Assembly (NCBI GenBank): GCA_903813345.2
Contig: CAIIXF020000001.1
Coordinates: forward strand, 7,195,098-7,259,097
DNA from: Owenia fusiformis
Taxonomy: Eukaryota > Annelida > Polychaeta > Sabellida > Oweniidae
Reading direction: 5' to 3'
DNA length: 64,000 bases
Position numbers and translations under genes: made by a program
Shown here: positions 1 through 64,000 of the stretch, in pieces
How the letters are laid out: each line of letters starts with the position of its first letter
How positions within the stretch are numbered: position 1 is the first letter of the stretch
Notes under the pieces: model-generated
What the model saw: only the letters and a program-made list of their open reading frames with translations
What the model was told of the DNA's origin: nothing
The model's database searches: none

Positions 1-2147
1 GCTTGCAATTCAAGTTGAGTTCTAATAGTCCCAAAGGCTGTCAAGAGAGATACTGCATCTCCATACCATAGTTATCAGAACATGCAATATCAAACATTTA
101 ATATTGCCCCATGGTCTCTTGACTGTTTTGTGCTCTGGGGCTGCTTAGAATTTTAGAATCCTACGTAATGGTTCAATGAATTGATGTTCTTGTAATAGTG
201 AATGGTAGAACATGTTTATGTAAAAGTTGTTGGAAGTCATATTCCATGGATTGTCTTCTAAGTCACTGAACCAAACATTGTGGGTTGCAAAGACTCTGCT
301 ATTCCTGAACTAGATTAGACAAGGCACTCTGAACCAGAGATAAATACATGTAGAGTCTGAACCATGGATTACCTTTTAAAGTCACCAAACCAATGATTTG
401 TCTTTATGTTTATAAATTATGATCTTACATTAGCTCATTAGCTTAAAATAATTAATAATTAGGACTTGATAAATCACTAGTTCTCATGTGATTTAGGTTT
501 ATCTGGGTTATGATGGGCATATTATATATTTTAAATGTATATTATAAATTTTCCCACAGGTATAACATATGAAATGTGAAATAGTGTTCCGCTAAATGAA
601 TTCATGATTTGGTGCCAGTTTACTATGAACTGAATTTGAGTAATTATGGAACCTATGAATTTAAAGTAGAAAAAAATCAGATTCCTCTTCAAATTTATCA
701 TGTGTGAATATCTAACATACTAGGCCATGTAGTATGCTTTTACATGTCACAAAATATTTTTTATAATGATGATTTAATAAATATACCACTTTTTATGAAC
801 TAACTTGTGAAAGTCATTCGTTCTTTTCTTAATTAGTAGTGTCAGCAGCCTACCTGTATTCTGAGGCGGGCATTGAATAATTTTCAACTCGTGTGTCATT
901 TGTTGGAATTTGTAAAGAAGAAAGCAAATTGGTTAAATGAGATGTTTTTCTATATAAAGCTGTCAATGACCATAGCACTTTATATTGTTAAACAAAACAT
1001 CTGGTCTTTAAACCGACAATGGTATATTACAGCTACTAATTGTACCATGTATTGATAAACGAACTCATATATTTCCTATGAATCTAATATTTCTGAATGC
1101 TAAACCCAATTGGAATTAGTGTTAGAGGATCTATGGGATTGAGGCAGTTAGAAATCAATGAGGTGCAACCACAGATGGTTGAGTTGAATGTTAGGACAGA
1201 ATAATCATTGCTTACTGTTCCTAGGTTAATGATTGCATGATTGATATTTATTGTGCATGTATCTCTAATGTAGATAATGTTATAACTATAGATTTGGCTG
1301 GTTATGACTTTCACCATGGGCTTCCAATAGAGTATATCGAATGCCCATGCTTTCACTCAGTTTACATTATCCTTAGTCTTGCTTCAAGTCTATCACCCCC
1401 CCCCCCATCTACTTCACAGTCATAGGTGAGGTATACAGGATATGGGTTGACAAGGTCTTGGAGCAAGACTACATCACTTTGGATTTCCAAGGTATGAAGC
1501 TGTCATATTTGAAAATTAAACTGTTACGCTAATGTTATTTAATCCTGGTAAAAACTTCAAATCAATGTGAATAAAAAATTGATCAGTTTTATGGATTAAT
1601 ATTGTTTTTATAATAGATGGACTAATTGCATGGTCATATACCATGTTGGAATCACATCTAACATATGAACCAGGGAGTTTTAATGACAACAGTTTAGTGA
1701 ATAATTTACCCCACATGCCACATATAATTGAACGACTGCGATTGTTTTTCTGCAATCTGCTGTTTAATTATATATGAATGTAATTGTCATGCATGGTGGT
1801 GTATATCTGACCACGTTCAGCTGCACATTCTCCTCTCCCTAGGCTGCTTCATATCACTTAGTAATAATATTTCACCTTCTTATCATATAGTGTAAAGTTC
1901 ACATGTGTCATTTGTGATCTTGCCTGTAAATGACATAACTCATTTTCTCATTCAGAAGAAATTATTTAATAGCTTAGAAATTGTTGATATTTTATCTGAA
2001 AAAATCGGTAATATTTTAGCTGGATTGTTAAATATATGGTGGGGTCTGCAAGGGCAGAAAGGTCTGCAGGAACTTATTATATCGCTCTACTGGTCTCGCT
2101 TCATGCAAAGTTACTTTCAATCTCAGTGGGTATTTGGGTATTAGCCA

Positions 2148-2161
2148 GTTGCCATGGTAAC
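2148..2161 (+). promoter_or_regulatory. Perfect RFX X-box
   Basis: The 14-mer GTTGCCATGGTAAC fits the RFX consensus GTNRCC-N2-RGYAAC exactly and is palindromic. It lies in a locally GC-richer patch of about 450 bp. RFX factors bind such sites in ciliary and neural genes; a role here is inferred from the motif alone. Confidence 0.45.
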
Positions 2162-5100
2162 TAACACGGTTAATCATCCACAGTTTCTGCACCGGTGGTG
2201 CTCGTATTATGAGGCAATTGCTAGATCCTTTATTCCTCATGCAATACATCCAACATTAATCTCACCGCCATTTACTTTGCGCTCTATTGAGCATTTCTAT
2301 GACGAGCCCAGAGGGTTTGTAAATATTTCTAAAAACAGGAAGATCAAATGGGCTATTATGGAAATAATCAGCAAAATGGATGGAGTGGTAATTATAAACA
2401 AGGCAGCTGGTTATGCCTGATAGTCCCGATCCACTCCACGATTCATGCCACGCAGTGAGATGAAAACAGTTTACGCCTACTGCACACATAACACAGCGAG
2501 GTTGCCACGGTGAATATCTGAGCCATTGAATCATGTAAACCTGTTTTATGAATAGTCATACTTCAGGTTTTATTCAAGTTTTTTGCAAATGTGTTATTTG
2601 CATGGTTGTCACTCTATTTTGTGTTTAAGGTCATTTCTTTTCATTCCAATGCTTTCATAATCACAAGACCGTGTATTGGATGATCAAAAGATACAGGTTT
2701 TTGAAACTATTTTGGAAACGGGACCAACTGTTTTCCCCCAAAACCTCAGGGTTTCAAATGCTGATGGGAAGGATTCTTGCAGATTGTTTCCAAAAAATTG
2801 TCAAAGGAACACAAAAAAACAGTAAAAAATATGCATGCATTTAAGTTGAATTACATGATTTTATTCCAAAATAAATTTTCAAAGATTTGACAATTTGATT
2901 TTTGAAAGGGGTTGTGCAAATATAGATTCCTCTTAAATGTTCGCAAGGTTGTATTTCACACTTGGACGGAACAGCAATTATCCCTGTCAGACTCTCATAC
3001 TTTACGACGCCTTTCATGGTTGTTGAATACATTTTAGAAAGGATGTAATTTTTTGCAATATTTCACTGTTGTTCAGGTTGACGGCGTTTACACAAAGGAG
3101 TTGACGTGATATCGTCTTTGTTCACGGAATCTGTAGCACCCACATAAAACCACACTGGTGTGGCGAAGTGAAAAGCCTTTCATTCCAATTCATGGGGCTT
3201 GGTTTTGCAACGTGATCGAACTACAGATTATGATTATTAACATTTCTCCCAAAATATTGTACAAATATATAGGTTCATTTTGGTTCATTAATCTTCAAAG
3301 TGACATGTCTGAAGTCATCCAAGTGTGCAACCTTGTATTATTAAGGTTTTCCTGCAATTTTTTATGAAAATGTCTTACGGTGATAATAATTATCTTAAAA
3401 AGGGCAGAGCCATGATTCTGATCCTAACTACCCCAATTTTTATACAGATCTTTAACTTTCTCCATCATAATCAAAATAGACTTTGATATCAGCCAGTTCT
3501 TTAGAATATCTAAAATGAAAGCCAATCCAAAATGAGTTAACATTTGCTTATGTGGTGAAGATCTGAGGATCATATATAGGTAATTTGGCTTTTTCATACT
3601 TATAGTACAGTATATTCATCAGGTTCAAATGATTTATGAGACTACTTGTCAAGTTCAAAAGACATGGATGATGCTTTCTTGAGAGCAGTTTTTAGATTCA
3701 ACCATACGTTTACAACATTCATTGCTTTATTCTTAATTGCGATGAAGATAATGTTTTAGAAAATACAGAGGAAAAGTTAGAGATGATGAATGTTATAAAT
3801 ATGACATTATCTGTTTAATCAGATTAACATTTTTATCCTGTCATTGTACTTGTTAAGCTCTTTGACCAGCTTCTTCTTTTTCTGACTTTTACAAGAGGAA
3901 AGACAATGGCTGTGGGTATCATTATTGTGTCTCTTTTGTCAGATGTGTTTAAAAGGACAATGCAACAATCAGATTGGTCTATTCCCATTCATGTTTGAAT
4001 TGTAGTTAAAATAAACTTTTGAAAAGTGATGAGTGTTTACCTCATTGAATTTTTTGATTTATATTCAAACAAAAGAACGGTGGTCGATCTGATACCAAAG
4101 TTTTTTTATTAAACTTCTCTCGTTTTTTATCACTTCGATAATTGGCCAATTATAACCCAAAGACAATTGAAACAAAACTATTAACAAGCATGTTGTTCAT
4201 GTTTAGTAATCAATGCATTGAGTACTGTCATTTGATCACATTTAATCAGCTATCAAATTGCAGACAATGTAATGATTAATATAAATCAAAGAAGAATTTT
4301 TATGATGACAATTCTCATATTTGCTGAGCCATTTTTTGTATAATATGCCATGATGAATTATGTCTTCATCTCCAATATAGTTGAGTATTTCTTTGAATTT
4401 TTAAGGTAATTAATTTCCTTAAGGATAACATTAACCTTTTTCATTGACCTTAGAATTTAAGTTTCCCGAGATACAGTGTACCTTTATCATTATTATCATT
4501 ATTATAAGGTCACCTGGGTAATAAAGAGCAAGTTTACTTTCAATCTGAGGTGAATTTAGAAATAAATAAATACATTTACCCAATCGTAGAAACTGTATAA
4601 TCATGATAATTTATGGTTGATGAACAGGAATGACCCTCATCTGAACTTAAATTTGCTCAGTCACTTACTCTGATACCAAAATAGTCCTTATTAAAAAGTC
4701 TCATAACTGCTTTATAACTTGCACTATCAATAGACTTTGCTTCAAATTTTCAGTATTCTTTGCAAATTGCAAGCTACTTAGATTTTAAAAATGGGGCATC
4801 ATAGGGGTAATAAGGAACTATGTCGAGAACTATGTGAGATGAAGCTTTTCAAATCATAGCTTGAGAAGTTTGAGATTTTAAGTAATAATGTACTTAAGAA
4901 ATGCATATTTTAATTAAGACTCACCAATGAAAAGTAAAATGTGAAAATGAGATATTTTAATATTTAATTGGATGTTTTTGGCAGGTTTGATACCAATTGT
5001 TCTCATCCCTTACAAAAGTTAAAAAAATTATTTATTCACATTCCTTGCAAAATGTACCAGAAAATATTTCTATTCTTAATACCCTGCAGAAAACAAAACT

Positions 5101-5250
5101 ATGTAGCCTCTTTAACAAGTATATCATATTTTAAAATGAGCATAACAATCATTAATAATATTTTAATCCCAAAACACAAACATTCCATCATTAACTGTGA
5201 ACATTGTATCAAACAGATCATTCACTTAGAGAAAACATGTACGCTATGCT

Positions 5251-5335
5251 GCACTGTACTGTACTACACTGTACTGTACTGTGCTGTACTGTACTGTACT
5301 GTACTGTACTGTACTGTACTGTACTATACTGTACT
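5251..5335. repeat. (CTGTA)n pentanucleotide microsatellite
   Basis: About 17 copies of a 5-bp unit CTGTA with a few substitutions. The same unit recurs at 53461-53534 and 53742-53815. Confidence 0.9.
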
Positions 5336-6047
5336 TTGGGTACAAAGGGCCTGGATGCAATACTCTCACTTCACTGCTTACAAGGAAGAAATCACATGGT
5401 TGATTGGAAAATAATATTTACACCATAGATTAAGTCTTAAGTTACGAATGAAACATTTTCTTTATTAACAGTGTGTACCCACTCATTTATTGACTCAAAG
5501 CATTTTGTATTGAATTAGTCTTAAGTCCCTGTTTTCACTTGAATGGTTCTTCATGGAACCGAAATGTCAAGCAAAGAGATTGTACGCAACAATGATCCTG
5601 TAACGTTTCAAAGAATGATATTGGTTTTGTAATTTTGTTTTATTAACCAACCTAGTGGAGCATACTTTATGGTTGGCTGATTGAACCATTCCATTGAATC
5701 CATTAATGTAATTAACATAATTTATTCACAGTTTATATGCTTTATTGATTATAACATTATTCAGTCCTAGCTTGGTTAATTTCTATAGTTAGCTTTCTGC
5801 ATGATTGGTTAGTATCTCAGAAACACCTGGTCTCCAGTCATTGTGTACAACACATGCTTAGAAAATGATTGGCAATCCAATATCAGTGTAGTGTATGCAT
5901 AGGGCCACAATTATACAGGGTACAGTGTACACAGTGTAGCCTAGTCATACACAGCGAGCTCAGCCACTCAGCTTTAACTATATACCATAAAGAGGCTGAC
6001 TCATATTGGGAATCACTAGAGCCACATATACACACACACACTTAGGA

Positions 6048-6054
6048 TATATAA
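6048..6054 (+). promoter_or_regulatory. TATA-like box before the first Pax coding exon
   Basis: TATATAA lies 38 bp before the ATG at 6092, so a start site driven by it would leave a leader of about 10-15 nt. A spliced upstream leader exon is equally possible. Confidence 0.25.
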
Positions 6055-6091
6055 CATCATTTCTATGGTTCTGCTTCGTTGAGGTACCTTT

Positions 6092-9000
6092 ATGACAATG
6101 GCAGTGAATCAGACATTAGGTTCAGAAAGAAGCGTATTTGTAATACAGTTAGCACCTCAGAAAACAGTTAATATCAACACTGGAGAGAAAAGTAAAACAC
6201 AGATTAAAATTGAGCCACATTTCAGGCCAATAGCACCTAAGGATCCAAATACTATAAACGAGGATGATGGAGATGATCCTCCTTTATTAGGAAGTAAGTA
6301 TATGATTAATACAAGTCCAGGTGATCATATGTTACAAAGTTGTGTAAGATATTGTAAGGTTAGCATGGTTAAAAGTGCAGTTTTAGCGATCTTTTCTGAG
6401 CTGACTTCATCACATTTTGTATATCAGACTGACCTACATTACATGGAGATACTGCAGTGTTAAACTCAAGGGTTGTTAGTAATACATTAACAAGTGATGT
6501 TTGTATTGAATTTAAAGCCTTGAAAGCCAATTCGTTGCTATATTTAACATACTGAATTGGTGAATGATTAATTCATATACTTTAATAATGTTAGCTCTAG
6601 CTTTGCTTGTTTATATAGGGAAGTGTGTTCATGGTTTATCAAGTCAACCATGTGTCATAGTCAAAAGTCCACTTGATTTAGTACTTGGAAGGAAATAAGC
6701 TTGTTGTCTAAGAAGTCTACATAGTCTACTGGTCTCTGCTATATATCACCATGTGCCTATTTCACTAATCTGATTCTGTTAAGCTGTCTGTTATTAGTGT
6801 TAATAAAGAGATTAAAATTCAATTCATTAACTACATTTTGAAATATGAGATTGCTGAAACATGTAATAGCTGCCTGTTCTAAGCCGCCTGTTTTGTTAAC
6901 TCTAATTCCAGTGTATAACTAACTGTTTAATATGAGACAGTGTTAACATGTAAGGATGGACTTCCTCATTTAAGTAGAAGGTGCAATATTATCTTTATTT
7001 TCTGTGAAATGTTTATTGTTAATGAATTATATTGCCATCTATATTCAAGATATAGCAATCATCCATGAATTTTTCATGATGAATTGGGAATATCTAAACA
7101 ATTATATTAGAAATTCTCCATTTTGCATGGGCTTTCGAGTCTGTTGATTTTTGGAAACAGTAGAAAATAAAGTCAGGATTTAGCTCATTGATTGAAATTA
7201 TATTTTAAGTAAAATTATATAATGCCAGCTTTGTCACATAATTATCTCCAAAATGTATAAGAGTGTGATATTTCAATTCGCATATGGGTTTATCAGTTAT
7301 GCCTTGGTCACAATTGCTCCGATTTTCACTACAGCGCCTGGCCGATTGAGTAATTAGTTGTTCAAAATTGAATACAATATTGAACAAAACACTCTATCGG
7401 CAGGGTGCCGGCCGTTGGATCGGAGCAAATGTGACCCAGGTATTACTAGTAAATATCATTAATTTGCATTGTGATATCAGATCTTTTATTGTACTAATAA
7501 TGGCATAAACATCAGATCGTGCATCATAGGGCTTGGCTTACCACAAATATGTTAAGGTAAAAGAAAAACAGGATGCAATGATGCATGAATATATTGACTT
7601 TTGCTTCTTGGAACCACCTCTGTGTTATATCATATTGATTTATTGCTAACAATGTATAAGTATTCACTGTGACTCTGTAATGTGTTGAGCATTACCAATT
7701 GATTTTGTCTTGGATGTGCACTCATATAGAACTGATATATTAGTAGCCATTATTAACTGACTTATATAAATAGAATAACTGTCACGGCAACATAATCAAT
7801 TAAATGATGCTTGGTAATATTCATGAAATGTCAGCGCCAGTGACATTTATTTGTTATTGTGATGTCATGCCTAAATGGATCATATCTAGATTCTGTCTAC
7901 ACTGAAAGTTGAATTACGGTGACAGTTTTTGGAAATCAAATTTTTGGTTTAATTGATTTAAAATATTAATAGCCATTTATCGATATTAAGGCTATCAAAG
8001 GTTATAAGAGTGCAATTAAAGTATTGGGTGAAGCATTTTCTTTTAAGTTAAAGCCTGGGTTAAACATATTTGATATCTAAAAGGGCTTATGAGTCAATCA
8101 TTACATTGAGCATCAATCCACTGTTTGTTTCCCGTTGCATTCTCTGTCAAACTTGTATTGGGGAAAGAATGCCTGAGACAAGGGTATAGGCTGTTGGGGA
8201 ACACTTTATGCGAGTTACATCCAAACATTCCATTATATAGCCCAACAATCTATTAGCTCTAACCCTGCCTTATTGTGTTTCCAGGTGGGAAAAATGTCAA
8301 CCAGTATGGCCGACTTTTCACCAATGGACGCCCTCTGCCAGAACATTTACGTGTGGAGATTCTGCAGTTGGCCCTTCAGGGAATCCGCCCTTGTGAAATA
8401 AGCCGCCAGTTGCAGGTCTCTCATGGCTGTGTCAGCAAAATATTGAACAGGTATGAAAATCAATGGGTTAAGAACATCCAGTATTTTATTATATACATGT
8501 ACATATATGTATGATCATCATAGCTCATATATGAACATATACTTTGAGTATTAGAGCTTTAAAGCATACTCCGATGAATGGTTCTTTAACAGATTTATTA
8601 CTGCAGTCATTTTGACAAAAGGAAGTACATATTTACTTCTTTCAGGCTATTCCATGAAAGAAAATTCAAAACCCTATGGATGTTTTTAGTGCTAATGCGC
8701 GTTAATTGAAAACAGGTTACTGTCTTGGTGTAATAATGAAATAAACATTTTATTGTTTTGATGTGTTAATTATAAAGTTATTGTCTGACTTTGTTATTCT
8801 CTTGATATTCTTGGACCCCACCCTGTCGTTATTGTTCACTTTATGTGTTTATCAGGTATCGGCGTACAGGTAGCATTAACCCTGGTCAGATAGGAGGTAG
8901 CAAACCAAAGGTCACCACCCCTGATGTTGTGGCAAGAGTCAATCAATACAAACTGGCTAACCCCCAAATGTTCGCCTGGGAGATTCGGCAGAAGTAAGTC

Positions 9001-12000
9001 TCCCTCAGTCTGTACATCTTTATCTTCTTTATAAAAGTTTTGAAGCTCATATTGAAGCGAAATATTTCCAGCAGTTTTGTTAAAGGCCCTGTCTGAAGTT
9101 GTTTTTTTAAACACTATTGCTCAGCTTTGACATAAATATTTTTATTTATATGTAATGTTTATTTACATATCCTATCACTGCTCCATATTTTGTTAGCAGT
9201 AGAAGAGACTCATGAATCCTTTATTCAAATTGATAATAACGGCCAAACTTCGCCCCTCAAAAGTGGTGAAACCCTAATACCTATAAGTAATCTTGAGAGT
9301 GATTTGTCTCTTCAGGTGCTTTATAAAATCTGACTCAAAGGCAAACACATCTATTTTGATGTATATGTTGAACTAGACTGATGTGAAATTATTTATTTCT
9401 TTGAGAAACATTAGACAAAACCTTTAAGAATTATTCAATGTGCAAAAGGAAGTTAATAATTTGATGACTGGATATGTGATAATGATACAGGTGCGTATAT
9501 AGGGATCTGAGGCACCTACATATGTATACCCAATGACATCATTGGTGTTGTTCTCCACGACATTGCATAAAATAATGTTCAACCACCTTTTCATGTTTTC
9601 GTTGTTGTTAGCTCACATGGTGAGCTTTTGCAATCACTCACTTGTTTTTATATGTAATGTTATTTGTGCAAAGAACTAATCCACTTAAAGTGGCAGCAAA
9701 GAATAGAGGGAGTAGAATTTTTTCTAAAAGCGTGGCAATGCTACCTTTACAATCTTAATTATGTTATTATCTGGAGAAAAGAAATGAGATACCTGATCAA
9801 AATTGAAGATTAGGCAAATATATGGAAAAGGAGGCTAATTACAAATAACCCAAAATATCAAGAAATAAAGTCTAAACTGCTAGCCTGTTTAGAGACAATG
9901 TGATAATTCTCCAGCTCCTCTCTAGTCTTTGTTACCCCTTTAAGTGCTCTGGTTCACAGGGCTGGTAAAGTCTCTTAAATAGAGATAACCCAGTTCTGTA
10001 CATGGCCCAATAGTTTGATTTTGCCGTGTTTGTTATGTGTCTTGCATTGGAGTGAATATTTTTGTTGATGTGAATTTAATGGCTTGATTTAATGTTTTGT
10101 GCTTTATTCTTAACCCTAGGCTTGTAGAGGATGGCTTTTGCATGGTAGATAACATCCCCAGCATAAGCAGCATCAACCGCATCCTCCGAGGTCCTTTACG
10201 ATCGATGAAAGTAAGCGATATAGACACAGGCACCTGCACCCAACACATGTACCATACTAAACCCATTTAAACAATGTCTGAACTGATGTTGGAACAACTC
10301 AGTTCAAATTGCTAACAAATAATCATATCAACTTGTGAGGGATGTTTTCCAATGTTTAATGTTATGTTATAGTTATAAAAGGACTGATTAGTGTTAAATG
10401 TTGTTTTCCATACATGTACTGTTCTTTCAGTTACATGGAAGTTATTGATGTACATGTACATTACAAGAAGTTATTTTGAGAATGTTAAACCAGCTCCTTG
10501 TGCGATGTGCCTCTAAGAAATTATGTCCAGAAATACACCTGAAAACATTCTCATGTTAATTTCTCCCAGAATTAAAACCAATGGTCTGGCCCTAAATTTT
10601 ATTTCAATATCAAAATGTGGTGATATTTATTTTGGAAAACACCCCTTTTCATATAGTTTCTAGTTGCAGAGTGCATAAAGGTGGCAAGCTAGGGGAACTA
10701 ACAGATTCACTTTGTACAATAGTCTTAGTAAATCCATAGACTATCACCAGTATATGTAGCTAACCTGTACAGTGTATAATAATAACAGGTCATCCAGTCT
10801 TCAAACCATATTGCACATGTCATTGACATTATACAAAAAGAGAAGTATTGTATTATGTAAAGTGATTGAAAATTTATTTTTTCTCACATTTTACTTAATC
10901 ATTGATTCCAAATTATGAATCTCTTTGATGTTGTGCTATTGTTATCCAAACAGTGAATGATCAACGATGTTGTTACATGTAGTTCACATTTAATTCTACT
11001 AAGTTTATAGACCTTAACCAATTTTTAACCAACAGGCAAAGATCTAACCAACAGGCAAAGATCTAACCAACAGGCAAAGATCTAACCAATAGGCAAAGAT
11101 CTAACCAACAGGCAAACCCCAAAAGATGCTTTTCACTGCATACCACTAGTGCTAACCACCATTAGATGTATACTAAAAAAATATAGCGATAGATGTCTAA
11201 CCATGCATATCTATTGTTTAGGTTGTTGGATGATGGCATTTGTAACGAACGTAGTATTCCAAGCATTAGTTCTATCAACCGTATCATTAGAGACAAGACT
11301 ATCATGGCTAGAAGGGGCCTATATGCAACAGAAGAGGTTTGTTAACTTCAAAATTCACTAAAGATTTCACAGAGAGTTGGAAAATAGCATCTTTATGTAT
11401 GGTGCCCTCTTTAATTGGACTTCAATTCATTTTATGCTTAGAACTGCGCTGCCATCTATATAATAAAGATAATACATTTACTTTTATACAGTGGAGATCA
11501 TTGTTTTGTAACTTCCCCTTATGTCTATTATAATTTATGTTCTAGTGTCAAAGAAGCAAAGGCTTGATAAGCCAGAATTGTCAATCACTTTCAAATGTTT
11601 AACTGCTAATAAGTAAAAATTTTTGTGAAAGATTAGGCTATTCTTGAAAATCAATTTATTTAAAGAAGAAATATTTGTTCGAGATAGCATTTTAATTACT
11701 CAACACCGATTACCAGTTTAATGGAAGTGGCCCAATGGTCAATAACCCAGATGCGAGTAGAAATAATCTTGATTTACGTCATTAAAAATTAAAAATTCAG
11801 TCAAAGTAATATCATATTTGAAATCTACATGTAAAACTACATCTAGAAATGTGGTTTTAAAAAGTGTTTATCAACTTTGAAAAATTAATTTTCTTTGAAA
11901 ATGTGACTTCTAGCTCGGGGAGATTCCCCATAGACCCCATGCTATAAAATCACAAAAAATGAAATATCTTTTCTTTTAGTGGACAGATAATATTTTGCTT

Positions 12001-13919
12001 TACTGGACATATTTTCATTAGTATAAGTATCAGACACATGAGGGTTATATGAAAATTGAGCCACTTAAATTGATAATATTCAAGTTTAAGGGAACTTTCT
12101 TATATACCTGCCATGTTAATTGACCCGAATCAGCCACCTGGTGGTGAAACTGGTAACTACTTACTCGCATTTGGGTAATTGAGAAATCATATTTAGGAAG
12201 TGAAAAATTTGTAAACATGAATCAGTTTGTTCATTCATCACTATTCAGGTAAATTTTATGAGTTGGGGGATAAAACAAAATGAAATGTCTACAACTGTTG
12301 ATATTTTGACACCATCCCTAATGGAGGTACTGTTTTGCTTGTTTCAGATGTTTGATGATCAAATCATTGAGAATGCTGCAATGAGTGCATCAATTATGGT
12401 CAAGACTGAGCTGGAAGATTACCAGAGTGACCAGAGCTTTGACAATGAGTCCTATACATCTGCTGAAGCTGACACCTCCACCAACGAGCACATGTCCATG
12501 ACAGGCTTTATTAAGGTTGAACCTGAGGAGCAATCAAGCCAGGAAGCTAAAGGAGTTGAGAGGCCAGAGATCACACAGACGACTAGTAGGAGGTCACGCA
12601 AGAGTACACCGTATAAGATCTCCCTTGCAGAGAATAATGATGACGTGGCTAGTCCAAGTAAAGGAGCAACAGTTAATGGGGTTTCTCCAACTACACCCAG
12701 CCTTGTTTCTCCCAGTGTAAAAGCCAGTAGTATTGCACCTACAGTAAATGGTACTGACACCCCACGTACAAGTCAAGCAAGCCCACCATATAAATCACTG
12801 GCCATCTCCACAGGCTCACCTACACCTCCAACGCAAGCAACCTTAAGCAGTGCATCTGCCTTGGCTGCCCAGATCAAAGCTGCCTCAGCGTCAAACATCG
12901 ATCTCTCCAACACTCCTATGCAGCAGAAACAGATTCTGTTGCTCAATGGCCAGCAGTATGAAATTGTTCCCTTAGGCAACGGGATCTGGATCTCAAGGAA
13001 TGAGTACATGTTGCTGCGGGAGCTACACACGGTCCAACAACAGATTGCTAACACATCCAACAAGGTGCAGAAGTTAGACAACGCCAAATCTAAATCAGCT
13101 CAAAATGATTCCAAACATAGTGAACAATTCACAAAGCTCAAAGAAAAGCCCATATTGCCACTAACTACTACAGAGCAGGCAAATAGGGCCAATAGTGTAG
13201 AACAATTGAACCATCAAACTGTAACACAAAAACTTGCTAACAAACTGGCTGAGAAACTAGGCAGCCAGACCAACATTGCCAAGGCCACTGCTGACGAAAC
13301 AAACTCAGACACAGACAACTCAAACAAACGTAAAGCAGAAAACGACTCAACTGATGATGATGAACACAATGATAAACGTCAGAAAATCGCCAGTGAAAAT
13401 GAGACTATAAAGGATGAAACTGATGATGATGAAGAAAGTAATCTTGTGATAGCCGACCTTGCTGCTGAAAGTTCCCCTGCTGATTCCCCTCGGCTTATGA
13501 AGGCACTGCAGGGGGCTGCCACATACGAAGGTCTGAAGGCTTCCGATGCAAAATCTGAGCAAAGCCCAAAACAAGAAAATGATGTGGAAATGGAGAACAA
13601 CGAAAACAATAATGATAAAACAGACACAACAATTGCAGTACCAGGAAAAGGTTAGTCTTAACTGATTTATGTAATGAGACTTCTGCAATGCATTTGATAA
13701 TAGATGTATCGATAAATTTAAATGAACCTTCCAAACAAGGGTTAAAACGGCATTATGAAAGGTTACCAATATAAAATATTAAATTGTTAGCAATTTTGAC
13801 TAAAAATGTTTTTCATTTAGGATGTTTGGAATGGTTGTTGAGTTGTTTGGCACTTTCGGACTTTGTTCTAATATTCTGGATTTTGTTTACTTGCAGATTC
13901 TAGCGATGCTTCATCCTAG
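6092..13919 (+). CDS. Pax: Divergent Pax (paired-box) transcription factor with alternative paired-domain exons
   Basis: Coding exons 6092-6293, 8285-8450, 8856-8993, then either 10120-10210 (4a) or 11222-11336 (4b), 12348-13650 and 13897-13919 all have GT-AG borders and matching phases (1, 2, 2, 0, 1). They give 640 codons with 4a or 648 with 4b. An in-frame TGA at 6080 supports the ATG at 6092. Residues about 69-196 form a paired domain: [52 protein letters not shown] and FAWEIRQK are visible. QYGRLFT in place of the usual QLGGVFV makes it divergent. No octapeptide and no homeodomain follow. The C-terminal half is Ser/Thr/acid-rich, with a conserved-looking block near residue 391, a bipartite nuclear signal near 526, and psi-K-x-E SUMO motifs (IKIE, VKTE, IKVE, IKDE). 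It is presumably a nuclear DNA-binding regulator. It may belong to the lophotrochozoan Pax-beta group, but I cannot test that. Confidence 0.9.
7302..7440. mobile_element. Short palindromic MITE in Pax intron 1
   Basis: Imperfect terminal inverted repeats of about 22 bp, CCTTGGTCACAATTGCTCCG and CGGAGCAAATGTGACCCAGG, bound 139 bp with a GC-rich arm near 7400-7420. There is no coding capacity and no clear target duplication. Confidence 0.6.
8285..8993 (+). CDS. Pax: Pax exons 2 and 3: PAI subdomain and first part of RED
   Basis: Exon 2 (8285-8450) follows TTTCCAG and completes a Ser codon begun at 6293. It encodes the beta-hairpin and helices 1-3 of the PAI subdomain and ends inside an Arg codon. 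Exon 3 (8856-8993) completes that codon and encodes [18 protein letters not shown], the linker and RED helix 4 up to FAWEIRQ, ending as AA| in phase 2. Canonical paired domains have YETGSI where this has RRTGSI. The turn and linker residues IGGSKPK are intact, so minor-groove contacts should be kept. Confidence 0.92.
10120..10210 (+). CDS. Pax: Pax alternative exon 4a: C-terminal RED helices, version a
   Basis: This 91-bp exon sits between AACCCTAG and GTAAGC. It enters in phase 2 (AA|G = Lys) and leaves in phase 0. It encodes [20 protein letters not shown] followed by [10 protein letters not shown], covering RED helices 5 and 6 plus a short basic tail. It is paralogous to 11222-11336, with which it shares the recognition-helix residues [10 protein letters not shown]. 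Confidence 0.9.
11026..11116 (+). repeat. 19-bp tandem array with branch-point-like motifs
   Basis: There are 4.8 copies of TAACCAACAGGCAAAGATC at period 19, between alternative exons 4a and 4b and ending 105 bp before the 4b acceptor. Each junction makes TCTAAC, close to the metazoan branch-point consensus. A single TCTAAC also lies about 22 nt before the 4b AG, near 11196. Confidence 0.9.
11222..11336 (+). CDS. Pax: Pax alternative exon 4b: C-terminal RED helices, version b
   Basis: This 115-bp exon follows TTGTTTAG and ends at GTTTGT. It enters in phase 2 and leaves in phase 0, exactly like exon 4a. It encodes [20 protein letters not shown] then [18 protein letters not shown], a better match to canonical Pax (IIR at the end of helix 6) than 4a, with an eight-residue longer tail. 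Joining 4a to 4b gives a TGA at the fourth codon. Skipping both shifts the frame and hits TGA thirteen codons later. So the frame allows exactly one of the two exons. Confidence 0.85.
11695..12190. repeat. Interspersed repeat in the last long Pax intron
   Basis: The stretch has imperfect inverted ends (AACCCAGATGCGAGTA near 11745 against TACTCGCATTTGGGT near 12160). Its 11745-11840 part matches the reverse complement of 45725-45835, so at least two dispersed copies exist. No coding sequence is seen in it. Confidence 0.55.
12348..13650 (+). CDS. Pax: Pax exon 5: long C-terminal regulatory region
   Basis: The acceptor TTTCAG at 12347 and phase 0 entry fit either alternative exon 4. The 434 codons begin [12 protein letters not shown] and are rich in Ser, Thr, Pro and acids. 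Three features stand out. First, SUMO-type motifs: VKTE, IKVEPEE (followed by acids) and IKDE. Second, a hydrophobic block [20 protein letters not shown] plus [11 protein letters not shown] with a Gln-rich tail near 12925-13050; its order within a disordered region suggests a conserved interaction motif I do not recognise. Third, a bipartite nuclear signal, KRKAEND to DKRQK, near 13327. No homeodomain is present. The tail exon 13897-13919 adds DSSDASS and a stop. Confidence 0.88.
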
Positions 13920-16196
13920 GAGAGATGTATGAATGCTCCTGCTTTCCACACAGAGACTTAAACATTCGTTTTTTAGCTTAAGACAATGATATAATAAGGA
14001 ATTAGTTAAGATATGGACTCTGTATGAGGTTATGGACACTTGTTGTAGAAGTATCAGTTTCAGAGGAAGATTTGGAAGGATTTGCAATTTTGCTATCTGA
14101 TTAAAATATGGACAGAAGTTGATAGTTTTATAATACAATCATTGACCATTATTCACGATATTCCTGTATGACTTTTATTATCTGTTTATATGCATTTATC
14201 TGGCATTTATGCTGTTGAACAAATGAACTTTATTGAAGTTGATTTTTAAAATGGAAATATAAAGTTTAATACACTGTATGTGGTTGATGAAAGCATTTGA
14301 GTGGATCATGATAACACAAGTCATTTCCTGTTTGAGTTTATCTTAATATGTTTATGGAGATACCTGTTTAAAACAGAATATCAACTTATCATAATCATAT
14401 CATGAATTAATTACATTTCCAAATGAAGTGATCACAGACATACATGCATGCTAAAATGTATTACATTTGTGTGTATGTCCTATGCTGTCTAATGAAATTA
14501 TACATTCTTAACTCAACAATGACATTATTTTGATATACATTAGATATATCTATTCCTTGTGTACAGTAGGAAGAATCTGCTATTGCTGGATCTACTATGA
14601 ATGTTTTATAAAACAAAATGTGAAACTTGTTCCAACTAAGAGAGAGCAGGCTTTCAGTTGTGATGTTTTATTCTTTTAATATTTTAATGTCAAATCCTTT
14701 TGATGTATTCATTGTATATATTCTAGTTGTGCCAAGTCATGGTTAAAGCTTAGGTTCTTAGCATGACAGGAGGGTACTGTCTAAAGATTTCCTACCTATC
14801 CTCATATCTTATATTATCGTATGATCTGTAAAATGAAGCCCTCTGATTGGTCAGTTCTTGTGCTGTACCAATCTTTATCGTATGATCTGTAAAATGAAGC
14901 CTTCTGATTGGTCAGTTCTTGTGCTGTACCAATCTGTATTGCTACTGAGATTGTTCCCATTGTTCATCTCCGTAGCAATACAGAAAATATTGGTACGAAG
15001 GGGAAAATCTCAGTAGCAATACAGAATACAGAATATTTCTTAGGGATTATCTCCTAAGTAAAATGTTTTGGCGTAAGATCACACAAGAAAAACGTTCTTG
15101 TTCGTCTCATTCCAATACATAATTTCTCAAGCAGAATATATCCTGTATTGCACTTCAAATCATTCAATAACTTATAGACCATGTTTTTTAAATATTCACT
15201 TATGGCATATTAAATGGTTTCTTCTGACAGTACCTTCATCACTTTTTCTTTTCCTAATTTCTTGTTATATAATTTGGTATTTTAAATACATGTTATATGT
15301 AACATATATGTTTATTGTATGAATGAATGCTGATTCGGAGTTTAATATTACATATTGTAATTTTGATTATTGTACATAGCTATTCAAATTGAGATATAGT
15401 ATTTTTAAATATTGGGGTAATATTTATATATATAGAAAAGAAATGTAGATATAGTACATATAGTTAGTTAGCTTTATGTAATGGAAAGAAAAGCTCATAC
15501 ATCAGCAATGAAGTCAGGTAATTTTCATCAATTTAGATCAAGGCACATAGTTTTAACTCAAACTCAACATTTAATAGTAGCATCTGAAAACATTTTACAA
15601 TTTGATTTTACATATTTGTGCCATTTTTATGCTTGCTGCTAAAATTATATAACACTGGTGTGTTTTAAGTCTTATATTTTGTTTTGTTTATTATTGTATT
15701 GAAGCATCTTATGTGCATCTATATGTACTGTACATGTATAGCCATATCAATACAGGTACTTTGTACACTGTGGTATACTCACTTGCATTTGAATGTGTAC
15801 ATGTATATACAATGACACTATTTTGAAGAGCTATTTTTAAATGATTTGTTATATTCAGCTGGAAATGTATGAAGATTTACTGACAATCCTAAACTTGAGA
15901 TTTAAGGAAATATTCATGGAGTTTTTTCTTTGATGATTTTATGTTAGTTTTTATAAACAACAAGGCCCCATTTTTAACTTGCATTAAATACATACTTGCA
16001 GAAATATAATAGTACCTCAGCATAGGGCGTGGTAACATGAAAGAATATTGTTGGAAATGAAACTCTTGATATTATGAATTATTTCATTATTGATATGTTA
16101 GTACGATTCTAGTTTCTAGAACATAGTAAATGTACATGTTCATACTATTTGTTCTGGTACATAGTAATATGTATTAGAATTTGCTCTAGTAATAAA
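13920..16196 (+). other. Probable Pax 3' untranslated region
   Basis: AT-rich non-coding sequence follows the TAG at 13917-13919. The best polyadenylation signal seen is AATAAA at 16191-16196; an earlier ATATAAA near 14258 could serve a short form. It holds a 61-bp tandem duplication and a hairpin (14815-15024). The 3' end is inferred, not seen. Confidence 0.35.
14815..15024. repeat. 61-bp tandem duplication next to a hairpin
   Basis: 14815-14875 and 14876-14936 are near-identical 61-bp units, each with CTGATTGGTCAG (an inverted CCAAT). The second runs into an inverted repeat: CTGTATTGCTACTGAGAT at 14934-14951 pairs with ATCTCAGTAGCAATACAG at 15007-15024, leaving a loop of about 55 nt. It is likely the remnant of a small palindromic element. 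Confidence 0.8.
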
Positions 16197-17625
16197 GTTC
16201 ATTCTAGAATAGTATTTGATAAAGAGTGTAACTAATTAAAGGGGTGTTCAGAAACTTGAAGGACAAAACTGACATACAAGTAACAGTTTTATATCTCCAT
16301 GCACAAAATTCCTGGACACCCAGCACTAGTTGCATTGCTCATAGTCTCTCTGACATTACCATAGAATGAGGGCGTAAATTTTAGAAAAAAGTAGTTCTAT
16401 CAGTAGGTCTATTACTTGTAATTGGATTAATAGATAATAATGAAATACACTGTACAGTCATTAGTCAAAACATCAAATTTTCTAATTAATTTCTAAATCT
16501 GACAATGCAATGGTATTGTAATATAAGATGAAGATTGTAAATCATGAATGGATCAAATTTGTCATAAAATATAAATAAATATACAAGTTTATATTAAATA
16601 TGATTTTAATTATTTTCTTCTTGTGGTTTCCATCAAACAAACAGATGAAGATATGAGACATTTAGTCAGTTACTTTTGGCCTAACACCACCTAGATATTT
16701 TCCTGATATCAGGACTGGCAATGCTATCATCTCACAATTATTGTGTTATAATATGTTACAATCAAAATGATCTGATATTCCATATAATATTGGTATAATC
16801 ATGTGGCAATAATACAGCTTGTGTTTAATTTGTTATGAGGACTCCTACATAGCGCATACTGAATTAAAACAAAACAGACTAGTATTGTATTGAGACAAAT
16901 CACAGTCATGGAGTTAATTGTCATATTGTCTTACCCTACATTGGTCTCATTTGGTGATCAACTTCCTGTAAGAACCCCCACCATACCTCTATAATATGAA
17001 ATAGATGACAATTGACTGTATATGCTATACAAGTGCAACGTCATACACCCCATTGGTCTCATTTGCAAATCCGCTTCCTTTTTGAAGCTTTCCACACCTC
17101 TGTGAGGGGAAGACTAAAAATTGACAGCAAGCACGAACAAGTACGGCAATCTTAATTTCATGGATCAACTGATTATGTCAGAATGTACAGGAGAATAACA
17201 TGACAAATTACCCATAATTCAGTTTTGACTCGTCACACTTTGAAAGAAAAATGGCCACCATGTAATTTACCCAGCATGCCTATATGGCTACCATATTTAT
17301 CATTTGGGAGAATAAATATGTTCCCTCCATTTTTGCACTTTGAATCCTCTGTAATTTGTATGAGATTGTAAGGAATAGATTGGTAGGTCAATTGTCAATG
17401 TTGCTTGCAATTGTGTCACTCTGTACAATTCTGATTCTGCCTAACGGAAATTAATTTCATCTAAAGATATATTAGACATTAGTCTTTTTCTGAGACTCAC
17501 TTCCTTTTAGTAAATAAAGAAACAATATATTTTATTCTAATGGTGACTCAAATAATAATAACAGACATACACTTCCCATCGAACTAACAAACAAATAATT
17601 TAATTTGTTTTTGTATATTTGTCAC

Positions 17626-17631
17626 TTTATT
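17626..17631 (-). terminator. Candidate polyadenylation signal of the PLEKHM1-type gene
   Basis: AATAAA read on the minus strand, 1.5 kb past the stop codon at 19117, and the first exact match found in that direction. It implies a convergent arrangement with the Pax 3' end about 1.4 kb away. Confidence 0.35.
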
Positions 17632-18105
17632 ACAAAAATGGGTGTCATACTTTAATCACTTCTTGGTAGATTTGTAATAAGTACATGTACAACCAATCAT
17701 GTATGACTAAATGTCACCACATGGACAGCTATTGCAAATCGTAACACATTTGTAACAATTTGTATAATTAACATAACATTTCTTTCAGCAATGTAACATT
17801 ACACTGTAAAAATACAAAAAAAGAGATGAATTACATAACTAAGTTTACAATCTAAGTCGTAGATTTGGAAATATCAAATCAGAAGGCACTTTTAATAAAA
17901 TCAACAATATGTCAGGTAACAACTTGAAAGAGAATTGACTAACATTAAAGCAGATATGAAATAGTATTTTTGACCTAAAGGAATCAATACAATTTAAAAA
18001 AATATATATTTGGACATGTTTTCTCATCAGTATTGTAGAAAATTATTTCACTCTTACGATTGTTACAGCTGCTTAATAAGCAATATTCGAATTAGTCATG
18101 ACGTT

Positions 18106-18302
18106 ATTGGCCCCCACGTGATCTCTCACTGGTCCCCACGTGGCCTGTTTTAGTCCATTAAATCATGATGTCATAATGCCAAGATGTTTTGTTATTTGTT
18201 AACACGACAATCATATGGTTGCCGTGATGTCGTGATTACCAAGGGATCAATAAACTAAAACTATATATTATGTATGACGTTACTAATCACGTGGGGGCCA
18301 AT
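18106..18302. mobile_element. MITE with CACGTG-bearing inverted ends
   Basis: ATTGGCCCCCACGTGAT at 18106-18122 is repeated inverted at 18286-18302, bounding 197 bp. Each end holds an E-box CACGTG and a CCAAT. TGACGTTA lies just outside the left end and just inside the right. It would lie in the 3' region of the PLEKHM1-type transcript. Confidence 0.65.
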
Positions 18303-19116
18303 CTGATTGATCAGTTAATTTTATAATGTTATGTTTGACCATTGACAGTTGTCTAACATTTCTTTTATAATGGCTATCGCAAGAACTCTAAGTTGGGCTT
18401 ACAATGAAGAAAACCACATTTTTGTAGCTGCAAGTTAAGAAAACCTATTTCAGTTGTCCTTTATATTTTACAAAAATACCATAGTTGACGCAATAGAGTT
18501 GCTGAAACAATGGTATATAAATGATTTCAACTGGTTACTATTAATTGGCAACAACAATAACTGAATGCCCCCCCCCCTCGACTAGCAACATAATATACAT
18601 AGGATTAATATCTCCATTATGACTGAGCATTATAATATCACAAATTAGTGTTCACTAAAATGTTCATGCACCAATACACCATGCACCAATAGCAGTTGGC
18701 CCCTGAAACACTGCCACTTCTCACTGGAATACTGTACACCATATGTACATGTATATTGCACAAGCTGACTCCCAATTTAGAGCCAATAGGGAGATTATAA
18801 GCTACATGTTTTAAAGAGAACTTGTACTTAAATGTATAAGTTTATGATCCCAGGGATAGCTGTCACCCTCTTAATTCATTCTTCCAGAGTTTCAACTACT
18901 TTTCTTAGCCCTTTTTACTTATTGAGCAAGTAATACTCCAAAGGGGAAAACTAATCTCCAGAGGATCGTACAAGTTCTCAAGTTAAAAAGCATGTACATT
19001 AACATCCCTAATAACCTCACATTTTACAGACATCTACCTCACATTAATTGATATTCTGAGCAAGTTTACAAGAGAAAGAATCATCCAATCAGGAAGTCGA
19101 TCTGACCCAAGTTTCA

Positions 19117-21807
19117 TTATTGCGTGATAAACTGGGGCAGATACCCATAATCCATTGTATCAGGAGTCGTGATACTTTGACCTCCTGATTTCATTTGGCG
19201 TTGTTTTCTGCGTTCACACTTTGGGCAGTTTTTAGAATCTAGTTTACAGTCTTTGTGGAACACAGCTTTGCATTCTTTGCACTGAAATATGCAATCACAT
19301 ACATTTATTTAGCTATGATAAATGTTATATTGCTAATTCTGTTGCTAATTGCCAATGTGCTAACTGTAGTCATGGTTAATTTAGTATTTCTAATATATTA
19401 TTCTATAACCACCAAAATTCAACTTCACCTACCACAAAAGCTAGAACTTGTGACAAACATGCATGTGTTTCAAACCATATTTCCAATATGAAGTGTTACC
19501 AATGAAGGGATGTTTAAACTAGAAAAACAGCAACTCCACAGAGTAGCAAATCCCACCGAACAAAACATGTTTTGAGAAATAGCGGCCATATAAAATTTGA
19601 ACAAAATCCATCCACTGGTATTTGAGTAATCAAAGATTATGTTTTTTTATGAAACATGGTGGCCATTTTGAAATTCATCTGGCACCTTTAAAATTTCTTC
19701 TAATAATTACAAGCAACATCTTACCTGTATGGTTATTTCCACTTCAAATGGGAAAATCACTTTAGGGGAATCACAAATCTCACAGAGGAATCCTTTCTGA
19801 CTACAAAGGGTGCAGTCATAGACATGTTTGCTGGCATATTTGATAATCTTCTTTAAACTCTGAGCAAGACCCCCATTCTGCACTTGAAGCAAATCCTGGA
19901 AATAACAAGAAAACAACATATTTCAAAGGCTCTCACAATATCTGATTCAAGAGTTATCTTTGATAAAATGAATGAGTCTGAATCAGCGGAAGCCCTATTT
20001 AGAATATTCATATGAACTCTTCCCCCATCCCCAAATATCCCCAGGCAGAGGTAATTAGACACAGGAAACACCATAATGACTTTAAGAGGCAAGGAGGGCA
20101 TGCATTACTTACAGCAAGAGAATACATGTGAATGTCGTTGTAAAGGTACTCCTTGGGCCAGACCCTCTTCCGTAGATCATCAGCTATAGACTGCTTGCAA
20201 GTGAATAAATATGACTTGAGAGAACTTAGTTGTGTTCTCAGCAACTGGAAATGAAAGTTGTAAAGAGAATACAGTAAAACCTGTAAAGTGGAACACCTTT
20301 GTAAATGGAACAATTTTCAAAGTCCTGTTATCCATCATTCTGATACTCAGACCACCTCTGGCAATGCACAAGGAAACTGAGAGAAGGCTGTGATATCTCG
20401 AGATGGTTATCCATTAACTTAACGTAAAATGAACCTCTGTAAAAGAAACACCTCTGAACAAGTACTATCTAGTACCAAAGGTGTTCCACTGAAGAGATTT
20501 TACTGAATTAAGAATGTACAGGAACACAAGAAAATTGAACTCATTCTAGAAATTATCAATGACGATGAATTTCAAATAGATTTGAAATATCTCTTGAAAA
20601 CACCTTTAGAAGACATCTTCCAGAAACAAAACTATAAATTGGCTAATTCTAATTCATTTTAATGCGCAACATATATTTATGATCACTATGAAAATGAGTA
20701 TTAGACCAAAATAATAATAGAGAAAATGAATGTAACTTACTTTAATATCATTTAGTTCATTGACATGCTCATAAAGTTTAGGATTGCACTGTTGAATGTT
20801 GATAAGAGGTTGCTCCTCAATCTCATGCAGGAAATCTTTGGTGAACTTACAAACTGCAAACAGAAACAAGGCATGAACATGTGAAATGTCACCACTTGCC
20901 ATTTGTTACAGATGCTAAACGTCAATCACCAAATGCCACACCTTTCAACAAAAATCTGGAGACAATAACAATATATCTCCGCTTCTGGTGGTGACATAAA
21001 AACTGCAGAGTAGGCCTTGATTTGGTACTGTTAAAGCTATCTAAGGGGAACACTGCTGATGAAAAAACGGTTTGCACCAAGAGGTTTTAATAGCTAGAGA
21101 GTAAATGTGAATACCTATGTTTAATTAGTCAACAGTGTATCTGGGCATTGTGTGTGTGGAGCTCAATAAATCATATCAAATTTCTTGCAAACATATAAAA
21201 GTTTTTGCAATACAAAATGAAATAAAATATTCAGTTGATGCATAATGATCTCAATGTCCTTTAAGTTTACATGCTATTTGTAATATATATATTGTAGAAC
21301 CCTAGAGGGTTATAATGGTACTTGTACACTGTTACCTTCTAGGTTAAATAAAATGATTAAAAAAAAAAAATGTCCTTAAAAGTGCCTACCTTTATGTTTC
21401 CGTAGGTCCCAGTTCTGGACTATGCGTGAGGGGATTACATATTCATCATTTTCGTGGCATTCATAACAATAATAAGCACCATCATAAGAGCAAACTCTAG
21501 CGCGCCCATATACTGAAACACAATAATGTGTGGAGGAATCTAACTGGAAATGTCACAAAAACCATAAAGCCGGGAATTTTCTTTATTTAATTCAACTATT
21601 TTAATTTATTTTTGATATTTCAATACTGTACTGTGAAAATACAAAATCAACTTGCTAACATGAAAGCAATATTGTCTTCGATATTTTAATAATGCAAAAC
21701 TTACTTATTCCTATTGGTCTACTGCAGCCCTTGCACTGGTAGTTCTGCTGGTCTAATCCTTTCTCATTACATATGTGGCCTATTACTTGAACCAGGGCCT
21801 GTGTTCG
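19117..21807 (-). CDS. PLEKHM1: PLEKHM1 exons 11-16: Rubicon-homology zinc domain
   Basis: These exons encode the cysteine-rich end that binds Rab7 in this family. Zinc-ligand motifs in order: CKGC before SRPIG, VCSYDGAYYCYECHEND, IPSRIVQNWDLRKHK, then helices EEQPLINIQQCNPKLYEHV and LRTQLSSLKSYLFTCKQ, then CTLCSQKGFLCEIC, IFPFE, CKECKAVFHKDC and CPKCERRKQRQ. The protein ends DYGYLPQFITQ at TAA 19119-19117. All paired cysteines of the family appear present. A MITE lies only 27 nt upstream of exon 14 (20505-20271) and another 31 nt upstream of exon 13, so the intron edges are crowded by mobile DNA. Confidence 0.92.
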
Positions 21808-24800
21808 CTGGAACAAAACAATCTGAGAGATGATACACAATACAAGAAATGGAATGAAGTCTGCCATATACAGTACATTATACAACGGACATTGTTATAA
21901 CATAGAAACCATAATATACTGTATGCATTTATTACAATGTCCTGTGTCAAGCCCTTGAGACCCCTCTTCATACAGAGTGAGCCAAAAATGTAACCTAAAC
22001 AAATGTAAATAACTCAGTCACCCAGCATGGGTTTGAAATCATATTTGACAATTGAACCTTGTTCAAGTTTCATTGATTTATTCCCAGTAGTTAGGTCCAA
22101 GCTGGATGACTGAGTTATTCACATTTGTTTGGGTTAACTTTTTTGGATCACTCTGTACCTCACCAATATAGCAAAACCATGCAATTGTTGTAAAGAATTT
22201 GATAATTTTCATCGTAATATCTGATGTGATATCGCATATACATATAATATATTATATATATTGAAAGGGTACATAGTTTTCTTTGTATAAGCATTTGAGT
22301 AAGCATTTTCAAAATGATATCTCAGCAATGCAATCATTAGCCATTTTAGCAACTCTCTTACAACTTTATTCTTCCCTTGAAATTTCTGCCACCCATTTGC
22401 AAACCAGAAACGTAACTATTCAAGATTCGTTTTGCTCTTTATACTGGTATGTTTTTCATGTTAATCTGTTACTCCACAGTAAGTGGAAACCAGTCACTTT
22501 ATACTTGAATCACTCCTGATGGTTATGGTAGCTGTTAGTGAATCAGCAATTCAATAAATTGATGGTACATCTGATTGACTGATTGACTGATTTCACTATT
22601 TTAAATGTGGGGTTAAACTAATTCTAAAATACTATTTAGAACCTATTGTGGGCGCCATTTTTGATTTTTAAAAGTTCTTGTAAGATTTTAAGATGGCCAT
22701 CACAACAGCCCTAGCTAATATCTAACATGGTGAGTACCGAGTACAGGAGAAAATACATAAAATCAAACATAAGTTTGTATGAACACTTCAAATTTTCTGG
22801 AATCTGTTGAAAAATCATAAAACACATCATAGTCATATACATGTAAATTCTTTCTCTTGATATATATGTTTACTATGTAGGAAATAATTTTCTCCTATAC
22901 TGATAAAGATGTTTTATTTGGGCCGCCATTTTGAAAGAAGGTAGGTCAATATAACATTTTCATTCAATAATTTGAACCATCACAGCTCCAATATTGTATT
23001 AAAAATAGCAATTAGCGTGTTTAAGATATAGCAGCATTAAAACAATTGGACTAAGCTTCCCTTCAAGAATATTTTCATTATAAAGGTAAAATCTATTACA
23101 GAGTGGTGATTAAATTGCAAGCAATGAATTAACCAATGTGATCTTAAAAATATTTAAACATGATCAACATTATCTTATACAACAGAAAAGTTACTAAAGA
23201 TTTCATGATTCAAAATTAATGTCAAAACTCAAAATATTAATATGGTGCACCAAAATAGATACATGAAAACAATATGTTAAAATAAAATTAAACCAAGAAC
23301 TAGCCTTGCCCAAGTCGGTCTCTTTTACTTATCTTGTTTCTATTATGACCGCCGGTAATAATTCAAGATCAGATAAGTAAAAAATACCGACTTGGGCAAG
23401 GCTAACCAAGAACCAGCAGTTATAATAACACAAATCAAACTTTATCAACAGCACACAAGCACATTTTACAAACACTGCAAAATGCAAACTATTGTAGAAA
23501 AATAAACAAATGGGATGCCCAGGAAACATGCATTCAGCCTTATCCATGCACGCATTGAACCAATGACTGCTATCTAAAATGGGCTACAGGTATGTAGTAA
23601 ACACATGCTTTGGTATTTTCGATGTTATTAAATAGGTTTATCAATTTTCCTTTTTGTGCAAGATTTCAGTCATCCCAGAGCCAAGTTTCCTGGGTTTGGC
23701 TAGACTCGCCTCAATGCCCTTGAATGGACAATTAGTGACGAATCAGCCAGGAAGAAAAACACGACGAGGCAAAAAATATTTCCAAACCTTGCAACGCTTG
23801 CCTGGCAATAGAACACAATGATAACCCTTACATAATGAGATTGTTCACAATTGAATCAAAAATTGACGATTTAAGATTAAACATCTATAAAAGTAGTTAC
23901 AATTAATTTACAACTCATCATTGCAGAGGAATATTTCCCGAAGGTTTTTAAAAAAGCGACATGGCAAGCGCCTTGTCTTCCTCATCCTGGCTACTCTCAA
24001 CACAATTGCCAGGTTACTTTAAAATTCATGGTAAAACACCCCTTGGCCCAGCAGCTGTATTACAAAAATTGAGGATTAATCTTATATAACATGGATTAAC
24101 TAAATACAGGTATAATGAGATACAGTAAGGGTTGGGAGGCTAAAGTAGTGTTGTAATAGAAAAGTACATGTTTATTGTCTAACCACAATGAGAGTATAGT
24201 GATCACATAATGATCAAAAGCAAAGATAGGCTACGGTTCACATAACTGCATTTTGAATTTGAGCCTTTCTGGTTATCAAATGTAAAAGAAAGTAAGCCAT
24301 ATGAAGTTGTATGAAGAATGTACAGTAAACCCTATCTGAGTGGAACACATTTGGTACCTCTAAAAAAATTGGAGGTGTTCCACTTTTAGAGGTTCATTCA
24401 ACATTAAATGAGTTTGTCTTGGGTCTTGAGACTCTGAGGAGTGTTCCATTACAGAGGTGTAATACTTCTAGAGGTGTTCCACTCTATAGGTTTCACTGTA
24501 ATTGCAAAACCAGATGGCAGAGAGGTGCAACTTACAGGGTCTGCAAATTCAGACATAGGGGAGCTTCCTACAGGGATAACTTCATAGTCGCTTGGTGTAT
24601 CTACCATGTCAGCACCACTCTAACAATCACAGCAAATCAATACACTGTATACCCAAGTAATAGACCAATTGCACTATTTTCTGATAATCACATGGGTCTT
24701 AAAGTACTTTATACTCTTATTTACTATATGGCTTTTTAAGGATTTTAAACTAGTTGTGCACAGAAATTTTCAAGGTCTCAAAGTGTGGGGGTACAGTGGG

Positions 24801-27800
24801 CGGTTGCAGAGTGGGGGCCTTGGTCAATAAGAGTCACAAAAGTGGTGTACTGAGCATTTAAACTGACAGGGACACAACAGGAGGTAATCAACTTTAAGAA
24901 ATGCATATGTATTTGCAATAATCAAGCTTAGACTGGGATAGACATTTTATATTGACAGACATTTAAAAGTAACAAAGGCAAGGAAAGGATTCATTTATGT
25001 AAGATCAATATATCCCTGAGGATATGTTAATTTCAATTGTCTTTGTGACTGAACTGTAGTATATGCGTGATGAACATGGTTAAAGATGAATGATTAACCA
25101 ACAAACAAGACTACACGTCAACATTAATTTGTAAAATTTTAAGCTACAGAGGAACGAACACACTGGTATATAAGTTTTCAGAGTACAAAGCACACATGCT
25201 TGAATTCTGGTTTCAGTTGAATACAGTAAAACCTTTCTAATCCAGACACAAATGGAACCAGCCAAAATATCTGAATTAGCATTTCATATTTCAAGGTTGT
25301 TTTCTTAAAATATGAGTTCATGGGAGATTACAAAAAAGGGACTGAGAATAAGTGTTCATATTGAGAGGTGTTTGGATTAAGAGAGGTGTTCGGATATACA
25401 GGTTTTACTGTGCAGTACATTACAAGGCCCGGGTCGTTAAATAAATATCAATTCGAATGCTTCCATTTTCATATCTATGAATCTAGTTGACATTTTTAGA
25501 TACGGTGGTTTATGAGACATAAGTCTGAAATATTCAGTATTAAAGAACTAGAACTAGTATGAGAGACACATGGATCAAAGATCACACAAAATACAATATT
25601 TCACTTACTGGACTAGATTCCTCTGGGGTGTTGTCATCGAGAATGGGGTGCTGTTCGAGAATGTCAGACATTTTGGCAGAAGAAATAGTGCTGGCATCTG
25701 GTGTGTATTGGCTGAGAAGTGACCGGAAACTTTGAGCTGTTATAAAAAGGAAAGTTAGTTGGAAGAAAATAACAATGAAGTTAACTGATAGTGACAATAT
25801 AAAGTCAAAAATTCCATAGATATTCTAAGATACTGGAGAAGTTCTTGGTAAAAACAGGCAGAAGTCTCGTACTAAGATGGTGGGATCAAATGTAATCAAT
25901 GTAATTGCCTTCAATGAGATTTTTTGAATGAAATATTGCGTTGATCAAATAATGATGCTTTGCTGTCTTGAAAACACAAAAAGCAAGAAGAATTGCTTCC
26001 TGAGGTTGCTGCAAAACGAACTTACCTTTAGGTTTTGTAGTTTGACTTTCAGTAGAATCATTTAGTTGGCTATCATTGGCATCTTGGTCACCATCAAACT
26101 GAGAGGACCAACCAGTCATCTGGCCGAGACCAAGGTTATTACCCAGACTTCCAGGTAATATTTCACTCTCTTTACCATCTTCTGAACTTCCCTTGTCATC
26201 TTGATTTGATTCTTTTTCACGATTACTATCAGTGTCCGAAAAACTTTCACGTAATTTTGATGGAATTGTGACTGGTATTGTTTCAATAGTTGTTGCCATA
26301 GCAGTCGTTGTGACAGGATCCAGTGCTTCAGATTTTATCCTCTCTGACAGTATATCAGGTAGACCTATACCTATAGTTCCTTTTGCTGTTTTTGATGCAT
26401 CTTCTTTACTTTCAGCCTCTGCTTTAGATTCAACAGGTTTATCATCCACAGCCTCTCCAGCTAGAACCTTCTCTTCAATCTTTTGTCTCTCCATCTTGAG
26501 GAATTCCTCAATCGCAGCATCTTCTTCCCGTTTCTTCATCCTTGCTTCATATTTCTCAATTGGTTCCAACTCTGGTTCTATTTGGTCCTGTTGGAGCACA
26601 TGAGACTCATCTATAGCCCTACCACGTACATTATCAGGGTCAGGGCATGAGATGGGACTTGCTCCAGAGCTCTCTGAGCCAGCCACAGCATTAACAGCCA
26701 TTGCTAGCTTTCTCATGTCTTCAATGTCTTTACCTGTTAAAGCACCAGTTCCATATGGTGTATTAGGTGGAACCTTTGGTGTTGAAAAGTTGGATAGATT
26801 TTCAACAGTCAAAGGGGAACTTTCCACAGATGCAGTCTCAGTGTGATGTTTAGATGGCGCAACCCCGTGGCGGCCACTTCCAGAGCGGGATCGTGGCTTT
26901 GTGCTTCGTACATGTATAGGACTCGTATCCTCTGTGGGTATTTCAATGACAGGAGCAGGAGGGGGTGAGCAGGCCATGTCCGTGGCACTTGATACAGACA
27001 CTGAATAAGTAAAAACACAAAATATGAACATTTTTATGACTTATATTTTACATAAAGTAGAATACCTAGCCTTGCCCAAGTCGGTATTTTATTTACTTAT
27101 CTGATCTTGAATTATCATAATAGAAATCAAGATAAGTAAAAGAGACCGACTTGGGCAAGGCTATAAAATACCTGTTGATGTGTAAAACAAAAAATATATA
27201 AAATCTGGGCCTGTTGCTCCAGTTGCCGAGGATCCTAACATTCACTATCTTTATAAATGAAAATTTGAAACATCTAATTCCTCTTTCCCATTGAATAGCA
27301 AAGATTTCCCACAAAACTAAAGCCTCAAATCATCCTACTGCCTCTGCCAGACCAAATAAAGACATGGCATGAAATGTTTTAGCTTCCAAAATGACCAGAA
27401 GGATGTTGTAATTATTGAGCTAGCTACTTATATAATATGATGTTTAATATTTCCATGAATGTAGTTTGAATTTTATTGATTCACATTTGATATACAAAGC
27501 CACACTTGAATAGATCTATAGGCAAAAACTAATGGCTTCTATTTTAGCAAAGTGTATATCAGAGACCCTAAACCAAGCCAATATAGACATACTTATTTGT
27601 TTTTTTTTAAAAATACTGGAACGTCAATGGCTTCAGGTTTTGGTTATTTAATAAGGTTTCATTTAATTCAAATTTCTGTCAAAATTTAAGATAAAGTAAA
27701 ACTTTCATCTCACGCTCACATCAATTCAATTAAAAAGTTTCAAAGTGTGTAAACAAATTCAAATTTATCCCAAACAAGTGGACCTGTACACTGTATAAAT

Positions 27801-30800
27801 AACAATAAAATATTGTCCACCAATGATTGTAAGTTCCACCGCCTCTACTATCCCTTAAAGGGGTATTCCTTGCCAGACCATCTCTCTCCTAATATGGTAG
27901 CTATAACCATATACATACTTTGCAAGTTTATCAAAAAACAAAAAAATGTTTTGAAATGGTCAATATTGATCACTAAAAAATGTAGTGCTCAATTCCAGTA
28001 GGCTGCCATCTTTTAAAATTTCACTCAGGAAGTGACTCTCAACTTTGCATATAACATTAGGTAAGGAGCTATTAGAATTACTAAACCAGCTGAATATTTT
28101 TTCAATTTGGTCTACGATTAAAATCCTTTTGATGATCTCTTCTTTAGTTCTAAGTTGACAACTCCTGAACATATTTTTACACAGAAGATAAGGGCTTCTT
28201 GTTTAGAAGAGATTTTGTACTTCTTTCCTATACTGTAATAGACAAGGTTATAACAGGTGAGAGTCGATGACATCACTTCCTGAAAGAAATCTGAAAAGAT
28301 GGCAGCTTACTGGGAATGAGTACTACATTTTTAAATGATCAATATTGACCATATGAAAACATTTTCCCATGTTTTGCTAAATATGTAAAGTATATATATG
28401 ATTGTAGCTACCATATCAGGGGAGAAATAGTCTGGCAAGGAATGTTCCTTTAAGGGGATTGATGTAGAGGGACTCTCCTAAATCAGAACGATCAGCAATT
28501 GTTCATACACATACATACCTGTCCTTGATACAACTGCCCTTGGCGTTGGTTGGGACTCCAGTAACCCACATAGTATCAAAGGGGTGGGGGTCCAAATATT
28601 CAAGACACTAGAATTGTAGGAGAGTTGGAAAGAGTATGAAGTCAAACTTAGTAGATATGACTTCAGAATTTCTGGTTGTTCTTCATCCCGCAGATATGAC
28701 GTCCTCTTATAGAAGTATCTAAAATGAAGCAATCAAGTAATCAATCAACCAATCAATCAAGCAACAAGTTAATGGATCAATCAATCATTCAATAAATAAA
28801 GACTGATGGCTTATGTTCCGTCATTATATTCCTGACCCCACCTTAATTAGAGATTTAGCCTCTATAGAAGCATTTTACAATCATAACTCACTTTTTATGT
28901 TTCCTTCATTCGGATCTTTCACATTTATATTCTTATTGTACAACTTTCAAACAAAGCTTGTCTGAATAAGTCAGTCATATGCTTTACTTAATAATTCAAG
29001 CAAATCACAATATGGAAGTACACTGTAGATAGAGAAAGTGAATGGCTTTACTAGGATGAGTACCACTTACTTGACAGTTGCCTTGTCTTTAAGCATTGCA
29101 TCAAGGTAGCTCTCCATGAGATAATCATTCAATGCCATCCTGACCCAGGCCTACATTGACAAAATATAAACCCTGCTCAAGTTAAATTGAAATACAAGCA
29201 TTCCTAATTTTAGGTATAACACAACTAAGTAAAACCAGTATTATGTGGAACACTGGTGGTTCCTCAAGAGAGAGTTCCACATTGAAGCCTTATAACCTAC
29301 AGGTGTTCACTTTATATAAAATCAATGGCATCAGGACTTGAAAAAGTGTTCCACTTAGAGATGTTCCCCTTAAAATGTTTTACTGGACAATTTTAATACA
29401 TGAATATTCTATGAATCAAAGTTAACCACAATAGTCTACAATCCTATATGCTGGTATAGAACTTTCTGTAACAGTTTAGACTTACCCTACACATGCCAAC
29501 AGTTGTTGTGATCTGGCCTAGATGGGTAAGCTGAGATATGACATCCTTGTGGGTGAACTTACACAGGAAATTCCAGAAATCCTAGTAATATAAAATTTTC
29601 TTAATAATAATTTGTCAATACAATTGCATATGTAATAGGTACTATGTATTTCCATTTCTCTTTTCATTATTTAATACATATGACTCGGGACTACATAAAA
29701 TACTACGAGCATTTTTTTATTTAAAATAGGGTAATCTGGTATCTAGCAGACAAATAAGTAAATGAACTATTGTACAAACAAATAAATAATTGTAGTGACC
29801 CAAGTATCACAGAAACAATGTACAGTACACATAGAATAATACAATACATACATGTACATATCAAAAATGAATGCAAAATCTAATGAGTTCAAGGTTTTCA
29901 TATCAGAACCATCATTGAATTTGTAAGGCAGTGTGTCAAGAAATGCACAAAAAAGAAAAATGAAACCAGCTGCCACCTATGTTGATTGACAAAGAAAACA
30001 TATTGCCATTTACCAGTTCATTCTCCTTGATATCAGGGGTAGGTCCTCCTAAGTAGGATGAGATCTGAAATAGTAGGAGGAGCAATTTATACATGTCATC
30101 CATACATGGTATGTGGAGTATCCATCCATCGGATGTCTGTTGTTTAATCCCACACTGTAACTATAGAAACCATGATAAATGAATAAGATAACTATAGACT
30201 CATGAATTAAATTGAGGAATTGTTCCAGAATGAAGCCTTGATTTTGGCATTTCTCATAGTGCGTGTAGGATTACATTCTTTATCTGGTGTTCTCTTACCT
30301 TACTCCCAATGGATGATTTGAGGCCATGTAGGAAAACAGCCTCCAAAGCACTGCATACTGCATTGGCATGGTCCCCACTAGAAAGGACAATAACACAACT
30401 TACTCATTAATCATCTTCTGGAGTTCAAAAAAGTTTTGATACAGAAACAATATACAAATCTTGAAATATCACAAATAACCATGAATTCATTTATATTTAA
30501 ATCATGAAAAAACTCACCAAATTTACCAAACCAAATTATATTTCACAGAAACTCAAACATACTGTCTGTTCTTCAGTTAAAGTGTCAACAAGGCCTGTAG
30601 AGAGAAAAATTGAAAAAATTCAGAAGAGGAGTCCCACTTATAGATTTTTAAGATATAATACATTTCAAGATTTTAACTGCAGGAAATTCAGCTGAAATAA
30701 TTTTCATTCAGGGGGTTTCTTTATAGATAATGAAAATAGATGTTAGCCTTGATGAAATATCCAAACTTCGATATATTTTAACACTTGGTCCATGATCGTT

Positions 30801-33800
30801 GGTAATGTCTCTGCACTAATTGTTGAATCTTTAAATCAGTTTTCTGATTCCTATTAGGATTGCTATACATGTACTAGGATATAATTAAGAGCAAGAATTG
30901 ATCATTGAAACAATGTTTACCTATGAATGACTTCATCTTTGTTGATATGTTCTTTCTGTAAAGCCTTTAATGCTCCAGCAAACTCTGCAGTTATAGTCTT
31001 CCTGATCCAATCTTCTCTACTCAACTCTTCAGGACTCAACTCTACAAATACAACAATATAAACATATACATCGATCCTCTTGGTCTAGCTTCCATCCCTT
31101 TTACCCTGCCCCCTCTCCACACACCTGACCTCCTCTACTTAAAGAGATGAAATAAGTAATGGGGAGGTCCAGAAACTCTATAAAAAACTCCACTAAAAAC
31201 CTCTCTTCTGTCATTTTCATATGTGACAATCAGAGATTGGTATGGTAATACATGTAATTTTTTTAAATTGTCTGAATTTTACAATCAAAACGCCTGGTAT
31301 AGAAAAACTCAAAAATTTTTTTTTTAAGTTACCAGACTTCCAGTCCAGTATATTATAGAAGATAGATGGTGCTGATTATGTAATGTCGAAGTAAATTTTC
31401 TATCTTTAATACCCCCATTTGATTAGATATTATAGATCATTTTCTCTGCTATATTTGTGATGGGGCAGGGAACTAATTATCTGGCAAACAGAAAAAAGCA
31501 CTTCTGTTATTTTTCACCTGACATGTAGCAGCAGCTACATGTACTGACCTTACAATTCATCCATGCGTGCAATATATACTGCATGTTAATATTTCATTGT
31601 ATTTTCAGACTCTGTTTATTTTGGCAAGAACTCTAAATGAATCTATGGAAATAATGTGACCCTGATCTTAATGAAATGGCAAACATCCAGAATCAGATTG
31701 AATGTTATTAAACATCGCCAGATTGTCTTATTATTCCCTAATTACTGATAAATGTGTTCTTGCATAATAGACATAACAAACCAATAAGTTCATCAAAGGT
31801 GAACAAAATATCAATACTTATTAATTAAAGTCCTCTTTGAGTATTCAACAGCATGTTAAATGGCAAATTGGGAAGGAGAAAGGTAACAGTGTTAAAAAAG
31901 CCAATAGTATTAGGAAGAATAAAGGATCTTGATTTTCAGTTTTGAAGCAACTCGGCAGACTTTGAGCCAATAGAATTATGGTACAGTGAAATCAGGGTTA
32001 TTGTAACATACGTACATTCTCAGAAAAAGTAAGTCACTTTGAATGTATCATACCATGGGATGAAAACCAATGATCATACATGTACTAACAATGGCATTTA
32101 CTCACAAAATCTTACTCAATTTATTCACAGTGTGGAGTTAGAACTTTCTCAAAAAATTCTTTAAGATTTGCACTACAAATCTAAGACGGCAGACTCTCGT
32201 TAACTTCAACAAGTTAAACTCAATATACAGATATAAAGGAATTCTGGGGGATACAAATGACAAAATATTGAAAAAAAGCCAATAGTATTAGGAAGAATAA
32301 AGTAAAGGATCTTTATTTTCAGTTTTGAGGTTTCGAGGCAACTCGGCAGACTCTGAGCCAATATAATTACGGTAAAGTGAAATCAGGGTTATTGTAACAT
32401 ACGTACATACTCAGAAAAAGTAAGTCACTTTGAATGTATCATACAATGGGATGAAAACCAATGATCATACATGTACTAACAATGGCATTTACTCACAAAA
32501 TCTTACTCAATTTATTCACAGTGTGGAGTTAGAGCTTTCTCAAAAAATCTTTAAGATTTGCACTACAAATCTAAGACGGCAGACTCTCGTTTACTTCAAC
32601 AAGTTAAACTCAATATACCGATATTAAAGGAATTCTGGGAGATACAAGTGACAAAATATTGCTTTTGGGATGAGTTCAAACAACTTTGACATATTCTTTA
32701 CCCTACCTACTTTGCAATTTAACAATCAACGCAAGTATACATACCACCATATCTAAGCAGATATAGGACAAATTCTAAAAAATATTTTCCGATTGATAAA
32801 ATCATGGGCTTTCAATTAGAGCTCATGATAAAATCATTGATTATAAAACCAGAAGTGTGTGCTCAAAAAAAATTTGAGCCAAAAAAAGCCTTAAGGCCCC
32901 CAAAAGTTGGCCTTTTTGGTCATAAATGGGCCTTCTAAGGCCTTGTTTTTTAATTTTAGGCCAAATTTTGAAGAAAATGGGCCTCAAAATTTCAAAATTT
33001 GGGCCCACTTTTTGGTTTTAGGGGCCCAAAATTTTTTTTTTCTCAGACCAGAAGTTTGGCCCCCCCCCCTTGTTGGTTCCCAGATCCGCCCCTGAGATAT
33101 GTCAAATAAGACACTAGATTTACTTGCCAATGGTAATTGAAACCCCATGCTTATTCTTGGGTCAAAGTAGTTCAACAAGTTAAACCTAGTCTGGGCCTTA
33201 TTTCTTATCTGACATATCTTGTGGCCCACCCTAGGTTTAACGTCCGTGCCTATTCGGCTCTTGATGCAAAAAAATTAATGGTGGTCTATGGCAGCGCATA
33301 GAATTACATGCGCGTTTAATTATAGAATTTACAGAGGAACTAGTCCTACATAAACTCAAAAAGCTCAAAGCCTGCAAATCCCCCGGCCCCGATAATATTC
33401 CTGCAAGATTTCTACTGGAATGTTCACAAGAATTAGCCCTCCCTCTCAGTTTGCTTTTTACCAAATCTCTAGATTCAGGAACATTACCACCAATCTGAAA
33501 AGATGGCGAGATAACGCCCATCCACAAAAAGGGTAAAAGAACAGCTCCCAGCAACTACCGTCCAATATCGCTAACTTGTATCCTGTGTAAGACCATGGAA
33601 TCCATAATTAGGGACGCAATGGTAAACCACATGGTGACGCTGGGCTTATTAACAGATGCCCAACACGGGTTTGTACCCGGGCGATCATGTAGCACCCAGC
33701 TGCTTACGGTACTTGAGGATTGGACAAGTCTACTCGATTCTGGCAACCCAATAGACGTAATCTATTTTGACTTTTCCCGGGCGTTTGACAGCGTACCGCA

Positions 33801-35333
33801 CTGCAGACTACTTGAAAAACTGAACAGCTACGGCTTCAAGGGAAATCTTCTAAAGTGGCTGACTGCATTCCTGACAAACGATCTTCCCGAGAAAGTTAAA
33901 ACCACATTGAAAATTTTCGCCGATGATACAAAGTTGTACAGTGCTATACCCAGACAAGACGACATCACAAAACTACAAGAAGATATTAACGAACTTGTCA
34001 ACTGGTTGGATAAATGGCTCCTCAAATTCGACTCCAGCAAATGTAAAGTTCTCCATCTGGGGAACAATAACAGCAACCACAAATATACACTAGACAACCA
34101 ACCACTGGAAGAAGTCACCAAAGAACGTGACCTTGGTGTGACCATCGACCAGGATTTAAAGTTCCATGACCATGTCTCCAACTGTGTAAATAAAGCAAAT
34201 AAGATTTTGGGTGCAATTAAAAGAACATTCTCCAACAAAGATGCAGATATTTTCCTCCCCCTATACACGACTCTAGTCCGCCCCCACCTGGAATACTGCA
34301 CGGTTGCCTGGAATCCCAGATATCAATCGGACATTAACAAGATTGAGAAAATACAGAGGCGAGCCACCAAACTCATCACCGGCATGACTGACCTGTCTTA
34401 TGAAGAACAACTGAAGCAGCTACATCTATTTCCCATGACATATAGGAGGAAAAGAGGAGACTTAATTCAAGTATATAAAATCATGAATGACATAGACAAG
34501 ATAAAGCCATCCAATTTCTTTACCCCAAGTCATACCAACACAAGAGGCCACAGCCAGAAATTCTACAAATCCAGATGTAACCTTGCCCTGAGAAAAGGAT
34601 TCTTCAGTCAACGTACAGTAGGCGACTGGAACAACCTCCCAGAGAACATAGTTACAGCCCTAACATTAGACGATTTCAAAGCAAAGGTCGACGCCTACTA
34701 CTACCCAGACATGTAAGATCACAGGGAACCTAGGATGATCAGTTCACATTACACTAGTATTTTTGCCCATGTTCAAAATAATTTTAGTGCAACTGTCACA
34801 TTGAATTACACACACTACCGTCTTTGGGAAAAAAAATACCAAAGAAATTGAAAACTGCCCCATAAGAATCCATGTAAATAATAAAACCAGAAGGGAGGAC
34901 AACACAGGACTAACCTTACCCTCCTAAACATGCTGATGATGATAAGCGATAGTGAGGATTTGCAACAAATGAAAGCATAGCACGGAAGTTAAACCCAATC
35001 ACGGCAACAAGAACATTCAGATTAATAAATGAAAGCCGTGGTATTGGGTTTAACTTGTTGAACTAGGGTCAAAGGTGTCAACAGCATTGAAATTAATCTC
35101 AGCAGAACAATATAACAACAAAAATAAGTGATAATGTCTGAGTTTGAAATGGAAATACTACTAAATACATGTAGGTCAGGAAAAGAGAGAACAGGAAATC
35201 AGTGACAACACAATTGAACATTCAAAAATTCAGGATTTCAGTGCAGTTTTAAAGATATTTCAAAGAATATAAATGTAAGATATTACGTTTCACAGTTGCC
35301 CAGTTACTCACCTGATCTTCCGAATATATTCAT
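19117..35333 (-). CDS. PLEKHM1: PLEKHM1-family RUN and Rubicon-homology domain protein
   Basis: Sixteen exons on the minus strand splice in consistent phase: 35333-35312, 31041-30921, 30377-30299, 30064-30014, 29581-29486, 29150-29071, 28718-28519, 27000-26026, 25736-25609, 24619-24536, 21807-21705, 21512-21390, 20853-20741, 20244-20113, 19895-19725 and 19281-19117. They total 2643 bp, 880 residues plus TAA. The N-terminal RUN domain (about residues 8-205) and the C-terminal Rubicon-homology zinc domain (about 613-870) match vertebrate PLEKHM1 in order and motif. In vertebrates PLEKHM1 is a Rab7 effector joining late endosomes and autophagosomes to HOPS at lysosomes. Vertebrate PLEKHM1 also has two PH domains and about 1050 residues; I see none here, and exons 10 and 11 join in phase across the place where they would lie. 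DYEVI in exon 10 fits an LC3-interacting motif. Confidence 0.9.
20271..20505. mobile_element. MITE family B (CAGTAAAACC ends), copy 1
   Basis: ACAGTAAAACCTG on the left and GATTTTACTG on the right, with GGAACACCT / AGGTGTTCC inside each arm. Three more copies lie at 24322-24499, 25223-25411 and 29227-29385, all in introns of the same gene. Such ends resemble pogo/Tigger-like (Tc1-mariner) non-autonomous elements. Confidence 0.65.
20884..21002. mobile_element. MITE family A, copy 1
   Basis: Ends AAATGTCACCACTTGCCATT and GGTGGTGACATAAAAAC are inverted over about 12 bp. The inner right part (ACAATAACAATATATC) is shared with copies at 56497-57787 and 62273-62379. It lies in a PLEKHM1 intron next to exon 13. 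Confidence 0.75.
21971..22157. mobile_element. 187-bp palindromic MITE with TA borders
   Basis: TACAGAGTGAGCCAAAAA and its inverted partner ending TCACTCTGTA bound the element. The inner arms AACAAATGTAAATAACTCAG and CTGAGTTATTCACATTTGTT also pair, so almost all of it folds into a hairpin. TA at both borders suits Tc1/mariner-type insertion. Confidence 0.7.
22158..24321. other. PLEKHM1 intron 10, no exon seen
   Basis: AT-rich intron sequence. It holds a MITE at 23301-23404 and several CCATTTT / AAAATGGC motifs (22660, 22690, 22922). I looked here for PH-domain exons on the minus strand and saw none. Confidence 0.55.
23301..23404. mobile_element. TA-flanked MITE family C, copy 1
   Basis: TA, then GCCTTGCCCAAGTCGGT, 66 bp of palindromic core, ACCGACTTGGGCAAGGC, then TA. 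Perfect 17-bp ends and TA borders point to a Tc1/mariner-type MITE. A second copy at 27067-27163 lies in the opposite orientation. Confidence 0.85.
24322..24499. mobile_element. MITE family B, copy 2
   Basis: Ends ACAGTAAACCCT and AGGTTTCACTGT are inverted, with GTGTTCCACT motifs in each arm. It sits 36 bp below exon 10 of the PLEKHM1-type gene. Confidence 0.6.
25223..25411. mobile_element. MITE family B, copy 3
   Basis: ACAGTAAAACCTTTCTAATC and CAGGTTTTACTGT are the inverted ends; AGAGGTGTTCGGAT repeats inside the right arm. The copy is intronic. Confidence 0.65.
26026..27000 (-). CDS. PLEKHM1: PLEKHM1 exon 8: low-complexity linker
   Basis: A single 325-codon exon that enters in phase 1 after TTATTCAG and leaves in phase 1. 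It is disordered-looking: a proline patch (CSPPPAPVIEIP), an Arg/Ser basic patch (RSTKPRSRSGSGRHG) and, at about residues 370-405, a charged helical segment (EKYEARMKKREEDAAIEEFL) likely to form a short coiled coil. It replaces the region where vertebrate PLEKHM1 carries its linker and first PH domain. No PH signature is visible. Confidence 0.88.
27067..27163. mobile_element. TA-flanked MITE family C, copy 2
   Basis: It has the same 17-bp ends as 23301-23404 and TA borders, with the core inverted relative to copy 1. It lies in intron 7 of the PLEKHM1-type gene, 67 bp upstream of exon 8. Confidence 0.85.
27855..28453. mobile_element. TTAA-flanked foldback element (piggyBac-like ends)
   Basis: TTAA, AGGGGTATTCCTTGCCAG at the left and CTGGCAAGGAATGTTCCT, TTAA at the right bound 599 bp. 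The arms pair over about 200 bp (for example GGTCAATATTGATC, GCTGCCATCTTTT, AGGAAGTGA). The TTAA borders match piggyBac target preference. No transposase is present. Confidence 0.7.
28519..35333 (-). CDS. PLEKHM1: PLEKHM1 exons 1-7: RUN domain
   Basis: Exon 1 encodes only MNIFGRS and a split codon and is separated by a 4.3-kb intron. The next exons encode the RUN helices, with recognisable blocks ALKALQKEHINKDEV, CSALEAVFLHGLKS, DFWNFLCKFTHKDVIS, CRAWVRMALNDYLMESYLDA, YFYKRTSYLRDEEQPEILKS and ending NIWTPTPLILCGLLESQ. The basic CRAWVRMALND helix is the most conserved part of the RUN fold in this family. All donors are GTAAG, GTGAG or GTATG types. RUN domains bind small GTPases; in PLEKHM proteins this end contacts Arl8 and HOPS. 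Confidence 0.9.
29227..29385. mobile_element. MITE family B, copy 4 (degenerate)
   Basis: AAGTAAAACCAGTATTATG and the right end TAAAATGTTTTACT with GTGTTCCACT motifs. It is less well preserved than the other three copies. Confidence 0.5.
31894..32660. repeat. Tandem duplication of a ~380-bp segment
   Basis: 31894-32270 and 32272-32660 are head-to-tail copies differing by scattered substitutions and short insertions (for example an extra AAGTA in the second). They lie in the long first intron of the PLEKHM1-type gene. There is no coding content. Confidence 0.85.
32860..33097. mobile_element. Transposon end fragment rich in GGCC motifs
   Basis: A stretch of GGCCT/AGGCC and AAAATTTTG motifs with local palindromes, ending in a C run and GGTTCCCAGATCCGCCCCTG. 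Read inverted, the last part is CAGGGGCGGATC, a terminus common to invertebrate DNA transposons. Only one end is recognisable. Confidence 0.4.
33270..34716 (+). pseudogene. CR1/jockey-like LINE reverse transcriptase, truncated and broken
   Basis: A 5'-truncated non-LTR retrotransposon in PLEKHM1 intron 1. In order: CKSPGPDNIPARFL, an in-frame TGA at 33496-33498 within LPPI*KDGEITPIHKKGK, NYRPISLTCIL, QHGFVPGRSCSTQLL, FDFSRAFDSVPH (motif A), FADDTKLYSA (motif C), then a thumb and C-terminal region ending DAYYYPDM. Between LKWLTAFLTN and DLPEKVK the usual GVPQGSVLGP block (motif B) and the segment before it are missing in frame. The copy therefore could not make active enzyme. An imperfect 19-bp inverted repeat, TAGTTCAACAAGTTAAACC, flanks it near 33169 and 35047. 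Confidence 0.88.
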
Positions 35334-36125
35334 ATTGCTGTCAAGTGTTCAGTATAACGAAGACTAGCATTTTATTATCAATAGGGCCTAGTTGAAAACG
35401 ACTCAATCTGTGTTTTTGTTTTTCAAATAGGTCAAAGTTGAAATCCTATCCGCATTTTCGTATAAAACTAAAATCGACACCAATGGTATTTTACTGTTAA
35501 AATGCGTATTTATTAATTTCCAATTTATTAATATAATATTTTTTTATTTTATCTTCGATATTTGGTCGATAGAGTCACCCTGAAACTGCAACACAAAAAA
35601 GGGAAATTAAAATATGACGTCATGGCTATTGGGAATTACCTTTGTCAAATTTTGACATTTTCAAAATAAATATATTTTTTCATTCTTTTGCTTCGATAAA
35701 CACGGTATTTTTGTTCCGATATTGAAACAAAGTAAAGACATATGGGGAAGAAAGGTGAGTGTAACAAAAGAGCTTGGGAATGGACCAGGTCTTCTATTTT
35801 CAAAAAATTACACACCCCTTTTATCACATTGTCCATCAAGAATGGTATGTTGCAAATGTTACTTACAGTCAGTGTCTATTTTGAGTTTTAATGTTCCAAT
35901 CTACATTCGCTACATAACTAGTCAGCAGACACTTTCAATTATTAGTTCCAGTAGGCCTACTGACAGACTGATTCCCCTAGAGAAAGCCCATGCAAATAGC
36001 TACAGCTTCAAGATGCACGCCCAATCCGGGCGCCCAATACATTCAAGTTAATGTAAGCTGATGGGCAATTTGTATAACCATGAATTTGTTTGTAGGTTGC
36101 AGGTTATTAAAATAGGTCATATGTC
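35334..36125. promoter_or_regulatory. Divergent promoter region between PLEKHM1 and the caspase-like gene
   Basis: The two ATGs (35333 minus, 36126 plus) lie 792 bp apart, head to head. Between them are a perfect palindromic CRE, TGACGTCA, at 35615-35622 and an inverted CCAAT (ATTGG) at 35628-35632. GTTTGTAG and TTGCAG near 36092-36102 may be acceptors for an untranslated leader of the plus-strand gene. Shared control is inferred from spacing and motifs only. Confidence 0.55.
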
Positions 36126-39100
36126 ATGGGAAACAAACATGATAAGCCTGGACTCCCAACCATTGAACAAGCCACAGAACCCAATGTTGATATAAACAAA
36201 GGTTCTCAACCTATAAATGGAAGGAACAGTAATGAGGCACATGACAATCATGGAACAGTTGCAACAATACAGGGTGAGCTGAAAGAAACGCAGGGAGATA
36301 ACACTGAAGGTTGGGTTACAATATCATTGGCAACTCAAGATGCCTTGGTATTCAACCCACAGACCAGCTATACATTATGTGCAGGTGAGATAGCAGTATT
36401 AATGTATATACTAGGTTCAACAGTTGAATGGCATGAACCTCAAAAACTGATTCTTGTAGATATTAAGTGTAATCCCTTTAGTCTGTAAAAAGATGGACTT
36501 TAACTAGCATCCTCGAATCACCGGGCTTCGAAATCCAGAATACTTCTACCCCCTGCGATAAGCAGTTAGCATTTCCCCGATTAAGAACTCACAATTTGAT
36601 TCGCTGTCGCAACTTTGCGACAGCAATCATGTATACTTCATCTGCACATAATTAGATCACATGATTCAGTTAAATACTGGGCGCTTCCAAATTGGTTATA
36701 GCAGGCAGAAAGAAGGAGGTACGGATTCTGAACACCTGCTTAGGAGGATGTTAACTAGAGAATAGTCTGGTATTGCAACCAAGTGTGACTTTGTACTATT
36801 ACTATATTTATTCCAAAATTTCTAGTATGCAGTTTTGATTAAAGTCTGTCTCATTTTGTTTTACTAGGTGTAGGCAGACAGTTGAAGATGGACACAGGCC
36901 ATCTAGGCGTAGCGGCAGACAATGATGCTAACCTCATACACTCTGTGTTACACCAGAAATTTGACATTCCAGAGGTAACTGCAATAATGTTAAATTCCTG
37001 TAGTACATGCTTGTCCCTCATACCAATGTGTATTAGACAGACATTTTGGTCGGAAGTATGTGAATTAAGGAGTAATGTTAAGGTCTAGGTGTGATTTTGT
37101 TACTGTTATGTATTTGTCCCTACACTGATGGTATAATGTGCTATTTTCAGAAAAATTCCACGTTACTCTCGAGTGAAAAAGAAAAACAAGCTACATTAGA
37201 AAATATACAATGTGAATTACGAGCCAAGTCACAGCTTGTGGGGAAAGATGGTATTTTGGTTTTCCAGTTCTCCGGGCACTGTTACAAGCTGCAAACAGGG
37301 GAGGTGCTATTAGCCCCAGCAGATTGCATGCGCACTAGGAGTACAACTCTTACTATTCAGGACATTATTAACTGCATACAGGGCACTATTGCATCCTACT
37401 TTGTGATGATCGTTGATTGTTGCTATGCCGAACTTGTTGCCGAACAATTTATCCTAAAATGGGAAACATTAGTCCCAACATATATCCTTGCATCTTGCAG
37501 CTCGAAACAGAAATCATTATCTTTCAAAGATTTGAAGAATGGATTTTTTACTTATTTTCTTGTGAAATATTTTGAGGATTATAAAGAAAGGACATTCCCA
37601 ACTCTGACAGCTGTTGATTATTGTAAACCTCTCTGTGCAGCCATGAGTACACTTGTCAGGTATGTACAAAATATGTCCATGTGGTCCATTCTTTTCAGCA
37701 AGTTCTGATTGTTTCTTAAGGTAGATCTGCATGGTCACAATATTTAGTTATTATTCATGCTATTGGTTTTAATTATTTCCCACATTTTGTATGTACATGT
37801 AGATATTTACATGTTGCATGGTAGAGTATTGAACACATTATGTTTTGTTAAAATGTTGAAATGACATTTCCTCAATTGTGAATGTGCATCGTGCAGAACT
37901 ACCTCAGTCATATGAAAAAGATTTTCTTACAGTTGTACTTGTAAATGTGTCTGTTGTCTAAGTCTCTACATAAATGATAGAGAATTTATTATAGCACTAG
38001 TTCTAGTTTTTAAAAACATATTAAATACACAAGCTTTATTTCCTTATATTCATCTTGAATTTTCTCTTGTCAATTTCTCCTCGGGTCTATCATAACAGAT
38101 ACACTTGTCATGCATTATTTTAGCACCACTGCGGATGATAATGTGGAGTGAGTATGTCATACCATATAGCATTCAATACTTCTCCCTTTGGCATAAGCAA
38201 TAAGCATGCATACATGCAAGGAGGGTATATTGCAGTTTTATTGCTGAGCACTGATATTTGCATATGAAGTCTCCTTTAATTTTCCCAGGTTGTGGTATGA
38301 GAGTAGTGAATTTCTGAGATGGGGTGTTTAAATAAACTAATTATGTTCAAAAATGCATGCATTGAATTTTGCACATTAAATGGAATTACTAATTTGGATT
38401 TCTTGAGGCTAACTGCATATTTCCGACATTCATGGAGTGGGTTATAAATTAGTTCTTTACAGGGTGGGAACATTTTTTAAAATAACGCTACCTTTCAGCA
38501 TTATGTAATCCTAAATAATCATGCTTTGTAGTAGCGTTTTTGGGCCAACCTTGTAATATTACAATGCTTTAAGACCTTGGGGAAAATATTAAGGCTTTAT
38601 ATAGGTTACACATAATCCCTTTATTTTACTTTTTATTACCTTGCACCAAAACTGCTCTTCATAAATCTACATAATGGTAATAGTTCTACTCAGAATTGAA
38701 ATATAAAATCATAGGTTTTAAGCCAGTTCTGAACTGAGGCAGTTTGCATGTTACGTATATGTAGTTTCATATTTTTTATGAACATTCTTTCTATCACCTG
38801 AAGAATATGGATAATATGGCGGTCTCATTGGTGTGAAGATATTAGGACAAACTCAAATATTTTGATATTGTGATTTGTATATACAGCCCAGGGTATGGTG
38901 CAGATGCAGAGATGTCCCCCAAAGCTGTATTCTGTAACATACAGGTGCTAGAGGAGAGGGTGCTGGTTCATACTGGTGCAGTAGATGACATTGACTTCAC
39001 ACAGCAAACTGTAAGTGGAAAACACAATGGTTCTATACAGTTGTTACATGTTCTTATAGCTTTGCATTATAAGACCCATTACCAAATCTCCCTTCTTTCT

Positions 39101-42100
39101 TACTGTTGACTAAAGCCCCCACTGTCAATTCTGTGCATGTTGTCTTCAAAGGAAATACAATATATTTACTATAGATAGTTACTAAAGCACTTGGGTTCTA
39201 TATTGTAATTAGTTTATTTGGCAGCTTAGTAGAAAGGTGACGATGAGCATACATCCTGGAATTAACCATTACATTTCTGTTTTGAGTTAAACTTTTTGAT
39301 TTCATTTTAGTTTCAATGACCATGTTTAATGTTTACAGTATCCTTATGATTTTGCTGTGAAGTACCTGATGTTAGATCAAGCTATTGGGAAAGGCTGTAG
39401 TCTCCCAGAGGTACCACAAGCCGTTAAAGGTAAATAATTTATGGATTGGCAAGCCATACATGTGTTAGTTACTGTAGTCTGCATAAATTTGAAATTAATG
39501 ACACATTAAGGCAGGTCAAGTGTAATGGGAATTATGAATAAACAAAATATCATGAAAAAAATATGTATCTGCCATAATAAAATTGATTTGGAGGCAACAT
39601 AGCATTGGGATATTATGGCAAGCAGGTCCAAAATCAGCAGACCTTAATTAACATATAATAAGATGTTCCTTGTATTATAAATATGTTTAAAACTTCAGTT
39701 TGGTTGATGAATGATGCTACACCTGCCATGGAGAAACTGAAGGGGGCCAGCCTCATCCACCTGCCAGAGATGTTTAGTACAGTGATGGCTTTTCTTGCCC
39801 AGTCTGTGGCCAAACTCATGTACAAGGATGCATTGGACAGTACAGGCTCCCATGAACTCATATTTAGGGTGAGTTGTCTGTTCGTCTTGTCCCACATTAA
39901 CTCTCCTTGTGAAGTTGTCACAGAGGAATTTATCATTAATGGTGAATTGTCACACTTATTTTTTGCCTCATACTAATTATCTTTAAGGTGAGTTATCACA
40001 CATCGGTTTACCTTTAGCATGCCATGTTTATCTTTAGGGTGAGTTGTCGCAAAGGAGTTATCATTAGCGTGAATTGTTCCACAGGAAGTTAACATTAGTG
40101 AAAGTTTTTCACACATCTGTTTACATTTAGGAGACCAAGTATATGTATGTTTATTGCCGACCTGTGCCTGAGTCATAAAACCTCTTAAAGAAATATATCA
40201 TTTTGTGTCATAAATTTTAGAGTGATTGGTTCATATTGGCTTTCATCAGAGTCAGTGAGGCTTTGAGTCACGTGGATGAGAGTCTGCAGCCAGAGCTTAA
40301 AGACATGGAACATTTTCTTGAATACTACACAACGAAGGTAATCTTTATAAAATTAATTATGGACCAGTTCACAAATTAGGAATCAGGTATTAGGTTGCAA
40401 GTTTGTGTATTTTGTTACTTTCTCAAGTTTTCTGTGCTATTCATTTTTTCAGAATGTCTTAACAACTATGGATCCATAAATAATGATATTGAACTCAGTG
40501 AAATATCAAATGTTATTAAAAATATGAAAAGTGGTAAGTCTCCAGGACAACAGTGTCAAGATATAGGGACAGAAAATATTGACATTTTAAAAGTACCGTT
40601 TTTTTCGTTTTGTTATTATGGAAAGTCAAACATGACTATAGATGATGTTTTATGTAGGCATTTATGTATGATACTTAACCATACTCTACGAAGAATGGAT
40701 GATTTTTGTAGGCATTTATGTAGGCATTCTTAAAAAACGTTACTTTGCCTTAAAAACGTTACTTTATTGGACTTTAACTTTTCTCCTCGAAGAATGGATG
40801 ATTATATACTCCAGGACCAAGTGGTATTACAATTGAATTTCTTAAAGCAGCACCTGATATATTATTTCCAATTTTCCTTAATAGACTGTAACCCATTCTG
40901 TAGAAGTGCTCTAAAAATGCAACCTTCCTTACATGAAAGGTTACACATTCCAACCTATTTCAAACCATCTGTATGATTATACTGGACACTTTCTGGGTAG
41001 TTGGACTTTCTATAGGGGTGGCAGACGGCCCTAAGACCAATTTATACCCCTACCCCCAAAAAGCCATGGGGGTACTTTAATACCACCCAATAAAAAGAAT
41101 ACTAATGTATGTCAGATATTCATTGTTTTAAATTGGGTAGGGCATGTTATGGTTAATAAGTGCCAGAAATTTCCAATCTCTAACTTATATGGTTACCATA
41201 GAAACAGTATTTATATCTCGAAATATTCACAATTTGACCCCCTCCCAAATGTGTCCCTTTGTTCTCAAAGTGAAATATTTCAAAATCTGTTTGGATTTTA
41301 TGGCTGCTACTTGTCAAAATTTGTAAAATTATGTCTATATTAACACTAAAACACTTAAAAGTTGATATAATGATCCTATAAATCAATAATATTTATCAAA
41401 TATAGTCACACATAGCTGTTTTCAGGGAAAAGTGGGCGTGGCACTTTTTGGTACTTGTGCGCTTGTTGCAGCATTAAATGAAAAATGCAGATTACACTAA
41501 CAATAATTGACATTTAATTAGCATCTACTAATGTTGTGTAACATTGTAATATGTTCATTATCATTATTAGACACTTTAAATATTTTATATAAGTGTTATC
41601 CTAACCCTTCCCTATCATAGGTCATCAATGGTCAAATGAACTTTTAGTTTAAGTCTTATAGGGTCCTCAGTCTTTTAAGTCTGTCAAGAGTCAAGTCTTA
41701 CTTATTCATTGACTTGTTCCTAGAATATGTATGGATAAGTTCAAGTCATCTAGAGCTATGAGTTACAATTAATTAAACCTGCACATCGCTCCAAAACGCA
41801 ATATGTTGACATATATTGTTTTTACATTTTCAAGCTCTAAAATAAAGTTTATGTAAATAAAAATTGTTTTTTTCTGCGTAATATCAAAGAACAATCATTT
41901 AGTTAAAAAAAAAAAGGCGACCGCGGGATTCGAACCCGGGCCTCCCGCGTGCTCAGCGAGAATTCTACCGCTACACCACCGTATTTTTATGAATGATGGA
42001 AGTAATTAAACTCTACTTATTTTGAATGCTATGATTCGGAAGTGATGTCACGTTCTTCATTTAGAAACCTTTCCAAAATCATATCGCCGACTCCGATCGA

Positions 42101-45100
42101 AGCAAATTCAATGAAAAATCTTTGTAATGACACATTTATCGTAAGTATTTCTACACAAGATTTGCCCCATTTGTTCATCATTCTATAATCTTTCATTAAG
42201 CTCAAAATGATAAAGTTCACCCCCGAAACAACCCAAGATTGCGTTTCGGAGCGTAGTCCAGCTTTAATATGCTTGTTCAACAGGCTTCAATATTTAGAAC
42301 CATTTTACCATGTTTACTGCAATTGAAAAGTAATGAACAGTTCAATCCTTTTGGTATGATATTTGATGCCAGTGTGAATTGCATAACATTTATGATTAAA
42401 CTTAAATGAACTAATATAACTCTGGCTATCAACCCTTCCCTAGTATCCTTCACATAACCTCTAAATCATCTTCATATCCATGGCCTAAATAGGGAAGGAG
42501 GGAGGGATTACAAATAGTGACCGTGGATAATTTGAATCAAAGCAAGAAGACGTAATACTCAAAACTAGAAAGCTTGGAGACCATTTATACCCTTCCTAAT
42601 ATTTTGCCTAATACATAACACTAAAATCTATCAGACACTTGCTGATTCTTTTATCAATACCTCAACATCAGGCAATGCATGATCTATCCAATGGATTAAA
42701 GATTATACTTGATTCTAATATGGAAAAATTAATTTTTCGTATGAATTGCATAGAGCATCATTTTGCAGTTATAATAAAATGCATCCATTCATTCATTGGC
42801 TCATAGGTAACAAAAAAGCTATTCTCTGCAAAATAATTGCAAGATAAACAATTTACACATGTTTCTGATATGCTGTATTTTCAATGATTCCTTCAATAGT
42901 GGTTCGGTGTGGTCGCCGGGTTGGCCTAGTGGTTAAGGCATTGGTCTGAAAAGCAGGAAGTCTGGCTTCAAGCTGAAAAGAAGAGGTCTTGGGTTCAAAC
43001 CCAGGTCACAGCACTTCTTGTGATTTGTCGTTGACCTATGACTGCTGACCTATACCGGCGATTACTAGAGTGCTGCTAACTCGATAAAAGGCTGGCGCTG
43101 GCTAGAATTGTCTATGGTTCTCGCCAGGATAAAGTTACCAGTTCTTCAACTCGACAATGGGAAGAACTGCTCTACCTAAGTGACTAATATGTCATGATAT
43201 GACATCTAAAGAGTCAATAAAAAGATATATATATGTTTTTGAAATACTTCAAATAATTCCTAAACAAATCTGTTTAGTGTATGAAATCAAAAAAAAGTAG
43301 ATACATTTGTCCCATACTTGGACATGTTTCAGATACATATAGCAGGTTTATAAATACTTACATTTTTATCAGCGGGCAGATATAGCTAATGTCCCGGCCT
43401 GAGAGGGCAGATATATTACACCTGCCCACTAAGTCATAATCATCATTTGTGTATGATTAGCAATGAGGGAAGTAGCATACTTAATACATATGTTAATAAT
43501 CAATGATTCGAGAATATGTAGATGAATACTTAAAAAACAGGAGAATCCTCCTAAGGCCAAGAAAACAAAATTAGACATGAATACATTCACATGGTTGAAT
43601 TCTTTCTAACTCTGGCCAATTGAACAATGTGAACCAGATAAGAAAGATTGATATAGGATAAACAGATCATCCTATAGTCAGTTCATGCTATTAGGATTAT
43701 CCCTTGGCGAATATAATATATCTTCCCTCAGTACCTAAGGCCTTTGGCCAATAGAAAATATCTTCCCTCGGGACCTACGACCCTCGGCCAGATATATTAT
43801 ATTGGCCTCGGGATAATTCCAATACCCTGAACCTCATAGAGGATAATCTCTATTCGTCTTCATCAATTATTATTATACATATAAATCGGGATATAGATAT
43901 AACCTAAAGTAAGAAATCACATTCTCTAACCAGTAATATTTAATTTTAAAATTGGTAAATGATGATTTTGTCACAATAGAATTGATGACCATGATTTATT
44001 TGAGAGTAAAACAGACAAGACAAAGGCTAACAAAAATCTTTAAAAATTTGGGTAAAACATAAATATTTTAAAATTGCTTGTTTTTCATCATTATTACTTC
44101 GATCTCCAAACCCCAAAAATTGAGTGTTACAAATTGTTTCAAGTTAAAGTATGCCTTTCATGAGCAAACGTGTAATCTTGCCTTATCTAATTCATCTTTA
44201 TACAAACTACTAGATTCCAAATGCTATTTTACAGGATGGGTGTTCATGAAAGTAACACTAAACATCAATTTTGTCATAAACTGAACAATGCAGCTAATTG
44301 ATTCTCCCATCTAAGCAACAGAGCCTCTTTTAATATATTGTTATTTCAAAATTGCCTCTAATTCAAGTTCTTCAATCAAATCTAAAATGGACACAACTGG
44401 TAATATCTTTATACCATATGAGTAGAATATTTGTTTCTTTCAAATTCATGCTTTCGTTAGAAACATGGATATCACTAATTTATAGTTTTGATTCATATTT
44501 AAAATGGTGTGCATTATATATGAGGTTTAATTAATGGGAAGTTTTTAATACAGGGAAATACAATATATCTGAGGGAAATAGAATATACCTCCCCGAGGGT
44601 TTGAGGGTAGAATATTGTATTTCCCAAGGGTTATACCTTGTACCCAAAATTATTATCATATACTAAAATACGAAAATATGAGAAATTACACAGAATGAAA
44701 TTCCTGCAGGGGATTACTGACGGGTGATAAACCTGGCGATACATAGAGATTATCCTAAATGAGGTTCAGGATATTGGGACTATCTCGAGGCAAATATAAT
44801 ATATCTGCCCGAGGGCGATTATGACAGAGTGGGGAGATATACTATATCTGCCCGCTCGCAACGGGATGTAAAGCTATATCTGCCCCCTGATGAAAATATA
44901 AGTTTTTACAAACCTGCTTTATGTACCTGAAACACAACCAAGTATGGGATAAAGCGGGATATGCAGTACATGTATATCCCAATTCACCTAAGGTATCAAT
45001 TATATTCATGCATTTTATTTACCTATAACCCCGGGGGGTTCACTGTATATAAAACTCGACGGGGGTCCTAGGCTGAAGCCTCAAATATCAATATGTTCCC

Positions 45101-48100
45101 ATACCAATCTGTCAAATTTTAATATGTTCCCATACCAACCAAAATGACGCCCAAAGGCCATACCAAATGTCCAAATATAGAACCAATGCCATACCAAATG
45201 TCCAAATATAGGACCAATGCCATACCAAATGCCCAATTATGGGACCAATACCATACCAAATGTCAAAATGTAGGACCAATGCCATACCAAATGTCCAAAT
45301 ATGGGACCAATGCCATACCTTAATTCAAAGTATATGAAATATAGGATCAATGTCATACAAATTTGGAACTACTGGACCAATGCCATACCACGAATGTTAG
45401 GTAACGTATCTACAATGACCATTCTCATACCAGAAGAGCAAAAGTCCGACCATTGCCATACCTCAGAAGTCAGAAATTTCCGGGCATTCCCATACCAAAT
45501 CCTAAAATATGGTTCCATTGCCATACCAAACGTTGAAAAAGGTACCCCACATGCGCCGAGGATCCCCGTCAAGGTTTATATATAGTGAACCCCCCGGGCC
45601 TATAACACTAAGTATAGGATAAATAACTTTTACTGACAAATTGTATATGTACATGATTACATTAGTCACAACTACTCACTAAAAGGTTAACTTATTGCAT
45701 GAAGAAATGTAATTCTACATGAAGATTTCAAATATGATATCACTTATTTGACTGAATTCAAATATGATATCACTTATTTGACTGAATTTTGAATTTTTAA
45801 TGAAATAAAGCAAGATTATTTCTACTTGCATCTAAGTCTATTTCATTGTATAAGTCAACAATTAATAAGGCAAATACATATCACTGGCTTCCCTGATTCA
45901 TTTAGTTTCCTTGCACTTTTGAAATCATCAATAATTCATATAGGGTTGAACTGTCGAATAATGAAAACGTTGCAAATGATGTGATAGAAGTTTTTATACT
46001 ATTTAGCTTGGAAATATTGCTGATATAGTTTTAATGTGATTTTAGGAGATTAAATGTTCTACTGAGGAACTTTGATTATGTTCAATTTTCTATGATCTTT
46101 AACTTTCTGAAAAGGGTCGGGCTAAATTCTCATTGAGACGATGTTAAAAATCTTAAAGTTGACTTCCTAAATGTTGAATTCTTTTGATTGTCATGAATTT
46201 AAGGTTCACACAAAATCTAAAGATCATCTCGTTTCAAACACAATCTGAATCTCATTAAGTTTGATGTGAAAGCAGTTTTACTTTAATCCAAAATAACAAA
46301 TATGGTAAATCAATATGTGTCTATGGTAGATGCTAGCGTGTAGTCCAACCAGCACAAGTGCTGCCATCTACCTATCCATTCATCAGTTTAGCACCTAATA
46401 AGGTCAGTACTCATGGTAAAGCTTTTGTACCTCGTCTATGCTAAAAATAAATCAAACAGAAATGTTAACTTGACACGATTGGTAATGCCCACCTTGAAGG
46501 GTGTAGTGTAGGGATAAAGGGAAGGGTCAGGATAACACTTATATAAAATATTTAAAGTGTCTAATAATGATAATGAACATATTACAATGTTACACAACAT
46601 AAGTAGATGCTAATTAAATGTCAATTGTTGTTAGTATAATATGTATTTTTCATTTAAGGCTGCAACAAGTACACACGTACCAAAAAGTGCCACGCCCACT
46701 TTTCCCTAAAAGCAGCTGTGTGTGACTATATTTGATAAATATTATTGATTTATAGGATCATTATGAACACTTTTCAGTGTTTTAATGTTAAAATATACAT
46801 ATTGATACCATTTTTGACAAAGTAGCAGCCATAAAATCCAAACAGATTTGCAAATATTTCACTTTGAGATCAAAAGGACACATTTGGGAGGGGTCAAATT
46901 GAGAATATTTCAAGATATAAATACTGTTTCTATGGTAACCATATCAGTTAGAGATTGGAAATTTCTGGCACTTACTAACCATAACATGCCCTACCCAATA
47001 TAAAACAATGAATATCTGACATGCATTAGTATTCTTTTTATTGGGTGGTATTAAAGTACCCCCATGGTTGTTTTGGGGTAGGGGTATAAATTGGTCTGAG
47101 GGCCGTCTGCCACCCCTATAGAAAGTCCAACTACCCAGAAAGTGTCTAGTATCATCATACAGATGGTTTGAAATAGGTTGGAATGTGTAACCTTTCATGT
47201 AAGGAAGGAGTTACAATTATCAGAGTGGGCCGTAGTCTATAAGCTATTTCAAACAATCATGAATTCAGGCATTTTTCCTGATCAGTGGACTTTAGCAATT
47301 ATTTATGCATTGTTTAAAAAGGGAGATATAAATGTTTCAAATAACTACAGGGGTATATCACTCTTAGACACCATGGGAAAGATATTCACAAAAATAACTA
47401 GCAATAGGTACATCACTCATATGAAAGAACGGGGACAGTGGTTTGAACAACAAGGAGGTTACAAAGAAAAATATGCAACAGCAGATAATATTTTTGTTTT
47501 ACAATCATTAATTCAAAAGTATGTATCAAAGAAGAAAGGACGTTTATACTGTCTATTTGTTGATTTTTCGAAAGCGTATGATTGTATCCAGCACGATATT
47601 TTATGGTATGTTTTAATAAAAAATGGGTTTCATGGAAAAAGTCTGAAAGTTCTCAGACACATGTACAGTCAATTACAATCATGTGTTATGACAGAAAATT
47701 TTGATCTGACTGAAAATTTTGATTGTTCTATTGGCTGTCGGCAGGGCTGTATGCTCAGTCCGACAGCATTTGTCATATTTCTAAATGAATATATAAAAAT
47801 GTGTCAAAACTTAGAAGGCATTTTTGTAGATGAGAGTTTGCCAAATATTTCTGTAATGCTCTATGCAGATGACCTTGTTCATGTAGCTGACACTGTACCT
47901 AGGTTACAGAGACAATTAAATTGTCTATCAAGGTTTTGTAAACAGTATGGAATGAAAGTAAATATGTCGAAAACAAAAATAATGGTATTTAGAAGAGGAG
48001 GTTACCTTAAAGAAACTGAAAAATGGTATTTTAACAATGAAAGAGTAGAAACAATCAATGGTTACAAATATTTAGGTATCATGTTTACACCAAAGTTAAA

Positions 48101-51100
48101 GTGGTCTGGTGCAACGGAATTGCTTGCTGCTCAAGCTAGAAAATCATGTAATATGCTTAAGGTAATGTTCAAAAAATGTTCAACTATTGAGCCAAGTGTT
48201 GCATTCAAACTTTTTGACAGTATGGTAACACCAATTTTGCTGTATGGGTCAGAAATTTGGGGCTATTATAATGTAAACTCAATTGAAAAGGTCCAAATAA
48301 ATTTTTGTAAATTTTTATTGAAGTTAAGGGATAATACTCCAAATGCCACAGTACTAGGTGAAGTAGGGAGATACCCTATGGAAATACTTTATAAAGCAAG
48401 ATGTATCAAATTTTGGTTAAAAATTATAATGATGCAAGATACAAGATATCCTAAGCGTGTTTACAGTATGCTATATAATCTAGATGGAGCAGGCAGAGTA
48501 ACCTGGGCAACAAAAATTAAAGAGGTATTGAACAATCTAGGTTTTGGATATGTGTGGTTAGCTCAAGGAGTTGGAAATGAAAATTTATTTTTGTTACATT
48601 TTAAGCAAAGATTAAAAGACTGTGCATATCAAAATTGGTTAACCAGCACACAAAACTCAGCAAAGCTCCAGCATTATTGTATTTATAAGACTAAGTTAGA
48701 ATGTGAAAAATATTTATCTTGTATTAAACATTTCAAGCATAGAAAAGCATTAACACAATTTAGATGTGGAGGTCATAACCTGCAAATTGAGGTAGGACGA
48801 TGGGAAAATATTCCAAGAGAGCTACGTCTTTGTAAATACTGTTTAACAAATGATAAAAACATTGTAGAAGATGAATTCCATTTTATCATAGAATGCCCAT
48901 TGTATGAGTTTTTAAGGAATAACTACCTATCAACTCTTGTTCATTATAATATAAATGAATTTTATAAATTAATGTCATCAAACAATGAAGAAATAATTTG
49001 TAGTTTTGCATGTTTTCTTTATCATAGTTTCAAATTAAGATCATTATTTCTATCAGATCTTGAATAATCATAAAAGTAAGTAATATTCATGATTAGGCCA
49101 TCAGCTTCACCCCAAAATTTAGGTTATCGGTATCAAATCAGGGGAATAATCGCCATAGTGATTTTTGGGAAGGTTAAGACCTCTAGAGTAAGAAACTATG
49201 TGATAGCATTGCAACAATTGTAGCTAAATGGGTATTATCACCCATTTTTCAAAATGGCCGCCGGTGCACATGTTACAATATAAGAGTGAGTATGTCTAAG
49301 CACACTGAGATGCAGAAACTGTGACTTTAGGGTCTATGTTAAGGTTTAAGGAGTCAAGGATTTCATTTATGCCAAAATCTAAGTCATCAAGCAATTAGTT
49401 CTTATAGAAATCCAAGATGGCCACCAAAATGGGTGCCAAAATGAACACCTGTATGTAACCATTGATTTAAGCTCGAAGAACAGTTAAGAACAGTGATTTT
49501 GGAGATCATGTCATAGTTCTAGAGTCAAGGACTTCATTTATGTCTAAATCAGAGTCTTCAAATAATTACCTTTTCATAGAAATACAAGATGGCCACCAAA
49601 ATGGGTGCCAAAACGAATATGTGACTATTGATTTAAGCTCAAAGAACAGTGATTTTGGAGATCATGTCATGGTTTTAAGGTTCAAGGATTCCATTTATGT
49701 CTAAATCTAAGTCATCAAACAATTACTTTTTATAGAAATCCAAGATGGCCACCAAAATGAATGCCAAAATGAATATGCAACTATTGATTTAAGCTAAAAG
49801 AACAGTTAAGAACAGTAATTTTGGAGACTCTGCCTGTTTTGTAGGGGCCAAGGATTTCATTTATGTCTAAATCTTTAGTAATCAAATAATTTCTTTATAT
49901 AGAAATCCAAGATAGCCACCAAAATGGGTGCTGAAATGAATATGTAACTATTGATTTAATAAGCTAAAAGAACAGTAAAGAACAGTAATTTTGGTGACTC
50001 TGTCTATTTTGTAGGGGCCAAGGATTTCATTTATGTCTAAATCTATAAGTAATCAAATAATTACTTTTTATAGAAATCCAAGATGGCCTCTAAAATGGGT
50101 GCTGAAATGAATATGTAACTATTGATTTAAGCTCAAAGAACAGTGATTTTGGAGATCATGTCTTGGTTTTAAGGGTCAAGAATTTCAATTTTGTCTATAA
50201 TTAAGGCATTCCTTTATTTTGATATCCAAGATGGCCACCAAAATGGCTGCAGTCACGATTTTGAGGACTGATTAAAATGTTTATTTTCATCAAACTCTTT
50301 CTGGTGTATGATACACTTGTCTTTGAGGAATTTCTTGTGCTTGATCTTCTCCATCCAATAATCTACTTCTTCGTATGGGCAGTCAACTTCTTTCTATAGT
50401 CAATGTTTATGATACTGAGCCACCACAAAACTAAGGGAAAGGAAGGCAAATTACAGTAATATTGCTAATGCGATGATTATACCTAAGATTTTATTACGCA
50501 AATGTTTATGTAATTGTTTTTTCTTATTTGACCTTTTATAATATTAACACTCTGGCATCCATCTTTAATTCTGATATTAATCACAGATTGTTTCATGGAA
50601 TAGCTCTATATAACTGAAATTTTTGACCTCCTTAAAGTAAACATTGCTTACAAAATTATTGTTCTTGGTGATCTATGTGGTTAACTGGATAGTTATACGA
50701 ATTCATTTTGGCAGCCATTTTGGAGGCCATCTTGCATATCCATATAAATAAAATATTTGTTAATTTTATTAAAGACAAAATTAAAATCATTGACCACACA
50801 AACTTGAAAAATCAAAAATTAATGTTCTAACTTCTCTATATGTTAAGATAATAAATCTTATTTTCACTTCGGCAGCAATGTTGGAAGTCACCTTGGATCC
50901 AAATGAAGGAATTATTTATAGTTTTAGACGTAACTGAAATTCTTGATGCCAAAAATCTTGACATGGTCTCAGATTACTGTTATAAACTTCTTTGAGCTTA
51001 AATCAACATTTGCTTGTTATTGCAGGCACCCATTTTGGTGACCATCTTGGATTTCTATGAAAAGCAATTATTTTGTTGACTCGGATTTAGACATAAATGA

Positions 51101-52981
51101 AACCCTTGACCCTTAAGACCTAGACATTGTCTTCAAAATCACTGTTCTCAACTGATTTTTGAGCTTAAATCAATCAGTTAAATATTCATTTTGGCACCCA
51201 TTTTGGTGGCCATCTTGGTTTTCTATATAAAGTAATTGTTTGATGACTTAGATTTAGACATAAATAAAATCAGCAGACATGTGCTCCAAAATCACTGTTC
51301 TTAACTGTTCTTTGAGCTTAAATCAATAGTTGAATATTCATTTTGGCACCCATTTTGGTGGCCATCTTGGAATTTTTATTTAAAGTAATTGTTTGATGAC
51401 TTAGATTTAGACATAAGTCAAATCCTTGACCCTTAGAACCTAGATATGGTCTCCAAAATCACTGTTCTTAACTGTTCTTGGAGCTTAAATCAATAGTTAC
51501 ATATTCGATTTGGCACCCATTTTGGTGGCCATCTTGGAATTTTTATGTAAAGTAATTGTTTGATGACTTAGATTTAGACATAAGTCAAATCCTTGACCCT
51601 TAAAACCTAGATATGGTCTCCAAAATCACTGTTCTTAACTGTTCTTTGAGCTTAAATCAATAGTTACATATTCGATTTGGCATCCACTTTGGTGGCCACC
51701 TTGGATTTCTATGAAAAGTAATTATTTGATGACTCAGATTTAGACATAAATCAAATCCTTGTCCCCTAAATCGTAGACATGGGCTCCAAAATCACTGTTC
51801 TTAAGTGTTTATGGCATAAACAGTAGTTACATATTCGTTTTTGCACCCATTTTGGTGGCCATCTTGGATTTCTATAAGAAACAATTGTTTGATGAATTAG
51901 ATTTAGATATAAATCAAATCCTTAACCCCAAAAACCTAGACATAGGTCCTAAAATCACAGTTTTTGCATCTCAGTGTGCTTAGATATACCCACTCTTATA
52001 TTGTGACATGTGCTCTGGCGGCCATTTTGAAAAATGGGTGATAACACCCATTTAGCTACAACTGTTACAATGCTATCACATATTTTCTTACTCTAAAGAT
52101 CTTAACCTTCCCAAAAATCACTATGGCGATTATTCCCCTAATTTGATACCGACCAACCCCCCAGGCTGATGGCCTAGATGCCATCTATAATATGTGTACT
52201 GTATACTAACTAAAATGTATATGGGCCTAAGGCCTTAAATATATGAAATAAATACTATACTACTATACATTTTTTCAGTATAGCAGAGTAAACTCATATT
52301 AGATTAAGTTTAACATGTTCATTATTTGGCACTAGGTAAAGTGGATGACAGAGGAAGACTGGAGAAGTGAAGACCTGACAGAACTGATTGACTTGTTGAA
52401 CAAGGTCAGCAGAGACAATAGGATGGCACAACAAGGCAAACAACCTGTAGATGAGAGCGACCAACTGGATGGATCACTGAAAGAACAGGTAATATTCAGT
52501 TCTATTTAATGAAGTGATTAAGAAGTTTCAGAGATGAAATTGCCATGATCGTTATGGCAATAAGTGTTAATGTTGATGCAATCTAAATTGTTTCTAGAAA
52601 ACCCTAGCCAGTGGCACATAGAATTTATCTCCAATATTATCCCCCACATTCTGACACTATATGTTTTGCCTTAACCTTCGAATTTCCTTATGTGTAAGTA
52701 GAAGAGGGAGGAGTTGAGGGACTGAGGTATCTCATGGGTCAAAATGATTTTTAAAAACCTTTTTATAAAAGAGCCATATTTCTATTTGGGAATGTAGGGT
52801 TATAGAAAGGTGAGGTCTTTTTGGCCAGAAATATGGCATAAATAGCCAAATGTGGACTGCATTGATGGCAAATATGAACTGATCGGATAATGATTTATTT
52901 TTCCAGATCTATATGACTCTAGAAAGCATCCAGGAAGAAATGAAAGCAACATTTTTGCCACCATTACTTGGAGACCACTAA
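36126..52981 (+). CDS. Caspase-like (peptidase C14) domain protein
   Basis: Nine exons join in phase: 36126-36384, 36868-36974, 37151-37659, 38887-39010, 39339-39429, 39699-39868, 40221-40337, 52336-52488 and 52907-52981. They total 1605 bp, 534 residues plus TAA. An in-frame TAA at 36108 supports the start. Residues 80-280 form a caspase-hemoglobinase fold: YTLCAGVGRQL, DNDANLIHSVLHQKFDIP, VFQFSGHC with His165, LLAPADCMR, LTIQDIINCI, and VMIVDCCYAE with Cys212. The His-Cys dyad is kept, but the residue after His is Cys where the family usually has Gly. The Ala-Cys-Arg-Gly box of true caspases is absent, so it is closer to the wider C14 group. The C-terminal 200 residues look helical, with no recognised partner domain. 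Glycine at position 2 could be myristoylated, though Asp6 is not ideal. Function unknown. Confidence 0.85.
37660..38886 (+). other. Intron 3 of the caspase-like gene
   Basis: AT-rich intron between GTATGT and ATACAG. No repeats, RNA genes or extra exons are recognised in it. Confidence 0.6.
40549..40817. mobile_element. 269-bp insertion in the LINE with 9-bp duplication
   Basis: CTCCAGGAC occurs at 40540-40548 and again at 40809-40817, exactly where the LINE reading SPG is interrupted and resumes. The segment has internal direct repeats (GTAGGCATTTATGTA, GAAGAATGGATGAT) but no terminal inverted repeats or protein. A 9-bp target duplication would suit a Mutator-like or similar element. Confidence 0.55.
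41773..42267. mobile_element. TTAA-flanked element holding a tRNA relic
   Basis: TTAA, ACCTGCACATCGCTCCAAAA and, at the right, CGGAGCGTAGTCCAGCT, TTAA. The ends pair over about 25 bp with mismatches. A tRNA-like sequence lies inside at 41917-41984. An open frame at 42280-42029 on the minus strand is probably incidental. Confidence 0.55.
41917..41984 (-). pseudogene. tRNA-Gly-like pseudogene
   Basis: Read on the minus strand it has GGTGGTGTAGCGGTAGAA (A box) and GGGTTCGAATCCC (B box), with a T-run just after, and resembles tRNA-Gly in arm sequence. The anticodon loop reads TGAGCAC, which lacks U33, and the 5' acceptor strand does not pair with the 3' strand GGTCGCC. So it is a relic or a SINE-type head, not a working tRNA. 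Confidence 0.65.
42911..43235 (+). mobile_element. tRNA-derived SINE
   Basis: The head has an A box TGGCCTAGTGG (42922-42932) and a B box GGTTCAAACCC (42992-43002). The 60-nt gap suggests a tRNA with a long variable arm (Ser/Leu class). A tRNA-unrelated body follows (CTGACCTATACCGGCG and onward), with an AT-rich tail AAAAAGATATATATATG. No other full copy was found in the window. Confidence 0.8.
43310..44949. mobile_element. 1.6-kb foldback nested in the large element
   Basis: TCCCATACTTGG at the left pairs with CCAAGTATGGGA at the right. The arms continue to pair over several hundred bp (AGCAGGTTTATAAA / TTTACAAACCTGCT, GCGGGCAGATATAGCTA / TAGCTATATCTGCCC, GAACCTCATAGAGGATAATC / GATTATCCTAAATGAGGTTC). 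There is no coding content. Repeats of CTCGGG / CCCGAG mark each arm. Confidence 0.75.
45024..45604. mobile_element. 581-bp inverted-end element enclosing a tandem array
   Basis: CCCCGGGGGGTTCACTGTAT at the left and ATATAGTGAACCCCCCGGGC at the right are inverted partners. Between them about ten units of roughly 31 bp, built on GGACCAATGCCATACCAAAT, fill 45100-45530. The open frames seen on both strands are by-products of the repeat. Confidence 0.85.
45725..45840. repeat. Second copy of the Pax-intron repeat, with a 30-bp duplication
   Basis: This matches the reverse complement of 11745-11840. It contains two tandem copies of CAAATATGATATCACTTATT plus GACTGAATT (45728-45787). Confidence 0.6.
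49095..52175. mobile_element. 3.1-kb foldback of head-to-head tandem arrays
   Basis: AGGCCATCAGC at 49095-49105 pairs with GCTGATGGCCT at 52165-52175, and the outer 250 bp of each arm pair well (ATCGCCATAGTGATTTTTGG / CCAAAAATCACTATGGCGAT). Inside, units of about 165 bp centred on CAAGATGGCCACCAAAATGG run forward about six times (49.4-50.25 kb) and then inverted about eight times (50.7-51.86 kb). There is no protein. It lies 27 bp past the LINE stop codon. Confidence 0.88.
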
Positions 52982-53389
52982 GAACCAGGAAATGCATTTG
53001 ATTAGAACTTTCAAATTTACAATCTTCTACTTAAGAGGCATATACTGTTACACTTGCCAATTGGTGTAAAATCTGAACATTATTTTGATGCTTGAAATGC
53101 ATTGTTTGAACATTATTTTGACACCCACCTTCCTTGTGGAGTGAGCTTGTCTAAAGTATACTCCCTGTGCACAATACTAGTACATTGTATGTAAAACCAA
53201 CCAACATAAAGTAGAGCACATTTTAACCCATTGCAGTAGCAGCATATCTCATGTACATTCAATTAGGGATTTTAAAGCCCCATACATAGGTTGAAAATGT
53301 ACTTTTTAGAAATCCATATTTGCATTTCATATTTACAACTTTCCATGCTGCTTTTAATCAGTTGTATATTTATAATTATTATCAATTAC

Positions 53390-53950
53390 CTTGTTTTATG
53401 TGTAATGTGCAATATGTAATTTGATATTTACCTCAAGTGTATGCTTATTTGATATTAAACTGTACTGTACTGCACTGTACTGTACTGTACTGTACTGCAC
53501 TGCACTGCACTGCACTGTACTGTACTGTACTGTACCATACAATGACATTGATGAATGAAAGAACTACAATAGCGCTATCTATCCCATCATGATACATTAA
53601 TGTGTTGTAGAATAGTAGTGAGAGATGTAGTGCTACATTGAAGTGATATTATTCAACATTGTGAAATCATTCCTTGTTTTATGTGTAATGTGCAATATGT
53701 AATTTGATATTTACATCAAATGTGTGCTTATTTGATATTAAACTGTACTGTACTGTACTGTACTGTACTGTACCGTACTGTTCTGTTCTGTTCTGTACTG
53801 TACTGTACTGTACTGCAACCATACAATGATATTGATGAATGAAAGAAAGAACTGCAGTAGCGCTATCCCATCATGATACAATAATGCATTATAGAATAGT
53901 AGTGAGCGATGAAGTGATATTATTCAAAATTATAAAATCATTCTTTTATT
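53390..53950. repeat. Tandem duplication of a ~283-bp segment with CTGTA microsatellites
   Basis: 53390-53672 and 53673-53950 are head-to-tail copies sharing TTGTTTTATGTGTAATGTGC, a (CTGTA)n tract (53461-53534 and 53742-53815) and CCCATCATGATACA. They lie in the 3' flank of the caspase-like gene. Confidence 0.85.
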
Positions 53951-56496
53951 GATATTAGATGCTGTTCCATTTTGTCCAAGATTAATCTAAGCCTATGACC
54001 TATGTCATCGGAAGCAATACAATTGTATATAAAATAGTATTACCATAGAAGTATACAATATTGCTTTCCTGATGATATATTCATGCCTTATGGATATTAA
54101 ATGATGTAATTTCTCATTAATTTTACTCTAGAATATACTGTAGTAGTAATTTGAATCATAACCAGACAAGCTTGAAAATCCAACGATTATCATGTAATAG
54201 CCTACGAACTGTTGGCCATTTTACAAAATAGGCATGATTGTAGCATTGTAAGTTATTCTTAGGAAGTTAGTCGCAATTTGTCTCTAGTTTTTGTTTCATC
54301 TTAAATATTACTGTAAGTCTATAATTTTACATTCCATAAACCAATCGACAATTTAAATGTTGTCTATCAAAAGATATTTTTAAATGAATGATCAAATGCC
54401 TGAGTACATTTTCTCAGATTTCATTCTGCTCTAATTTTTGAATTTCAAAACAGCTGATCTTTTATTCTATATTTTTTATGAAACATACTGTATAAACTGA
54501 TGTTGTTTTAAACCTTGTTTTATTTTATAACCATTTATAAAGTGCAATTAACATAATATATGTGTAATATTTTATTATAAATAATTGTTTTATATTTCTT
54601 TCTATTGCATATAATTCCAATTGTAATTTACAGAAATGAATTGAATTATTTCTTTTATGGACGAAACATATTAACACTGACACAGTGTACATTACTTCTC
54701 ATATTATATATAAATCTCAGAAAAATTTCAAAAAAACAAAAATCTGAAATCTGACTAAAATTAAGCTAAAGGAAATATGTGTGGTGCTATTGCTATTGTA
54801 AAGTGACAGTCACAGTGCTATATTTAACAGGCTACTTCGCTGAGGGCTAAACCATATGGCAGTCATATTTGAGGTAACATACTGTAAATGTAAAGTAAGT
54901 AATGAAAAGTACTGTTGCCAAAAGTAGTTTCACTGAAATAGCCTCACTGTATAACCAGGCACACCACAAAATTCTACAGAATGGGCAATAATATTTCCCA
55001 TTCTGAGTGAACACTAATTGAGTAAAGGTAATATTTTTTGGCACACCCTGTATGATATTTGCAAAATACTGTATTTTAGTCTGAATAAAACATTACCAGC
55101 TAATAATTGTAATTATTTTCACTGTACTGTTGTTTTAGTGTACTGTCTACATGATTTAAGGATTTAAGTACAACAATCTATCAGATGGACATACGCATGA
55201 GATTAATTGTAAACATAGTTTTAAACAGCCACCAGGTCATTTACATTTTTCAAGTACAGTTGCTGGCTGAATTCCTGATCTTGACACGTAAAGTGCATAC
55301 CTATCTATGTGAGAAACAAGAACAGTGAAAATGGCTGAACTCTTAAAAGATCTCAAATAGAGGGGGGGGGGGGTGTATGGATACATGTAGTTAGAAATTG
55401 CTTCATATTACAAATTGTACAAATGAAGTCAATGGGAAGAAATAGAAAAATGACAATAAGAACACAATTACAATCATACACATACAATGTATTAAAAACA
55501 TTGGACTAAAATTCATAAATTAATCCACAGCTGGTTTTAATGATTTGAACTACATGAATTCACATATATAAATTAATACAATTGGACAAAATATAGTCAA
55601 AATAAGCGTGGCATTTATAAAGTGCAATAAATATGTATATGGTTTCTATCCATTTTACATGGATGCATATACCTATGCCAAAATCAGAGGCTGTCATTAT
55701 AAGGATTTAAAACTTTTTAGCCAAAATTGAAATCAGCCAGTTGCTGTGTCATTTTGTTGTATAAATGCTGAAAAAATCTTTAAGCTAAGCTTGAAACTAT
55801 CTTGGCTGGTGCTAATACCTCCCACTCCAAGCTATATCTTCCACGATTGGCAAGAATATGTGGAACATTGTTTCAACATTTTAAGAAATAAAAATCTAAC
55901 TACAGCAGCCCTACAGCTACTCATATATTAATATCATCCAAATTGTACAAAAGCATGAATAAAATACAAGGCAAAGTGGAAGCACAATATGTAAATTCTT
56001 AATATAAGGATTCTAATATTTACAATTATTGAGCTAATTGTCTTGGGGACACTACACATTGTACAAAATGTTACACACTGTGATGATGTCTCTCAAATAT
56101 TGAGGACGTAGTAAATGAATGCATGAGCAGTATCTCAAAGAAAATCAATTTTAAACGTCCACATTTTAGCCACAGATTAAGAGATACAAGTATGGCTATT
56201 AAATACATAGTAATTTAATTTGCATATGCACTATGTAGAACCAACAAAAAGGTCACATGTCTCATTTAAAAAAAGCACAACATGGAAACTTACGAAACCA
56301 AATCTTATCGAACTACATTAGATAAATCTTGATATGACTTTTGTAATGTAAAACTCAAAGAAAATAACCTAATATGGACTTGTACTGTGATTCTCAGTAC
56401 ATAGCCAGTGAAAAGACAGTGGTCCTTACTTCAAGACCAAGTATTTTATATACTTCCTTTAATAGGGTAACAATGTAAACAAGGCATTAACATGAC
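53951..56496. other. Non-coding stretch after the caspase-like gene
   Basis: No exon or recognised element. The first AATAAA after the stop codon at 52981 on the plus strand that I noticed is at 55084-55089, a possible but distant polyadenylation signal. A G run lies near 55363. Confidence 0.5.
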
Positions 56497-57787
56497 AAAA
56501 TGTCACCACCTAAAACAATTTGGTCAATTTAAAGCAAGTTGAAAAATACCTCTTTGACTTTTTTTGACATTGAGAAGGTCATTGAAAGTCAAATGTCAAA
56601 TGTAAAGTCAGATTTGAACTTCTGAGAACATGTAGATGATTTTGAAAAAAAAATTAAGTAAATTTGAAGCAAGTTGAAAAAAGACCTTTTTGACCTTGAA
56701 AAGGTCATTGAAGGTCAAATGTCAAATCTAAAGTCAGATTTGAACTTCTGAGAACATGTAGATGATTTTGAAAAAAAAATTAAGTAATTTTGAAGCATGT
56801 TGAAAAAAGACCTTTTTGACCTTGAAGGTCAAAGGTCAAATCTAAAGTCAGATTTGAACTTCTGAGAACTTGTAAAGTCAAATTTGAACTTCTGAAAAGA
56901 TGTAGATGATTTTGAAAAAAAAATTTGGTCAATTTGAAGCAAGTTGAAAACAGACCTTGTTGACCTTTTTTGACCTTGAGAAGGTCATCAAAGGTGAAAT
57001 GTCAAATCTTAAGTCAGATTTGAATTTCTGAGAACATGTAGATGATTTTGAAAAAAAAAAATTAGTCAATTTGAAGCAAGTTGAAAAAAGACCTTTTTGA
57101 CCTTTTTTGACCTTGAGAAGGTCATTGAAGGTCAAATGTCAAATCTAAAGTCAAATCTTAAGTCATATTTGAATTTCTGAGAACATGTAGATGATTTTGA
57201 AAAAAAAATTTAGTCAATTTGAAGCAAGATGAAAAAATACCTTTTTGAACTTTTTTGACATTGAGAAGGTCATTGAAGGTCAAATGTCAAATCTAAAGTC
57301 AGATTTGAATTTCTGATAACATGTAGATGATTTTGAAAAAAAAATTTAGTCAATTTGAAGCAAGTTGAAAAAAGACCTTTTTGACCTTTTTTGACTTTGA
57401 GAAGGTCATTGAAGGTCAAATGTCAAATCTTAAGTCAAATCTAAAGTCAGATTTGAATTTCTGAGAACACGTAGATGATTTTGAAAATTTTTTTTAGTCA
57501 ATTTGAAGCAAGTTGAAAACAGACCTTTTTTTGACCTTGAGAAGGTCATTGAAGGTCAAATGTCAAATCTAAAGTCAGATTTGAACTTCTGAGAACATGT
57601 AGATGATTTAGATAAAATTGAAGTCAATCTAAACAGTATTTGTTATGTTATAGGAAGTTGTAAGAAATTGTTACAGACGCCGGACGCCAACCGCCGGACA
57701 CCAACCACCAACCGCCGGACGCCAACCGCCGTCGCAAAAAAACGGAGACCATAACAATATGTCACCACTTTTGGTGGTGACATAAAA
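56497..57787. mobile_element. MITE family A, copy 2, expanded by an internal satellite
   Basis: AAAATGTCACCACC at the left and GGTGGTGACATAAAA at the right match the ends of the short copies at 20884-21002 and 62273-62379. Inside lie eight ~137-bp tandem units (56516-57615) and then a GC-rich array of GACGCCAACCGCCG-like units (57675-57735). So a ~110-bp MITE has grown to 1.3 kb. Confidence 0.8.
56516..57615. repeat. ~137-bp tandem array packed with AGGTCA half sites
   Basis: Eight units start near 56521, 56653, 56780, 56921, 57061, 57208, 57345 and 57493, each with GTCAATTTGAAGCAAGTTG and GAACATGTAGATGATTTTG. Most carry TTGACCTTGAGAAGGTCATT and GAAGGTCAAATGTCAAA, giving two to four AGGTCA / TGACCT half sites per unit, several as TCAAGGTCA (the monomer site bound by ERR and NR5A-type receptors). 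Confidence 0.9.
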
Positions 57788-58650
57788 AACAGAAAAAATG
57801 AGTATCGAAGACTACACAAAATATCGATCCTACAAATTGCACAATACAAAAACTGTTGTAAAAAGAAGTCTTTGTACATAAAGATACTCAGCTTATAGAC
57901 TATAAATATAATATCATAAAAAAAAGTAACCCATGCCACTGACAAATATGAACTCATGTGTGTGACTCTTAAGGGGCAGCCAATTAAGGGACATTGTCCC
58001 TTCATTAACACACAATCTTGTAAACACTGTAAGAATTCAGGAATTAAGCCTTGTTTATAAGCAAATATGAAAAAGCCATAAGTTCTTAAGCACCAGTCTC
58101 CCTTATGTCATAGTTGGGTAGCACTATGCCCTGGCTGTAAAAGTGGTACATTGTTATGTGTTAAGTTGCTCATTTGATGTAATTGTTCATTTCTTATGGT
58201 TCTGTCAATAGGGACTGGGTATGTATCCACTAAATCTGTGGGTTCCTGACTGCTAAGCAATGGTACCACATTCCCCTCAACAGGATGATCGGGAAGTATT
58301 GCATTTGGCTTTGATGAGCCACTATTGGGTGAGACAAGACTAGCCGTCCCACTGTAACCACTATCTGGTTCTGGAGATTTAGGACTTATCAGCTGTGTGC
58401 TATCACTGAGAGGTGTCAATACAGTAGTGGGGCTAATGTCATCTACATCCACTACTCCAGGGGAACTTTCAATACGGAGGAGGTCCACAATTGACTGAGA
58501 GGATTTAACAGGTGGCCACTGTGGGAGCTCTGCAATTTCTTCCTCTACTGCCTCATAATGGTAGCGGTCATCACGGTTCATGCAACGTTGTAATGCATTC
58601 TGGCATTTCTGCCTGATGAGATTAGTGTCTATGAGGAAAGTCTGCAAGTA

Positions 58651-59046
58651 CATGTAATACACACATGCATTTATTGCAATGTTCATGTAATACACATGTG
58701 CATTTATTTCAATGTTCATGTAATACACACATGCATTTATTTTAATGTTCATGTAATACACACATGCATTTATTTCAATGTTCATGTAATACACACATGC
58801 ATTTATTGCAATGTTCATGTAATACACACATGCATTTATTTCAATGTTCATGTAATACACACGTGCATTTATTTCAATGTTCATGTAATACACATGTGCA
58901 TTTATTTCAATGTTCATGTAATACACACATGCATTTATTTTAATGTTCATGTAATACACATATGCGTTTATTTCAATGTCCATGTAATAAACACATGCAT
59001 TTATTGCAATGTTCATGTTATACACACATGCATTTATTTCAATGTT
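58651..59046. repeat. 33-bp minisatellite, 12 copies, abutting a splice acceptor
   Basis: Twelve exact-length units of 33 bp based on CATGTAATACACACATGCAT plus TTATTTCAATGTT. The array ends 9 bp before the acceptor of the ATP13A last exon (58641). As 33 is a multiple of three and the unit lacks stops, the array is open on both strands; on the minus strand it is in frame with the exon. Confidence 0.95.
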
Positions 59047-59329
59047 CATTTACCATGGGTGTCATTTCAAACTTTGTAAATATGGCACCATTCGGTGAGC
59101 TCACATGATGAAAGACCTAGTAATCTCTCCAAAATGACTCAAAACTGTAATTGAAACCGCCATAAAAAGCAATGTGTTCTTGATCAGGTGATTGGCAGTT
59201 TTCATCTGAACAACTGGAATTGTTGCCAAGTGGATGGAGGACAGACATACAGAAAGATGAGCTAAAAAGTGTCAGTCACATATTAAACACTTAGTTACTC
59301 ATTCTCTAAAAACAAATTACTTTACTCAC

Positions 59330-59498
59330 CTCAAGGAGGAAGCATATGAAGAAGTTTGCGACTGCAATTCCAGGATCAATCTGAAGGGTATAGAGGGTGG
59401 CGGTTGCAGCTCCATGAAGTCTATTATGAATTGCAGGGGGTACACTGTCAACCAGACAGTCACAGCTGTTAGAACTATCAGATTTGCCAGGAACCAGT
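59330..59498 (-). pseudogene. ATP13A: ATP13A exon for the last two helices, frameshifted
   Basis: Entering in phase 1 after CCACATAG it reads WFLANLIVLTAVTVWLTVYP then LQFIIDFMELQPPPSIPFRL, a good membrane helix and loop. After RLIL the homology moves to the next frame, as IAVANFFICFLLE. One missing base in CTGGAATTGCA (as CTGGGAATTGCA) would restore it. The downstream exon needs that frame, because the present frame meets a TAG at once. Confidence 0.75.
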
Positions 59499-59751
59499 CT
59501 ATGTGGAAAAATAAATAAAAAAAGTCAATGCCTTAATTAATATACCTGTAAGCATATATACTATAGGGTGTTCAATAAGTATTGCTTAATTGTTCAAACT
59601 TTTGTCCTGTTGGTTGGTTGGTTAACTTTTACATTGTTCTGTCAAAATTTTCAACATTATATTATTTTAGACAAAAGTTTGAGTCCAGCACCAAAGTATA
59701 CATATATGTTTATCTTATGAAATACTAGGGCATATGGTAGGTGATACATTC

Positions 59752-59937
59752 AGGCCCGTAGCCAGAGGGGGAGCTGGGGAAGCTTCCGCTCCCTCCCCCC
59801 CCCTGGCCAGAAATTCTTTCAAAATCATACAGTTTTTCACCATTCTGGGAATTTTTCGCATGATTTTTAGCCAAAATTGTGAAAAAGCCCCCCCCCTGGG
59901 AAAAAGCTCCCCCTGCTGGTAAAAGCTGGCTACGGGC
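59752..59937. mobile_element. MITE with GCCCGTAGCCAG ends
   Basis: GCCCGTAGCCAG at 59754-59765 and CTGGCTACGGGC at 59926-59937, with paired G/C-run arms between. It sits exactly where the ATP13A P-domain exons are missing. Confidence 0.7.
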
Positions 59938-61448
59938 AAGCATTGCTAGCTACAATGAAATGTGTGAAGTAATTTATCATTATCGATATAATAAATCTCT
60001 TGGTTAAATTGGAACACATCAATCTTGAATCTCATTGTAATTATAAACAAGGCATTAGTCTCTTGCTTCAGTCTGTTCTCCATGACCAGCAGGCCCAGAA
60101 ATATAAGATCATTTTCCATCTGCTCTCTACAAGGAAAACAAAAATATGTTTGCATGTCCATTATTTATCTCAAAAATATAATAAAACTTGATTGCATTAT
60201 AGTATCTCAATTAAAGTTCATTGTTGGTTAATGAGATCAGGAAAACGGAAAAGAGAATGGGTGTCCAAAAGGATGAATTTGGTTTTGAAAGGAATTGACA
60301 GAACAGGAATAAGAAACTGTAACATTTTCAGTAGAACAGTCCATCGCATGCCTTACCTCTGAGCTCTTTGTACCTTGACCAGGGACATCTTGGGCAATGG
60401 TTTATAAGCAACAGCTATCACCCTGTAGCCTTGCTGGGTGTATTGCATTAATACATCATGGAAGTCAACAGGAACTGAAAATACAAAATGTATGAACATT
60501 GATATTGGTAAAAAATTCTGCAGGTTTATAGATCTATCCTCATGCCTCCAAAGCTGCGTTATTCAAAGAAAATATACCAAGCGATGAATTCAAGAAGTTT
60601 TTGTTACGGAAGAACATGAATTTGCAATAAATCATCTCACCCTGTAATGCCGTCATCGAAGAACAGTTATCAACAAATTTTACATATACAATTTTGTAAG
60701 TACATTTTATTTGATTGGCAAACCTTTGTGTTATACTGTACTATATCTTTTGGGGCTAAAATGAGTCAACGAACAATGTTTTCTCAAAAATGTCACATAC
60801 CTGTTTCCTGCCTGCATAATGAGGCCACCATCTCTGGGGCACCTTTTGTATAGAGATCAAAGTGTGTGGAGTCCAGTGTACGTGTGATCACTGACATGCG
60901 TTGTAGGCTAGATGAGAAAGTGAAGTGAAGCACTATGCCTATCTCATAAGGTATATTCTGAAATACAATTACATTGATTGGCAGAGATCTTTGAGGTATT
61001 TAAACTTTATTTACTCTTTGTGTTTCATGTCATTTCAGTTGGTTACCTCTTAATTACAAAAAACTGTGTAGAACTGGATGTAAGCATGGTTAACAGCAAC
61101 AGGAGTTTGTGTTACTTTTTCCAAAAGTCCCTTTGTTTAATAAATTCACCCATGTAAGAAATGAAAATTATTCCACATCATTAATTCTAGTAGAATGCAA
61201 TATAAGTGTTAGACTATTGTTCTAATAATGTTTAGAACATAAATAATTTAGAACATTTAACAGTTATAATGAAAAATGTTTTACGTACAATAGTGTGCTA
61301 TATAAACACAAAGCATCTGGGGTTTTACGATCATGTATTTATGCTCATTATTATATCTTTTATTGACATTTTATATCAGTTACATGATACATTAGTCACT
61401 AATCACTACAAACTACTTCTACAACTATTCTAACTATTCAAAAAATTA

Positions 61449-62165
61449 TTATACAGTGTGATGCACACTACTAAACATATTAAATTTAATTCTGAAACCA
61501 TGATATATAAATTTTCCGATGTGTAATTGAACAGTCAAGTGTTCATTTGCCATTAAACTTTTAAAAATATATGGGTCATCACAATCAAAACTAGGAATAA
61601 TTTCTTTTAATTTTGAGTACAAACATTCTCTTAGTATTTCATATTTGTTACATCTTACGAGAAAATATTCTTCATCTTCAATACAATTACATGTTGAACA
61701 TTTTCTCTCATTAAGGGGTTTAGGGAAAGGTTTACAATGTCTACCCGTCTCAATATGTAACTGGTGTGAACTTAATCTAAATCTTGCAATACATTGCCTA
61801 TACTTTCTATTATCTAACCTTAAGTATGATTCACATTCAAATTTGGTTTTATATTTACAATACGTTCTGAGTATAGGTGCACACATAATAGCATTTTGCC
61901 AGTCGGCACGATACTGTCTCATCAAAGTGTTATTTACATTTTTTTTAAATATTTGTCCCAGAATTCTAACATGCCACATTTTTCAATTATTTTGAAAACT
62001 CTGGATGCCCATGAGGGAAACCCAAGATTGTGTAACTCAAGCTCATACTTATATGTTTCATATAATATGTTAGTTGGGCATAGTCTCAGGATTCTAATCC
62101 AATATTTTATCAATTGTGCTTCAAATTTTATATACAATGGATATAAAATACCTGATGTAAATATT
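61449..62165 (-). pseudogene. 3' fragment of the LINE family seen at 47-49 kb
   Basis: Minus-strand codons MWHVRILGQIF, YKTKFECESYL, FRLSSHQLHIETGRH, CSTCNCIEDEEYFLVRCNKY match the C-terminal third of the LINE at 47209-49067 (YKTKLECEKYL, FRCGGHNLQIEVGRW, CKYC...HFIIECPLY). The first part, upstream of 61979, is in a shifted frame. It fills the gap where ATP13A N-domain exons should be. Confidence 0.82.
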
Positions 62166-62272
62166 GCTTCAAATAAAATATTCTTATCTTAAGAAGTCTC
62201 TACATGAATAATTTAATGGGACAAAATTGATTACTTATGTTTAATCAAAAGTCAAAACAAGGCTTAAGATGC

Positions 62273-62379
62273 AAAATGTCACCACCTGCCATTTGTTACT
62301 GATGCCAGTTGCCAAAACCGTCCTCAAAAAAGTTGAAAACCATAATGATATGTTAGCACTTGTGGTGGTGACATAAAAA
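62273..62379. mobile_element. MITE family A, copy 3
   Basis: AAAATGTCACCACCTGCCAT and GGTGGTGACATAAAA are the ends; CATAATGATATGTTAGCACT corresponds to CATAACAATATGTCACCACT of copy 2. It lies 42 bp below the ATP13A exon at 62422-62495. Confidence 0.75.
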
Positions 62380-62883
62380 CATTGCAAAATGAGCATCTTG
62401 AATGGTGAATGTCAAACTTACGTATTGTTGCTTTCTTGACCGTAAGTAGGTACAATTCCCCACATATCAAGGCCATCTTCAGTTAAAGTACCAGACTGAA
62501 TACAGAGACACACAGAAAAATTGTTTCAAACAGTTTTCTCCAAAGCTTAACAGAAATATTGTATTAAAACATCTATAACAAGATGACAGTAATACATTTT
62601 ACAGTTTGAATATTACTTAATAAAATATTAATGCAATATTTATTTAATCGTTTGTAATTTCCTCTTTCAATAAATAATAAAGTAATGAAATGATTTTATC
62701 TTGTACAAATTATTGTTTTTCATATGTTTCAGCTGCAAAATGCAGCAAAAAAGTTAAAAAATAAAAGCTAGTAATTATTAAACAGGTACGTGTACTGTAT
62801 GATCTTTTTCAAAACATTTTGGGCAATATTACTATACAACAAAAGAATATTTTAAATTTCAAATTTCATCTCTTTAGTCTAAG

Positions 62884-63867
62884 ATGAAGAGCTGCACAAT
62901 TTCATCAATAATTTTAATGGTTGGACTGATGTTGGTGCCAATGGTATCGATTATGACATACCCAGTGGGTCGTAAGTAACACTAAAAGAATACACAAGTA
63001 TCTGTATGATTTATGTGTGATATGTACATAGTACAATTACTATTGTTTATGTTAAAAAATAGGCTTGAAATCTGCTGGATGTGTATATAATAATAATACT
63101 GTTAAGTCATTTGCTGAATCTGGAAACTATTTAAATTCAAAATGTACATTTTTATTGCACATTACTTGTATATACAAACTTGCAAATGGTTACAAAAGTG
63201 TGACAATTTGTTACGAAAGCAAATCACCACTGCTAAATGCTGGTCTCAAAAAACAAAGGGCAATAAGATACTAATGTTTCCTCTTCTTGGTTGTGGAAAA
63301 ATTGGAAAGGCATTTCAATGAACAATATATATACTTCATAAAATTACAAAATACTTTTGAAAGGGGGCCTCAATCAATTTTTTCATTTTGATATTACATG
63401 CTACTTACAATTACAGTACGTGTATAATGTCATGGGAGGCCATTTTCTTCCATTCATTAAGCTTCACAAACCCATGATTATAGATTAAAAAATTATAAAG
63501 TACCTTAGAAATAAACTAATAACAAATATATTTGGAGGAGTGCAAAATAATGGCTGGCAGTGAGTAGTTAGAAAACCTAACTACATGTACATTCTAATTT
63601 ATAAGAAATATTTTTAACACTGATACGGTTTTATTTAGACCGTGATAACACAACCTTATTTTAAAAGTAAACCTTTGATATAATAAATATTTGACTTCAA
63701 AAACCCAAAATGGGTATACTATATATATTTTAGCTTGTGAGTCTAATCCCTGCCAGAATGGAGGTTCCTGTGTGCCTTATGATGATGGTACATTCTCATG
63801 TGTGTGCCTATCATCATACAAAGAAAAGCTGTGCCAGACTAAAACATCATTTGTAAACTGTTGCTAA
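62884..63867 (+). CDS. Small secreted EGF-like protein with alternative 3' exons
   Basis: Exon 1 (62884-62971) encodes MKSCTISSIILMVGLMLVPM then VSIMTYPVG, a clear signal peptide, and ends in phase 1 at GTAAGT. Two acceptors fit that phase. The exon at 63734-63867 encodes one complete EGF-like domain with six cysteines (CESNPCQNGGSC, FSCVCLSSYKEKLC) and a short tail ending NCC, for 73 residues. The exon at 63063-63274 encodes a four-cysteine stretch (GCVYNNN, SKCTFLLHITC, TICYES) with its own stop, for 99 residues, or could continue to the EGF exon through an internal donor. AATAAA at 63866-63871 overlaps the stop. It is antisense to ATP13A. Receptor and role are unknown. Confidence 0.65.
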
Positions 63868-63871
63868 TAAA
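63866..63871 (+). terminator. Polyadenylation signal overlapping the EGF-gene stop codon
   Basis: AATAAA shares two bases with the TAA at 63865-63867. A second AATAAA lies near 63939. If the first is used, the 3' untranslated region is only about 20-30 nt. Confidence 0.5.
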
Positions 63872-64000
63872 TGGTGAACCAACAACAAATGACTTTCAGA
63901 AACTTGCACATTTTCTATAAAAAATTTTAAATTGACAATAAATTTCTGAAAGAAGAGTAAACTTCATTTATGTTTTGTCAGACTAAATGCAAACATACCT

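Follow-up and report, generated by a model that had tools for sequence, protein, structure and literature searches.

Two candidate mutually exclusive exons completing the paired domain of a Pax gene in Owenia fusiformis

A Pax gene of the annelid Owenia fusiformis probably contains two mutually exclusive, tandemly duplicated exons, 4a and 4b, between which the reading frame would enforce a choice, a reading to which we assign a probability of about 0.72. The gene lies in a 64,000-nucleotide stretch of the genome (hereafter the window; contig C1, positions 7195098-7259097), and genome-wide searches covered the 498-Mb assembly of 525 contigs. Pax proteins are textbook regulators of how eyes, brain and muscle develop, and their paired domain is treated as nearly fixed. 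In the mechanism that we propose, exon 4 of a Pax-alpha/beta-type gene would have been duplicated in tandem long ago; either copy alone would complete the RED half of the paired domain and join exon 5 in frame, and use of both or neither would lead to an early stop. Both protein forms would be made, with a putative splicing regulator picking between 4a and 4b, the latter being the exon with the weaker splice sites. Wrong products would be removed by nonsense-mediated decay or give truncated protein.

Gene layout and reading frame

The gene occupies positions 6092-13919 of the window on the + strand as seven exons, all of them predictions, and its coding frame runs uninterrupted from start to stop. 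Its features are the following.

6092-6293, + strand: exon 1 (predicted), start codon and 67 codons, leaving in phase 1; open reading frame with a GTAAGT donor
8285-8450, + strand: exon 2, PAI half of the paired domain; Pfam PAX match in the own-genome search and gene model
8856-8993, + strand: exon 3, encoding the linker and the start of the RED half as far as FAWEIRQ, leaving in phase 2; profile match and GTAAGT donor
10120-10210, + strand: exon 4a, 91 nt, 30 residues, phase 2 in and phase 0 out; tail GPLRSMK
11222-11336, + strand: exon 4b, 115 nt, 38 residues, phase 2 in and phase 0 out; 15-residue tail with ARR
11343-11345, + strand: in-frame TAA, reached when the 4b donor is unused; AATAAA at 11462
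12348-13650, + strand: exon 5, encoding the long C-terminal region, part of which resembles mollusc Pax-beta motif 3
13897-13919, + strand: exon 6 (predicted), final codons and stop

The borders of exons 3, 4a, 4b and 5 are all AG/GT. An initial annotation of this DNA had described 4a and 4b as entering and leaving in equal phases, which holds in the gene model; the two lengths are both 1 modulo 3. It had further claimed that joint use of the two exons leads to a TGA at the fourth codon of 4b, and use of neither to a TGA 13 codons into exon 5; both stops are found in the gene model, at codons 203 and 181, respectively, the latter being the thirteenth codon counted from the junction codon. The exactly-one-of-two arrangement and its frame logic are supported as well, with 4a alone giving a form of 640 amino acids that is open to the stop and 4b alone an open form of 648. 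The lock bars productive joint use of 4a and 4b, not their joint splicing. Coordinates and counts likewise stood, except for the start of exon 5, which begins at 12348, one base past the end previously assigned to the arrangement. With exon 1 and the greater part of exon 5 left out, the forms carrying 4a and 4b score 198.3 and 198.1 bits against the Pfam PAX profile, and the whole 640-residue 4a form reaches 195.1 bits.

The stops that follow double inclusion and double skipping would also suit an exon pair acting mainly as an off switch, regulated to lower the protein level or to give a form without a complete RED half. We consider this unlikely, because a single cassette exon would suffice for such a role and two copies conserved at the amino-acid level would be left unexplained. 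The splice sites of 4b bear on a second alternative. Against the consensus, the 4a donor scores 7 of 9 and the 4b donor (GAG/GTTTGT) 6 of 9, the lowest of the six scored, and the acceptor tract of 4b has the fewest pyrimidines of six scored (10 of 16). Were this weakest donor ignored, Val-Cys would be added and the TAA immediately past it would end translation, making 4b an alternative last exon and yielding a short Pax protein whose paired domain is complete but which lacks the C-terminal region. The nearby AATAAA agrees with such an end, but AATAAA/ATTAAA signals are common here (3 found versus 2.5 expected in the stretch) and the GT donor of 4b falls exactly at phase 0, matching exon 5, which makes this reading improbable compared with mutually exclusive use of the two exons.

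Exons 4a and 4b are separated by 1011 nt, and the intron between them holds a 19-base tandem repeat of about five copies (11026-11120). The longest exact intron pairings that could loop out 4a or 4b measure 10, 11 and 11 nt, and pairings at least as long arose in 89, 54 and 49 of 100 shuffles; a repeat finder also lists imperfect inverted pairs spanning 4b, for example 10859-10874 paired with 11576-11591. Within 300 nt of 4a or 4b there was no Rbfox site. In 300-nt flanks, TCTT occurs four times upstream of 4a (1.7 expected), a CELF-type pattern occurs once upstream of 4a and once downstream of 4b (0.27 expected), and YCAY counts are 1, 4, 6 and 6 (5.3 expected). These counts are too weak for a regulator to be named from them. 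Downstream of the gene, the window contains a caspase-like open frame (37082-37708, E 2e-5) and two retroelement reverse-transcriptase frames (33499-34716 and 47172-49067).

Homology and divergence of exons 4a and 4b

We used a RED profile that leaves out 4a and 4b and combines six RED sequences taken from the other Pax genes in the same genome; in its three Pax2/5/8 rows and its Pax6 row, 5 to 8 residues belonging to the next exon are assumed ones. Searched against 3543 six-frame open reading frame pieces of the window, each of 12 or more residues, this profile retrieved exon 3 (E 7.8e-22), 4b (6.4e-10) and 4a (1.1e-7), and the best match outside the Pax gene had an E value of 0.55. The window yielded no third copy of exon 4, the further profile matches there having E values of 0.55 and worse. 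Whole-genome searches gave weaker values, as expected because the pieces comprise only 24 to 30 residues: E 0.0536 for 4a and 0.165 for 4b with Pfam PAX, and 0.0023 and 0.0041 with a composed RED consensus, for which the first non-Pax match stood at 0.0485. The 4b peptide had eight matches in the genome, consisting of itself (2.2e-18), other Pax exons (4.4e-7 to 0.0042) and 4a (0.0187).

The divergence between the two exons was assessed over 23 codons (69 bases), beginning at the first Leu and ending at the final Arg of the helix. Across this span, 15 of 23 residues and 44 of 69 bases are identical; synonymous sites are saturated, with 12 of 14.2 differing (pS 0.85), and 13 of 54.8 other sites differ (pN 0.24). 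When the 25 base differences were placed at random, at least 15 identical residues without a stop were obtained in 0.015% of 20,000 trials. We also simulated a dead copy, holding one copy under strict conservation and leaving the other neutral since the duplication. The resulting P was 0.06 to 0.08 at 0.3 mutations per site, 0.025 at 0.35, 0.0060 and 0.0057 at 0.4, 0.002 to 0.003 at 0.45, and 0.0003 to 0.0012 at 0.5. Simulated base identity matched the observed 44 at 0.4 mutations per site (44.4 and 44.3 of 69), and at 0.3 the model leaves 49 to 50 identical bases, more than observed. Among runs at 0.4 with at most 44 identical bases, the fit was 0 of 3114 with 4b dead and 2 of 3230 with 4a dead. 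A copy dead ever since the duplication fits these data poorly, though one copy may have died recently.

Profile search, pS/pN and simulation support the earlier view that 4b is neither a chance match nor an obvious wreck. The weaker splice sites of 4b, or equally the less canonical paired-domain end encoded by 4a, could mark one of the copies as a silent or dying relic, but silent sites are saturated while residues are conserved in both, neither exon contains a stop, and both retain AG/GT borders, so that we regard a relic as very unlikely. Strict conservation of both copies would predict 23 of 23 equal residues rather than 15, and the copies have therefore also diverged, in a manner that was tolerated or favoured. 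Identity between 4a and human PAX6 is again 15 of 23, the same as between 4a and 4b, and identity counts alone therefore do not prove tandem duplication. In a column occupied by Val in all 10 other Pax ends compared, both 4a and 4b carry Ile, as expected for copies that arose within this gene.

Predicted protein forms and subfamily of the gene

Each exon was previously taken to encode helices 5 and 6 of the RED half. The turn, helix 6 and the tail are indeed encoded, but only the end of helix 5 is, because exon 3 already encodes the residues up to FAWEIRQ; the helix limits within the RED half of this gene are assumed ones. The 10-residue recognition-helix block is identical in 4a and 4b. Differences between them are found in the turn that joins the second RED helix to the third (MVDN or NERS), in the few residues preceding this turn, in one Leu/Ile within the helix, and in the tails. 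We take PAX6 numbering to be the PDB chain numbering plus 3, an assumed offset that places the relevant Asn at 114 and Arg at 128. In the alignment to PAX6, the exchanged MVDN/NERS block covers Asn114, and the arginine aligned with Arg128 is kept in both forms; a change of PAX6 Arg128 to Cys is reported to be linked to foveal hypoplasia. The initial annotation had spoken of two DNA-binding ends. Turn and tail do differ, but the description is only partly right and too strong, because the swap spares the recognition helix, and the Arg128 equivalent is the same in both forms.

Nine columns are invariant among the other Pax ends reaching them (10, 9 or 6 ends), and both exons keep eight of these, with Ile instead of Val in the ninth. 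Since the 10-residue block is identical and eight of nine invariant columns are retained, both forms probably retain the reading of bases by the RED recognition helix. With the base-reading helix kept, the swap is likely to affect the seating of the RED half on DNA, or partner contacts made through the new tail, rather than to create a wholly new target motif. The gene would offer a natural experiment on the role of the RED half, with two predicted proteins differing only in the turn and tail of one helix-turn-helix.

The gene most likely belongs to the Pax-alpha/beta group, judging from its predicted protein. No homeobox was present among the six Pfam families matched by the full 4a form at E 0.1, two of which are 'homeodomain-like' helix-turn-helix families matching within the paired domain, and one simple pattern search of the protein returned no octapeptide. 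Residues 391-421, in exon 5, agree with 13 of 29 positions of the longest mollusc Pax-beta motif (motif 3, PMC5333810), a resemblance rather than a full match; none of 3000 shuffles scored as well, the best reaching 12. Of the PLDLS motif of mollusc Pax-beta only IDLS is present, and mollusc Pax-beta motif 1 was not seen in the protein by eye. A genome search with the first 270 residues of exon 5 found no second copy, its one match being itself. In the available text of the mollusc and annelid reports (PMC5333810, PMC5356317), Pax-beta proteins, like the one described here, have a paired domain, no homeobox match, no octapeptide pattern, and a long variable C-terminal region, in which the present protein has a resembling motif; leeches are described there as having two Pax-beta genes, in contrast to the alternative RED exons predicted here.

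Other Pax genes of the genome and known systems

The Pfam PAX search of the genome returned 12 matches at E 0.001 and 17 at E 10. Beyond the gene in the window, the matches include the five genes listed below, and the remainder consist of a broken piece close to the Pax3/7-like gene together with four weak matches. The subfamily names are provisional and follow subfamily hallmarks.

C1:46861413: Pax3/7-like gene, Pfam PAX match
C6:319046: Pax6-like gene, Pfam PAX match
C8:22722156: Pax1/9-like gene, Pfam PAX match
C5:8631480: PoxN-like gene, Pfam PAX profile positions 1-85 only
C248, a 25,000-base contig: Pax2/5/8-like gene, Pfam PAX match
C248:23559-23756, 23797-23994 and 24033-24230: tandem RED exons of the Pax2/5/8-like gene, 198 bases each, each with its own AG and GT

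The three tandem exons of the Pax2/5/8-like gene each cover most of the RED half including its helices, the encoded stretch running from R(F/Y)YETGS to SSIN, and are separated by gaps of 40 and 38 bases. Amino-acid identities among them are 70, 82 and 77%, with pS 0.69-0.82 and pN 0.13-0.22, values by which they appear to be old copies with conserved residues. As a proxy for intron length drawn from one gene family, we considered the gaps between profile matches to the myosin head: the genome holds 85 such matches, forming 65 neighbouring pairs within 20 kb on one strand, and the shortest gaps are 94, 98, 114 and 131 bases. Among 25 stricter myosin junctions the minimum is again 94, and three RPB1-family loci have no gap under 360 bases between the matches listed. 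Because introns of 38 and 40 bases are shorter than the shortest myosin gap, adjacent RED copies probably cannot be spliced together, and use of one would preclude use of its neighbour. A transcript joining copies 1 and 3 is conceivable in principle, and since the junctions are all in frame, the choice in this gene is not imposed by the frame. The exon expected to follow the RED copies was not found on their contig, which ends 770 bases past the third copy. Among the myosin matches, one head exon (PF00063 positions about 27-81) is present in twelve tandem copies on the minus strand (C9:37986009-37994334), presumably a large alternative-exon set.

In the Pax3/7-like gene, the only sign of RED duplication found is a broken partial piece (C1:46862686-46862793), about 0.9 kb upstream of the intact exon and similar to it by eye. 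The Pax1/9-like and Pax6-like genes showed one RED copy each within the 3.4 kb and 8 kb scanned, respectively. The rest of the PoxN-like RED half was found neither in the next 10 kb (C5:8631400-8641399) nor in two whole-genome searches.

The three-copy arrangement strengthens the case for mutually exclusive exons in the window gene and may be more striking than the 4a/4b pair, and it would extend the natural experiment to most of the RED half, helices included. With three RED versions in another of its Pax genes, this animal may tune its Pax proteins by choosing between exons. It is an evenly balanced prospect that Pax genes of this species generally swap the RED half by choosing among exons, acting through two ends under a frame lock in one gene and through three RED exons with introns too short for joint splicing in the other. 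If so, of the five Pax genes with a RED half found, one would make two paired domains and another three, which would be an alternative to the duplication of Pax genes in vertebrates; were both arrangements expressed, splicing and gene duplication would be two routes to the same diversity.

Mutually exclusive exons of the alpha-tropomyosin type have too little room between them to be joined, the mechanism that we propose for the Pax2/5/8-like RED exons. Unlike that type, 4a and 4b lie far apart and would be locked by the reading frame, a feature shared with the FGFR2 IIIb/IIIc pair. Within the Pax family, Pax8 and Pax3/7 have splice insertions in the paired domain. The available text of PMC4488758 describes Pax6(5a) and the fish Pax2 variants 2a+ and ext24+ as splicing variants inside the paired domain, where the reported events are insertions, donor shifts and exon skipping, and it names a non-canonical exon 3a of mouse Pax5. 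The Pax6(5a), Pax2, Pax8 and Pax3/7 variants resemble the window gene in that splicing alternatives are placed within the paired domain, but as far as the available sources describe them none exchanges homologous RED-half exons. An oyster Pax6 with a RED-half insertion and a mussel Pax2/5/8 with six isoforms are described in PMC5333810, and the available parts of that report and of PMC5356317 mention no alternative RED exons. The initial annotation knew of no described swap of this part of Pax, in agreement with our literature search: among the open-access titles and abstract beginnings covered, with subscription papers largely outside that scope, none showed a homologous-exon exchange in the Pax paired domain.

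Outside Pax, the primary work on exons 18 and 18b of FOXP1 is reportedly that of Gabut et al. 2011. According to the available text of PMC11701043, these exons are exchanged in a mutually exclusive manner inside the DNA-binding domain, with a changed DNA motif. There the exchange concerns a forkhead with an altered motif, whereas here it is predicted for a paired domain whose recognition helix is unchanged; in kind, FOXP1 as described in that text is the closest precedent, part of a transcription factor's DNA-binding domain being exchanged with the frame kept.
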